Below are positions 1 through 64,000 of a stretch of 64,000 nucleotides of DNA, piece after piece. Origin of the DNA: Annona cherimola (lineage: Eukaryota; Streptophyta; Magnoliopsida; Magnoliales; Annonaceae); the NCBI GenBank assembly GCA_030490835.1, contig CM059973.1, positions 52,394,008-52,458,007 of the forward strand. The letters run 5' to 3'. A program made the position numbers and the translations under genes. The notes below the pieces were generated by a model. That model had not been told where the DNA came from. It made no database searches and worked only from the letters and a program-made list of their open reading frames with translations. Each line of letters begins with the position of its first letter. Positions within the stretch are counted from its first letter, which is position 1.

Positions 1-1434
1 CTAAAAATAAAAAATACCATGACATAGCTTAGGTTTAGTATATCATGGAAAAATTCTTGAATTTTTAATTTATCATCATTAACTTGGCCAATTAAATCAT
101 TTTCTCATATACTAAAATTCATCATAATTTCACTTAAGCATAATCCTTAAATCCAAAAATCATGAGATTAATATATCATTATTCCAACATCATAATTATT
201 ATAAAAATTCATCTCAAAGCATCATTTAGCAATATTGGAGCATTATTTGCACATTGTACACATGATTTTCCCAAATGCTCTATCTTCGCTCCAAATTCTT
301 GATGTTTTGGCATAATTCCACTTAAGCATTATAACTTTACTTATTTTCTCATGCTTAGGCATTATCTAAGTATGGTTTTACCTTATTTAACATCCAAAAG
401 AAATTTGGATAGAATTCACTTACCCGAAGTGGAGATATCCCTCTTCTTTTCACACTTTCTCTTTCTAACTTTCTTCTCTTCTTTCTCTCACAACCTAAAA
501 TGAATTTGGGAGTGGGGAGACTTGGATTTCTCAAGCTTGAGTTGAGAACGAGGTGCCTTGGACGTTCTCACCTTGTCCCTATTTATACTCCTCAATTTTT
601 CATCAAATTACAATTTACCCCCTTGCTTGAGGTATTAAATTCTAATTTTTTTCTTCAAATCCCATGCAACACTTGGAGCTTTGTGCAGCCCCCTACCCTG
701 CTCACGCCCCCCCTAAGCAGCAATATTTAATGATTTTTTAATTAATTAAAATTAATTATTTTTAAACTAATTAATCTCAACCATTGATTACATGATAAGA
801 TCAATTGTGGGCCATTGGATTTGGCTCAAAATCCCACAGCCCCTGCACTTCCAGCCCCCTTGTTGGACTTTGAGCACCATTGCATTTAATTAAAGTGATT
901 TTTTAATGACATTTGACTTTAAATAAATCAGAAATTAAATGAAAAAGTGGGCTACCATTTGATGTTCAATCTTGGCTCATGTTTCTTGATTTTTGATAGA
1001 TCATAATCAATTTATCATGATCATCATAATTTTTTAACTATTCATAAAAAATTTCATCCCAATCCGACGTCCGGATTGCAAATTACGAATTTTTCTTCAA
1101 TTTTTCACTAAAATCCGAAATTCTATTAAAATATCAAAAAGTATTGCTATTTCGTCCTGTAGTGATTAAATCTCCTTTTTCATCTTTTTGTGATTAAGTT
1201 AATCTAAGTGATTAACTCTTAATCACGTATCTTAATCCCTAGGTTACTATTCGCATGTACTATTCACGTGCACTATTCACATTAGTTAAATTTTTGATTG
1301 CATCATTTCAATCTCCAATACACATACTTGTGAATATAATTCATGAATTTTATTCATCATAAAAATTATTATAAAAATCTAGAGTTTTCAACCCTAGGTG
1401 ACACATGTATTACCTGAGGAGGCTGGGTTCTACA
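1..1434 (-). mobile_element. E5: Ty3/gypsy LTR, partial (runs off left edge)
   Basis: Read on the minus strand, the LTR begins TGTAGAACCCAGCC at 1434, directly after a polypurine tract (1435-1449, AAGGGGGGAAGAT). It continues to the left edge of the window, so its other end is not seen. The body is AT-rich with no believable gene; a 76-codon frame at 500-730 has no recognisable domain. The tract and LTR start resemble those of E3 (TGTGGAACCCCAACC), which places both in the same Tekay/Del-like lineage. It is the 3' LTR of the element whose integrase end lies at 1435-1883. Confidence 0.7.
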
Positions 1435-1883
1435 ATCTTCCCCCCTTATAATAGGTTTCGTCCCGAAACCTATCTTTCCTTGAACAATTGAGGATATTTC
1501 CTTTCAACCTCTTCTCGTAGCTCCCAAGTGGCTTCAGACTCTAAATATCGATTCCATTGTACCTTCACATACTCGATCTCTCTGTTCCGCAGCTTCTTGA
1601 TCTTGAAATCCAATATTTTGATCGGCCTTTCCTCATAGTCAAATGTTCTTGGATTGACAAATTTTCTGCTATCAACACATGGGTAGGATCGGAAACATAC
1701 TTTCTTAGCATAGAGATGTGAAATACATTATGGATGGCACTTAGAGCTGGAGGCAGGGCAATTCTGTAGGCTAGGTTGCCTATCTTTTCCAAAACTTCAA
1801 AGGGCCCGACGTATCTTGGGTTCAGTTTTCCTCTCTTTCCAAACCATGTGACTCCTTTGAATGGCGTTACCTTAATAAATATG
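1435..1883 (-). pseudogene. E5: 3' end of gypsy pol (integrase C-terminus with chromodomain)
   Basis: The minus strand encodes the conserved end of a chromovirus integrase: a stretch with LAYRIALPPALS, HNVFHISMLRKYV and DPTHVL, then, after a frame change near 1640, a chromodomain-like end (EYVKVQWNRYLESEATWEL) and a stop just before the polypurine tract. The chromodomain in this family binds modified histone tails and steers integration to heterochromatin. Only the end of pol is left, because E4 is inserted at 1884; the rest should resume beyond the right edge of the window. The frameshift makes it non-functional. Confidence 0.8.
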
Positions 1884-2858
1884 TGTTTGAAACAATTGCT
1901 AAATCAAATGCAAAATATCCAAAGCATGTGTTTTGATGATTAACAACACAATTTGAGTGAATTTTAGTTACTAATATGTTTTGTGCAATGATTAAGGATA
2001 TAAAAATGAAAAATATGAAGCATGGCAGGTCAAGTCGATCTCCAAGTTGACTCAGGCATCGACTTAGGCCAAGTCGATCCCTAAGTCGACTCCAGCAACG
2101 ACTTCAAGGCCCATTTTTTGTCCAACGTTGAAATTGGGGACCAAAAGCTGCCAAAGTCGCAAATAAAGTCGACTCCACTTGCGACTTGGGCGAAGTCGCA
2201 GACCAAGTCGACTCTAGCTTCGACTTCAGATTGACAGTGCAGAACCTGAAGAGCTAAGTCGCATACCAAGTCGACTCAAACATACGACTTGGATCAAATG
2301 AAGATCAAAACAAGTCCAAAGCAAGTAAAGATGCATGGATTCATCAATTGAAATCAAGAACTATCAATTGGACATTTTCATACACTCCATGATCCAAATT
2401 TTCAAGATTTCGAGACATGAAGCTAAAGGTTTTATATGCAAAGTGAATATACGAAATTTCAAATGATGCAAATCAAGGGAAGAACAATTATATTGAAGAA
2501 GTTAAGCAAGCAAAGACATTTCAAAAGAGTTTAAGTTCACTTGGCAAGCTGAGAAGGTCAAGTCGCAACTGAAGTCTACTCCAGCAAAGACTTGGGAAAT
2601 TGTTGAAAACCGAAGTCGCACCCGAAGTCGACTCCACCTGCGACTTGGGTCAAGTCCAAGACCAAGTCGACCTAAGGAAGAACTTGAACAGCCTGATAAT
2701 AGCCGAAGTCGCACCCGAAGTCGACTCCAGCATGTGACTTAGGTGAAGTCGCACCCGAAGTCGACTCCACCTGTGACTTGGATCGTAACGTTCGAATTTT
2801 TGAACGTTGGCACATTTATTACGAACCAACTCCATAACGTTCAAAATTCTCCCTCCAC

Positions 2859-2867
2859 TATATATAG
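2859..2867 (+). promoter_or_regulatory. TATA box of E4 LTR
   Basis: TATATATAG lies about 975 bp into the LTR, just after inverted AACGTT repeats at about 2783-2843. It is at the same relative place as TATAAATAG in the E1 LTR and TATAAAAGG in the E2 LTR, and marks the likely transcription start of the element. Confidence 0.6.
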
Positions 2868-3484
2868 ACACTCAAGCAAACGTGGAAATATATGAGATAG
2901 AGCAGAGAAAGAGGAAAGAAGAGCTACTAAGAGTTATATTCTACTTTCTTCTACATTTGAGTGATCTATACACTTTCGAAGGAAGGACGAGCTTCAAAGC
3001 TGCTGTTTGCTACAACGCCAATCGATTCATCACTTCTACGTGTTCTTCCTCGAGCTGAAGCTTACCTACACAAATCTGTAAAGTATAAATTTCTTTTATT
3101 TCATCTTGTCATTTGGTTTTTGATGCTTGGTTTGATTTTGGTGTTTCAAACCGAGTTACAACAAAGTAGGGCTGTGACTGGAGTGGAAGCCGTCACCTAC
3201 TTGTGTTACGTGTTTTATATGCCCCCTAGAGCTAGAATCTAGAAGAGAGCGGAGACTCTAGTTGTATTCGCGAAATACATAGTGGAACCAAAGTCACAAT
3301 GGAGTGTGAGCTTGGAAAAGTGGAGTAGGGAAGGTTGCCTGAACAACTATAAATCTTGTCCATTGATTTTTTTATTTCCACTTTCATTATCTTGTTGCTT
3401 TCCATTTGTCTCATTAAAGGGGATTAAATTAAATCGGGGTAAAGTTTCTAATTTAAGTTTAAATTTTTAAATACCCAATTCACC

Positions 3485-3489
3485 CCTCC
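3485..3489. repeat. Target-site duplication of E3 (CCTCC), left copy
   Basis: CCTCC directly precedes the E3 LTR end (TGTGGCGCC at 3490) and recurs at 37700-37704 directly after the other E3 LTR end. A 5-bp duplication is normal for LTR retrotransposon integration, and it shows that 3490-37699 is one insertion unit within the E4 LTR. Confidence 0.9.
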
Positions 3490-6400
3490 TGTGGCGCCCC
3501 CAACTCGAGCGTCACAACCTTATCTTAAGATCTATTTTCGATTGGTAAATATGATCAGGATTGTTGCCCTAAACACGCGGCGGGTTCTTAATTTGATCTC
3601 GTCCAATTTTTTTTTTCTTTTCTTTCATCATATAAGCTCATACTTGTCATCTTTCATAGTGGACTCATCCATATCATCATAAAATTTGTCATACATGTAT
3701 CTTTACTTTCATATTATAGGTAGCATATATATTCATAACTAGAAATTCACGTAGAATTTTATACATAATCACTTATCTATTTACATCATACATAATCAAT
3801 CCCATTTCATTATAAGCAATACATTCATCCATCTATTCTTCAAACATACCGATACCTTTTAGCTTTGCTCCTTCCCTCGAGCCTTAAACCTGTCTAAGGT
3901 TGGGAAAAAAAAAGGTGAGTGATAAACTCAGTAAGCAAGCATCATTTTTTTCATTTAAATGCATCCCTTGCCCATTAGGTAGGAGACACTTATCAAGTGA
4001 TCAACTACCAATAGGAAGAAACCTTTTATAGAAATCTTCTTTATAATACACTCGTAAAACTTTGTGCATGTCCCCATTTCGAGGATTTTCAAAGGTGATG
4101 TCTATGCATCTAAACCATTTTTCATGGGGACAATTGTTTGTCCCAAAATAGTTTTCATCTATCATGAGGACATGTCTATGTCCAAAAATATTTTTCATAT
4201 GGCATGAGGACAATTATATGTCCTAAAACATTTTTCTTATAACCTTTTGCTCATGAGGACATTTACTTCTTTCAAAACATCATTTATTTAAATTTTCTGT
4301 ATAACCCAACTCAGGGTTATTCAAAAGCAATGCATGTGCATAGAAATCTTTTATGTATGCGGACATTCTCATGTCCATAAATATTTTTCCATATAAACCT
4401 CTTTTAACTCGCATATGGTATCTTTTGAAAACTAAACATAAATCCATTTAAAGCCGACACAAATCCATTTAAAACCAAATAGAGTAGGTGCCCATTTTGG
4501 GACTTTTTAAAACATAGGGAACATATGTATGTTCCAAAAACATATGGATTTGTGTCTCTGACCCTCAGGTTGGTGACACTTAACAAGTGATCATCCTTCC
4601 TTAGGAAAGAAACCTTTCATGAGACAGCACGCGAGCCAGGCGTCTACTCATGAACTTACTCCCATTTTAGAGAGGGCGCCGCCGGCCTCCAGCCTTCTCC
4701 TAAGCGACTCGGCTACAGGTAGAGGTGAGCTCTGGTTCTGGACCATTTTGGTCCGTAACCGCCTCAACCATGAGCCTAGTATATCGTTTTGCGCACACTC
4801 GTATGCTAGCAATGATTTTCACAAAACTTAGTTCAGTCATTTGACTGTGCCCTTTTTCAAGCCTCAGCTTGATATGTATAAAGCCAACTTAGTCCGCAGA
4901 CTATGCCCTTCTCGAATTGAGAATTGGGCAGGATTGTTTTGAAAATAAAATATTTTAAACCACTCAGTCCGCATACTATGCCCTTCTTGAATTGAGAACT
5001 GGGCGTGGTTTGTTTTGAAAATAAAATATTTTTGTAAACTATTTTCAAATCTTGATGTTAGGATGACTACCCTTAAAGAGTTTAGCAATGTTTTAATAAA
5101 TCCATTTTACCAAACATTTGAAATATTTGAGAAGACAATATTTTGTAAAACTTTAATGATTTGCTAAACAACTTTCAAAATTCTCATTTTAAGAAGCTTT
5201 TGGACTAATTTAAAACTCGCGGAGACAAAACTTTTCTTAGTAACATTTTTATGAACAAAACATATGCAACTCACTTCCATCCATGTAATGGCATTTTCTG
5301 TCTTGTCCACGTCACTTCCTTGTCATTCTTATATATAGAGGAGTTTGCATAATCTTTTTATCATTATTTAAACATAAAAATCGACCAAATCATTTTGTAG
5401 GACTGGCCATCCTTAAATCTTTTTAGAACATTAGAGTAAATCATCTTCAAAATGTTACAACTCTAAGAGTTGTAAAGCACCTTGATAGATTATTTCAAAA
5501 CTTCTACATAAATCTCAAAACACGTATATAAATTCAATTTTTGACATTTAATGGAAACCATTTCAAAACATCTATTTATTTCTAGAAACCATTTTGTAAA
5601 GAATTACATTTTTCAATAAAACTCCTTATAAACCACACTTGTATGAACTTGCTTATATTAAATCCATCATAAAACCCACATCCAATTTTCAAGAACTGAG
5701 CTTGCTTACTCTATAAGCAATTCTCCACATCATTAATATAAACACGATCAAGTAATTTTAATACTTGAATATAAACATTATGCTTGAAAATTCACTTACT
5801 TATCTTGTAAGCAACTATGAAATCAACTTATTAAAGCAAGTTCATAAATTTCATAAGATTCCTCTGAAACAATATTTTGGAAAGCTCGCTTGCTTATTTG
5901 TAAGCAACTCTTTAAAATCATTGTTATAAAGCATTTCCAATCTTGGCAATACTTGTGAGAAAGTAATTATTTTTAAGAATTATTGCTTGTTTCCCATGAA
6001 ACAATCCTTAAGACATTTTATTTAAGCTATCATTTTCAAAACATAGGAGGAAATTAATATTTTGGAAAGTTCGCTTGCTTACCTTGATCATGTGAACTTC
6101 CCGGTCAACCCTTTCTTTGCCTTTGCCTATACATGTAGAATGATATAACATTCATGTAAATTCCATTTTCTTGCATTCACTTAGTTTTTCAACCCATTTT
6201 CATAAATATTCATAACCCGCCTAATCTCCAAGTCGGGTATACATATTTTACACATTTATGCATCTCAATCATTCATTATGCCACATATTAAATTCTCATA
6301 TATTAATCTCAAAATTTGAGATTGTCAATTCAGCAATGCATTTCACGTTTTTTCATCATATTTTAACATATTTTTGCATTTTAATATTTTACATAATGCA

Positions 6401-7626
6401 TTTATCATCTTATCATATGCACTGTTTCACATATGTGCGTCTAACAGTGTCTAATTCATATATTTCTTAAAAATTTTCAAATCAAAAGCTTGTCCTCTAA
6501 TTCATCAAGTTTATACACTTCATTTAACACTTATTTAGTATATTTTCACGGATTTTTAGTCCACTAATCATAAGTTTCCAAAACAGCAACTTTGGAACCC
6601 ATTTTCACCCGTTTAACGTGTCTTTTGACAAATAACCCTAAACAGTTTCATAAATCCGAAATTTCAGTAATTAATCCAAATTTTCCTATCCCAAATCTAG
6701 GGTGTTAACATATATATAATCTGGATCATTTCTACATAGGTTTCATATTTCTTTTTGATTTTTTTCTCCAACTATCCACATATGCTGAAATCAGGCGTAC
6801 TAAATTATCAACAACTTGCATTAATATCAAATCAAGTAGTTTTGATCTGAAATTTCTTTCATACCTTAATAGCTACATGAATAAACTTTCGTAAAAATTT
6901 CATCACGAAATATTAACATTATATATTTATTTTCTCATTTTCACTGTGCTAGACAGTGTTGGGAGTTTAGGGTTAGCCTTAATCACGTGAATTATGGGGC
7001 ATATTTATACCCATCAAAACCTAAATTTTATTTTTTTATGTGATAATAAATATCACATATATATTATGTAAATTTTTCATCCAGAAACTCCTTTTATAAA
7101 AATTATTTAAAAATCATTTTCTACAGCTGATCCTGTCACCCGTTTTACCCTGTTTAGGTTAATTTTCTCTGATTTTTAATTTTAAACTGGAATATCCTTT
7201 TAAGCTGAAAATTGGGTCTATCCTTAATCACTCCATCATGATTCTTTCAAAAAAGTTTCATAAAATTTCCAGATTTGAGGTATAAAATCAAAATAATCAT
7301 ATACTTATTTGATTAAATGGGTAATCTCTCCTTTTCCCCTTTCTTTTTCCTTCTTTTTCTTTCTTCTTGGCTGGGCTAGATGCTGGACGTGAGCGGCTGC
7401 CTTGGGGTGCATGTTTTAGCACTTAGAAAAATTTCCAAATCCCTTCTCTCACACATGGACGTGCCCCCTTAATAGAGCTGGATTTTCCTGCTTGTGGGCC
7501 CCACTTGTGCTGCATTTTCCACAGCTAATTAATATGTGCTTATCCCCCTAATGTGCTGGTTAATTCACAGCCATAAAAAATATTTTTACCACTTTTTTAT
7601 TAAACCAAAAATCTGCTTAAGATAGA
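3490..7626 (-). mobile_element. E3: 3' LTR, distal 4.1 kb (cut by inversion)
   Basis: This stretch matches 30215-36732 almost base for base (both start TGTGGCGCCCCC and both reach TCTGCTTAAGATAG), except that the second copy carries the E7 solo LTR. Read on the minus strand it is the distal part of a gypsy LTR ending CGCCACA. At 7626 the match stops and copia pol sequence begins; the missing 968 bp of the LTR lie inverted at 15397-16364. No believable coding region is present. AT-rich GAGGACA/TGTCC segments at about 4040-4400 are internal to the LTR. Confidence 0.9.
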
Positions 7627-9214
7627 GGTGTAAAAACTAGAAGGTCAAAGCAAAATGTTTGTGGACAATATGCTTTTGTATCTAAGATTGAACCATCTAA
7701 TATTGACCAAGCTCTCAATGATGAAAACTGGATTATAGCAATGCAAGAAGAGCTAAATCAATTTGAAAGAAATCAAGTTTGGCACCTTGTTCCTAGACCA
7801 AATGATTGTACTATTATTGGCACCAAGTGGGTCTTTAGGAACAAATTAGATGAAAGTGGACTTGTAGTGAGAAACAAAGCTAGACTTGTGGCAAAAGGAT
7901 ACTCACAAGAAGAAGGAATAGATTTCGAGGAATCCTATGCCCGGTTGCTAGATTAGAGGCAATTCGCATCTTACTAGCTTTTGCATCTCACATGAACTTT
8001 AAATTGTTTCAAATGGATGTCAAAAGTGCATTTCTGAATGGATATATAAATGAAGAGGTGTATGTTGAGCAACCACCTGGATTTGTAGAAAAGGATCAAT
8101 TACAGTATATTTACAAGTTAACCAAAGCATTATATGGATTAAAACAAGCTCCAAGAGCTTGGTATGAAAGATTAAGCAAATTTCTGATTGATCATGATTT
8201 TCAAAAAGGAAAGGTAGACACCACTTTGTTTATCAAATATAAAGAAAATCGTATTCTGATTATTCAAATTTATGTTGATGATATCATTTTCGGTGCTACT
8301 AATGAATCTCTTTGTCAAGAATTTTCTGAACTTATGCAGAGAGAATTTGAGATGAGCATGATGGGAGAGCTCAATTTCTTCCTTGGACTGCAAATCAAGC
8401 AACTAAAGGAAGGAATCTTCATAAACCAGTCCAAATACATCAAAGAGATGCTCAAGAAGTTTGGCATGGAGAATAGCAAAGGAGCAAACACGCCCATGAG
8501 CTCTACAATCAAGCTTGACAAAGATGAGAAGGGCAAAGTAGTTGATTTAAAATTGTATAGAAGCATGATAGGTTCCTTATTGTATTTAACTGCTTCTAGG
8601 CCAGATATTTTTTTAGTGTGTGTATGTGCTCTAGATTTCAATCATGCCCAAAAGAATCACACTTGGTAGCTGTGAAAAGAATTTTTAGATATCTAGTAGA
8701 CACTACCAATTTAGGACTATGGTATCCAAAGGGCTCTAATTTTGATCTAATCGGCTACTCGGATGCGGATTTTGCCGGTTACAAAGTGGATAGAAAAAGC
8801 ACTAGTGGAACATGTCAGTTTCTTGGAAGCATGATGGTTTCATGGTTTTCAAGAAAATAAACTAGTGTTGCTCTATCTACGGCGGAAGCCGAATATATTG
8901 CCGCCGGGAGCTGTTGTGCCCAATTACTTTGGATGAAACAACAACTTAGGGACTATGGCATGGATTTTAAAGATATACCTATCAAATGTGATAATACTAG
9001 TGCCATATGTCTAACCAAGAATCCAGTCTTGCATTCTAGAACCAAACATATAGATCTTAGACATCATTTCATTAGAGAACATGTAGAAAATCATGACATA
9101 TGTTTGGTATATGTAAGAACCGAGGATCAAGTTGCAGACATATTCACTAAGCCCCTAGCAAAAGAAGCATTTTATAAGATTAGAAATGACATGGGAATGA
9201 TTGAGTTAGGCTAA
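7627..9214 (+). pseudogene. E1: 3' half of copia pol (reverse transcriptase and RNase H), broken
   Basis: This is the second half of E1 pol; the first half is on the other strand at 16365-17820. It begins at the linker [10 protein letters not shown], continues with WHLVPRP and [14 protein letters not shown] of the reverse transcriptase, has the catalytic YVDD (about 8272-8283), and ends with RNase H ([28 protein letters not shown]) and a TAA-type stop at 9212-9214 after MGMIELG. Compared with the open E2 copy there is a 1-base loss near 7940, another near 8612, and a CAA-to-TAA nonsense codon at about 8859. It cannot make protein even apart from the inversion. Confidence 0.93.
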
Positions 9215-9483
9215 GCATAAACTAAGGGGGAGCACATGTTTAGGGGGAGCAACCCCACCTATCTCTTTCTTTACCCTCTAATCTTTTTGATTTATTGACA
9301 AAAAGGGGGAGAAAAATAGGATTTGAGGAAGAGAAGATAAGTTTGGGGAGAAGAATACCATATGTTTGAAAGATTGCATGACATATGTTGAATGCTTGTA
9401 TGAAATGCAAAATGAGCATGTTATTAAGTTATTGAAAGGTATACACTCAAATCGGTTTTGTCAATCATCAAAAAGGGGGAGAT
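9215..9483 (+). other. E1: 3' untranslated region with repeated polypurine tracts
   Basis: Noncoding stretch between pol and the 3' LTR. It has several AGGGGGAG runs: two near 9222-9250, AAAAAGGGGGAGA at about 9300-9313, and the functional tract AAAAAGGGGGAGAT at 9470-9483 directly before the LTR. The tract primes plus-strand DNA synthesis. Multiple upstream tracts are a known hallmark of Sireviruses, which supports the lineage call. Confidence 0.8.
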
Positions 9484-11054
9484 TGTTGGAAATATGTGGA
9501 AAACTAGCTAAATCTATATTTTGATGATTAAACAAATCAATTTGAGTAAGTCTTGGCTACTAACAAGTTTGTGGAAATGTTTAAGGAATATTCATTTGAA
9601 GAAAATCAAGTATGGAAGCCAAGTCGTATACCAAGTCGACTCCAAGATCGACTTCAAGCATCCAGAGTTAAAAATGGGAGAAGAACAAGTGAAGTCGCAG
9701 GCCAAGTCGACTCCAGGTGCGACTTAGGAAACCAAGTCGCAGACGAAGTCGACTCCAGCATCGACTTCAAGCATCCAGAGTTGAAAAAGAGAAAACGGAC
9801 ATGACGAAGTCGCAGGCGAAGTCGACTCCAGGTGCGACTTGGGCGAAGTCGCAGACGAGGTCGACTCCAACTTCGACTTGAGGAGTTCAGACTTGAAGAT
9901 TGAAGTTTCAATCTTATTCCAAGGATCCATTTGGAATTTATCAAATCCAAATAAGATGCAAAGTTCATTCTCAAAAAGAAACTGAAGTTTCTTGAAGATC
10001 AAAAGCTAAGATTCATATTCAAAATTCAAATCAAGTCTATCAAGTCCAAAGCTAAATCTTCAAGCTTATTCCAAATGAAGAAATATCCAAGTCATGAAGA
10101 CCAATTTAACAAAGTTCAAGACAGTTCAAGAAGATCAAGGTGTTCTTGCAAAAGACCACGCCAAGTCGCAACCCAAGTCGACTCCAGGATCGACTTGAGT
10201 TGAGGACTGAAGGCCAAATCGACCCAGACTCGGACTTGGAAATCTGAAGAACTGGAGTCGCACACGAGGTCGACTCCAGGTGCGACTTGGAAGCCAAGTC
10301 GCAGGCCAAGTCGACTCCACATGCGACTTGGGTCGCAACGGTCGGAATTTATTCGAACGTTGGCGCATTAAATGCGCGCCACCTACCTTCTAACGTTCGG
10401 ATTCCCTCCAAAATTATAAATAGCATTCATGGTGGACGAGGGAAGTAGCTGAGAATCATTAAGAGTGCATAACTACTATATTCAAGAGCTCTAAAGAGAT
10501 CAAGCCATTCAAAGAGGAAGAACTTCACTTCAAGTTGCAAGAGCTATATTTCAGAATCTTCAAAGCCATTACAACAAGTTCTTCTCTGCGCCTAATTGTT
10601 GCTACACATCTGTAAAGTGTATATTTCTTTGTTGTTTCATTTATTTGTGATTGAACTTGATCTAGTTTGAGGAACTAGGATCAAGTGTATGCTAAGTAGT
10701 GTGTGATTGGAGTGAGACTCATCACCTACTTGAGCAGTGTGTTATATGCCCCCTAGAGCTAGAATCTAGAAGAGAGCAGTGGCTCTAATTGTATTGAGAG
10801 AATACAATAGTGGAACCCAAGTCACAAGGAGTGTGAGCTTGGAAGAGTGGAGTAGGGAAGTTGCCCGAACCACTATAAAAATCTTATGTGTTTGATTTAT
10901 TTATCTGCTCTCTACATTATATTGCTTTCCATTTCGATTCTTCATTAAGGGGACTGGATTAATCTGGGGTTAAGTTTCTGTTTAAGTTATAAATTTTTAA
11001 ATACCCAATTCACCCCTCCCCTCTTGGGTTTTTCCATCAAACTCGGGACCAACA
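9484..11054 (+). mobile_element. E1: 3' LTR (1571 bp)
   Basis: Begins TGTTGG after the polypurine tract and ends CCAACA. The same 1571-bp length is found for the opposite-strand copy at 19747-21317, and the two differ at only a small number of bases in the parts I compared, so the insertion is young. It contains two GTCGAC arrays (about 9620-9880 and 10150-10330), a promoter block and TATA box near 10415, and an end common to all three Sirevirus LTR families here (CCCAATTCACCCCTCC). Confidence 0.93.
10415..10423 (+). promoter_or_regulatory. TATA box of E1 3' LTR
   Basis: TATAAATAG, about 930 bp into the LTR, preceded by GGCGCATTAAATGCGCGCC, an inverted repeat, and by CGAACGTT and TAACGTTCGG. 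The opposite-strand LTR has the same block with its TATA at 20378-20386. Confidence 0.65.
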
Positions 11055-11059
11055 CCCTC
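11055..11059. repeat. Target-site duplication of E1 (CCCTC)
   Basis: CCCTC follows the E1 3' LTR; its reverse complement GAGGG follows the other LTR at 21318-21322. After removing E1 and one copy, the E2 third open reading frame runs on without a shift, which independently confirms the boundary. Confidence 0.92.
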
Positions 11060-12521
11060 TACATCGACGGGTAGACGGGTTCGCTTCCAAACCACCACTC
11101 AATCAAGCGATCGAGCTCCAAGGTCTGAAAGCCAACCTGAAAGCTCATACTCCTCAAGAATTCCAATCAAGAAGGGGCAAGTCTTGAAAATGCCCACAAA
11201 CTACTTGAAGACCGAGCTGCAACATAGCCGCTTCTACAAACACTTCTATGAGCGAAAGGTATTCATTCCTAAGATCATAGACTTCAAATTTCTGAGCGAC
11301 TATGAGTTCGATATAGAAGAGCTGCTAGACTTCCAAGGTTGGACACAACTGTTCAAATCCGACGAAAGGATCTATCCTGATCTCACAAGACTCTTCTACT
11401 ATCTATGGGATGACACCAAGTTTTGCTCCTACGTCAAAGGCAGCGAGATGTATCTGGGTTCTATAGATAACCCAGATCAAGATGTAGCTTTAATGAGAAT
11501 AAGGAGCATTCTTCAAGTACCCTATGAAGAAGAACAACTTCCTAATGACCTAACGATGGACAAAATCTACAATGAGCTGACAAAGAGCAACAAGAACCAT
11601 ACGGGCACCAAATTCCTGCATTACATGGATCTTTCTCCCAGACTCAGGGTCATCTGTTTGCTAATCGCCCATTGTATCTTGCCAAGAGGAGGCGAAAGAA
11701 ATCAACTCAATCCACAGGAAGCAATGATCTTATGGAAACTGGTCAATAAGGTAAAGATCAGTCTTCCTAGACTCTTCCTTGAAGCCTTGGCAAGTAAAAA
11801 GGATAACCCACGAGGCGTGCTACCCTACGGTTCCTGGATCACTAAGATCCTTGAACGATTTGAGGTTGATATAGATGGGGAACCATTTGAAGTTCCCAAG
11901 ACGACAAACGCCATCAACAAGGCTTTGCTCCAACGTATGAAGATCAATCTGGAGCAGTTCAGGGATGATCGAATAAGGGAGAAACTAGGCGAGCCAGTCT
12001 GAGAACCAGAGGACGAAGCACAAGCTGAGGGGGAGCAACCTCCAGAGGCATCGCCTGCACGGCACGCATCTCCAGCATCGCACGGATCCTATACACCTCA
12101 CGGATCCGTTGCACCCAATAGAGCGCCTCCTACTTCATCACAAGAGGCGACACTCCAGAGCATAAAGGCAGAAATCTCGGCTCTACAGGAAGAAATGGGT
12201 TACCAAGAAGATCGAATGACGAGTCTTGTGACCGAGGTGTTGACAGCGATCAACGACATGCATTCCCGACAGGATCGAATCGATCGGGAATTGCGTACCA
12301 TTCGATATCATCTCGCCTCGAGCCGTCACAAGAAGCGACCCATGCCTGAACTTGATCCCTTCGAATCGGGTTCAGTTCATCGCGAGCCGTCTCCCGCACC
12401 CGTTTCCTCCTTCTACTCATCAGCTCATGTCCGTCCCATCAAACAAACTCAGTCTGTCTATCCCATTTCACAATTTCAATTCACCAAGTCTTTGGTAATT
12501 GAATCATTTTTGATAAATTGA
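11055..12521 (+). pseudogene. E2 ORF3, main part: post-pol protein, tentatively 'putative plant transposon protein' family
   Basis: This is the larger part of a third E2 gene whose first 48 codons are at 21318-21460 on the other strand; E1 and the inversion separate them. Together they form 535 codons with one in-frame TGA at 12000-12002. From 11184 the protein has motifs such as RFYKHFYERKVFIPK, YPDLTRLFYYLW and LIAHCILPRG. These resemble the capsid-like 'putative plant transposon protein' domain found in many plant retroelements; I am not certain of this match. After a Pro/Ser-rich linker, residues encoded at about 12150-12310 look like a coiled coil (LQSIKAEISALQEEM). I see no signal peptide or membrane segment, so it does not look like an envelope protein, although it sits where some Sireviruses carry an env-like gene. 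Confidence 0.7.
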
Positions 12522-12826
12522 CAAAAAGGGGGAGATAGAATAGGAATTAAGTAGAATTTTTTGTTGTATTTTTTTGTTGTTTGGGTCGGGTAGTTTGTAT
12601 TTAGAAGTTTCATTTCTTTTTCTTTACATCGTAAATTGAAAACATGAATGATATGAAACTTGTTTATGATTGAAATGTGCTTATATGAATTGAATGTTTG
12701 CTAATAATCTGTTTTCAAAGTTATGCAATGATTGCTTATACTCTGTTTTCGAAGATTATATACATGCATCTATCTTGAAAGGTATAAGCTCAATTTAGTT
12801 TTGTCAATCATCAAAAAGGGGGAGAT
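12522..12826 (+). other. E2: 3' untranslated region with two polypurine tracts
   Basis: Follows the ORF3 stop directly. ACAAAAAGGGGGAGATAG at about 12521-12538 repeats the functional tract AAAAAGGGGGAGAT at 12813-12826 that abuts the LTR. The rest is T-rich and noncoding. Doubled tracts match the pattern known for Sireviruses and that seen in E1. Confidence 0.75.
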
Positions 12827-14488
12827 TGTTGGAAACAATACTTCAAAACAAAGTAAAATTGACCAAAGATTAAGTTTTGATGATTAACAACAACTAACTT
12901 GAGTATATTTAAAGGACTAATGAGTTTGCCATTTGTTTTAAGGAACTTAAGTAGCCAAGTCGATCCCCAAGTCGACTTGGACTTCGACTTAGGGTGAAGT
13001 CGATCCCAAAGTCGACTTAACTATCGACTTGAGAAAGAACCTCAAAGGAAAAATCAACTTGCAGGTGAAGTCGCATCCCAAGTCGATTCCACATGTGACT
13101 TGGGAAGCCAAGTCGCAAACGAAGTCGACCTCGCTATCGACTTCAAACATGAAAAACTGTCCAGAGCTGAATGTTGGGGCACGAAGCTGCCCAAGTCGCA
13201 GGCCAAGTCGACTCCATGTGCGACTTGGCTGAAGTCGCAGACAAAGTCGACTTCATCCGCGACTTGAGAAGTTCAGACTTCAGAGATGCAGTTTCAACGC
13301 CTATTCAAAGAATCTCTCACTCAAGTTCAAAGTAAAGATTCAAGATGGAGATCAAATCAAGTCTATCAAGTCTTAAAGACCAACTGAGTCAAATGTAAAG
13401 CAAGGCGCATGATTCGAAACTCAAGCTCTCCTAAGAATCATCAAGGAAACAAGCCAAGCAAGATAGAGGAAGATCAAATGAAGAACAAAGCATACTTTGA
13501 CGAAGACTAAGTCAAGTCGCAACCCAAGTCGACTCCATGATCGACTTGAGTTGAAGTCGGAAGCCAAAGTCGACTCAAGACTCAGACTTGGAACCTGACA
13601 AGGTGAAGTCGCACCCGAAGTCGACTTCACCTGCGACTTGGGTCAAGTTGATGCCCAAGTCGACCATGACTGAAACTTGAAGTTGCGACGGAGAAGCGAA
13701 GTCTCACCCGAAGTCGACTCCATCTGCGACTTGGGCGAAGTCGCATCCGAAGTCGACTCCACATGCGACTTGGGTCGCAACGGTCGGAATTTATTCGAAC
13801 GTTGGCGCATTAAATGCGCGCCACCTACCCTCTAACGTTCGGATACCCTCCAAAACTATAAAAGGGATTCATGGTGGACGAGGAAAGTAGCTGAGAATCA
13901 TTAAGTGTGCATAACTACCATCTACAAGAGCTTTAAAGAGATCAAGCCAATTAAAGAGGAAGAACTTTGCTTCAAACTGCAAGAGCTCAACTACTGATCA
14001 TTCAAAGCCAATTCAACAAGTTCTTCTCTGCGCCAAACTGTTTCTACACACCTGTAAAGTGTAGTTTTCTTTTTGTTTCTTTTGTATGTGTTAAACTTGA
14101 TTTAGTTTGAGGAACTAAGATCAAGTGCAAGCAAAGTAGTGTGTGATTGGAGTGTAACTCATCACCTACTTGTGCTGTGATTTGTTGATGCCTCCTAGAG
14201 CTGGAATCTAGAAGAGAGCAGTGGCTCTAATTGTATTAAGAGAATACAATAGTGGAACCCAAGTCACAAGGAGTGTGAGCTTGGAAGAGTGGAGTAGGGA
14301 GGTTGCCCGAACCACTATAAAAATCCTGTGTGTTTGATTTATATTCCTGCTCTCTACATTATATTATTTTCCATTTCATTTCTTCATTAAGGGGACTAGA
14401 TTAGTCCGGGGTTAAGTTTCTGTTATAAATTTTAAATACCCAATTCACCCCTCCCCTCTTGGGTTTTGCCATCAACTCGGGACCAACA
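12827..14488 (+). mobile_element. E2: 3' LTR (1662 bp)
   Basis: Starts TGTTGGAAACAATAC and ends CCAACA. The partner 5' LTR is 26945-28606 on the minus strand, also 1662 bp, with few differences. It has GTCGAC arrays at about 12955-13265 and 13510-13770. Its front half differs from the E1 LTR but the promoter region and last 150 bp are similar, so E1 and E2 are related subfamilies. CCAAG follows at 14489-14493, and CTTGG follows the other LTR at 28607-28611: the target-site duplication of E2 in E3. Confidence 0.93.
13857..13865 (+). promoter_or_regulatory. TATA box of E2 3' LTR
   Basis: TATAAAAGG about 1030 bp into the LTR, downstream of the same GCGCATTAAATGCGC inverted repeat seen in E1. 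The partner on the minus strand is at 27568-27576. Confidence 0.65.
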
Positions 14489-14955
14489 CCAAGAAACGAA
14501 ATGTAGGAAAAGAAAGAATTAAGAAAACAATGACAAGAGAAACGAAATCAAGGTGTAATAGGATATGTTCCCCAATTTGGGGGAATTGTCACAACTGTCA
14601 CTTTGGAGGATGTTTAAAGGGTTCAAATAAATGTTATAAATGTGGTCAAGCGGGTCATGTGGTGAGAAATTGTAAAAATAGTGAGATATGGGAGAAACAA
14701 TGTTTCAATTGTGGACATGTAGGACATATTGCCTTGAAATGCCCAAACAAGGTACAAAGAGCACCCGGACTTGGAAGATTGAAGCAACAAAAGATAGCTA
14801 CAAAGGCAAAACGGCAGGAAAACTCTACAAAGTTAGTGCAAATGCATGCATCGACTTACGATGAGTCACAAAAGCAGGAGGAAAAGAGGGTGACAGGTAT
14901 GATTTATATTTTAAGAAATTTTATAGTAATATCGATTGAATTTGGTGTTACTTAG
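14489..14955 (+). pseudogene. E3: gag remnant with two zinc knuckles
   Basis: An open stretch (ATG at 14530, stop at 14953-14955) encodes two CCHC zinc knuckles: CYKCGQAGHVVRNC and CFNCGHVGHIALKC, preceded by a partial CHNC motif. Such knuckles bind RNA in the nucleocapsid part of gypsy gag. Directly after the knuckles normal elements have protease, but the frame ends in a weak, broken remnant. The gag N-terminus of the same element is on the other side of E2 (28775-29092). The central capsid part is missing from both pieces, so E3 has a large internal deletion. Confidence 0.8.
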
Positions 14956-15396
14956 TCAATTATAGTATACCGACATGTAATCATTCATGCACTGCTAGTA
15001 AAAAAAGGATGGATAATATCATTATGTGGAATTTTCTATTTATATGATGGTAAATATTAAGTGAAAATGAAGGACACGTTGGATATGCGAGCCATGCCCC
15101 ACAGGTCTGAAATGGATGGAGGAGAGGAAGTAAGCCTCAGAATTGGTCAGTAAAACGACCAAAAAAAGAAAAAAAAGGAGAAATAGACTGGCACTAAGTG
15201 GGTCACAAGGATAGTGGAGAAAAGTATAAGTGGTCTGTCAAGGTATACCCAGCCTAAAATTGGCATAAAAGGTATATGAATTATAAGTGATATAAGTATG
15301 GGAAGAAGATGGTGCACTAGCTCATAAAATAGCCATTGTCAATTATTTAAAGAATAGACAGTTTCGGGACGAAACCTGTTATAAGGGGGGGAGGAT
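14956..15396 (+). other. E3: collapsed pol region and polypurine tract
   Basis: No protease, reverse transcriptase, RNase H or integrase can be read here. The only trace of pol is its very end, TTTCGGGACGAAACC at about 15362-15376, which is also found at the end of E5 pol (about 1455-1472). The polypurine tract AAGGGGGGGAGGAT (15383-15396) abuts the LTR. E3 is therefore a large-deletion derivative that would have relied on proteins from relatives. Confidence 0.75.
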
Positions 15397-16364
15397 TGTG
15401 GAACCCCAACCTAAGTAGGATTCAATATATGCATTGAATATTTACATGTGATTTATAAGTGAATTTATTGAATTATGAATAATTTTGTGATTTTGCTAAA
15501 CTATGATAATTAGGGCTAAGGATTAGCAATGATGATTCGAGTGATCATTATAAGCTAATGTGGGACAAAGGGATTAGAATAATTTGATGGTGATTAAAAT
15601 ACACCAATACATCAGGAATAATCATTTTAGATTATTTGATATGGAATATGAGAATTTAAAAGGATAATTGTCAAGTTAGTAAAGAAAACCCTAGAAAATT
15701 CATAACTTGTTGCCTATAAGGCGGATTAATATAAAAATTGAGATGGAGGCACATAATTTCGTGCTTAATCACATGGGAAAGATATATTATGAAAATTTTG
15801 ATGATAATTGATCATCACCGTCCAAAATTTAAAACGATCATAACTTGAGCTAGAAAAGTCGGATTGAGATGAAATTTGAAATAGACGGTTAAAATTATGA
15901 AATCAAGGTTTTGGAAGGATTTGATCATGCAAATGATTAAGGGATTAAGCTTGCACGAAATTCTGATTAGAGATTTTGACTTTTTAAACTAAAAAGTAAA
16001 TAACATTTATGATGGAAATGAGTAAAATAATCTAATGCATAAAGACAAATTTGAGGTGTCAAGAGGGGGTAATTTGTAGGGTATTATGTAAATTACTAAA
16101 AATAAGAAAATCCCTGCAATTATCTCTTAATTAAATGCATAATTAAATGGTGCAAAAGGAGCATGGAATAGGTGATAGCTATGGAAATCTAAGCAGCCCC
16201 TAAAGTGGATTTTGTGAAATATTTTTATAATAAAATAAATACATAAAGTCAACTATGAGTTAATGAGGATAATTTTGGATTAAATGAAAGTGAAATTCGG
16301 ATCTAAAAGGGTAGATCTGGAACGTTGAATGGGAAAAGCAAAAATGGACAGCTTGGATTGATTC
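15397..16364 (+). mobile_element. E3: 3' LTR, proximal 968 bp (inverted piece)
   Basis: Starts TGTGGAACCCCAACC and matches, in reverse complement, 36733-37699 of the E3 5' LTR. It stops at the inversion breakpoint, after GGATTGATTC, where E1 pol begins. With 3490-7626 it makes an LTR of about 5.1 kb. No gene is seen in it. Confidence 0.92.
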
Positions 16365-17820
16365 CTATAACTTGCTCAATTGGATGTGCATGATTGAATT
16401 TTAAATCAGTTGGAGGTTTATAGGAATTGTTACCTTCACTTACCCTTTCCTCCATAGAATCTTCTTGCTTTTCCACATGCAGTTTTTCAAGATTGCTTGT
16501 AATCTCATCTGCATCACTTAAATCATCTCTTCTTTTGAAGCATGTGTTAGTTTCATCAAAAATAACATGTATGGATTCTTCTACAACTTGGTTTCGTTTA
16601 TTGAAAACTCTATATGCTTTGCTATTTGATGAATAACCAAGAAATATTGCTTCATCACTTTTAGCATCAAGTTTTCCCAAGTTGGTTTTTCCATTGTTCA
16701 GAACATAACATGTGCATCCAAAAGCATGAAAATAAGATATGTTTGGTTTCCTTCCTTTCCATAGCTCATATGGGGTCTTTTTCAAGATAGCTCTAATGGT
16801 AACACGGTTTAATACATGACAAGCTGTACTTACAGCTTCACCCCAAAATTTCTTGGATAATTTGCTCTCATTTATCATTGTTCTAGCCATCTCTTGTATA
16901 GTTCTGTTTTTCCTTTCAACAACTCCATTTTGTTGTGGAGTCCTTGGTGCAGAAAATGTGTGATGAATTCCTTTTTCATTACATAATTCTATGAATCGTT
17001 TGTTCTCAAATTCACCACCATGGTCACTTCTTATAGACATAATAGTACTTTGTTTTTCATTTTCCACCAAGTTTACAAAAGTTGAAAACATAGAGAAGGC
17101 TTCATCTTTGCTAGCTAAGAGAATTATCCATGTGAATCTTGAAAAGTCATCTACAATAACAAATACATATTTCTTTCCACCAATGGTTAAAATGTCGGAT
17201 GGTCCATATAGATCCATGTGTAGCAATTCAAGTGGCCTTGTGGTGGAAATCTCCTTTTTGGTAGAAAAAGACATCTTTGGTTGTTTAGATAATTGACATG
17301 CCTTGCAAATTTTGTCTTTGTCATATTTCAACTTTGGCAAGCCTTCTACCAAACTCTTTTTCCATAGGGTCTTTATGTTTGACATATTCACATGTCCAAG
17401 TCTTTTATGCCAAACCCATGGATCATTTTCAATGGCCATTAGACATTGACCATCTAGTTCATCAAGTGAAACCAAATATACATTTCCATGTCTTTTTCCA
17501 CTAAACATGATATGCTCACCATCAAATACATTGCATATAGATGATTCAAACACAACCTTATGTCCTTTATCACATAATTGGCTAATGCTCATTAAGTTAT
17601 GCTTGAGTCCTTCAACAAACAAAACATCCTCCATGCATGCATTTGAGCTACTGTAAATGTTTCCTTTACCTTTAATTTTACCTTTCTCATTATTACCAAA
17701 GGCAACCGTTCCGTCGTTGCAAGGCTTAAGTTTGTGAAATAGTCTTCTTTCTCCAGTCATATGCCTTGAGCAACCACTGTCCATGAACCATATGTTGTTT
17801 GCCTTTACCTTTAAACAAAT
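16365..17820 (-). pseudogene. E1: 5' half of copia pol (protease, integrase), cut by inversion
   Basis: Reads open from the gag junction to the breakpoint. It has the aspartic protease motif [11 protein letters not shown] (first ATG in frame at 17784), the GAG-pre-integrase zinc finger (WHKRLGH, CKACQ), and the integrase core with [17 protein letters not shown] and GVVERKNR, giving the D,D-35-E triad. It stops at IEQVIG; the next residues of the same protein are at 7627 on the other strand. Translation here would run on into E3 LTR sequence to about 16303. Confidence 0.92.
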
Positions 17821-17857
17821 CTGAAAAATAAACAGGTAAATCTCATCTCTTTGGTAC
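17821..17857 (-). promoter_or_regulatory. E1: gag-pol junction, splice-like 37-nt tract
   Basis: On the minus strand the 37 nt run from GTACCAA to a pyrimidine-rich end TTATTTTTCAG. They contain the gag stop. Removing them would join gag (..KW) to pol (ICLKVKANN) in one frame. The same holds for E2 (38 nt, 25071-25108) and E4 (40 nt, 62732-62771). Whether it is spliced is unknown; 37-40 nt is shorter than usual plant introns. Confidence 0.4.
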
Positions 17858-19698
17858 CCATTTTATGGGTCCATTTGGGTTAGTAAAATGATTCAATCTT
17901 TGTAATTCTAACTTAGAAAGCCCAAATTTTGTGTTCCTTGGAACCCAAACTAGCTTTGCACCATGGTCATATAACTTCTTGAAGTTACACTTGTAAGCTT
18001 TATGACCCATTTTATTACAGAAATTGCAGGCCATTGATAGTCTAGGACTAGGCCTCCAATTGCATTTTGGTTCAAAAGTTGGTCTTTTAATCCACATAAC
18101 ATTTTTTTTTGTGGCTTATAAATTGGTGCAGTTTTAGCTTGATATTTTCCAAGTTTTGGCACATTTGATTTGCCACTTTCTTTTTGCTCAAATGTATTGT
18201 ACCCAAGACCTCTTTTATCCTTTTGTGAGGTCATGTTCAGAAACATCTTCACACTTTCTCCTGGATTAGAGAACTTTCCTAATTATTCATTTAATGATTT
18301 GTTCTCCTTTTTCAATTTTTCTGCCTCTTTCAACAGTGATTCATTTTCTTCTTTCAGTTTTGCTGATTTTTCAGCTAGTTTTCCATTTTCAACAATAACA
18401 AAGTTGCACTTTTGTCTCTTTAATGACAGCTTGTTTCCTAGCCTCTTAATTTCCTCATATAATGAATCATAAGCAATTTGTAGTTCTTCTAATTCAGCAC
18501 ATTTGAGGCAATCATGAAAAGAAGAATAACTTGATTGAGAATAGCAAGGTTTGGAAGTTACCTCTTCATTACTTGTGCATTTTGTTGAGGTAGATTGTTC
18601 TTCCAAAACTTCCGTTGTGTTTAGACATAGCAAGTCTTCTTCTTCTTGTTCGATTCGTGCCATGCAGCAAATTCTCGCACAGTTGGCTGCATCATTGTCG
18701 TCGGTTGAGGAACTGCATGTTGATGAAGTCTCCTCGTTGACGAACATGCCTCTTCCTCATGGCCTTTGGAATTTTCTGCTTTCATGGCTCTCCTTTGGCC
18801 TTTCTTCCGGTGTAGGACATTGAGCTTGCATATGTCCTACGCCTCCGCATCTGTAGCATTTTGTAACCTCCTTCTTCTTCTCTCTTTGTGGTCTTTCTTT
18901 GAAGTCTTTGAAGTTCTTTTCTTTTCTCACAAATTTTCGAAACTTGTGAGTAAGAAGTGCGATATCTTCATCACCATTATTAGACGAGGAGGTAGATTCT
19001 TCAGATTTGCGTGCAACTTTTAATGCAATGATTTTCTTGCCTCTATGATTCTCTTCGTTTCTTCTCTTAATTAGCTCATGTGACATTAATGAGCTAATTA
19101 GATCTTCTAGCTTTAGGGTGTTGAGGTCTTTGGCTTCTTCAATAGCTGTAATCTTTGGAGTCCATGAATCCGGTAGAGCTCTTAGTATCTTCATAACCTG
19201 CTCGGATTCAGAAATAGCCTTTCCAAGACCTTTCAAAGCATTAGTAATCTTGGAAAATCTTGCAAACATTTCAGAAATATTTTCTGTATCTAGCATTCTA
19301 AAGCTTTCCAACTCTCCTATCAGAATATTTCTTCTAGTCCCTTGGACTTGAGAAGTTCCTTCATAAATAGATGTTAGAGTATCACATATTTCTTTAGCGG
19401 TTAGACAAGATGATACTCTATCATATTCGGAGGCCGTAAGAGCACAAAATAAAGAGTTCATAGCCTTAGCATTGCTCTTGACGGTTCTTACTTCCTCTTC
19501 GGTCCACTTGGAAGCTCTTTCATCTATAGGCAAAGTTATTCCATCTTGGATAGCAATCCAAGAGTCCATATCGGTAGCCATGATGAGTTGCTTCATACGA
19601 AGCTTCCAATAACCAAAGTTGTTCCCATCAAACAATGGTGGCCTAGTGAATGATTGGCCCTCAGCAAAAGCGGGAACGAGAATCGATTGGGATGCCAT
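17843..19698 (-). pseudogene. E1: Sirevirus gag, broken
   Basis: Starts at ATG 19698 (MASQS...), the start shared with E2. The front part is a copia-type capsid (FGYWKLRMKQLI, SLFCALTASEYDRVSS, ITNALKGLG, PDSWTPKITAIEEA), followed by zinc knuckle CYRCGGVGHMQAQC. After a nonsense codon at 18757-18759 comes a coiled-coil-like stretch (LKEENESLLKEAEKLKKENKS), a second nonsense codon at 18283-18285, a frameshift in an A-run near 18100, then a second knuckle CNFCNKMGHKAYKC and the end KWVPKR at 17843. Two knuckles and a long gag C-terminus are Sirevirus-like. Confidence 0.9.
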
Positions 19699-19729
19699 AT
19701 CAATAGATCTCTTTGGTTTAACTCAAAGA

Positions 19730-19744
19730 CCTGCTCTGATACCA
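19730..19744 (-). other. E1: primer binding site (initiator tRNA-Met)
   Basis: The minus strand reads TGGTATCAGAGCAGG two bases after the LTR. This is the usual copia site complementary to the 3' end of initiator tRNA-Met, where minus-strand DNA synthesis starts. Confidence 0.9.
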
Positions 19745-19746
19745 CT

Positions 19747-21317
19747 TGTTGGTCCCGAGTTTGATGGCAAAACCCAAGAGGGGAGGGGTGAATTGGGTAT
19801 TTAAAAATTTATAACTTAAACAGAAACTTAACCCCGGATTAATCCAGTCCCCTTAATGAAGAATCGAAATGGAAAGCAATATAATGTAGAGAGCAGATAA
19901 ATAAATCAAACACACAAGATTTTTATAGTGGTTCGGGCAACCTCCCTACTCCACTCTTCCAAGCTCACACTCCTTGTGACTTGGGTTCCACTATTGTATT
20001 CTCTCAATACAATTAGAGTCACTGCTCTCTTCTAGATTCTAGCTCTAGGGGGCACATAACACACTGCTCAAGTAGGTAATGAGTCTCACTCCAATCACAC
20101 ACTACTTAGCATACACTTGATCCTAGTTCCTCAAACTAGATCAAGTTCAATCACAAATAAATGAAACAACAAAGAAATCTACACTTTACAGATGTGTAGC
20201 AACAATTAGGCGCAGAGAAGAACTTGTTGTAATGGCTTTGAAGATTCTGAAATATAGCTCTTGCAACTTGAAGTGAAGTTCTTCCTCTTTGAATGGCTTG
20301 ATCTCTTTAGAGCTCTTGAATATAGTAGTTATGCACTCTTAATGATTCTCAGCTACTTCCCTCGTCCACCATGAATGCTATTTATAATTTTGGAGGGAAT
20401 CCGAACGTTAGAAGGTAGGTGGCGCGCATTTAATGCGCCAACGTTCGAATAAATTCCGACCGTTGCGACCCAAGTCGCATGTGGAGTCGACTTGGCCTGC
20501 GACTTGGCTTCCAAGTCGCACCTGGAGTCGACCTCGTGTGCGACTCCAGTTCTTCAGATTTCCAAGTCCGAGTCTGGGTCGATTTGGCCTTCAGTCCTCA
20601 ACTCAAGTCGATCCTGGAGTCGACTTGGGTTGCGACTTGGCGTGGTCTTTTGCAAGAACACCTTGATCTTCTTGAACTGTCTTGAACTTTGTTAAATTGG
20701 TCTTCATGACTTGGATATTTCTTCATTTGGAATAAGCTTGAAGATTTAGCTTTGGACTTGATAGACTTGATTTGAATTTTGAATATGAATCTTAGCTTTT
20801 GATCTTCAAGAAACTTCAGTTGCTTTTTGAGAATGAACTTTGCATCTTATTTGGATTTGATAAATTCCAAATGGATCCTTGGAATAAGATTGAAACTTCA
20901 ATCTTCAAGTCTGAACTCCTCAAGTCGAAGTTGGAGTCGACCTCGTCTGCGACTTCGCCTAAGTCGCACCTGGAGTCGACTTCGCCTGCGACTTCGTCAT
21001 GTCCGTTTCCTCTTTTTCAATTCTGGATGCTTGAAGTCGATGCTGGAGTCGACTTCGTCTGCGACTTGGTTTCCTAAGTCGCACCTGGAGTCGACTTGGC
21101 CTGCGACTTCACTTGTTCTTCTCCCATTTTCAACTCTGGATGCTTGAAGTCGATCTTGGAGTCGACTTGGTATACGACTTGGCTTCCATACTTGATTTTC
21201 TTCAAATGAATATTCCTTAAACATTTCCACAAACTTGTTAGTAGCCAAGACTTACTCAAATTGATTTGTTTAATCATCAAAATATAGATTTAGCTAGTTT
21301 TCCACATATTTCCAACA
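19747..21317 (-). mobile_element. E1: 5' LTR (1571 bp)
   Basis: Reverse-complement partner of 9484-11054 with equal length and the TGTTGG/CCAACA ends. It contains the GTCGAC arrays (about 20465-20645 and 20925-21190), the inverted repeat near 20420 and a TATA box on the minus strand at 20378-20386. Outside it lies GAGGG (21318-21322), the E1 target-site duplication. Confidence 0.93.
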
Positions 21318-21460
21318 GAGGGTTCTTCTCCAGCCCTTTTTGCCGATGTCCTCTGTCTTCTAGGGACATCTTCTTCAGTGGTAGATTGGGAAGGTCTGGG
21401 CACAGGCCTTTGGGTTGGCTTTTTGACTGCTAGCTTTGGAAGTCTTGGTTTTGGGGCCAT
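21318..21460 (-). pseudogene. E2 ORF3, first 48 codons
   Basis: ATG at 21460 starts a basic, proline-rich head (MAPKPRLPKLAVKKP, later RRQRTSAKRAGEEP) that reads without a stop to the E1 insertion point. It continues in the same frame at 11055 on the other strand. The ATG follows a long CT-rich leader, typical of a plant mRNA 5' leader. No known domain is seen in this head; it may be a nuclear or nucleic-acid-binding tail. Confidence 0.75.
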
Positions 21461-22007
21461 TGATTTGGTTTGGAGTTGGAAACTGAGAGATAGGATTTGG
21501 GATTTGGGAGTTTTAGGAGAGAGTAGTTGAGGGAGAGAGATATGTGAGAGAAGTTGAGAAAGTTGGTTTGGAAAAGAAAGAAAGAGATGAGGAGCTGCCG
21601 GAAATGGCTTGCCGGAGGAGGAGATTTTCGGAAATGGAAAGAGTTGGCCGGAGAAGAAATCGCTGGAGCCGAGAAGGAAAACAGGGTTGTCGGAAGTAGG
21701 AAAGAGAGAAAAAGTGGGAAAATGAGAAAGAAGAATAGGAAAGAAAAGAAAAAGAATAGAGAGAGGAATCCGGACAGTCGCGCGCTCGCAGAGTCGACTT
21801 GCCCTAGGCGAAGTCGACTTCGGTCCCTCGGAGTCGACTTCGCCTTCGAGCGGAGTCGACTTCGACCCTGTGGAGTCGACTTCGCTGTTGAAGCGGAGTC
21901 GACTTCACTTTCCCAAGTCGACTTGGCGAAGTCGACTTGGCTCCCATGGAGTCGACTTGACCCATTGACTTGCCTTTTTCAAATTTCAGTTTCTTGTTTA
22001 ATTTTTC
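21461..22007 (-). other. E2: pol-ORF3 spacer with GTCGAC array and CT-rich leader
   Basis: Between the pol stop (22008) and the ORF3 ATG (21460). The part at about 21780-21965 has about eight GTCGAC cores in irregular repeats like those in the LTRs; the part at about 21465-21775 (minus strand) is rich in CT runs (TCTCTCTCC). A plus-strand frame of 162 codons across this stretch is only the shadow of the repeat. The layout could be an internal promoter and leader for ORF3. Confidence 0.6.
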
Positions 22008-25000
22008 TTAATTTAGCTCTATCATCCCCATATCATTCCTAATTTTATAGAATGATTCTTTGGCTAATGGTTTGGTAAAGATATCAACAAGTTGGTCCTC
22101 AGTTTTCACATATTCTAAGCATACATCATGATTTTCAACATGTTCACGAATAAAATGATGTCTCACATCAATATGCTTGGTTCTTGAATACAGTACAGGA
22201 TTTTTAGTCAGACAAATTGCACTTGTATTATCACATCTAATAGGAATATCAACATAATCAATACCATAATCTTTCAATTGCTGTTTCATCCAAAGCAATT
22301 GGGCACAACAACTACCGGCGGCTATGTATTCGGCTTCCGCAGTAGATAGAGCAACACTTGTTTGTTTTCTTGAGTACCATGAAACTAACATATGTCCAAG
22401 AAACTGACAAGTTCCACTAGTACTCTTTCTATCTACTTTATAGCCGGCAAAATCTGCATCCGAATAGCCAATTAAATCAAAGGTTGATCCCTTTGGATAC
22501 CATAGTCCAAGATTGGTAGTTTTTATCAAATATTTAAAAATCCTTTTTACAGCAAGTAAATGTGATTCTTTAGGACATGCTTGAAATCTCGAACACATAC
22601 AAACACTGAATAAAATATCAGGTCTAGAAGCAGTTAAGTATAGCAAAGATCCTATCATGCTTCTATAAAGCTTTTGATCGATACATTTACCATTTTCATC
22701 TGTGTCGATTTTGATTGTAGAGCTCATTGGAGTATTTGCTCCTTTGCTATTTTGCATTCCAAATTTCTTGAGCATCTCTTTGACGTACTTGGATTGGTTC
22801 AAGAATATCCCTTCATTTTGTTGCTTGATTTGCAGTCCAAGGAAGAAATTTAGTTCTCCCATCATGCTCATTTCGAATTCGCTCTGCATAATCTTAGAAA
22901 ATTCTTGACAAAGATTTTCGTCAGTAGCACCGAAAATTATGTCATCTACATAAATCTGTACAATTAAAATATTTTTATTTTTGTATTTGATGAACAAAGT
23001 AGTATCTACTTTCCCTCTTAGAAATTCATGATCAATCAGAAATTTGTTCAACCTTTCATACCAAGCTCTTGGAGCTTGTTTTAGTCCATATAATGCTTTG
23101 GTCAATTTATAAACATACTTTGATTGATTCTTTTCTTCAAAACCAGGGGGTTGTTCAACATATACTTCTTCATTCAAATAGCCATTCAAAAATGCACTTT
23201 TTACATCCATTTGGAACAGTTTGAAATTCATATGAGAAGCAAATGCTAGTAAAATACGTATGGCTTCTAATCTAGCCACGGGTGCATATGATTCTTCAAA
23301 ATCAATTCCTTCTTCTTGGGAATACCCTTTGGCTACTAATCTGGCCTTGTTTCTAATTACAAGTCCGCTTTCATCTAATTTGTTCCTAAATACCCATTTG
23401 GTACCAATGATAGTGTGATTATTTGGTCTAGGAACTAAATGCCATACATTGTTTCTTTCGAATTGGTTTAGCTCTTCTTGCATTGCAATAACCCAATTTT
23501 CATCATTGAGAGCTTGTTCAATGGTATTTGGTTCAATTTTAGCTACAAAAGCATATTGACCATAAACGTTTTGTTTTGATCTTCTAGTTTTTACTCCTTC
23601 ATATATATTTCCAATAACTTGCTCAATTGGATGGGCATTTTTGAACTTTAAATCAGTTGGAGGTTTGTAAGAATCATCACCTTCACTTACCTCTTCCTCC
23701 ACGAGATTTTCTGGCTTGAGCTCGAGTTCCTTTGGTTGTTCTTTGCCTTTTGTCTCATCTGCATCACTTAGTTCATCCTCCTTTCTTGGAGTTTGGTTAA
23801 TTTCATCAAATACAACATGTATGGATTCTTCTACAACTTGATTTCGTTTATTGAATACTCTATATGCTTTGCTATTTGATGAATAACCAAGGAATATTGC
23901 CTCATCGCTTTTAGCATCTAGTTTACCCAAGTTGGCTTTTCCATTGTTCAAAACATAACATGTACATCCAAAAGCATGAAAATAAGAGATATTTGGTTTC
24001 CTTCCTTTCCATAGTTCATATGAGGTCTTTTTCAAGATTGCTCGAATGGTAACACGGTTCAATACATGACAAGCTGTACTTACAGCTTCACCCCAAAATT
24101 TCTTGGATAGATTGCTCTCATTTAGCATAGTTCTAGCCATCTCTTGTATAGTTCTATTTTTCCTTTCAACTACTCCATTTTGTTGTGGAGTTCTTGGTAC
24201 AGAAAATGTGTGGTGAATTCCTTTTTCATTGCAAAATTCCATGAATCGTTTTTTTTCGAATTCGCCACCATGATCGCTTCTTATGGTCACAATAGTACTT
24301 TGTTTTTCATTTTGCACCAAATTTACAAAAGTTGCAAACATAGAGAAGGCTTCGTCTTTACTAGCTAAGAGAATTATCCATGTGAATCTTAAAAAATCAT
24401 CAACTATGACAAATACATATTTCTTTCCACCAATGGTTAGAATGTCGGATGGCCTGTATAGATCCATGTGTTGCAATTCAAGTGGCTTAGTGGTGGAAAT
24501 TTCCTTTTTGGTAGAGAAAGGCATCTTGGGTTGTTTTGATAATTGACATGCCTTACAAATCTTGTCCTTGTCATATTTCAATCTTGGTAATCCTTCTACC
24601 AAACTCTTTTTCCATAGGATCTTTATGTTTCCCATGTTTATATGTCCAAGCCTTTTATGCCAAACCCATGGATCATTATCAATGGCCATTAGACATTGAC
24701 CATTTAATTCATCAAGTGAAACCAAATATACATTTTCATATCTTTTACCACTAAACATGATATGTTCTCCATCAAATACATTACATATAGATGATTCAAA
24801 CACAACTTTGTATCCTTTATCACATAATTGGCTAATGCTCATTAAATTGTGTTTGAGTCCTTCAACAAACAAAACATCTTCCATGTATGCATTTGAAATA
24901 CTATGTATATTTCCTTTACCTTTAATTTTACCTTTTTCATTATTGCCAAAGGCAACCATTTCATCGTTGCAAGGCTTAAGTTTATGAAATAAGCTTCTTT

Positions 25001-25112
25001 CACCGGTCATGTGCCTTGAGCAACCGCTATCCATGAACCATTCATTATTTGTCTTTGCCTTAAAACATGTCTGAAAAAATAAGCAAGTAAATCTTATCTC
25101 CTTGGTACCCAT
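22008..25112 (-). CDS. E2: intact copia (Sirevirus) pol polyprotein, 1034 codons
   Basis: Uninterrupted pol giving protease, integrase, reverse transcriptase and RNase H, which copy element RNA to DNA and insert it. Order, with rough residue numbers: protease DSG at 28-30 ([12 protein letters not shown]); GAG-pre-integrase zinc finger about 150-190 (WHKRLGH, CKACQ); integrase catalytic D about 217, D about 279 and E about 315 ([19 protein letters not shown]); reverse transcriptase about 555-800 with YVDD near 722; RNase H about 880-1030 ([19 protein letters not shown]). The frame differs from gag, and the ATG at 25112 overlaps the end of gag by 19 nt. One odd residue: MDLYRPSD, where E1 and E4 have MDLYGPSD. 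Confidence 0.95.
25071..25108 (-). promoter_or_regulatory. E2: gag-pol junction, splice-like 38-nt tract
   Basis: The minus strand runs from GTACCAA through the gag stop TAA to TTATTTTTTCAG. Taking it out fuses gag ..KW to pol TCFKAKTNN in frame. Its length differs from E1 and E4 by numbers not divisible by three, yet the frame on each side is kept in all three elements. Confidence 0.4.
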
Positions 25113-26896
25113 TTTATGGGTCCATTTGGGTTAGTAATATAAATTAATCTTTGTTGTTCTAACTTGGAAAGCCCAAATCTTGTGTTCCTTGGAACCCAAA
25201 CTAATTTTGCACCATGGTCATATAATTTCTTAAAATTACATTTATAAGTTTTATGACCCAATCTATTGCAGAAATTACAAGCCATAGGTAATCTTGGAGT
25301 AGGCCTCTAAGTGTGCAATGGTTCAATAGTTGGTCTTCTAATCCACTTAAAATTTTTCTTTTGTGGCTTGTATATAGATGCAGTTTTAGTTTGATATTTC
25401 TCAAGTATTTGCACATTTGATTTGCTACTTTCTCTTTGCTCAAATGTATGATATCCAAGACCTCTTTTATGTGTTTGGGAGGTCATATTCAGAAACATTT
25501 TAACACTTTCTCCTGGATTAGAGAACTTAGCTAATGATTCATTTAATGATTCGTTCTCCTTTTTCAGCATATCATTTTCTTCTTTTATTTTGTCTAATTT
25601 CTCTGCAAGTTTACCATTTGCAATTATTACTGCATCACATTGTTTCTTCTTAATTGTAAACTTGCTTCCTAATTTCTTCATTTCTTCATACAATGAATCA
25701 TATGCAGTTTGTAGTTCTTCTAATTCAGTACATTTGAGGCATTCTTGAAAAGAAGAATAACTTGATTTAGAATGGGAGAGTTTGGAACTTACCTCTTCAT
25801 TACTTGTGCATTTTGTTGAGATAGTTTGTTCTTCTTGCTCGATTTGTGCCATGCAGCAAATTCTTGCACATTCTTCTACTTCGATTTCATCGGTTGAGGA
25901 GTTACTCGTTGTAGATTCCTCGTCATTCACGTACATGCCTCTTCCTTTGTATCTTTGGAATCTTTTATTGTCCCCTCGATCTTTTCTTTGTTCTTTTACT
26001 TTGCTTTCTTCGGGAGTTGGACATTGAGCTTGCATATGTCCCGAACCGCCGCATCGATAGCATTTGGTTGATTCTTTCTTCTTTTCTCTGGGAGTTCTAT
26101 CCTTGAAGCTTCTGAAACTTTTGCCTTTCCTCACAAATTTTCTGAAACGTTATGTGAGTAGGGCGATTTCGTCGTTGTTTTGAGAAGAAGAGGAGTCATC
26201 TGTGTCTTGTGCGGCTTTCAAAGCAATTGCTCTTTTGCCTCTGTGTTGATCCTCATTTATTTTCTTAATTAGCTCATGTGACATGAGTGAGCTAATTAAG
26301 TCTTCAAGTTTTAGCGTGCTAAGGTCCTTGGCTTCTTCTATTGCAGTGATCTTTGGAGTCCATGATTCGGGTAGAGCTCTTAAAATCTTCATGACCTGCT
26401 CAGATTCAGATATAGCCTTTCCAAGACCTTTTAGAGCATTAGTAATTTTCGAGAATCTAGCAAACATTTCAGAGATATTTTCTCTTTCTAGCATTCTAAA
26501 GTTTTCTAGTTCTCCAATCAAAATATTTCTTCTCGTCCCTTGGACTTGAGAAGTTCCTTCATAGATAGAGGTTAGCGTATCCCATATCTCTTTGGCGGTT
26601 AAGCAAGAGGATACTCTATCATATTCAGAAGCAGTAAGAGCACAAAATAAAGAGTTCATAGCTTTGGCGTTGCTCTTAACAATTCTTACTTCCTCATCGG
26701 TCCATTTGGAAGCTCTTTCATCGGTAGGCAAGATTACTCCATCTTGGATAGCAATCCAAGAATCCATGTCGGTAGCCATGATGAGTTGCTTCATACGAAG
26801 CTTCCAATATCCAAAATTGCTCCCATCAAACAACGGTGGCCTTGTAAAGGATTGGCCTTCAGCAAATGCTGGAACGGAAGTAGATTGGGATGCCAT
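25094..26896 (-). pseudogene. E2: Sirevirus gag with two nonsense codons
   Basis: About 600 codons from ATG 26896 (MASQSTSVPAF) to KWVPRR and TAA at 25094-25096. Capsid part as in E1; knuckle CYRCGGSGHMQAQC; coiled-coil-like KEENDMLKKENESLNESL; second knuckle CNFCNRLGHKTYKC. Only two in-frame stops break it: TAA at 26150-26152 and TAG at 25307-25309. The nearly whole frame fits a recent insertion. Gag forms the virus-like particle that packages element RNA. Confidence 0.92.
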
Positions 26897-26927
26897 ATTA
26901 ATAAGATCTCTTTGGTAAACTCAAAGA

Positions 26928-26942
26928 CCTGCTCCGATACCA
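26928..26942 (-). other. E2: primer binding site (initiator tRNA-Met)
   Basis: Minus strand TGGTATCGGAGCAGG, two bases after the LTR. One base differs from the usual TGGTATCAGAGC. Confidence 0.85.
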
Positions 26943-26944
26943 CT

Positions 26945-28606
26945 TGTTGGTCCCAAGTTGATGGCAAAACCCAAGAGGGGAGGGGTGAATTGGGTATTTA
27001 AATTTTATAACAGAAACTTAACCCCGGACTAATCTAGTCCCCTTAATGAAGAAATGAAATGGAAAATAATATAATGTAGAGAGCAGGAATATAAATCAAA
27101 CCCACAGGATTTTTATAGTGGTTCGGGCAACCTCCCTACTCCACTCTTCCAAGCTCACACTCCTTGCGACTTGGGTTCCACTATTGTATTCTCTTAATAC
27201 AATTAGAGTCACTGCTCTCTTCTAGATTCCAGCTCTAGGAGGCATCAACAAATCACAACACAAGTAGGTGATGAGTTACACTCGAATCACACACTACTTT
27301 GCTTGCACTTGATCTTAGTTCCTCAAACTAAATCAAGTTTAACACATACAAAAGAAACAATAAGAAAACTACACTTTACAGGTGTGTAGAAACAGTTTGG
27401 CGCAGAGAAGAACTTGTTGAATTGGCTTTGAATGATCAGTAGTTGAGCTCTTGCAGTTTGAAGCAAAGTTCTTCCTCTTTAATTGGCTTGATCTCTTTAA
27501 AGCTCTTGTAGATGGTAGTTATGCACACTTAATGATTCTCAGCTACTTCCCTCGTCCACCATGAATCCCTTTTATAGTTTTGGAGGGTATCCGAACGTTA
27601 GAGGGTAGGTGGCGCGCATTTAATGCACCAACGTTCGAATAAATTCCGACCGTTGCGACCCAAGTCGCATGTGGAGTCGACTTCGGATGCGACTTCGCCC
27701 AAGTCGCAGATGGAGTCGACTTCGGGTGCGACTTCGCTTCTCCGTCGCAACTTCAAGTTTCAGTCAGGGTCGACTTGGGCATCAACTTGACCCAAATCGC
27801 AGGTGAAGTCGACTTCGGGTGCGACTTCACCTTGTCAGGTTACAAGTCTGAGTCTTGAGTCGACTTTGGCTTCCGACTTCAACTCAAGTCGATCATGGAG
27901 TCGACTTGGGTTGCGACTTGACTTGGTCTTCGTCAAAGTATGCTTTGTTCTTCATTTGATCTTCCTCTATCTTGCTTGGCTTGTTTCCTTGATGATTCTT
28001 AGGAGAGCTTGAGTTTCGAATCATGCGCCTTGCTTTGCATTTGACTCAGTTGGTCTTTAAGACTTGATAGACTTGATTTGATCTCCATCTGGAATCTTTG
28101 CTTTGAACTTGAGTGAGAGATTCTTTGAATAGGCTTTGAAACTGCATCTCTGAAGTCTGAACTTCTCAAGTCGCGGATGAAGTCGACTTTGTCTGCGACT
28201 TCAGCCAAGTCGCACATGGAGTCGACTTGGCCTGCGACTTGGGCAGCTTCGTGCCCCAACATTCAGCTCTGGACAATTTTTCATGTTTGAAGTCGATAGC
28301 GAGGTCGACTTCGTTTGCGACTTGGCTTCCCAAGTCGCATGTGGAGTCGACTTGGGATGCGACTTCACCTGCAAGTTGATTTTGCCTTTGAGGTTCTTTC
28401 TCAAGTCGATAGTTAAGTCGACTTTGGGATCGACTTCACCCTAAGTCGAAGTCCAAGTCGACTTGGGGATCGACTTGGCTACTTAAGTTCCTTAAAACAA
28501 ATGGCAAACTCATTAGTCCTTTAAATATACTCAAGTTAGTTGTTGTTAATCATCAAAACTTAATCTTTGGTCAATTTTACTTTGTTTTGAAGTATTGTTT
28601 CCAACA
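26945..28606 (-). mobile_element. E2: 5' LTR (1662 bp)
   Basis: Partner of 12827-14488, equal in length. Has GTCGAC arrays at about 27660-27925 and 28165-28480 and a minus-strand TATA box (CCTTTTATA on the plus strand, 27568-27576). It ends at 28606 and is followed by CTTGG, the duplication that matches CCAAG at 14489. Confidence 0.93.
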
Positions 28607-29092
28607 CTTGGTACTAGGATCAAATTGTTCTTTCTCTTGTTGAGATTCTTGGGTCTTTAGTGTTTCTATCCTATTGTCGTCAACTCCTATAGGTTCGGGT
28701 ACCTGATTAGGAAGTATGACTTGTATTGGCCTATTTTCTTCCGGTCCTCTTGACTGATCCCGTTGAGCCTTTTCCTAAAGATCTTGAATGATTCCTACGG
28801 TTTGAGCGGCCCATTCCCGGGTAGCTTGTTGGACGGCTTCCTTTACAGCTGTAACTACCCTTTCCGTTATTAATTCTAATTGTACAGTGTTAACTAAAGC
28901 AGTCCCACCTTCAACATTTAATTCTGGGTTCACATTTACCCGTTGTTGACAAGTTCTTGAGTTTAGTTGCTCTGCTTGTCTTGGTCGCTTAGACTTGCGA
29001 CTGGTTTCACCCTTTTCTCGTTGATCTATGGGTTCTTCATTTGCCATTGCCTTTCCTTTATTCAGTCTAGCTCTCGCTCTTGTGATAGGCAT
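28607..29092 (-). pseudogene. E3: gag N-terminal part
   Basis: ATG at 29092 (MPITRARARLNKGKAM) opens a 105-codon frame to TAG at 28775; reading through, the frame stays open to the E2 insertion. It is charged and contains QATREWAAQTVG, which resembles the head of Tekay-type gypsy gag, but no capsid fold is seen. The next E3 sequence after E2 (14494) is already close to the zinc knuckles, so the capsid is deleted. It is probably not a functional protein. Confidence 0.6.
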
Positions 29093-30193
29093 AATTCCTT
29101 TCTATACATAAAAAGAAATATATCAGTACACTAATATACTTTTTATTCATCTCATCACAACATATATTGTAATATATACAATAAATCATTTTAACAGAAG
29201 GGTCAATAATAACCATGTCCATTCCACTTCACCTTATATACAATCATAAACAATCTCCTATCATCTTAGAGTAACATTTTCTTATCAGCTTATTATACCC
29301 ATCTATCATATTTAATAGAAAGAATCAGTAACAATTCTTTCTTTCTCATATATAGTTATCATACAAGTAGTTGTACTTGTATGTTACTCTTTTTCATATT
29401 CATTTATTATACAAGTGGTTACACTTGTATATTATAAGTATCCTTATACCCGAACATAATATATCCTTTTATCCTTCAAAAGTCAAAAGAGACTTTTGTT
29501 AATTTCATCTGCCACTTTCATACTACATAAGTACTATCTAGTAAGAATGCTTATGCTAGACCAATTAGGTCATTTTTTTAAGTTTCTTATTATTCATAAT
29601 TCTTAATATATAATTATCAAATCATCGAGGAAGGATTCCTCAACTACACACTCACCTTGAGTGCAGCTCTTCCGATTACTAATCTTGTCAATCATAAAAG
29701 ATGGAGTTAGAACTACATATAACATGTATTTCTTAAATGTCCACCTTCTATCTATATTTTTCTGAGATCTTACCTTTTTCCCACTTTTCTTTTCAATATC
29801 ACTTTTTCATAGTATTTTCCACTATGAATCACCTACCTATCAAAATGTCATAGCAATTTGCTATATTTGCAACATACTTATGACAAATCATCATATGTTC
29901 ATATAATCTTAAAATCAACACATCATAAATATATCCTATAATTTCAAGCTATCCCTTCCATCATTTTTCCTATACTTATTCACCAATCCTTGCTTTGATA
30001 TCTAGCTCTTTGATATCAAATCTTTTATTTCCACAACATTTTACCAATCTTTGCTTTGATATCTAGCTCTTTGATATCAAATCCTTTATTTCCACGCCAT
30101 TTTACCAATCTTTGCTCTGATACCATGCTTTGTGGCATCAGATCTATCCTTTCATCATCCTTTAGTTTCTCCTTCTCCCGCCTATTTACCAAT
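29093..30193 (-). other. E3: AT-rich leader with 60-bp tandem repeats
   Basis: Noncoding leader between the primer binding site and gag. Most is AT-rich. From 29981 to about 30190 a unit of about 60 bp is repeated: ACCAATCYTTGCTYTGATA starts at about 29982, 30043, 30103 and 30187. The last copy is the primer binding site itself. The units contain the palindrome TTTGATATCAAA. Confidence 0.7.
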
Positions 30194-30209
30194 CCTTGCT
30201 CTGATACCA
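30194..30209 (-). other. E3: primer binding site (tRNA-Met)
   Basis: Minus strand TGGTATCAGAGCAAGG, five bases inside the LTR end (30215). It fits initiator tRNA-Met, the usual primer for Tekay-type gypsy elements. Confidence 0.85.
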
Positions 30210-33200
30210 ACTTCTGTGGCGCCCCCGACTCAAGCATCACAACCTTACCTCAAGATCTATTTTCGATTGGTAAATGTGATCAGGATTGTTGCCCTAAACA
30301 CGCGGTGGGTTCTTAATTTGATCTCGTCCAAATTTTTTTTTCTTTTCTTTCATCGTATAAGCTCATACTTGTCATCATTCATAGTGGACTCATCCATATC
30401 ATCATAAAATTTGTCATACAAGTATCTTTACTTTCATATTATAAGCAGCATATATATTCATAAATAGAAATTCACGTAGAATTTTATACATCACTTATCT
30501 ATTTACATCATACATAATCAATCTCATTTCATTATAAGAAATACATTCATCCATGTATTCTTCAAACATACCGATACCTTTTAGCTTTGCTCCTTCCCTC
30601 GAGCCTTAAACCTGTCTAAGGTTGGGAAAACAAAACGTGAGCGATAAACTCAGGAAGCAAGCATCATTTTTTTCATTTAAATGCATCCCTTGCCCATTAG
30701 GTAGGAGACATTTATCAAGTGATCAACTACCAATAAGAAGAAACCTTTTATAGAAATCTTCTTTATAATACACTCATAAAACTTTGTGCATGTCCCCATT
30801 TCGAGGATTTTCAAAGGTGATGTCTATGCATCTAAACCATTTTTCATGGGGATAATTGTTTGTCCCAAAATAGTTTTCATCTATCATGAGGACATGTCTA
30901 TGTCCAAAAATATTTTTCATATGGCATGAGGACAATTATATGTCCTAAAACATTTTTCTTATAACCTTTTGCTCACGAGGACATTTACTTGTCCCAAAAC
31001 ATCATTTATTTAAATTTTCTGTATAACCCAACTCAGGGTTATTCAAAAGCAATGCATGTGCATAGAAATCTTTTATCTATGCGGACATTCTCATGTCCAT
31101 AAATATTTTTCCATATAAACCTCTTTTAACTCGCATATGGTATCTTTTGAAAACTAAACATAAATCCATTTAAAGCCAACGCAAATCCATTTAAAACCAA
31201 ACAGAGTAGGTGCCCATTTTGGGACTTTTTAAAACATAGGGAACATATGTATGTTCCAAAAACATATGGGTTTGTGTCTCTGACCCTCAGGTTGGTGACA
31301 ATTAACAAGTGATCATCCTTCCCTAGGAAATAAACCTTTCATGAGACAGCACGCAAGCCAGGCGTCTACTCATGAACTTACTCCCATTTCAGAGAGGGCG
31401 TAGCCGGCCTCCAGCCTTCTCCTAAACGACTCGGCTACAGGTAGAGGTGAGCTCTGGTTCTGGACCATTTTGGTCCGTAACCGCCTCAACCATGAGCCTA
31501 GTATATCATTTTGCGCACACTCGTATGCTAGCAATGATTTTCACCCTTTTTCAAGCCTCGGCTTGATATGTATAAAGCCAACTTAGTCCGTAGACTATGC
31601 CCTTCTCGAATTGAGAACTGGGCAGGATTGTTTTGAAAATAAAATATTTTAAACCACTCAGTCCGCATACTATGCCCTTCTTGAATTGAGAACTGGGCGT
31701 GGTTTGTTTTGAAAATAAAATATTTTTGTAAACTATTTTCAAATCTTGATGTTAGGATGACTACCCTTAAAGAGTTTAGCAATGTTTTAATAAATCCATT
31801 TTACCAAACATTTGAAATATTTGAGAAGACAATATTTTGTAAAACTTTAATGATTTGCTAAACAACTTTCAAAATTCTCATTTTAAGAAGCTTTTGGACT
31901 AATTTAAAACTCGCGGAGACAAAACTTTTCTTAGTAACATTTTTATGAACAAAACATATGCAACTCACTTCCATCCATGTAATGGCATTATCTGTCTTGT
32001 CCACGTCACTTCCTTGTCATTCTTATATATAGAGGAGTTTGCATAATCTCTTTATCATTATTTAAACATAAAAATCGACCAAATCATTTTGTAGGACTGG
32101 CCATCCTTAAATCTTTTTAGAACATTAGAGTAAATCATCTTCAAAATGTTACAACTCTAAGAGTTGTAAAGCACCTTGATAGATTATTTCAAAACGTCTA
32201 CATAAATCTCAAAACACGTATATAAATTCAATTTTTGACATTTAATGGAAACCATTGCAAAACATCTATTTATTTCTAGAAACCATTTTGTAAAGAATTA
32301 CATTTTTCAATAAAACTCCTTATAAACCACACTTGTATGAACTTGCTTATATTAAATCCATCATAAAACCCACATCCAATTTTCAAGAACTGGGCTTGCT
32401 TACTCTATAAGCAATTCTCCACATCATTAATATAAACACGATCAAGTAATTTTAATACTTGAATATAAACATTATGCTTGAAAATTCACTTACTTATCTT
32501 GTAAGCAACTATGAAATCAACTTATTAAAGCAAGTTCATAAATTTCATAAGATTCCTTTGAAACAATATTTTGGAAAGCTCGCTTGCTTATTTGTAAGCA
32601 ACTCTTTAAAATCATTGTTATAAAGCATTTCCAATCTTGGCAATACTTGTGATAAAGTAATTATTTTTAAGAAGTATTGCTTGTTTCCCATGAAACAATC
32701 CTTAAGGCATTTTATTTAAGCTATCATTTTCAAAACATAGGAGGAAATTAATATTTTGGAAAGTTCGCTTGCTTACCTTGATCATGTGAGCTTCCCGGTC
32801 AACCCTTTCTTTGCCTTTGCCTATACATGTAGAATGATATAACATTCATGTAAATTCCATTTGCTTGCATTCACTTAGTTTTTCAACCCATTTTCATAAA
32901 TATTCATAGCCCGCCTAATCTCCAAGTCGGGTATACATATTTTACACATTTATGCATCTCAATCATTCATTATGCCACATATTAAATTCTCATATATTAA
33001 TCTCAAATTTTGAGATTATCAATTTAGCAATGCCTTTCACGTTTTTCCATCATATTTTAACATATTTTTGCATTTTAATATTTGATAAGTCCAAAAATTT
33101 TCATTTAATTTTATATTAAATTCACACCGTTAAGTATTAAAACGTTAATTAAATGCATGTTTTAAGCGAAATTTTATGAAAATCATATTTTTGATAGAAT

Positions 33201-33565
33201 ATTTAATTTTAATATAAAATGGGTCTTTTTGTAACATTCTTAAAAATATAAATCCCCTAGAACATTTTAACGTTAAAATATGTATTAGCATATTAATATA
33301 ATTTAGGCAAAAATTATAAAACTATCTAATTGGAAAATCATAAATATATATCTATAATTATATTTTAAAATATTAGGAGCAAAGTAAAGTATTATATTTA
33401 GATAAAATAAATTAAAAGATTAAACTAAAATGATACGTGTTATTATTGAAAGTATTTACAATAAAATAAAATAATATATATATTTAACTTGTATTTTACG
33501 CTGCATGAGTACACGCAGTTGTGCGGCGCCGGAGCACCATTTTACGGTGCTCCATCTTCCCCAAA

Positions 33566-34051
33566 ATGACGAACAACCCAACTCCTTCCCCACCGGCAGC
33601 AGCAGCACTTGCGCCACCTCCAAGCAGCCGATCCAAGCAGCTCCGGCCTGCATCTTCCCCAAATCCGGCCGTTCGGCAGCCTGCAACCGGCGATAACGTA
33701 GCAATTTCAGCGCATCCACACGAACCAGCAACTCCACTAAATCACGGCAGCAATCCACTCCACCAAAATCCAGCAGCAAGCCTGGAAAAAGCAGGGGATA
33801 CGGCAATCGCGGCGAGAACGGGAGCTGTCCAGACGGCACTCGAAGACGAGCTGAAGCCACCGAATCCATCCAAATCGATTTTCCAAAATCTCTACCCGCC
33901 CTTCCACTGCCTCGCTCGCAGCATTCTTTATCAGCAACTGGCCTTCAAAGCCGCCGCCTCCATCTATGCCCGCTTCCTGTCTCTCTGCGGCGGCGAGGCT
34001 GGCGTCCTCCCTGAGAATGACCTCGCCCTCACCGCACAGCAGCTCTGTTGA
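33566..34051 (+). pseudogene. E7: captured 5' piece of a plant AlkA-type DNA-3-methyladenine glycosylase
   Basis: Frame from ATG 33566 (MTNNPTPSPPAAAALAPP). A low-complexity Ala/Pro-rich head leads into YPPFHCLARSILYQQLAFKA, then RFLSLCGGEAGVLPEN and ALTAQQL, the start of the HhH-GPD glycosylase fold of the plant AlkA-like family, which removes alkylated bases from DNA. It stops at QQLC*, before the helix-hairpin-helix and the catalytic Asp, so no enzyme activity is possible. GC content is far above the surrounding LTR, as expected of a captured host sequence. I identify it from motif recall, without a database search. Confidence 0.75.
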
Positions 34052-34557
34052 AGACGCAGCCATCTTCCCAAAATCAGGGGAATCCATTTCACCGGTTTCC
34101 ACAGATGCAGTGACCTACAATCAAGGCCGTTCTCTATTTCAGCAATCGTTTCTAAGCAGCTGCCTTCCTTGAAACAGATCGATAGCCATTAACCCATCTC
34201 CATCTTCCATCGCCATCACCGACGAGCAATCCAGCAGATAAATCGAAGCAGTCCGATCGCCGTTTATCTCCGTCCTCACACATAGCGGCGACCGAGGGCG
34301 AGAGGGAGAGGAGAGAATCGACGGCGGCGAATTGGGTGAGGATTGTGGATTTCCGCCGAAGGGATCAATCGAAAGATGTAATCTTGCTGCCGTGGGCAAC
34401 ATGGACGGAACCATATTAGGTGGTTGGAGAGTCAAAGGCGATGAAGAGAGAGAGCGATGCAGAGAAAAGGAAGCTACGGCAAAAAGCAGCTACAGCAACC
34501 TGAAATGCGTGAATCCCACATCGGATTCCAGCAAGGAGGGAGGGCCCCTCACACGTC

Positions 34558-34566
34558 TATAAAAAG
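34558..34566 (+). promoter_or_regulatory. TATA box of E7 LTR
   Basis: TATAAAAAG downstream of the captured piece and about 410 bp before a CT-rich leader. The captured gene piece is therefore upstream of the likely start site, as in E6. Confidence 0.55.
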
Positions 34567-37500
34567 GCTTCCACTCTTCCCAAGGAGATAACCCCATACC
34601 CCACACTTCTCCCTTTGGGTGGGACCTATTTTGTGGGACCCCGTAGCAAGTGGGTGGGACCCATTTTGTGGGACCCGTAGCAAGGAGGTGGGGCCAAGCA
34701 ATAAAGTTTTCTATTACGTGGAGATTTTGCTCTCCATATTCGGGTGATGTAAATTTTATTATGCTTTGTAGTGTCTCGTAGTTCTTGCTTTTTAATTTGT
34801 AGTTTTAATTTTTAGATTAGATTTACTGCTTTATTTTATGCTTTGTAATTTTTAGATTAAATTTAATATAATTCTCTTTCCTGCTTTAATAGTTAAATTT
34901 CATAGCTTTTATTGCTTTCTTAGAATAGTTTTAATTAAGTTGCTAGTTAATTATAATTTCTTTTAGCTCTTGTCTCCCTTTCTTTTCTTTCCAATTTCTT
35001 CTATTTTTTTCTTTTTCTCTCTCTTCTTTTCTCTCTTCTTTCTCTCTCTAATTTCTTCTAATTTCTTCTAATTTCTCTTTTCTTTTCTCTCTCTTCTCTT
35101 TCTCTCTTGTCTCTTTCTCTCTCTTGTCTCTTTCTCTCTCTTCTTTTCTCTTTCTTCTTTCTCTCTCTAATTTCTTCTAATTTCTCTTTTCTTTTCTCTC
35201 TCCAACGTCTCTCTTCTTTCTCTCTCTTCTCTCTTCTCTCTTTCTCTTTCTCTCTCTTCTCTATACCCTCTATTTCTCTTAAAAATAATTCAAAACTACA
35301 TCGCCTCTCTGTGGATTCGACCCGACTCACCGTTATTCTACACTATCACCCGTATAGTGGTAGCTTTAATGTGTTTCGGTTAATTTTAATTAAACTGATG
35401 ATCACAGTGCTCTTAACAACAAGCACTTGGTTTGCATCAATATTTTACATAATGCATTTATCATCTTATCATATGCATTGTTTCACATATGTGCGTCTAA
35501 TAGCGTCTAATTCATATATTTCTTAAAAATTTTCAAGTCAACAGCTTGTCCTCTAATTCAGCAAGTTTATACACTTCATTTAACACTTATTTATTATATT
35601 TTCACGGATTTTTAATCCACTAATCATAGGTTTCCAAAACAGCAACTTCGGAACCCATTTTCACCCGTTTAACGTGTCTTTTGACACATAACCCTAAACA
35701 GTTTCATAAATCCGAAATTTCAGTAATTAATCTAAAGTTTCCTAACACAAATCTAGGGTATTAACATATATATAATATGGATCATTTCTACATAGGTTTC
35801 ATATTTCTTTTTGATTTTATTCTCCAACTATCCACATATGCTGAAATCAGGCGTACTAAATTCTCAAAAACTTGCATTAATATCAAATCAAGTAGTTTTG
35901 ATCTGAAATTTCTTTCATGCCTTAATAAATATATGAATTAACTTTCATAAAAATTTCATCACGAAATACTAACATTATATATTTATTTTCGCATTTTCAC
36001 TGTGCTGGACAGTGTTGGGAGTTTATGGTCAGCCTTAATCACGTGAATTATGGGGCATATTTATACCCTTCAAAACCTAAATTTTATTTTTTTCAGTGAT
36101 ACTCAATATGAATTATATATTTTGTAAAAGTTTCAGCCAGAAATTTCTTTTGTAAAAATTATTCAAAAATCATTTTATACAGCTGATCCTGTCACCTGTT
36201 TTACCCTGTTTAGGTTAATCTTCTCTAATTTTTAATTTGAAACTGAATTATCCTTTTTAGATGAATATTTGGTATATCCTTAATCACTCCATCATGATTC
36301 TTCTAAAAAACTTTCATGATAAAATTAATCCATTTACTATCCCGTTCATATTTTAATTTACAACATCATAAAATTTCCAGATTTGAGGTATAAAATCAAA
36401 ACAATCATATACTTACTTGATTAAATGGGTAATCCCTCCTTTTCCCCTTTCTTTTTCCCTCTTTTTCTTTCTTCTTGGCTGGGCTAGATGCTGAACGTGA
36501 GCTGCTGACTTGGGTGCAAGTTTCAGCACTTAGAAAAATTTCTAAATCCCTTCTCTCACTCATGGACGTGCCCCCTTAATAGAGCTCGATTTTCCAGCTT
36601 GTGGGCCCCACTTGTGCTGCATTTTTCATAGATAATTAATATGTGCTTATCCCTCTAATGTTCTGGTTAACTCACAGCCATAAAAAATATTTTTACCATT
36701 TTTTTATTAAACCAAAAATCTGCTTAAGATAGAATCAATCCAAGCTGTCCATTTTTGGTTTTCCCATTCAACGGTCCAGATCTGCCCTTTTAGATCCGAA
36801 TTTCACTTTAATTTAATGCAAAATTATCCTCATTAACTCATAGTTAACTTTAGGTATTTATTTTAATATAAAAATATTTCACAAAATCCACTTTAGGGGC
36901 TGCTTGGACGTCCATAGCTACCACCTATTCCATGCTCCTTTTGCACCATTTAATTATGCATTTAATTAAGAGATAATTGCAGGGATTTTCCTATTTTTGG
37001 TAATTTACATAATACCCTACAAATTACCCCCTCTTGACACCTCAAATTTGTCTTTATGCATTAGATTATTTTACTCATTTCCATCATAAATGCTGTTTAC
37101 TTTTTAGTTTAAAAAGTCAAAATCTCTAATCACAATTTCGTGCAAGTTTAATCCCTTAATCATTTTCATGATCAAATCCTTCAAAAACCTTGATTTCATA
37201 ATTTTAACTGTCCATTTCAAATTTCATCTCAATCCGACTTTTCTAGCTCAAGTTATGATCGTTTTAAATTTTGGACGGTGATGATCAATTATCATCAAAA
37301 TTTTCATAATCTATCTTTTCCATGTGATTAAGCACGAAATTATGTGCTTCCATCTCAATTTTCATATTAATCCGCCTTATGGGCAACAAGTTATGAATTT
37401 TCTAGGGTTTTCTTTACTAACTTGATAATTATCCTTTTAAATTCTCATATTTCATATCAAATAATCTAAAATGATTATTCATGATGTATTGGTGTATTTC

Positions 37501-37704
37501 AATCACCAAAAAATTTTTCTAATCCCTTTGTCCCACATTAGCTTATAATGACCATTCGAATCATCATTGCTAATCCTTAGCCCTAATTATCATAGTTTAG
37601 CAAAATCACAAAATTATTCATAATTCAATAAATTCACTTATAAATCACATGTAAATATTCAATGCATATATTGAATCCTACTTAGGTTGGGGTTCCACAC
37701 CTCC

Positions 37705-37739
37705 CCTCTTAGGTAATTGCAATTAACTCGGGACCAACA
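37705..37739 (+). mobile_element. E4: last 35 bp of 5' LTR
   Basis: Continues the E4 LTR after the E3 insertion. It ends ACTCGGGACCAACA, the same end as the E1 and E2 LTRs. Confidence 0.88.
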
Positions 37740-37741
37740 AG

Positions 37742-37756
37742 TGGTATTAGAGCAGG
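37742..37756 (+). other. E4: primer binding site (initiator tRNA-Met), one base changed
   Basis: TGGTATTAGAGCAGG, two bases after the LTR. One C-to-T change from TGGTATCAGAGC. Confidence 0.85.
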
Positions 37757-37787
37757 TCTTTGAGTTTTACCAAAGAGATTTTTTAAT

Positions 37788-38492
37788 ATGTTATCCCAAT
37801 CTAATTTTGTTCCCGGATTTGCCGAAGGCCAATCTTTTACTAGGCTATCATTGATGGGAACAATTTTGGCTATTGGAAGCTACATATGAAACAACTCATC
37901 ATGGCTACAGATTTGGACTCTTAGATTGCAATCCAAGACGGTGTGACCCTGCCTACTGATGAAAGAGCTTCCAAATGGACCGATGAGGAAGTAAAAATTG
38001 TCAAGAGCAACGCCAAGGCTATGAATTCATTATTTTGTGCTCTTACTGCTTCTGAATATGATAGAGTATCCTCTTGTTTGACTTCCAAAGAGATATGAGA
38101 TACTTTAACATCTATCTATGAAGGAACTTCTCAAGTCAAAGGGACAAGGAGAAATATTTTGATTGGAGAATTGGAAAGTTTTAAGATGTTAGAAACAGAA
38201 AATATTTCTGAAATATTTGCTAGATTCTCTAAAACTACTAATGCTTTGAAAGGTCTTGGAAAAGTAATTTTGAATCTGAGCATGTCATGAAGATTCTAAG
38301 AGATCTACCGGAATGTTGGACTCCAAAGATTACTGCAATAGAAGAAGCCAAGGATCTAAACACATTAAAGTTAGAAGATCTTATTAGCTCATTAATGTCA
38401 CATGAGTTAATTAAGAAAAGAAATGAAGATCACCACAAAGGCAAGAGAGTCATCACCTAGAAAGCCGCACGAGATTCAGATGACTCCACCTC
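37788..38492 (+). pseudogene. E4: gag, first part, heavily broken
   Basis: Begins at ATG 37788 and follows E1/E2 gag: KLHMKQLIMAT, IAIQDGVTLPTDERASKW, SNAKAMNSLFCALTASEYDRVSS, LEDLISSLMSHELIKK. Broken by a small deletion near 37860, TGG-to-TAG at about 37921, TGG-to-TGA at about 38096, a frameshift near 38265 and TAG at about 38457. The frame continues exactly across the E6 insertion (38493-61636 plus ACCTC) into 61642, so both parts are one gag. Confidence 0.9.
38488..38492. repeat. Target-site duplication of E6 (ACCTC), left copy
   Basis: ACCTC precedes the E6 LTR start and recurs at 61637-61641 directly after its 3' LTR. Removing E6 and one copy restores the E4 gag reading frame. Confidence 0.95.
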
Positions 38493-40064
38493 TGATGAGG
38501 TATATTTTGGTTAGTCTATAAAATCATATGATTTTTCATGTAAAAAAAAAATAAAAAAAAAAATAAAAATAATAAAAAAATAAAAAATAAAAAGAAGAAG
38601 AAGAAGAAGAAGATGAGCAATTGATGGATCAATTAGATAAGGACTTCACCTCCTTGGCACAATCAGAGGCATTTTTGTCTTTGACTCAACCGAATAAGGA
38701 TAATTCTCTAAAGGCCCTTTTGAACAAAAAGAGTATAAAAGGGCCTAACCGGATGCTTATGATCGACTTGTGAAGGAAATGGTATCTTCTAATTCACGCC
38801 AGCATCGACTAGACTCGGAAGCTCTGGACATAAGTAATCTGGGCAGGTTGTCTCTTTAAGCAATGGAATGGAATGTACCTCAAAACCCAGAGAGAAAAGG
38901 AATTCTTAAGGGATCTTCTAATCAGAGAACAGTGTGCAAGATGGAAATCAGATTATCTATACAAGAGCCAATAAATCAGAGATCCAAAAAACTGTATTTT
39001 CTTTCGAGAAAAATATCCACAAGTGTTCCCACGTACCGAGAGTTTTTCAAACGAAAACCCTCGAATTACAGCTGCGACGTGCGTATTTCAAGATCTCGCT
39101 TTTGCTCATCGTAAGTAACAGTTTTATGCAGTGTAGAAGACCAGACTACCGTTTTGCTTCCAGTAGAGAGTTTGAAGCCAAAAATACTCCAAAACCGGAG
39201 AAAATTGCATAGGCGACTCAAATGCGACCGAAAAAAAAAAAAAAAAAAACAGCGCTGCTGCCCCTTTCTTGCCTCGAGAAGAGAGCCAAAAATCCGACCG
39301 CCCGTTCCCAAAACAGGCAACAATGGCCTGATTTGCAACAGTTGAATGATCCGTGGGATTGCAGGGAATACAGAAGATGAACGAGACGAACGAAAGCTGC
39401 TGTCAGAGCATTTTTACGCTTTGAAAGGCGTGAAGGATATGTAGGCAGGGATTGTTAGCGATGGAAAGAGATCTAAGAAGAAGCAGCTTACGATGGAAGC
39501 AGGAATGAAATATACATATATAAAGAGACAGAAGCACACACGGAAAAGAAGGATTGATTTCTTTCTATCATTTTAAGGATTTCTTTCCATCTTTCGGAAT
39601 TTTGTAATTGCATTGATAAATGTCGCCTCGTCTCCATGGAAATCTGCAGACTCGACCAGCCATTCCTTGCTTAAACGCAAGGAGCGGACGGCAGCCATGG
39701 AAGACGACTGAGAAGCAGAGGTCGGCTAGAGAGAACTCGGAGAAGGGGCGGGACGCCTTCGGCGATGGGCCCCGCATCGCTGGAGTCGTCAGAAGAAGGC
39801 TGGGAGAGGGTGGAGTGCGGCTGCTGGGTCTGCTGGTGCTTGCGGTGGTCTTGCACCGGATGGGTTTCCGTCAGAAATATGGATCCGCAGCAGCCCATTC
39901 TCCTCCGGCTCCGCCTCCGCCTCCGTCTGTCCATCTTAATGGCTTCTTGGCTCTCCATTTCTCTCCCAAATCCCTTCAAATCCCTGGAAGAAGAAGAGGA
40001 GGAAGAGGAGAAGCTAGCACTGCTTGTCTTGCCCGAATCATTTTTTTTTCCGGTGCAGATAAAG

Positions 40065-40235
40065 ATGGAGGCGGCGAGGACTGTCAAAAACGTTTCTCCT
40101 CACGAGTTCGTTAAGCACTACGCTGCTCATCTCAAGCGATCTGGAAAGATAGAGCTGCCAGATTGGACTGACATCGTGAAAACTGCGAGATTCAAAGAGC
40201 TTGCTCCATATGACCCAGATCGGTATTACATCATG
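40065..40235 (+). pseudogene. RPS19: E6 5' LTR: captured 5' piece of ribosomal protein S19 (eS19) gene
   Basis: ATG at 40065 opens [15 protein letters not shown], then [20 protein letters not shown] and [13 protein letters not shown], the N-terminal part of eS19, a small-subunit ribosomal protein (about 57 of about 145 residues). The coding sequence is open until it runs into the permease piece at a shared CAGCAGCA-like junction near 40230. No intron is seen. It lies upstream of the LTR TATA box. A second copy in the 3' LTR is at 57351-57521. Recognised from sequence recall, with high confidence given the length of the match. Confidence 0.88.
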
Positions 40236-40860
40236 GCAGCAGCATCGAAATGACGGTGGTGGCGATCACGAAGAGGGTCCGCCACACCAGCCCGAATATG
40301 TTGAGCTTGTACGGCCGGGACATCGCCGGGATCGGGATGGAAATCTCCTTGGTGATGAATTCGCTCTCGGGCCATCGCTCCGCCGACCACTTCTCCACGA
40401 ATGCGAACAGAGGCTGGCAGAAGACCTGGTAGGCGCCAACGAGGTGGGCGACGATGGCGGCGTTGGCGATGTCGAGCAGCCAGTAGGGGTCGTAGAGGCC
40501 GCGGCCGGTGAGGAGGTTGGCGGGGGCGGCATCGCCGAAGGCGGCGTAGCCCATGCAGCCACAGAGCATGTAGAAGATGGTGGTGATGGCGACGCTGAGG
40601 ACAGTAGCTTTCTTCATGGTTTTTGCCTCTGACGGTGTCCTGCATCTCGATGAGGATGACGGAGTAGGAGTAGGCGAAGGCGATGTCGCCCAGCGCTTGG
40701 AAGCTCTGCCAGATCTTCTGGGTCTTCGTCAGGACGCCCACGCTGATGCCGGTGAGGCTCCCTTTGAAAGCCTACCAGTTCTCTGCGACGTTGGCGATCC
40801 CCAGGCCTAGGCCGATGATAGAGTAGGTGAAGGACATGACGGCTATCAAACTCCGTGGAC
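40236..40860 (-). pseudogene. AAP: E6 5' LTR: captured piece of an amino acid permease (AAP family) gene
   Basis: Minus strand, in order: MSFTYSIIGLGLGIANVAEN, then after a stop SLTGISVGVLTKTQKIW, SFQALGDIAFAYSYSVILIE, a frameshift, MKKATVLSVAITTIFYMLCG, NLLTGRGLYDPYWLLDIANA, VGAYQVFCQPLFAFVEKW and VISMLLP. This is the middle of a plant AAP/AAAP proton-coupled amino acid transporter, about 200 residues across several membrane helices. Both ends are missing and the frame is broken, so it is not a transporter. No intron is seen. It is opposite in direction to the RPS19 piece. The 3' LTR copy is at 57522-58146. Confidence 0.88.
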
Positions 40861-41569
40861 CGGAAGCCATGACCAACTTCACCACTCCTCCAGTCGATGC
40901 CTCGTCGGGGGTTAATCAGACCACTATTTCCGGAGAGGACTCCTCCGACGAGTGCCAGAACCTCTCCTCGCCCACTTCCGTACTCCGTTTCTGCTCGCCG
41001 CCGGCTTCCGAAGAGGCGGACGAACAAAACCGGCACCAGTGATGAGAGTCGGTCTCAGCCGTCGAGTTTCGGCCCGATCGGGGCCTTCATTAACTGATGG
41101 CGGTCCCGCGTTGCCACTGACCCGCAGTTCCCTTTCAAGGTCCTGATGGATGAGCTCCGGCGTCATTGGCGGGGCTTATTCTCTTTCAGGGCAGCGAGCA
41201 TTTGACTCCAGAAGAGAGACGCCGATTGACTTGGAGGACGGTTCATTGAATAATCCCGATTGGATTTCCGAGGGTAGGAGGAGGAGGAATGATTCTCTTC
41301 GCAAGAGAAGACGAATACGCCGTTGCAGCTGCGACCAACTTCTACGACGAATCCTCCCACTCCATCTCAGTCGCGAATTTCTACGCAGACGACGGGGCAG
41401 CCGCTGTCGATTTCGCAGATAGTCGCCCAGCAGCTCGTCTGCCTCAAGATGGAGCCCGTCGTGGGCGACCGCAGCATGGATCACGTACCCGTCAAGAAGC
41501 CGCTGGTGTCGAGGCGAGTCCACCGGGACCAGCACCGTCCCTGCCATCGCGACGACTATCGACGGAACG

Positions 41570-41871
41570 CTCAAGATACCGACGCAGTCGAAGCAGGAGA
41601 CTCCGGCCATTCTCCGCATCAGCGATAAGCAGTGGTTTATCAGCACTGCCGGGACCTCGTCTTCTGTGGTGAGTCTGAAGAACGTCGTTTCCCAAATCAA
41701 TCGGCTGATTGGCCGGCAATTCTCCGATCTAGAGCTCCAGCGCGATATCCAATCCATGCTGTTCAAGATCGTCGAAGGGCCGGATGGGTATCCGCTGGTC
41801 CAGGAGCAGTATCTCGGTAAAACGAAAATGTTCACCCCCACGCAGTTGCTTGGAATCGTCTTCAAGCGGCT
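41570..41871 (+). pseudogene. E6 5' LTR: captured piece of an Hsp70-superfamily (Hsp110-like) gene
   Basis: Open frame with KQETPAILRISDKQWFISTA, SLKNVVSQINRLIGRQFSD, LELQRDIQSM, VEGPDGYPLV and TPTQLLG. This is the nucleotide-binding domain of the Hsp110/Sse branch of Hsp70 chaperones, near residues 40-130 of such proteins. The flanking parts are not recognisable. It ends at the GTTCCGCG repeats just before the TATA box. The sister copy is at 58856-59157. The exact branch is less sure than the superfamily. Confidence 0.75.
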
Positions 41872-41985
41872 CCGCATACAGTTCCGCGGGAAAGCAGTTC
41901 CGCGTGAATCCGGTTCCGCGCAAGTGTAGCTTGGCGCCCAAGCAACGAAGTTCCGTGGAACCCATCCCAAGCCGGCAGAAAATCT

Positions 41986-41994
41986 ATAAATAGC
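41986..41994 (+). promoter_or_regulatory. TATA box of E6 5' LTR
   Basis: TATAAATAG, about 3.5 kb into the LTR, just after repeats of GTTCCGCG (41880-41965). The repeated copy is at 59303-59311. Transcription would start around 42020, after the captured gene pieces, so they are part of the upstream region (U3). Confidence 0.65.
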
Positions 41995-42229
41995 CGCATT
42001 CGGCCCTTCATTCGGCACAGCGAGGGGGAGAGAACGGAGAATGGGGAACGAGAGCTCTCCCGCGCTGAAAAGAGAACGAGTCCTCCGTATATTTTTCTTT
42101 TCTCTTTCTTTTACAGAGAGCTCTCCCGCGCTAAAGAGAGAACGTGAGTTCTCCAGATTTTTATTTTTATTTTTTTTTTTAGTTAAAAAAAAGAAAAAAA
42201 AAGGAGATTTTCTTTCTTATATTATATAT

Positions 42230-42367
42230 CTATATATACATATATATTATTTTCAAAAAAAACTACTTTTCCCAACGTGGATACTCCCCGACTGGCGGGT
42301 TGAATTGACACACGAGTTAAGTATATTTTCTCATTTGAAAATAAAATAAATATATATATGTGTATAT

Positions 42368-42398
<31 letters not shown>

Positions 42399-42515
42399 TA
42401 TTTTCAAAAACTACTTTTCCCAACGTGGATACTCCCTGACTGGCGGGTTGAATTGACACACGGGTTAAGTATATTTTCTCATTTGAAAATAAAATAAATA
42501 TATATATGTGTATAT

Positions 42516-42550
<35 letters not shown>

Positions 42551-43200
42551 TTTTCAAAAACTACTTTTCCCAACGTGGATACTCCCTGACTGGCGGGTTG
42601 AATTGACACACGGGTTAAGTATATTTTCTCATTTTAAAATAAAATAAATATATATATGTGTATATTATATATATAAATATATATATATATATATTATTTT
42701 CAAAAACTACTTTTCCCAACGTGGATACTCCCCGACTGGCGGGTTGAATTGACACACGGGTTAAGTATATTTTCTCGTTTGAAAATAAAATAAATATATA
42801 TATGTGTATATTATATATATAAATATATATATATTATTTTCAAAAACTACTTTTCCCAACGTGGATACTCCCCAACTGGCGGGTTGAATTGACACACGGG
42901 TTAAGTATATTTTCTCCTTTAAAAATATATATGTGTATAATATATATATATATACATATATATTATTTTCGAAAACTACTTTTCCCAACGTGGATACTCC
43001 CCGACTGGCGGGTTGAATTGACACACGGGTTAAGTATATTTTCTCCTTTTAAAAATAAAATAAAAAATATATATGTGTATATTATATATATATAAATATA
43101 TACATATATATTATTTTCGAAAACTACTTTTCCCAACGTGGATACTTCCCGACTGGCGGGTTGAATTGACACACGGGTTAAGTATATTTCCTCCTTTAAA
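42230..43200 (+). repeat. E6 5' LTR: seven tandem repeats of 130-150 bp
   Basis: Each unit has TTTTCCCAACGTGGATACTC, GGCGGGTTGAATTGACACAC and a TA-rich stretch of variable length. Copies begin near 42265, 42413, 42565, 42711, 42852, 42980 and 43127. The 3' LTR has six. TA-repeat length accounts for the size variation. Confidence 0.88.
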
Positions 43201-43261
43201 AATAAAAATAAATGTATGTGTATTTTCTATAAAAATATATCAAAATACACATATATATTCA

Positions 43262-43835
43262 AAGGCATCCAAAACCCTCCAAAAAGCCAAAGATGGCTCA
43301 AAACTTTTCAAAAAGCCCGTGATGGCCCAAAAATCTCCAAAAAGCCCAAGATGGCTCAAAACTTTTCAAAAAGCCCCTGATGGCCCAAAACTCTCCAAAA
43401 AGCCCAAGATGGCCAAAAACTCTCCAAAAAGCCCATGATGGCCCAAAAATCTCCAAAAAGCCCAAGATGGCCCAAAACTTTCCAAAAAGCCCAAGATGAC
43501 CCAAAAATCTTCAAAAAGCCCAAGATTGCTCAAAACTTTTCAAAAAGCCCATGATGGCCCAAAACTCTCCAAAAAGCCCAAGATGGCCCAAAACTCTCCA
43601 AAAAGCCCATGATGGCCCAAAAATCTCCAAAAAGCCCAAGATGGCTCAAAACTTTCCAAAAAGCCCAAGATGGCCCAAAATCTTCAAAAAGCCCAAGATG
43701 GCTCAAAACTTTTCAAAAAGCCCATGATGGCCCAAAAATCTCCAAAAAGCCCAAGATGGCTCAAAACTTTTCAAAAAGCCCATGATGGCCCAAAACTCTC
43801 CAAAAAGCCCAAGATGGCCCAAACTCTTGTCAACA
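43262..43835 (+). repeat. E6 5' LTR: 29-bp minisatellite
   Basis: About 19-20 copies of a 29-bp unit containing AAAAAGCCCAAGATGGC and CCAAAA. Because 29 is not a multiple of three, the array reads open in several frames on both strands; these short frames are not genes. The 3' LTR array (60422-60825) is about six units shorter. Confidence 0.9.
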
Positions 43836-44129
43836 AGCCCAGTTGGGCCCAAACCTTTTTAATTGGTCAAAAATGACCCAAACATACTTTTAAAATTCGG
43901 TTGAATCCATTTCTTGGTAAAACCACTCAATTGTTCAATCCAGAGGCTGAATGCGGGAGACGCTGGTTTCTTATATAAATACAGAAGCTGAAAGCGGGAC
44001 ACGCTGGTCTGCTGTGTAAATCCAGAAGCTAAGAGCGCACTTAGTTTGCTGTGTAAGGTCACTAGTGTAGCCGACGGGCCCCTCACTAGTTCCCAAAACC
44101 GAGTCATCGCTGGTCGACGGGCTAAGCGT

Positions 44130-44305
44130 AAACTCATATTCAAGTCATGGCGCGTGGCGTCATGAACCTCACATTTAAGACATGACGCGTGGCGTCATGT
44201 ACCTCATATTCAAGTCATGGCGCGTGGCGTCATGAATCTCACATTTAAGGCATGGCGCGTGGCGTCATGAACCTCACATTCGAGTCACGGCGCGGGGCGA
44301 AGTGT
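44130..44305 (+). repeat. E6 5' LTR: five 34-bp repeats with ATGACGC/GCGTCAT palindrome
   Basis: Unit of the form CATGRCGCGTGGCGTCATG followed by about 15 AT-richer bases. The core ATGACGCGTGGCGTCAT in one unit is a perfect inverted repeat around GTG, with TGACG on both strands, a core bound by plant TGA-type bZIP factors. It lies near the LTR end. The 3' LTR copy is at about 61120-61295. Confidence 0.75.
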
Positions 44306-44648
44306 ACTCATTTATCTTTATATTTTTGTTAGACACGATTTTTCGTGCACTTGTAAAGACGTAGAAGGATCTCCTACGCACTTCATTATTATTAAGCATT
44401 TTTTTATGGACCATTGTATTCAGCTCTTTTAATCAAGGGTTTTCTCGTTGGAGATGTAAAATCAGAATGTGGAACACAATGCAAAATATTTCTGTGATAT
44501 ACTTTTCGGACTCGGTTAAAGAATTGGATGCTTTAAAATTTTGCTGGGGAATTAATTAAGCATTTATTCTCAAAGCCGCAGGGAAAACAATTTTACATTC
44601 AACCAAGAAAGAATGATATATTTTTATTTCTCACGAGGCCGGAACAAA

Positions 44649-44664
44649 TGGTGAACCCGACGTG
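44649..44664 (+). other. E6: primer binding site
   Basis: TGGTGAACCCGACGTG begins two bases after the LTR end, in the place and form (TGG start) of a tRNA-complementary primer site. I do not assign the tRNA. Confidence 0.7.
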
Positions 44665-44760
44665 AAACATTCTCCCTTCATCTTTAAGAGCTGAAAACTA
44701 TGGTCTTTATATGCTTATTTTCTCGAACCTAACACTCTGAAATGCTCCTTTGCAGATTTC

Positions 44761-47700
44761 ATGGCACATTCGATGGCTTTTGGATTTTTGCCTAATGGTG
44801 GTTTTGTCATTTCTGAGCCAGACCACATGGATGCGGCTATCCCGCATCATTTTATTCGTGTACCAGAGAAGCCAGAGCACCGTGTCTATCGACACGTTGA
44901 CTACTCTCCTGCAGCGATCAAGCAAAGAAGAGACCGATCTGCACTACTCAAGGAGCCTCTTATTGTTCAAAGCTCGAACATCACTCCTATTCAACCAACA
45001 AAGTCTCTGCAGGCGCCAATCCAAACGGGCCCGCCTGCTCGACAGTCAGACTATGCCAAGAAGTCCGCCCACCGGCTTGCTGCATCAGCCCAACCAGCAG
45101 CACAACAGCCTGCAGGACAACCTGTTTTGCAGTCCCATTCCATAAAAAGGTCTGCGAGACAATCTACTGCAACTCGGCTAGCGCCAACTAGCCACCCAGA
45201 AGCCAATGTTCCCCGAAAAGGGGGCAAAACTGTGCTAAATCCTGTTCGGTGCACCATCACTCGCCAATTCGGACAGGCTGCCTCAAGGGTTGTTGACCTA
45301 GCCCCCCGACCTATCCAAGGTGACACCCAAGAGCGGAAGAAGTTAAGAAGACAAACCAAGTTTTCTCAGCTGGAGGCTCCATTGGCCGATGGAGGGGATG
45401 ACCAATTCAAGCCACAAGGACGTATTATTGTCCGATCCGGTTTAGGCACCTTGCGATTCGTCATCCCTGATCCGACGCGTTCGCCCCATCAGTCAACAAA
45501 TGCTCCATCTAGCTCACGAGCTAGGATCAAATGTCCAGGTCACTATGAGACTACCAACATGGTGACGGTTCCTCATCATGCATCAAGGAAACTAAGGAGA
45601 AAAGCGCAGCAGAAAAAGCATTTTGGGAAAATAACTTCCCGTTTAAACTTGAAGGCTTCACCACCACTGCCACCAGGGCCAAGATATAGGCTGTTCTCGC
45701 ACCCCCAACAAAGGGGTAGACCGCAAAAGAAGCCACTGCAGAGCGCTCACAAATTAAGAGCGCCTCAAAAGCCAAGACTCTTTAGCGGGTGGCAGTATCC
45801 CCAAAGGCGCCATACGACGTATCCACGTTCGGTGCTTAGGCTGATCCCTGATTTCATACACAAAAATCAATTCGCCTCATTGATCAGACTGAGGGAGGAT
45901 ATGACTTATGCGTCTGCTGTTGCCCCGTTCCGAGAAGAGCACCGGATGCCGCACCCCAAGAGAGAAGCTAAAAGGAGGAGACGTCTCCTCCAGACGACAG
46001 AAGTCAACATGGTGGACCTCACCCAGCCAAGCACTTCCAAAGCATCAGAGATGTTAACCCGTTCAAGGGCAGCCGCAATGCCCATTACGCCGCCATTCTG
46101 TAGCCTCTCTAATCCTGAAGGGATTAGGGCCGCCCTCCCAAGAGGTCAATTTGAAGCCTCGTACATGGTGGGCAAAGAAGAAGAGGTTCTTACACCCAAG
46201 TCTCAGCTCATTCATGACCTCCGGGAGGAGATTAAGAGTATGAAACGGGCTATGGAAACTCAAGACAACAAGACATCAGGTTCCCATCAACCACCATCAC
46301 CAAGGAACCGTCAATCAGTCCATCAGCCCGAGAAACCAATTAGGCAGCAGACCGAGGAAGATGAAAATGCAGAATTGGAGCAAGGCTTTCTGCAGTTCAA
46401 TAACCTACGTATCAATACTCCTCAAACACAAGATGCGCGGGTAAACACACCCCTGGGATCTCCACCCGGGTTTGTCGCGCAAAAGGAGGTGGTGCATCAG
46501 CTTGTAGCTGAATGCCTTCGTCGCCAGGCACCTCAACTCACTGGGGTCCCTACAACGACAATCAACAGGCCTTATCCCCCAGAGGTTGAAGCGGAGCTGC
46601 TACCTAGAGATTTGAAGCCACCAAAAATCCAATTCGATGGGATCGGGAGTGCGTTAAAACACCTGGCATCGTTCCATTATGCCATGGGCAACTGGGCGCA
46701 CCATTCGAATTTTTGTCTTCGAATGTTTCCCAATACTCTTTCTGGTGATGCTTTCCAGTGGTACATATCTCTCCCAACCGGCTCAGTTCGAACATGGGAA
46801 GAGATGAAAGAAATGTTCGCCTCCCGATTCGTTGATACTACACGAGAAGTACAACTATCGGAATTATCTATCTTGTCCCAAAAGAAGGACGAGCCGGTTG
46901 AAGACTACATCACTAGATGGCAAAGGGCCGCTAACCGATGTCAAGCACCCCTATCTCAAGCAATGAAGGTCAATCTTTGCCGAAATGGCATCAAGACGGA
47001 AATCTCGTTGCTAATGAATGAACAGCTAAGTACATTTCAGGCCCTAGCTACAGAGGCTTGTCGAAAAGAGTATTTGTTGTCTCAGCAAAAAGCCTGGAAG
47101 AAGGAATCATCCACAACTACTATGTTCAAGAAGAAGAAAACTGGAGAGACCTCTGCAAACACTACAGAGGTTAAGAAGCAGCCAGATAAAGCAAAGCCGC
47201 CAGCAAAAGAGCAGCCTGCAAAACCCTTTCGAAGAGAGGAAATCCAATACGCCTTCGGGGAAGATGATGTGGAGACGCTATTCCAGCACCTCATGTCGAC
47301 CGGGCTATTCGAGTTGCCCGCCCCAAAAAGGCCAGAAGAAGTTGGACGCACTTCTCACCAGCGATATTGCAGTTACCACCGATATGTCGGTCACCCCACT
47401 AAGAAGTGTTGGGATCTCCAAGCAATATTGCAGGATTACATCGACAAGGGGGTTATAAAACTCAGTCCTCCAGCGCAAGCTTCATCAAATGTTGTGACAA
47501 TTGAAATAGCAAAAAAAGGTGATTGGGAAGTGGTTCGAAAACCACCAAGCCTAAGACGGACAAAAAGATGTCTCAAAGATTTATGCAGAAAAGACAAAAG
47601 AATAAGGGATAAGGCCATTCTCCCTTTCTTCTCAAGGCTTTTGAGGCAATCTTCACGGGTGCAACCATTCATGATCATGGACTTTTTGCAGCCCGAGTTG

Positions 47701-49869
47701 CTACTCCCATTCTATCGACGGCTTGCTGGAAGATCACCTCGACCAGAAAAAGAAAGATACATTCTCGAGGAGTTACCAAATACAACTCCATGTGAGAATG
47801 GTCTGTTTTGGGACCGAGATAGCAACAACGGAGAAATCGAAACTTGCTATCATATAAATGCGTCTGCATCCAAGCCTGCAAAGCGGCGAAGAACTGCCTC
47901 GGTGCTCATCCCTAACTACACCAAGTTTGAAGTTGGGATGTCACCGGTAAACCATATCATCACGTATTTGCGAGAATCTCGGCTTTTGCCAGCATCTTGG
48001 GAAACCAGAGTGGAATACTTCCGGTACTCACTGGGGGAATCAGTGATGTCTTGGTACCGAGATAATCATATCGAAGAAATTACCGAGTGGGTCATCTTGA
48101 TAGACGCGTTCTTGGTCCGCTTCCTGTCAAGACAAAGAGAGCAGTTCCCTAGTAATTACTTAAGGGAAATACAATACAGTCAAGAATCCACTGCTCATTA
48201 TGTAAATTATCTCAGAGACAGTACATGGAGTGATCCCTTGGCCATATGGTTGCCTGAACCTGAAATGGTCACGAAGTACCTTTCGGATGCGGTATGCCCT
48301 CCGGCTGACAATGGGTACAAGACCTTTGGAGCTAAAACTTTCATAAAGGCAATCCGGTGGGTCGGTAATGAAGGCTTCAAACAAGAGGCAATCTTTAGCG
48401 ACGCTGAAGGTTTTGGGAGGACAAATCAACTCCAAGTTCTGCATGTGCTGCAGTTAAACGATGCGCCCATTCTTCGAGTGTTCCCTTTCTTAACTAAGGA
48501 GTTAAGCTATAATTGGCCACATATTCAGTTATTCCATGAGAATCATAAGTATGCGTTGCCACACTTATTTGATTATTCATTGGCAGTCTGTCAAATGGGG
48601 CAAACAGAAGAGTTTGCACTCGGGCACTTTGTTTTGAGCTTGGCCCATGACAGTTGTGCCCTTCTCTGGATCTCCTCGCTTCCTGAAGAAGCATTTGGTT
48701 CTTGGGAAGAGTTCGTTGATATGTTTATCCAAAGATTTCATGAATATGAAACAGAGTTCCCTCCAGAGATGATAGAAGTCATGCACCCCCTATCAGGAGA
48801 GTCTCAATATGACTACATCTTGAGATGGATAAATTGCAGAATAATCAACCAAAAATTCGACAAAGAAGAAATCATGGTTCATCAGTGCATCAAGTCAATG
48901 AGTGGGTACTTTCCTGAAATCCCAAAAATACAGCCATTTTTCTCAGATGTACTACGGACATTGGCTACAAATATTCAGGACTCTGCCTCCTGCAATATGG
49001 TGCAAGTTGAAGAGGATGTTCTTGCAATTCTTCGATCTGGTCGAATCACACCAGAAAACAAGGGTAAAGCCCCAATGCAAGAAAATCGTACTCAGCCAGA
49101 ACAGCATATACCAGCCAATCATGAGAAATCCTCAGTAAGCTATAACGTGCTTGAACACTTGAAGCGACTCCCTGCTCGACTCAGTATTTACGATGCCTTG
49201 CAATTATCACAAGAAGCCAGAGATGCACTGGTTAGTGCTCTAACAGATGAAAATGTCCGTCTCGCTTATCTGGTCGACGCCACTGAGTGTGATGAAGTTA
49301 TTTCATTCACTAATGAGAATATGTTGCTTGGAGACGTTAATCACAACCGACCTTTATATGTTACGGGCAACCTAGCAGGTGAACTGGTTAACAGGATCAT
49401 GATTGATGCCGGGTCTGCAATTAATATCTTGCCCCTTCGAACACTCAGGAGGATCGGAATTTCTCCATCAGCGTTAAAAGACACTAGTGTGGTGATTCAC
49501 GGGTTTAATCAAGGGACTCAAAAGGCCATGGGCCTGATTGAGTTGGAACTAAGCATAGAAGATTTCTGCACCGAAATCCCATGCTTTGTGATTAATGCTC
49601 CAACCTCATATAACTTGCTGCTGGGAAGGCCTTGGCTCCACAGTAATAAGATAATCGCATCAACGGTGCATCAATGCTTCAAGTACTGCAAGGATGGAGT
49701 CGAAAAAAGGATTTTTGCTGACCATAAACCTTTCACAACGGCGGAATCATTTTACTCTGATGCTAAGTATTATGACTTGGCATCTGCTGTCAACACATCA
49801 AGGAAAGCAGTTGAAGCGACCACACGCGAAGGTCAGCAGGAGGTATCTCAGGCTCCCCCGCCCCAGTAA
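44761..49869 (+). CDS. E6: giant gag-protease ORF, 1702 codons, with three gag-like modules
   Basis: Uninterrupted frame. Residues 1 to about 610 are basic and rich in Pro, Gln, Arg and Lys, without a known fold. About 620-790: a retrotransposon gag capsid (FQWYISLPTGSVRTWEEM, then DEPVEDYITRW). About 868-885: a zinc-finger-like YCSYHRYVGHPTKKCW typical of Tat/Ogre. About 1055-1160: a second gag-like module (MSWYRDNHIEEITEWVIL, STAHYVNYLRDS). About 1225-1385: a third (LLWISSLPEEAFGSWEEF, GESQYDYILRW). About 1547-1660: protease with MIDAGSAINILP and LLGRPWLH (DAG where many relatives have DGG or DSG). Stop TAA at 49867-49869. Ordinary gypsy gag has one such module. The ATG at 44761 is the first long-frame start after the primer site. 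Confidence 0.88.
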   Translation: MAHSMAFGFLPNGGFVISEPDHMDAAIPHHFIRVPEKPEHRVYRHVDYSPAAIKQRRDRSALLKEPLIVQSSNITPIQPTKSLQAPIQTGPPARQSDYAKKSAHRLAASAQPAAQQPAGQPVLQSHSIKRSARQSTATRLAPTSHPEANVPRKGGKTVLNPVRCTITRQFGQAASRVVDLAPRPIQGDTQERKKLRRQTKFSQLEAPLADGGDDQFKPQGRIIVRSGLGTLRFVIPDPTRSPHQSTNAPSSSRARIKCPGHYETTNMVTVPHHASRKLRRKAQQKKHFGKITSRLNLKASPPLPPGPRYRLFSHPQQRGRPQKKPLQSAHKLRAPQKPRLFSGWQYPQRRHTTYPRSVLRLIPDFIHKNQFASLIRLREDMTYASAVAPFREEHRMPHPKREAKRRRRLLQTTEVNMVDLTQPSTSKASEMLTRSRAAAMPITPPFCSLSNPEGIRAALPRGQFEASYMVGKEEEVLTPKSQLIHDLREEIKSMKRAMETQDNKTSGSHQPPSPRNRQSVHQPEKPIRQQTEEDENAELEQGFLQFNNLRINTPQTQDARVNTPLGSPPGFVAQKEVVHQLVAECLRRQAPQLTGVPTTTINRPYPPEVEAELLPRDLKPPKIQFDGIGSALKHLASFHYAMGNWAHHSNFCLRMFPNTLSGDAFQWYISLPTGSVRTWEEMKEMFASRFVDTTREVQLSELSILSQKKDEPVEDYITRWQRAANRCQAPLSQAMKVNLCRNGIKTEISLLMNEQLSTFQALATEACRKEYLLSQQKAWKKESSTTTMFKKKKTGETSANTTEVKKQPDKAKPPAKEQPAKPFRREEIQYAFGEDDVETLFQHLMSTGLFELPAPKRPEEVGRTSHQRYCSYHRYVGHPTKKCWDLQAILQDYIDKGVIKLSPPAQASSNVVTIEIAKKGDWEVVRKPPSLRRTKRCLKDLCRKDKRIRDKAILPFFSRLLRQSSRVQPFMIMDFLQPELLLPFYRRLAGRSPRPEKERYILEELPNTTPCENGLFWDRDSNNGEIETCYHINASASKPAKRRRTASVLIPNYTKFEVGMSPVNHIITYLRESRLLPASWETRVEYFRYSLGESVMSWYRDNHIEEITEWVILIDAFLVRFLSRQREQFPSNYLREIQYSQESTAHYVNYLRDSTWSDPLAIWLPEPEMVTKYLSDAVCPPADNGYKTFGAKTFIKAIRWVGNEGFKQEAIFSDAEGFGRTNQLQVLHVLQLNDAPILRVFPFLTKELSYNWPHIQLFHENHKYALPHLFDYSLAVCQMGQTEEFALGHFVLSLAHDSCALLWISSLPEEAFGSWEEFVDMFIQRFHEYETEFPPEMIEVMHPLSGESQYDYILRWINCRIINQKFDKEEIMVHQCIKSMSGYFPEIPKIQPFFSDVLRTLATNIQDSASCNMVQVEEDVLAILRSGRITPENKGKAPMQENRTQPEQHIPANHEKSSVSYNVLEHLKRLPARLSIYDALQLSQEARDALVSALTDENVRLAYLVDATECDEVISFTNENMLLGDVNHNRPLYVTGNLAGELVNRIMIDAGSAINILPLRTLRRIGISPSALKDTSVVIHGFNQGTQKAMGLIELELSIEDFCTEIPCFVINAPTSYNLLLGRPWLHSNKIIASTVHQCFKYCKDGVEKRIFADHKPFTTAESFYSDAKYYDLASAVNTSRKAVEATTREGQQEVSQAPPPQ

Positions 49870-50143
49870 GCACAGACATATTCTCAAAGAGTGAGAAGAT
49901 GGAAGGTCAAGGTCGTGGTCGAGGGCGCGGTCATGGACGAGGAATGACAGAACTAAGGGCTCAGTTTCAAACCAAATTTGAAAATATGAGCCTCGATCCA
50001 GTACATCCACTACCACGACAACGACAGGGGGCAACCATACCACCTCCTACCAGCTATAGCAACACTGCTGCAGGATCACGGTTCTACTTGGACCTCGAAG
50101 TCCTGAAAAAGGTTGCTAAACCGCCTCGAGCCAATTCTCCTAG
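49866..50143 (+). other. E6: candidate intron between protease and pol
   Basis: GTAAGC at 49866, overlapping the gag-protease stop, is a good 5' splice site; TTCTCCTAG ending at 50143 is a possible 3' site. Joining 49865 to 50144 keeps the frame from protease into pol. Ogre elements are known to have an intron at this point. Sites were chosen by eye; other 3' sites are possible, and the pol stop at 50238 would remain. Confidence 0.35.
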
Positions 50144-53100
50144 GTTTGAGGTGGATTTGGAAGCTCTTCGGAGATTCCGGAATCAGGCCAATGAGGAAGC
50201 CAAGTCACTTTGCTGTGAGAGTGACGGAATGGCCACTTAGGCCGCTCACCAAAATCAAAAACCTAAGGAAACGCTCGATGAGGTTTTAGCAATGCTCGTG
50301 GGGTTTAATGTATCTGATCCAAGTGTGCAGGAACCTCAAGATGAAAAATTTGCCCAAAAACATTTCATAAAGCAGTATGGAAAGGTTTACGGTAGCCCTA
50401 ACAAATCCTCTTGTTTGCCCACGGCTAAGCTCAAGAAATGGGATTTCCATCGCTATAGCAGAGAAAGCAAGAAAATTATGGATTTGATGGGGTTCTATCC
50501 CGATGAACCACATTTATCAGGCCTCGGAAGTGACATCCCTATCCCGTTATCCGAAAGACCCCCTGGTTATAAAAAGGGAAACAAACGACTTGGCCTTGGG
50601 TATAAAGAAGAAGAAGACGGCAACTTCGCCACCACCTACTGTGTCTCTACAAGTGATGACTCCAACAATGATGAAGAGGCATTAATGGAACCAGAGGACG
50701 CTCCACCTGCGATTGAGGATGGAGGGCAGCCTACTATTGACGTACTTGAGGAATTCAATCTCGGGACTGAAAAGGACCCGAGACCCATTTTTATTGCCAA
50801 AAACTTGGCCGAAAAAGAAAAGGTGGCGCTGAGGCGGCTTTTAAGTGAATTCAAAGATGTTTTTGCTTGGGGGTATTCCGAAATGCCAGGACTCAACCCC
50901 GCGGTTGCAATGCACCATCTGCATATTTCGCGGGATAAAAAGCCAGTCAAGCAAGCTCCGAGAAGGTTTCGACCAGAGCTTGAAGAACAAATCATCAAGG
51001 AAGTTGAAAAACTCATTGATGCTCAATTCATTCGGGAAATCAAATTTCCGAAATGGATTTCTAGCATTGTTCCTGTCAAAAAGAAAAATGGGCAGATCCG
51101 CATTTGCGTAGATTTTCGAGATTTAAACGAAGCATGCCCTAAAGATGAATTTCCTCTTCCTTTCACTGATGTGCTAATCGACAGCACAGCTCTGTACGAC
51201 ACGTTCTCCTTTATGGATGGATATTCGGGATATAATCAAATCAAGATGGCTCCAGCAGATGAAGCTGCAATAGCATTTCGAACACCAATGGGTGTCTTTT
51301 GCTACAAAGTCATGCCTTTTGGTCTTAAGAATGCTGGCGCAACTTATCAAAGGGCTATGCAAAATATATTTCATGATATGTTACACAAACATGTTGAGTG
51401 CTATGTCGATGACCTGGTTGTAAGATCTGAAGGTCACAATAAGCATAAAGAAGATTTGAGATCGGTATTCTTGCGCCTAAGAAAGTATGATCTCAAGATG
51501 AATCCTCTCAAATGTGCATTCGGAGTATCATCTGGGAAATTCCTCGGGTTCATAATCCGCCAAAGAGGAATTGAGGCCGATCCACTCAAAACGGAAGCAA
51601 TTCAAAATATGCCGCCTCCACGAAACCTCCGAGAACTAAGGAGTCTCCAAGGCCAATTGTCATATATCCGACGTTTCATCTCCAACTTATCCTGCCGGTG
51701 CCAGCCTTTCCACAAGTTGATGAAAAAAGATACGACTTTCCAATGGGACGCGAAATGCCAACAGGCCTTTGAAGCCATCAAAGAATTGCTGCAAAATCCT
51801 CCTGTTTTGACAACTCCAGTAAAAGGAAAGCCACTCATTCTCTATATTGCTGCCAGCCCACAATCACTGGGGGCATTGCTCGCACAAGAAAATGCCCAAG
51901 GAAAAGAACAAGCCGCCTATTATCTCAGTCGACGATTATTGCAAGCTGAATGCAATTATTCCTCGATCGAGAAGATTTGTCTAGCATTGGTTTTTGTGGC
52001 ACAAAAGCTAAGACATTGCTTCCTCGCGCATCAGATTATACTTATATCGAAGGCCGATCCCCTCAAGTTCCTGATCACTAAACCAATGCTTTCAGGACGC
52101 CTAGCAAAATGGTCACTTCTGCTATCTGAGTTTGATATCAAATATGTGCCACGAAAGGCAGTGAAAGGACAAGCATTGGCAGATTTCCTAGCAGCCCATC
52201 CTCTTGAAGAAGAATTTCCCATCTTAGAAAACCTACCTGATGAGAAGGTTTTCTACGCAAATGATGATCCAATGTGGCAAATGTATTTCGATGGCGCTTC
52301 CAAGCCATCCGGAGCTGGTGTTGGAATTGTCGTAGTCTCCCCTCATAAAGACTTATTCCCGCACTCGTATTTTCTTGGAAGAAGCACAACAAATAATGAA
52401 GCTGAGTACGAGGCCTTACTCATCGGCATGGAACTTCTTCTGCAATCAGATATTTTATTTGTGTGAATATTTGGGGACTCTGAATTGGTTATCAAACAGT
52501 TAAATAATCAATACGAAGTACATCAGCCCCATCTGCGAAAATATTATGACAAAGCTCAAACTTTATTGGCAAAGTTCGAAATGGTTTCGGTTGAGCATGT
52601 TCCTCGGTCAGAAAATATAGTTGCTGATGCACTATCAAAGTTGGCCAGTATTCTCGCCTTTAATGAGCTCGATGACATGACAATTCGAGTACAAAGACTA
52701 GAAGATGACGAAGAGCTCCAAGTAAATCAAATTGGACGGTGTGTATCCGAGGTCACTACAAACAATGATGATTGGCGCATCCCTATCATTAACTACCTCA
52801 AATATGGCATTGAACCAAATGATCCAAGCGCGAGGAAGTCATTGAGAAAGGCTATTTCACGATATACTGTGTTTCAAGACGATTTGTACCGGATTGCTTT
52901 TGATGGGCTTTGGCTTCGCTGTATTGACGGAAATGATATCTGTCAAGTCCTTCAAGAGACGCACTCCAGCGAGTGCGGCGCCCACCAATCTGGACGTCGT
53001 CTTTATCATAGGATCAAAACATTGGGCTATTATTGGCCCACAATGGTCCAAGACTCCATCAATTTTGCAAAATCCTGTGAAGCCTGCCAAATGCATGGAG

Positions 53101-54020
53101 ATATTTATCATATTCCTGCTTCAGTAATGTCTCCAGCACCTATTTCGTGGCCTTTCTCTTGGTGGGGTTTTGATATTGTCGGTCCGATAAACCCGTCATC
53201 ATCTAGAGGACACTTATATATTTTAGCCGCTACGGATTATTTCTCCAAATGGGCAGAAGCTAAAGCTTACAAGAGAGTCCGAGCACAAGAGGTGGTTGAA
53301 TTTATCAAGCACAAAATCATCTACCGTTATGGTGTTCCCTATCAAATCACCTCAGATAATGGCACGCCATTCAAAAACGATAAAGTAAATCAGTTATGCC
53401 AAAAGTTTAGAATCAAGCAAATGTTCTCATCGCCTTATTACCCACAAGGGAATGGTCAAGCAGAGGCATTCAACAAAAATATTATTCGAATCCTCAAAAG
53501 GACCACTGTGAAAAATAAGCGTGATTGGCACGAGAGGTTACCTGAAGCATTGTGGGCCTACAGAACCACACATCGAACTGCAACGGGAGCAACACCATAT
53601 TCGTTACTTTTTGGTGCGGAGGCAGTTTTGCCAGTGGAAATTCAGTTAGCATCTTTGAGGGTTGCCATCCATTCTGGGTTAACTACTGAACAACAAGCTA
53701 AACTTCGCTTCGACGAGCTTGAGGCACTAGACGAGAAACGAGTTCAAGCGCGACAACGGATCGAACTCTATCAAGCTCGAATGATCGAAGCATACAATAA
53801 AATCGTGAGGCATCGCTCATTCAAAAGAGGAGATTTGGTGCTAAAGCTACGCACAGAGCTTATGGCCGGGGGAAAACTTACCGGCAAATTCGAGCCTAAA
53901 TGGGAAGGGCCTTACATCATTGAGAGGGTCCATGGCAATGGCACATATGAAGTTGTTAATTGCGGAAATCAAATGAAAGCAACCGTGAATGGGAATTACT
54001 TAAAAAGATACTATCCATGA
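49899..54020 (+). pseudogene. E6: Tat/Ogre pol (reverse transcriptase, two RNase H domains, integrase) with two nonsense codons
   Basis: One frame broken only by TAG at 50238-50240 and TGA at 52464-52466. It starts with a Gly/Arg run (GRGRGRGHGRG). Reverse transcriptase about 50880-51480 has VDFRDLN, FMDGYSGYNQI, MPFGLKNAGATYQR and YVDD (51402-51413). First RNase H about 51760-52110 (AASPQSLGALLAQ). Second, archaeal-type RNase H about 52280-52640 (YFDGASKPSGAG, GDSELVIKQL), interrupted by the TGA. Integrase zinc finger about 52960-53095 (CEAC), catalytic D in FDIVGP, D in SDNGT and E in GQAEAF (about 53170-53470), and a GPY/F end near 53910. The paired RNase H domains mark the Tat lineage. 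Confidence 0.92.
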
Positions 54021-54229
54021 AATTACAAAGAAAGTCATATATCAAAAGAATCTCTACAGCCTCCCTCGTAGAAGGAAGGGACTCCTTCAAAACTCAAATG
54101 GAGTTCACTACAGCAGTAGGAGAAACAGGTAACGGCTCTATCAATGTCAAATTCTCCCCGCCATGAGCATCATCATCAAATATTTCGACAACTAAGGCAG
54201 TTGTCAAAAAAAAAAAAAAAAAAGGGGGG
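54021..54229 (+). other. E6: spacer after pol with A/G homopolymer runs
   Basis: No gene seen. Ends in about 19 A followed by about ten G (54207-54235), just before the first AGO-like sequence. Such runs may be scars of template jumping onto poly(A) RNA, or polymerase slippage. Confidence 0.6.
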
Positions 54230-55700
54230 GGGGAATTTTCCCGTACTTCTCGGTTTCTTGCGGAGGTGGAGGAGATGGAGGCTGAGGAGAAAACTTTGCC
54301 GCCACCCCCACCTGTCATACCCCTAAGTGCGAAAAAAGTCTCAATGAATCGAGTTCCAATGGCAAGGTCGTGGTCGAGGGCGCGGTCATGGACAGAGTTC
54401 ACCAGACTTATATTGGTGATTTTCAGGGAAAGTACTTCGCTTATGATGGTGAGAAGAGCTTGTTTACAGTGGGGGCTCTTCCACAACAAAATTTTGAATT
54501 CGGTGTTGTCCTTGAAGACATGTCCTCAAACAAAGTTAGTGGGAATAGTAGTCCTCATGGTAATGACAGCCCCAGGGAGGGAGATCGGAAAAGGCAAAGG
54601 CGTTCGTATCAGACCAAGGCTTTCAAAGTTGAGATACGTTTTACTGCCAAAATTCCCATTGCAAACGCTCTGCGAGGACATGATTCCTAGAGTTCTCAAG
54701 AAGCCTTAAGGGTTCTAGATATAATCCTAAGGCAGCATGCTGCAAAGCAGGGATGCCTTCTGGTTCGACAGTCATTTTTTTCACAATGATCCTAGTAACT
54801 TTGTTGACATTGGAGCTGGAACCAGTCAAGGGGGGGCTTGTCTCTAAATATTGATGTGTCTACTACAATGATTATAAGGCATGGCCCTGTTGATGGATTT
54901 CTGATGGCTAATCAAAATGTTAGAAATCATAGTGAAATTGATTGGGGAAAGGCAAAGAGAACTCTGAAGAATCTGAGGGTGAAAACAAGACCCTCAAGTA
55001 TGGAGGAAGAGGCAATAGTCCGTCTCAAACCATTGAGATTACAGTTTTCGATTATTTTGGAAAGCTAAAACGCCCCACTTACTATCCTGCCGAGCTCTGC
55101 TCTCTAGTTTCATTGCAAAGGTATACTAAATCTCGATCAACTTTGCAAAGATCATCACTGGTTGAAAAACCACGACAGAAACCACAAGAAGGGATGCAAA
55201 CTTTAAGTAATGCATTAAGAAGCAGCAACTATGGTGCTGATAAAATGTCGAAGGCATGCGGTGTTTCGATCAATGGTAACTTCACTCAAGTAGAAGGCCG
55301 TGTCTTGAATGCACCAAAGTTAGAAGTTGGTAATGATGAATTCTTTCCTAAAAATGGTCGATGGAATTTCAACAATAAGAAACTTGTGGACCCTCTAAAA
55401 AAAAAAAAAAAAAAAATAGAAAGATGGGCTATTGAAAACTTTTCTACTCGCTGCGATGTTCGGTCTCTTGATCTGCACAAATGTGGGGCGATGAAAGACA
55501 TTGTCATTACAGAACCATTTGACTACTTTGAAGAGAACCCTCAATTTAGGCGTGCTACACCTACTGTTAGGGTCGACAAGATGTTCGAAATCATTCAGTC
55601 AAAGCTTCCAGGAGCTCCTCAGTTTCTTCTCTATGTTTTGCCTCAGAGAAAGAATTGCGATATATAATGGCCCATAAAAAAAAAAGAAAAAAGAAAAAAG
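54230..55700 (+). pseudogene. AGO4: E6: captured AGO4-clade Argonaute mosaic (N-terminus to MID start, no PIWI)
   Basis: Plus-strand pieces in AGO4 order but in changing frames: LPPPPPVIPLSAKK and RVPMAR (about 54285-54365); VMDRVHQTY, FAYDGEKSLFTVGALP, FGVVLEDMSSN, GDRKRQRRSYQTKAFKVEI, AKIPIANALRG (54385-54690); EALRVLDIILRQHAAKQGCL and FFHNDPSNF (54700-54800); LSLNIDVSTTMII, KAKRTLKNLRVKT (54840-55000); ITVFDYF, LKRPTYYPAELCSLVSLQRY, SNFTQVEGRVL, NGRWNFNNKK, ENPQFRRA and GAPQFLLYVLPQRKN (55040-55660). That spans the N, PAZ and start of MID domains. The slicer PIWI domain is absent. Several 20-60-residue stretches are missing inside, frames are shifted, and an A-run near 55398 is expanded. 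No introns are seen although AGO4 genes have many, so it came from RNA. AGO4 binds 24-nt siRNAs in RNA-directed DNA methylation. Confidence 0.9.
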
Positions 55701-55769
55701 AAAAAAAGCCTACTGCATAATATGTCAGGAATAACGCCTTTACAAGTAGCTTACGGCGGCATAATTCCT

Positions 55770-55780
55770 GAGGGGGCATT
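55770..55780 (+). other. E6: polypurine tract
   Basis: GAGGGGGCATT directly before the 3' LTR start TGATGAGG; primes plus-strand synthesis. Confidence 0.75.
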
Positions 55781-57350
55781 TGATGAGGTATATTTTGGTT
55801 AGTCTATAAAATCATATGATTTTTCATGTAAAAAAAAAATAAAAATAAAAATAAAAAATAAAAAATAAAAAATAAAAAATAAAAAAAAGAAGAAGAAGAA
55901 GAAGATGAGCAATTGATGGATCAATTAGATAAGGACTTCACCTCCTTGGCACAATCAGAGGCATTTTTGTCTTTGACTCAACCGAATAAGGATAATTCTC
56001 TAAAGGCCCTTTTGAACAAAAAGAGTATAAAAGGGCCTAACCGGATGCTTATGATCGACTTGTGAAGGAAATGGTATCTTCTAATTCACGCCAGCATCGA
56101 CTAGACTCGGAAGCTCTGGACATAAGTAATCTGGGCAGGTTGTCTCTTTAAGCAATGGAATGGAATGTACCTCAAAACCCAGAGAGAAAAGGAATTCTTA
56201 AGGGAGCTTCTAATCAGAGAACAGTGTGCAAGATGGAAATCAGATTATCTATACAAGAGCCAATAAATCAGAGATCCAAAAAACTGTATTTTCTTTCGAG
56301 AAAAATATCCACAAGTGTTCCCACGTACCGAGAGTTTTTCAAACGAAAACCCTCGAATTACAGCTGCGACGTGCGTATTTCAAGATCTCGCTTTTGCTCA
56401 TCGTAAGTAACAGTTTTATGCAGTGTAGAAGACCAGACTACCGTTTTGCTTCCAGTAGAGAGTTTGAAGCCAAAAATACTCCAAAACCGGAGAAAATTGC
56501 ATAGGCGACTCAAATGCGACCGAAAAAAAAAAAAACAGCGCTGCTGCCCCTTTCTTGCCTCGAGAAGAGAGCCAAAAATCCGACCGCCCGTTCCCAAAAC
56601 AGGCAACAATGGCCTGATTTGCAACAGTTGAATGATCCGTGGGATTGCAGGGAATACAGAAGATGAACGAGACGAACGAAAGCTGCTGTCAGAGCATTTT
56701 TACGCTTTGAAAGGCGTGAAGGATATGTAGGCAGGGATTGTTAGCGATGGAAAGAGATCTAAGAAGAAGCAGCTTACGATGGAAGCAGGAATGAAATATA
56801 CATATATAAAGAGACAGAAGCACACACGGAAAAGAAGGATTGATTTCTTTCTTTCATTTTAAGGATTTCTTTCCATCTTTCGGAATTTTGTAATTGCATT
56901 GATAAATGTCGCCTCGTCTCCATGGAAATCTGCAGACTCGACCAGCCATTCCTTGCTTAAACGCAAGGAGCGGACGGCAGCCATGGAAGACGACTGAGAA
57001 GCAGAGGTCGGCTAGAGAGAACTCGGAGAAGGGGCGGGACGCCTTCGGCGGTGGGCCCCGCGTCCCTGGAGTCGTCAGAAGAAGGCTGGGAGAGGGTGGA
57101 GTGCGGCTGCTGGGTCTGCTGGTGCTTGCGGTGGTCTTGCACCGGATGGGTTTCCGTCAGAAACATGGATCCGCAGCAGCCCATTCTCCTCCGGCTCCGG
57201 CTCCGCCTCCGTCTGTCCATCTCAATGGCTTCTTGGCTCTCCATTTCTCTCCCAAATCCCTTCAAATCCCTGGAAGAAGAAGAGGAGGAAGAGAAGAAGC
57301 TAGCACTGCTTGTCTTGCCCGAATCATTTTTTTTTCCGGTGCAGATAAAG

Positions 57351-57521
57351 ATGGAGGCGGCGAGGACTGTCAAAAACGTTTCTCCTCACGAGTTCGTTAA
57401 GCACTACGCTGCTCATCTCAAGCGATGTGGAAAGATAGAGCTGCCAGATTGGACTGACATCGTGAAAACTGCGAGATTCAAAGAGCTTGCTCCATATGAC
57501 CCAGATCGGTATTACATCATG
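57351..57521 (+). pseudogene. RPS19: E6 3' LTR: RPS19 piece (second copy)
   Basis: Same as 40065-40235 with LKRCGK for LKRSGK. It ends at the same junction with the permease piece, showing that the fusion existed before this copy inserted. Confidence 0.87.
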
Positions 57522-58146
57522 GCAGCAGCATCGAAATGACAGTGGTGGCGATCACGAAGAGGGTCCACCACACCAGCCGGAATATGTTGAGCTTGTACGG
57601 CCGGGACATTGCCGGGATCGGGATGGAAATCTCCTTGGTGATGAATTCGCTCTCGGGCCATCGCTCCGCCGACCACTTCTCCACGAACGCGAACAGAGGC
57701 TGGCAGAAGACCTTGTAGGCGCCAACGAGGTGGGCGACGATGGCGGCGTTGGCGATGTCGAGCAGCCAGTAGGGGTCGTAGAGGCCGCGGCCGGTGAGGA
57801 GGTTGGCGGGGGCGGCATCGCCGAAGGCGGCGTAGCCCATGCAGCCACAGAGCATGTAGAAGATGGTGGTGATGGCGACGCTGAGGACAGTAGCTTTCTT
57901 CATGGTTTTTGCCTCTGACGGTGTCCTGCATCTCGATGAGGATGACGGAGTAGGAGTAGGCGAAGGCGATGTCGCCCAGCGCTTGGAAGCTCTGCCAGAT
58001 CTTCTGGGTCTTCGTCAGGACGCCCACGCTGATGCCGGTGAGGCTCCCTTTGAAAGCCTACCAGTTCTCTGCGACGTTGGCGATCCCCAGGCCTAGGCCG
58101 ATGGTAGAGTAGGTGAAGGACATGACGGCTATCAAACTCCGTGGAC
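57522..58146 (-). pseudogene. AAP: E6 3' LTR: amino acid permease piece (second copy)
   Basis: Same extent and same frameshift as 40236-40860. A few substitutions (AYKVFCQ for AYQVFCQ, FRLVWWT for FGLVWRT) have arisen since insertion or were inherited. Confidence 0.87.
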
Positions 58147-58855
58147 CGGAAGCCATGACCAACTTCACCACTCCTCCAGTCGATGCCTCGTCGGGGGTTA
58201 ATCAGACCACTATTTCCGGAGAGGACTCCTCCGACGAGTGCCAGAACCTCTCCTCGCCCACTTCCGTACTCCGTTTCTTCTCGCCGCCGGCTTCCGAAGA
58301 GGCGGACGAACAAAACCGGCACCAGTGATGAGAGTCGGTCTCAGCCGTCGAGTTTCGGCCCGATCGGGGCCTTCATTAACTGATGGCGGTCCCGTGTTGC
58401 CACTGACCCGCAGTTCCCTTTCAAGGTCCTGATGGATGAGCTCCGGCGTCATTGGCGGGGCTTATTCTCTTTCAGGGCAGCGAGCATTTGACTCCGGAAG
58501 AGAGACGCCGATTGACTTGGAGGACGGTTCATTGAATAATCCCGATTGGATTTCCGAGGGTAGGAGGAGGAGGAATGATTCTCTTCGCAAGAGAAGACGA
58601 ATACGCCGTTGCAGCTGCGACCAACTTCTACGACGAATCCTCCCACTCCATCTCAGTCGCGAATTTCTACGCAGACGACGGGGCAGCCGCTGTCGATTTC
58701 GCAGATAGTCGCCCAGCAGCTCGTCTGCCTCAAGATGGAGCCCGTCGTGGGCGACCGCAGCATGGATCACGTACCCGTCAAGAAGCCGCTGGTGTCGAGG
58801 CGAGTCCACCGGGACCAGCACCGTCCCTGCCATCGCGACGACTGTCGACGGAACG

Positions 58856-59157
58856 CTCAAGATACCGACGCAGTCGAAGCAGGAGACTCCGGCCATTGTC
58901 CGCATCAGCGATAAGCAGTGGTTTATCAGCACTGCCGGGACCTCGTCTTCTGTGGTGAGTCTGAAGAACGTCGTTTCCCAAATCAATCGGCTGATTGGCC
59001 GGCAATTCTCCGATCTAGAGCTCCAGCGCGATATCCAATCCATGCTGTTCAAGATCGTCGAAGGGCCGGATGGGTATCCGCTGGTCCAGGAGCAGTATCT
59101 CGGTAAAACGAAAATGTTCACCCCCACGCAGTTGCTTGGAATCGTCTTCAAGCGGCT
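58856..59157 (+). pseudogene. E6 3' LTR: Hsp110-like piece (second copy)
   Basis: Same as 41570-41871, with RLIGRQFSDLELQRD and TPTQLLG. It is followed by five rather than three GTTCCGCG copies and then the TATA box. Confidence 0.75.
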
Positions 59158-59302
59158 CCGCATACAGTTCCGCGGGAAAGCGGTTCCGCGTGAGTGCAGT
59201 TCCGCGGGAAAGCAGTTCCGCGTGAATCCGGTTCCGCGCAAGTGTAGCTTGGCGCCCAAGCAACGAAGTTCCGCGGAACCCATCCCAAGCCGGCAGAAAA
59301 TC

Positions 59303-59311
59303 TATAAATAG
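59303..59311 (+). promoter_or_regulatory. TATA box of E6 3' LTR
   Basis: TATAAATAG, copy of 41986-41994. From here, transcription could run outward into E4. Confidence 0.6.
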
Positions 59312-59559
59312 CCGCATTCGGCCCTTCATTCGGCACAGCGAGGGGGAGAGAACGGAGAACGGGGAACGAGAGCTCTCCCGCGCTGAAAAGAGAATGAGTC
59401 CTCCGTATATTTTTCTTTTCTCTTTCTTTTACAGAGAGCTCTCCCGCGCTGAAGAGAGAACGTGAGTTCTCCAGATTTTTATTTTTATTTTTTTTTTAGT
59501 TAAAAAAAAAAGAAAAAAAAAGGAGAGTTTCTTTCTTATATTATATATCTATATATACA

Positions 59560-60360
59560 TATATATTATTTTCAAAAAAAACTAATTTTCCCAACGTGGA
59601 TACTCCCCGACTGGCGGGTTGAATTGACACACGAGTTAAGTATATTTTCTCATTTGAAAATAAAATAAATATATATGTGTATATTATATATATAAATATA
59701 TATATATATATATTATTTTCAAAAATTACTTTTCCCAACGTGGATACTCCCCGACTGACGGGTTGAATTGACACACGGGTTAAGTATATTTTCTCATTTG
59801 AAAATAAAATAAATATATATATGTGTATATTATATATATAAATATATATATATATTATTTTCAAAAACTACTTTTCCCAACGTGGATACTCCCCGACTGG
59901 CGGGTTGAATTGACACACGGGTTAAGTATATTTTCTCATTTGAAAATAAAATAAATATATATATGTGTATATTATATATATAAATATATATATATTATTT
60001 TCAAAAACTACTTTTCCCAACGTGGATACTCCCCAACTGGCGGGTTGAATTGACATACGGGTTAAGTATATTTTCTCCTTTAAAAATATATATGTGTATA
60101 ATATATATATATATATACATATATATTATTTTCGAAAACTACTTTTCCCAACGTGGATACTCCCCGACTGGCGGGTTGAATTGACACACGGGTTAAGTAT
60201 ATTTTCTCCTTTTAAAAATAAAATAAAAAATATATATGTGTATATTATATATATATAAATATATACATATATATTATTTTCGAAAACTACTTTTCCCAAC
60301 GTGGATACTCCCCGACTGGCGGGTTGAATTGACACACGGGTTAAGTATATTTCCTCCTTT
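59560..60360 (+). repeat. E6 3' LTR: six tandem repeats of 130-150 bp
   Basis: Same unit as at 42230-43200; copies begin near 59585, 59731, 59871, 60010, 60141 and 60292. Confidence 0.87.
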
Positions 60361-60421
60361 AAAAATAAAAATAAATGTATGTGTATTTTCTATAAAAATA
60401 TATCAAAATACACATATATAT

Positions 60422-60825
60422 TCAAAGGCATCCAAAACCCTCCAAAAAGCCCGTGATGGCCCAAAAATCTCCAAAAAGCCCAAGATTGCTCAAAACTTTT
60501 CAAAAAGCCCATGATGGCCCAAAACACTCCAAAAAGCCCAAGATGGCCCAAAACTCTCCAAAAAGCCCATGATGGCCCAAAAATCTCCAAAAAGCCCAAG
60601 ATGGCTCAAAACTTTCCAAAAAGCCCAAGATGGCTCAAAACTTTCCAAAAAGCCCAAGATGTCCCAAAAATCTTCAAAAAGCCCAAGATGGCTCAAAACT
60701 TTTCAAAAAGCCCATGATGGCCCAAAAATCTCCAAAAAGCCCAAGATGGCTCAAAACTTTTCAAAAAGCCCATGATGGCCCAAAACTCTCCAAAAAGCCC
60801 AAGATGGCCCAAACTCTTGTCAACA
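60422..60825 (+). repeat. E6 3' LTR: 29-bp minisatellite
   Basis: About 13-14 units of the AAAAAGCCCAAGATGGC type. Apparent short proteins here (KPKMAQNFSKSP and similar) are an effect of the repeat. Confidence 0.88.
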
Positions 60826-61636
60826 AGCCCAGTTGGGCCCAAACCTTTTTAATTGGTCAAAAATGACCCAAACATACTTTTAAAATTCGGTTGAATCCAT
60901 TTCTTGGTAAAACCACCCAATTGTTCAATCCAGAGGCTGAATGCGGGAGACGCTGGTTTCTTATATAAATACAGAAGCTGAAAGCGGGACACGCTGGTCT
61001 GCTGTGTAAATCCAGAAGCTAAGAGCGCACTTAGTTTGCTGTGTAAGGTCACTAGTGTAGCCGACGGGCCCCTCACTAGTTCCCAAAACCGAGTCATCGC
61101 TGGTCGACGGGCTAAGCGTAAACTCATATTCAAGTCATGGCGCGTGGCGTCATGAACCTCACATTTAAGACATGACGCGTGGCGTCATGTACCTCATATT
61201 CAAGTCATGGCGCGTGGCGTCATGAATCTCACATTTAAGGCATGGCGCGTGGCGTCATGAACCTCACATTCGAGTCACGGCGCGGGGCGAAGTGTACTCA
61301 TTTATCTTTATATTTTTGTTAGACACGATTTTTCGTGCACTTGTAAAGACGTAGAAGGATCTCCTACGCACTTCATTATTATTAAGCATTTTTTTATGGA
61401 CCATTGTATTCAGCTCTTTTAATCAAGGGTTTTCTCGTTGGAGATGTAAAATCAGAATGTGGAACACAATGCAAAATATTTCTGTGATATACTTTTCGGA
61501 CTCGGTTAAAGAATTGGATGCTTTAAAATTTTGCTGGGGAATTAATTAAGCATTTATTCTCAAAGCCGCAGGGAAAACAATTTTACATTCAACCAAGAAA
61601 GAATGATATATTTTTATTTCTCACGAGGCCGGAACA

Positions 61637-62746
61637 ACCTCATCATCACAAAACGCCGATGAAATCGACTTACTTACAAAACGATTTAGAAAATTTGTAA
61701 GGAAAGGAAAAAATTTAGAAACTTTAAAGAAAGAAATTCTAAAAAGAAAGAAACAAAAAAATGTTACCGGTGTGGCGGTTCGGGGCTTATGCAAGCCCAA
61801 TGCTCAACGCCTGAAGAGACTAAAGCTAAGGAGCAAAGAAAAGATCGAGGCGACAACAGAAAATTTCAAAGAAATAGAGGAAGAGGCATGTACGTAAACG
61901 AAGAAGAATAAATGACATGCAGCTCTTCAAGTGAAGAATGTGAAGCGGATTGTGCAAGAATTTGTTGCATGGAAAATTCCGACATGTCTTGCAGCAACGG
62001 AAATCTTAGAGGATCAAGCTACTTCAACAAACTGCACAAGTAGTCAAGAGGTAACCTCCAAAGAAAAATCTTTTTCAATTTTCTCTTCTGCAAATGAATG
62101 CATCAAATGTGCTAAATTAGAAGAACTTCAACAAGCCTATGATTCATTATATGAGGAAATAAAGAAATTAGGAAACAAGTTTACAACAAAGAAAAGAAAA
62201 TGCGATGCAGTAATAATTGTAAACAGTAAACTTGTTGAAAAGATTGATCAATTGAAAAATGAAAGGAATACCTTAATAAATGAGTTAAAAAAACTCAAAA
62301 ATGAAAATGAATCATTAAATGAATCGCTTGCTAAGTTTTCTAATCCTGGAGAAAGTGTCAAAATGTTCTTAAAAATGACCACCCAAAGTTGTAAAAAAGG
62401 ACTTGGGTATACCACATTTGAGCAAGGGAATTCTAATGCTCCAAGGAACAAAGCCAAACCCATTCATGTTAAACCTAAGATAAATCATGTGGTTTGGACC
62501 AAAAGACCAATCGGGGAACCAATTACAAAATAGCTTCCCACTCCTAGACTCCCGGGAGCTTATAATTTTTGCAACAAGTTGGGACACAAGGTTTATCAAT
62601 GCAAATTGAGAAAATTATAAAACCTTGGTGCAAAATTGGTTTGGATGCCCAAAAGCATTGGATTTATGGCTTCAAAAGACGATCAATGTAGATTCCAATG
62701 GATAACTAACCCAAATGGACCCATAAAATGGGTACCAAAAAGATGA
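61637..62746 (+). pseudogene. E4: gag, second part, broken
   Basis: Resumes after E6: SQNADEIDLLTKRFRKFVRK, then a frame change, then a zinc knuckle CYRCGGSGLMQAQC whose His is changed to Leu, so metal binding is doubtful. Further stops and shifts near 61910-62030. An open stretch 61931-62533 holds the coiled-coil part (LEELQQAYDSLYEEIKKL, LNESLAKFSNPGESVKMF). A second knuckle (NFCNKLGHKVYQC) follows after a TAG at 62531, and the gag end KWVPKR with TGA at 62744-62746. Confidence 0.9.
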
Positions 62747-62771
62747 GCTCCACTTGACTTGATTTTTGCAG
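62732..62771 (+). promoter_or_regulatory. E4: gag-pol junction, splice-like 40-nt tract
   Basis: GTACCAA to TTGATTTTTGCAG, containing the gag stop. Removing it joins gag ..KW to pol VCLRAKANN in frame, as in E1 and E2. Confidence 0.4.
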
Positions 62772-64000
62772 GTTTGTCTTAGAGCTAAGGCCAATAACAT
62801 ATGGTTTATGGATGGTGGCTGCTCAAGACACATGACAGGAGAAAAAGGACTGTTCCATAAGATCAACTCGTGCAACGAAGGAACAGTTGCTTTTGAAAAT
62901 AATGAAAAAGGTAAAATAAAAGGTAAAGAAAATGTTTATGGTATTTCAAATGCATGTATTGAGGATGTACTATTTGTTGAAGGACTCAAACACAATCTAA
63001 TGAGTATTAGCCAATTATGTGACAAAGGATATAAAGTTGTATTTGAATCCTCTATATGCAATGTTTTTTATGATGAACACATAGTATTTAGTGGCAAAAG
63101 ACATGGAAATGTATATTTGGTTTGCCTAGATTAACTTGAGGAAAAATGTCTAATAGCCATAGAAAATGATCCATGGATATGGCATACAAGGCTTGGACAT
63201 ATAAATATGTCAAATATTAAAACCTTGTGGAAAAAGAATCTAATATAAGGGTTACCAAAGCTTAAATATGACAAGGATAAGATTTGCAAAGTTTGTCAAT
63301 TATCTAAACAACCCAAAATGCCATTTTCTACCAAAAAGGAAATTTCAATGACTAGACCACTTGAATTGTTGCATATGGATCTTTATGGACCATCTGACAT
63401 TTTAACTCTTGGTGGGAAAAAGTACGTGTATGTAATTGTTGATGATTTTTTAAGATTTACTTGGATTATACTCTTAGCTAGCAAAGATGAAACATTTTCT
63501 ATGTTTGTCACATTTTCAAATTTGGTGCAAAATGAAAAATGAAGTTCAATTATTTCCATTAGAAGTGATCATGGTGGTGAATTTGAAAATAAGCGATTCA
63601 TAGAATTTTACAATGAAAAAGAAATTCACCATACATTTCCTGCACCAAGAACTCCTCAACAAAATGGAGTTGTTGAAAGGAAAAATCGGACAATACAAGA
63701 AATGGCTAGAACTATGCTAAATGAGAGTAAGTTGTCCAAAAGATTTTGGGGTGAAGCTGTTAGTACAGCTGGTCATGTATTAAATCGAGTTACCATCAGA
63801 GCAATATTAAAAAAGACCCATATGAACTATGGAAAGGCAGAAAACAAAACATATAATATTTTCATACTTTTGGATGTACTTGTTATGAGTTAAATAATGG
63901 AAAAATAAATTTGAGAAAATTAGATGCCAAAAGTGATGAAGCTATCTTCCTTGGTTATTCATCAAATAGAAAAACATATAGAATTTTCAACAAAAGAAAT
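62772..64000 (+). pseudogene. E4: copia pol, 5' part (protease and integrase), broken and cut by window edge
   Basis: Follows E1/E2 pol: [12 protein letters not shown] (protease motif DGG instead of DSG), WHTRLGHINMSN and [11 protein letters not shown] (GAG-pre-integrase), [27 protein letters not shown] and [18 protein letters not shown] (integrase D, D, E). Stops at 63132-63134, about 63246 and about 63540, and frameshifts near 63820. E4 is the oldest and most decayed Sirevirus here, in line with being the host of the nest. Reverse transcriptase and the 3' LTR lie beyond 64000. Confidence 0.92.

Follow-up and report, generated by a model that had tools for sequence, protein, structure and literature searches.

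A large LTR retrotransposon family of Annona cherimola carries an intronless AGO4 segment apparently captured from host mRNA

Transduction of host genes by plant LTR retrotransposons is known from Bs1, rice and sorghum (PMC11963269, PMC13317346, PMC3726574). Maize Bs1 and further plant LTR elements that transduce genes contain host-gene pieces from several donors without full-length open reading frames (ORFs), according to PMC13317346, and in this they resemble the element described here. The Drosophila retrotransposon TART-A is similar in containing part of a gene taken from the host's silencing pathway, nxf2, and PMC7785250 reports piRNAs antisense to nxf2 together with lower nxf2 expression. 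Rice CACTA transposons are comparable in bearing a sequence, miR820, that matches a gene of RNA-directed DNA methylation (RdDM), OsDRM2 (PMC3459959). In architecture, the closest likeness is to Ogre/Tat and Retand elements, with which the present element has in common its size, two RNase H domains and a region between pol and the 3' LTR. An antisense TRP28 ORF is the Retand hallmark (PMC11963269).

The window, meaning the whole stretch of DNA analysed, comprises 64,000 nt of an Annona cherimola contig, and the genome searched was the 791.8-Mb assembly of 1,370 contigs. A complete LTR retrotransposon of 23.1 kb was identified at positions 38493-61636 of the window, flanked on both sides by the target-site duplication ACCTC. 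Tat/Ogre elements are defined by a second RNase H between RNase H and integrase, and such a domain was found before the integrase with the RVT_3 profile; we take the label Tat to apply to this two-RNase H element. The features are listed below in window coordinates.

38488-38492, unstranded: target-site duplication ACCTC, left
38493-44646, + strand: 5' LTR, 6,154 bp, TG...CA
39675-40253, + strand: ORF with ribosomal protein S19e fragment, 5' LTR cassette (S19e match C3:52434087-52434251, equal to window 40080-40244)
40231-40728, - strand: ORF with amino-acid transporter fragment, antisense, 5' LTR (module 99% identical to the Pfam-tested 3' LTR copy)
41423-41929, + strand: ORF with HSP70-like fragment, 5' LTR (counterpart of the Pfam-tested 3' LTR copy)
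44695-49869, + strand: gag ORF (Retrotrans_gag; aspartyl protease under cut-off)
50241-52466, + strand: ORF with reverse transcriptase and RNase H, plus the start of the second RNase H (RVT_3, under cut-off there)
52467-54020, + strand: ORF with the remainder of the second RNase H (RVT_3, over cut-off) and integrase; pol stop at 54018-54020
54236-55685, + strand: type I segment captured from AGO4B mRNA, 5'UTR to the start of coding-series exon 13, interrupted by internal deletions and by frameshifts
54236-54369, + strand: AGO4 block equal to AGO4B mRNA 63-196 (5'UTR and first coding exon)
54384-55004, + strand: AGO4 block equal to AGO4B mRNA 347-1009 (N domain and linker)
55005-55059, + strand: AGO4 block equal to AGO4B mRNA 1077-1131
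55054-55685, + strand: AGO4 block equal to AGO4B mRNA 1183-1806 (end of PAZ, L2, Mid)
55770-55780, + strand: polypurine tract (PPT) GAGGGGGCATT, adjoining the 3' LTR
55781-61636, + strand: 3' LTR, 5,856 bp, TG...CA, with short constant head, variable host-gene cassette and constant tandem-repeat tail
57366-57530, + strand: ribosomal protein S19e fragment, 3' LTR cassette (Pfam E 2e-17)
57517-58014, - strand: amino-acid transporter fragment, antisense, 3' LTR cassette (Pfam E 7e-29)
58709-59311, + strand: ORF with HSP70-like fragment, 3' LTR cassette (Pfam E 1e-14)
61637-61641, unstranded: target-site duplication ACCTC, right

An initial annotation of the window had placed a sense-strand, intronless AGO4-type sequence at 54230-55700, between pol and the PPT of an Ogre/Tat element. 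Pfam searches and alignment to the host gene AGO4B bear this out, with homology at 54236-55685, downstream of the pol stop (54020) and upstream of the PPT and LTR (55770 and 55781), and the second RNase H and the size agree with a Tat-type element. The two LTRs differ by a K2P distance of 0.0119 over 5,674 sites, which at rates of 1.3e-8 to 1.5e-9 per site per year corresponds to about 0.5-4 million years. The gag ORF encodes 1,724 aa, and a second gag-like stretch was seen by eye at residues ~1180-1450. The element seems to be inserted into an older Copia-type element (flanks 37800-38492 and 61642-63893, recognised mostly by eye), with a Copia-type integrase match under cut-off at 63543-63890.

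Two sense ORFs of the segment matched ArgoN (E 2e-12) and ArgoL2 (E 2e-10), both above the Pfam gathering score, and a partial PAZ (E 1e-4) and ArgoMid (E 4e-4), both under it. Database matches were named argonaute 4 or 16, with proteins of Cinnamomum and Tasmannia (79%) among the best AGO4 matches. The host genes AGO4A and AGO4B lie ~30 kb apart in the same orientation at C3:68559800-68597999, and their coding sequences are 89% identical. AGO4B (C3:68.56 Mb) is a predicted gene model, as its exon limits were set by GT-AG borders and an open frame; it has 23 predicted exons (one 5'UTR exon and 22 others) and encodes 898 aa in an open frame. Against the AGO4B gene, the segment aligned in 14 blocks that correspond to exons, with 82-98% identity (91% or higher in 13 of them) and the introns absent, and against the predicted AGO4B mRNA it aligned in four blocks at 89-95%. 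Alignment to AGO4A also gave 14 blocks, at 77-94%, and this lower identity rules out AGO4A as the donor. Among the other host AGO loci, whose clade labels are assumed here, one matched in just three short DNA blocks (74-85%) and the remainder gave protein matches of 29-52% or none. The segment thus matches AGO4B and AGO4A over the host's other AGO genes, in keeping with the AGO4-clade assignment first made, and its donor is, as judged by these alignments, host AGO4B.

Element copies lack the AGO4B introns, and the 5'UTR exon is joined to the ATG exon across an intron of ~2.2 kb. Three type II copies that were inspected (defined below) continue beyond the stop codon into the 3'UTR. Because the copies are intronless, 5'UTR intron included, and because 3'UTR sequence is present, capture is assigned to a mature AGO4B mRNA, in line with the capture from host mRNA proposed in the initial annotation. 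The segment accordingly shows the mark of a transduced host gene, an intronless copy situated between LTRs and moving with the element. Thirty-four copies, the 30 best of the DNA search and four PIWI-bearing loci, were aligned to the AGO4B mRNA. A junction from mRNA position 213 to 291 was observed in 26 of the 34 (the block of copy L023 restarts at 305); it is covered by a larger deletion in seven, and the remaining copy, L037, ends short of it. The resulting 77-nt loss begins at a GT within the first coding exon and shifts the frame, and its site is a cryptic donor in that exon. The 5' edge agrees within a few bases in 14 copies and follows an A run and a G run, the latter being what reverse transcriptase slippage at the mRNA cap would leave. 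A single AGO4B capture behind all copies is indicated by the common 5' edge and the common first-exon junction.

Two forms of the captured segment were distinguished. Type I, found in 30 of the 34 aligned copies including that of the window, ends by mRNA 1786-1809; in type II (4/34), mRNA 1303-1994 is missing and PIWI is retained from roughly profile position 84 onwards. Neither type contains mRNA 1808-1994. Genome-wide, eight type II copies were found by tag, identical to the eight PIWI-bearing intronless AGO4 loci. The initial annotation had noted an absence of PIWI; this holds for the window copy and its type but not for the family, since eight copies retain part of the domain. A tag for the intronless joining of exons 13 and 14 gave 0 matches genome-wide, and hence no copy carries that tag. 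All four combinations of deletions 197-346 and 986-1154 were seen (5/2/9/18 of 34 copies), and likewise all four of deletions 335-555 and 986-1154 (5/3/9/17 of 34), with the sets entered by hand from the block table and uncovered copies counted as being without the deletion. This mixture points to recombination between elements or to recurrent deletion.

The DNA search with the segment returned 386 candidates, of which 40 were scored. A tag for the intronless joining of AGO4 exons 8 and 9 matched 175 places genome-wide with at most three mismatches, and a pol-stop (pol-end) tag matched 330; reversed controls of both tags gave 0 matches each across the genome. These are counts of sequence tags, with overlap compared among the matches listed and placement in the element confirmed for a subset. 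On C1, the AGO4 tag adjoins the pol-stop tag at 14 of 24 places among the matches listed. Three of the other ten listed C1 pol-stop places were fetched and all three carry AGO4, so that no AGO4-free relative was found among those three. The AGO4 segment was present in 37/37 copies examined, 34 of which had been chosen by AGO4 or PIWI sequence. In the fetched flanks, a pol stop was located upstream in 32/34 and a PPT/LTR downstream in 31/34, in the same orientation; this flanking rules out an independent retrogene or a nested insertion. The AGO4 segment is a family trait of the retrotransposon and is not unique to the window copy.

In some places, copies follow one another on the same strand every 16-18 kb; one such row was spotted with the AGO4 segment (C2:88304891-88358107) and three with the pol-stop tag (C1:35536890-35573378, C4:41118472-41151195 and C2:102754871-102771783). 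Such a distance is close to the summed length of an internal region and a single LTR, 17.3 kb for the window element, and suggests that the copies form tandem arrays with LTRs in common.

The initial annotation had also raised the question of whether the segment is kept under constraint. Codon-position counts were made at sites where AGO4A and AGO4B are the same and at least eight copies are covered. Changes at codon positions 1/2/3 numbered 78/56/45 for singletons, 66/66/47 for changes in less than 25% of copies and 18/20/14 for changes in 25-90% of copies, compared with 61/48/188 for the differences between host AGO4A and AGO4B. The third-position share was accordingly 63% between the host paralogues versus 26% within the family, for which a share slightly below one third is expected because the counts leave out sites that distinguish AGO4A from AGO4B. 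Fisher and chi-square values assume independent cells, an assumption that inherited changes violate. The even spread over codon positions indicates that the segment is not protein-constrained within the family. Changes in at least 90% of copies were distributed 2/1/9 (12 sites, at least eight copies covered); a looser list that includes the type II part (at least four copies) gave 19 sites, 3/4/12, scattered and not in one tract. This spectrum, which resembles that of a gene under constraint, would reflect either a donor allele unlike today's AGO4B or an early coding-constrained phase.

Divergence was compared among the 25 copies in which every part was present. Pairwise distances averaged 0.058/0.049/0.104 for pol positions 1/2/3, 0.042 for the spacer and 0.068 for AGO4. 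The median ratio of AGO4 to pol third-position divergence was 0.86 (291/300 pairs) and that of AGO4 to adjacent spacer divergence was 1.6 (267/300 pairs), pairs being left out where the denominator contained no more than three differences. Evolution is slower in the spacer that separates the pol stop from the AGO4 piece (54021-54235) than in the piece itself. Relative to AGO4B, C-to-T and G-to-A changes occurred at 174/2,144 CG sites (8.1%), 256/3,722 CHG sites (6.9%) and 631/15,903 CHH sites (4.0%), a bias towards CG and CHG that is probably a mark of methylated DNA. Exact 21-mers kept numbered 18,561 against a shuffled expectation of 17,532, with a median z of 0.62 (range -2.3 to 3.8). Within the family, then, constraint was not clearly evident from codon positions, from divergence rates or from the retention of 21-mers.

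Outside the AGO4 segment, the LTRs of the window element and of copies L010-L038, L053 and L054 have a short head and a tandem-repeat tail that are both constant, with a variable cassette of host-gene fragments between them. Beyond the first ~160 bases, the 34 copies (of 37) in which the start of the 3' LTR could be read fell into 19 cassette groups, two copies being linked by 200 common bases at 80% and 630-1,482 LTR bases being compared per copy; link lengths of 100 and 400 bases gave 17 and 21 groups. Two 3' LTRs, of L018 (4.5 kb) and L036 (5.5 kb), were read to the end and contain ~2.5 kb of mostly unrelated start followed by a tail as in the window LTR. The first 65 LTR bases of L036 also match the window LTR; the head of L018 was recognised by its first bases alone, with two short inner pieces of 50 and 80 bases in common. 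A value of 0.52 was obtained for LTR divergence between copies and is unusable, since the cassettes over which it was computed are not homologous. A search anchored on one LTR type found the window copy alone.

Twenty cassette ORFs were picked by eye as gene-like, three of them from the window LTR, and 17 matched cellular Pfam families; the other three gave no Pfam match. The matches include HSP70 (twice), aquaporin, PP2C, raffinose synthase, P-type ATPase, amino-acid transporter (twice), dihydroxy-acid dehydratase fused to Clp N, LRR, 2-hydroxyacid dehydrogenase, fasciclin, bHLH, Toc75 POTRA, B-lectin, TPR and ribosomal S19e, with LRR and B-lectin (2/17) under the family cut-off. S19e is unbroken over profile 1-55 or 1-58 in seven LTR-type places, whereas three of six other places show exons beginning at 22-23; the S19e piece therefore seems to come from spliced RNA. 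Cassette modules recur beside different neighbours. Two long, open and chimeric cassette frames were seen, one of 464 aa with a fasciclin domain (L026:3-1394, - strand) and one of 274 aa joining the dihydroxy-acid dehydratase to the Clp N domain (L032:339-1160, - strand). The retrotransposon family seems to capture host sequence often, and AGO4 is one such capture, which happens to sit on the internal side of the PPT.

With a probability of roughly 0.7, these data are best explained by a capture-prone Tat-type family that captured one spliced AGO4B mRNA, the piece being mostly a passenger with possible siRNA crosstalk. Template switching would be the route: inside the particle, reverse transcriptase would leave the element RNA in its 3' part, continue on a host mRNA packaged alongside it and then return. 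A switch in U3 would be copied into both LTRs, and one between pol and the PPT would stay single. An AGO4B mRNA extending from 5'UTR to 3'UTR, a cryptic-donor transcript, would have entered between pol and the PPT and become fixed because a successful lineage carried it; the piece would then have been copied with the element, with further parts lost by deletions and methylation as the presumed mutagen. It would be transcribed with the element genome and likely feed the siRNA pool that silences the element, and some such siRNAs would match AGO4B with at most an incidental effect. The 77-nt loss shifts the frame, so no AGO4 could have been made from the start codon since it arose. A passenger is favoured by the absence of clear constraint within the family. 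Against it, the changes shared by at least 90% of copies (2/1/9) look as if they came from a gene, all 37 copies examined (34 of them chosen by AGO4 or PIWI sequence) contain AGO4 while the cassettes in the LTRs are exchanged, a pattern that a function could account for, exact 21-mers lie slightly above expectation, and the adjacent spacer evolves more slowly than the AGO4 part.

Counter-silencing at the RNA level, a possibility raised in the initial annotation and of the kind proposed for TART-A and nxf2, in which element transcripts or siRNAs would lower AGO4B by cleavage or exon methylation and relax RdDM, appears rather unlikely, even though the exact matches to AGO4B are extensive. The window copy and the AGO4B mRNA have 312 exact 24-mers in common, each of the 34 copies has 260-869, and jointly the copies hold 1,721 of 2,980, covering 2,388 of 3,003 mRNA bases. 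With hundreds of such 24-mers, a small-RNA effect on AGO4B may occur. Near-identity to a silencing gene, one property of small-RNA counter-silencing devices, was thus found, and constraint, a second such property, was not detected within the family; the young age of the capture accounts for the length of the matches, with no visible sign that they are kept. The segment is present in many copies, and TART-A/nxf2 (PMC7785250) and miR820/OsDRM2 (PMC3459959) offer precedents. At C7:69910172-69926552 (L037, L055 and L056) two elements lie tail to tail with their AGO4 pieces inverted ~12.9 kb apart, and read-through there could yield double-stranded RNA. LTR-end-like motifs in this pair are about 600 bp apart by fuzzy match. 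These points are countered by exact-match retention near chance, divergence near that of pol third positions, the sense orientation of the piece in copies with readable flanks, the intact predicted AGO4B gene and the non-silencing nature of the other identified captures in the family.

A combined version is unlikely: a serial capture machine, its LTR carrying an exchangeable host-gene cassette between constant head and tail, might keep AGO4B family-wide because its transcripts or siRNAs depress AGO4, opening RdDM to the whole family. It is highly improbable that the segment acts as intragenomic camouflage, whereby siRNAs on it would strike host AGO4 and host selection would disfavour silencing the element; the long exact matches to AGO4B suit such a conflict, which PMC13317346 describes for captured genes of maize, but the CG/CHG-biased decay suggests that the copies have been methylated anyway.

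The initial annotation had argued against a working protein, and the frameshift at the common first-exon junction and the longest stop-free AGO4-frame stretch, 362 of 898 aa (L026, among 37 fetched copies), agree; no complete ORF with N, PAZ, Mid and PIWI was found among the fetched element copies. A truncated N-PAZ-Mid or N-PAZ/PIWI product acting as a dominant-negative AGO4 is scarcely credible: the 362-aa stretch, the gene-like early changes (2/1/9) and an in-frame ATG three codons past the mutated start in the window copy are outweighed by that frameshift, the even codon-position spectrum within the family, the mutation of the window copy's start codon to GTG and the finding that an AGO4 frame is open over half of the protein in none of the fetched copies.

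In comparison with described systems, membership in Retand was rejected. No antisense TRP28 ORF was found, the antisense ORF between pol and the 3' LTR giving no Pfam match at E up to 0.1, and AGO4 occupies this region. Searches of the open-licence PMC literature, which omits most subscription papers, showed no case of a plant LTR element that had captured an AGO gene and no paper on a hypervariable U3 with transduced host sequence. As far as this literature search shows, AGO4 as the captured gene, its presence throughout a large family and the hypervariable LTR cassettes are new. A core silencing gene carried at up to 175 or more places constitutes a natural experiment on whether a transposon can direct small RNAs back at the gene that silences it. 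Capture within the family appears frequent from the hypervariable cassettes, so many young copies are available in which to study how mRNA is captured, step by step and at its junctions. miR820 is a microRNA with demonstrated repression and site coevolution (PMC3459959), whereas the present sequence is a long sense mRNA fragment with no detected constraint. Compared with TART-A, the present case is a plant LTR element with AGO4. Unlike Bs1 and its counterparts, the captured gene here is an RdDM Argonaute, present in 37/37 copies examined (175 tags), and the LTRs bear different host-gene cassettes in different copies.
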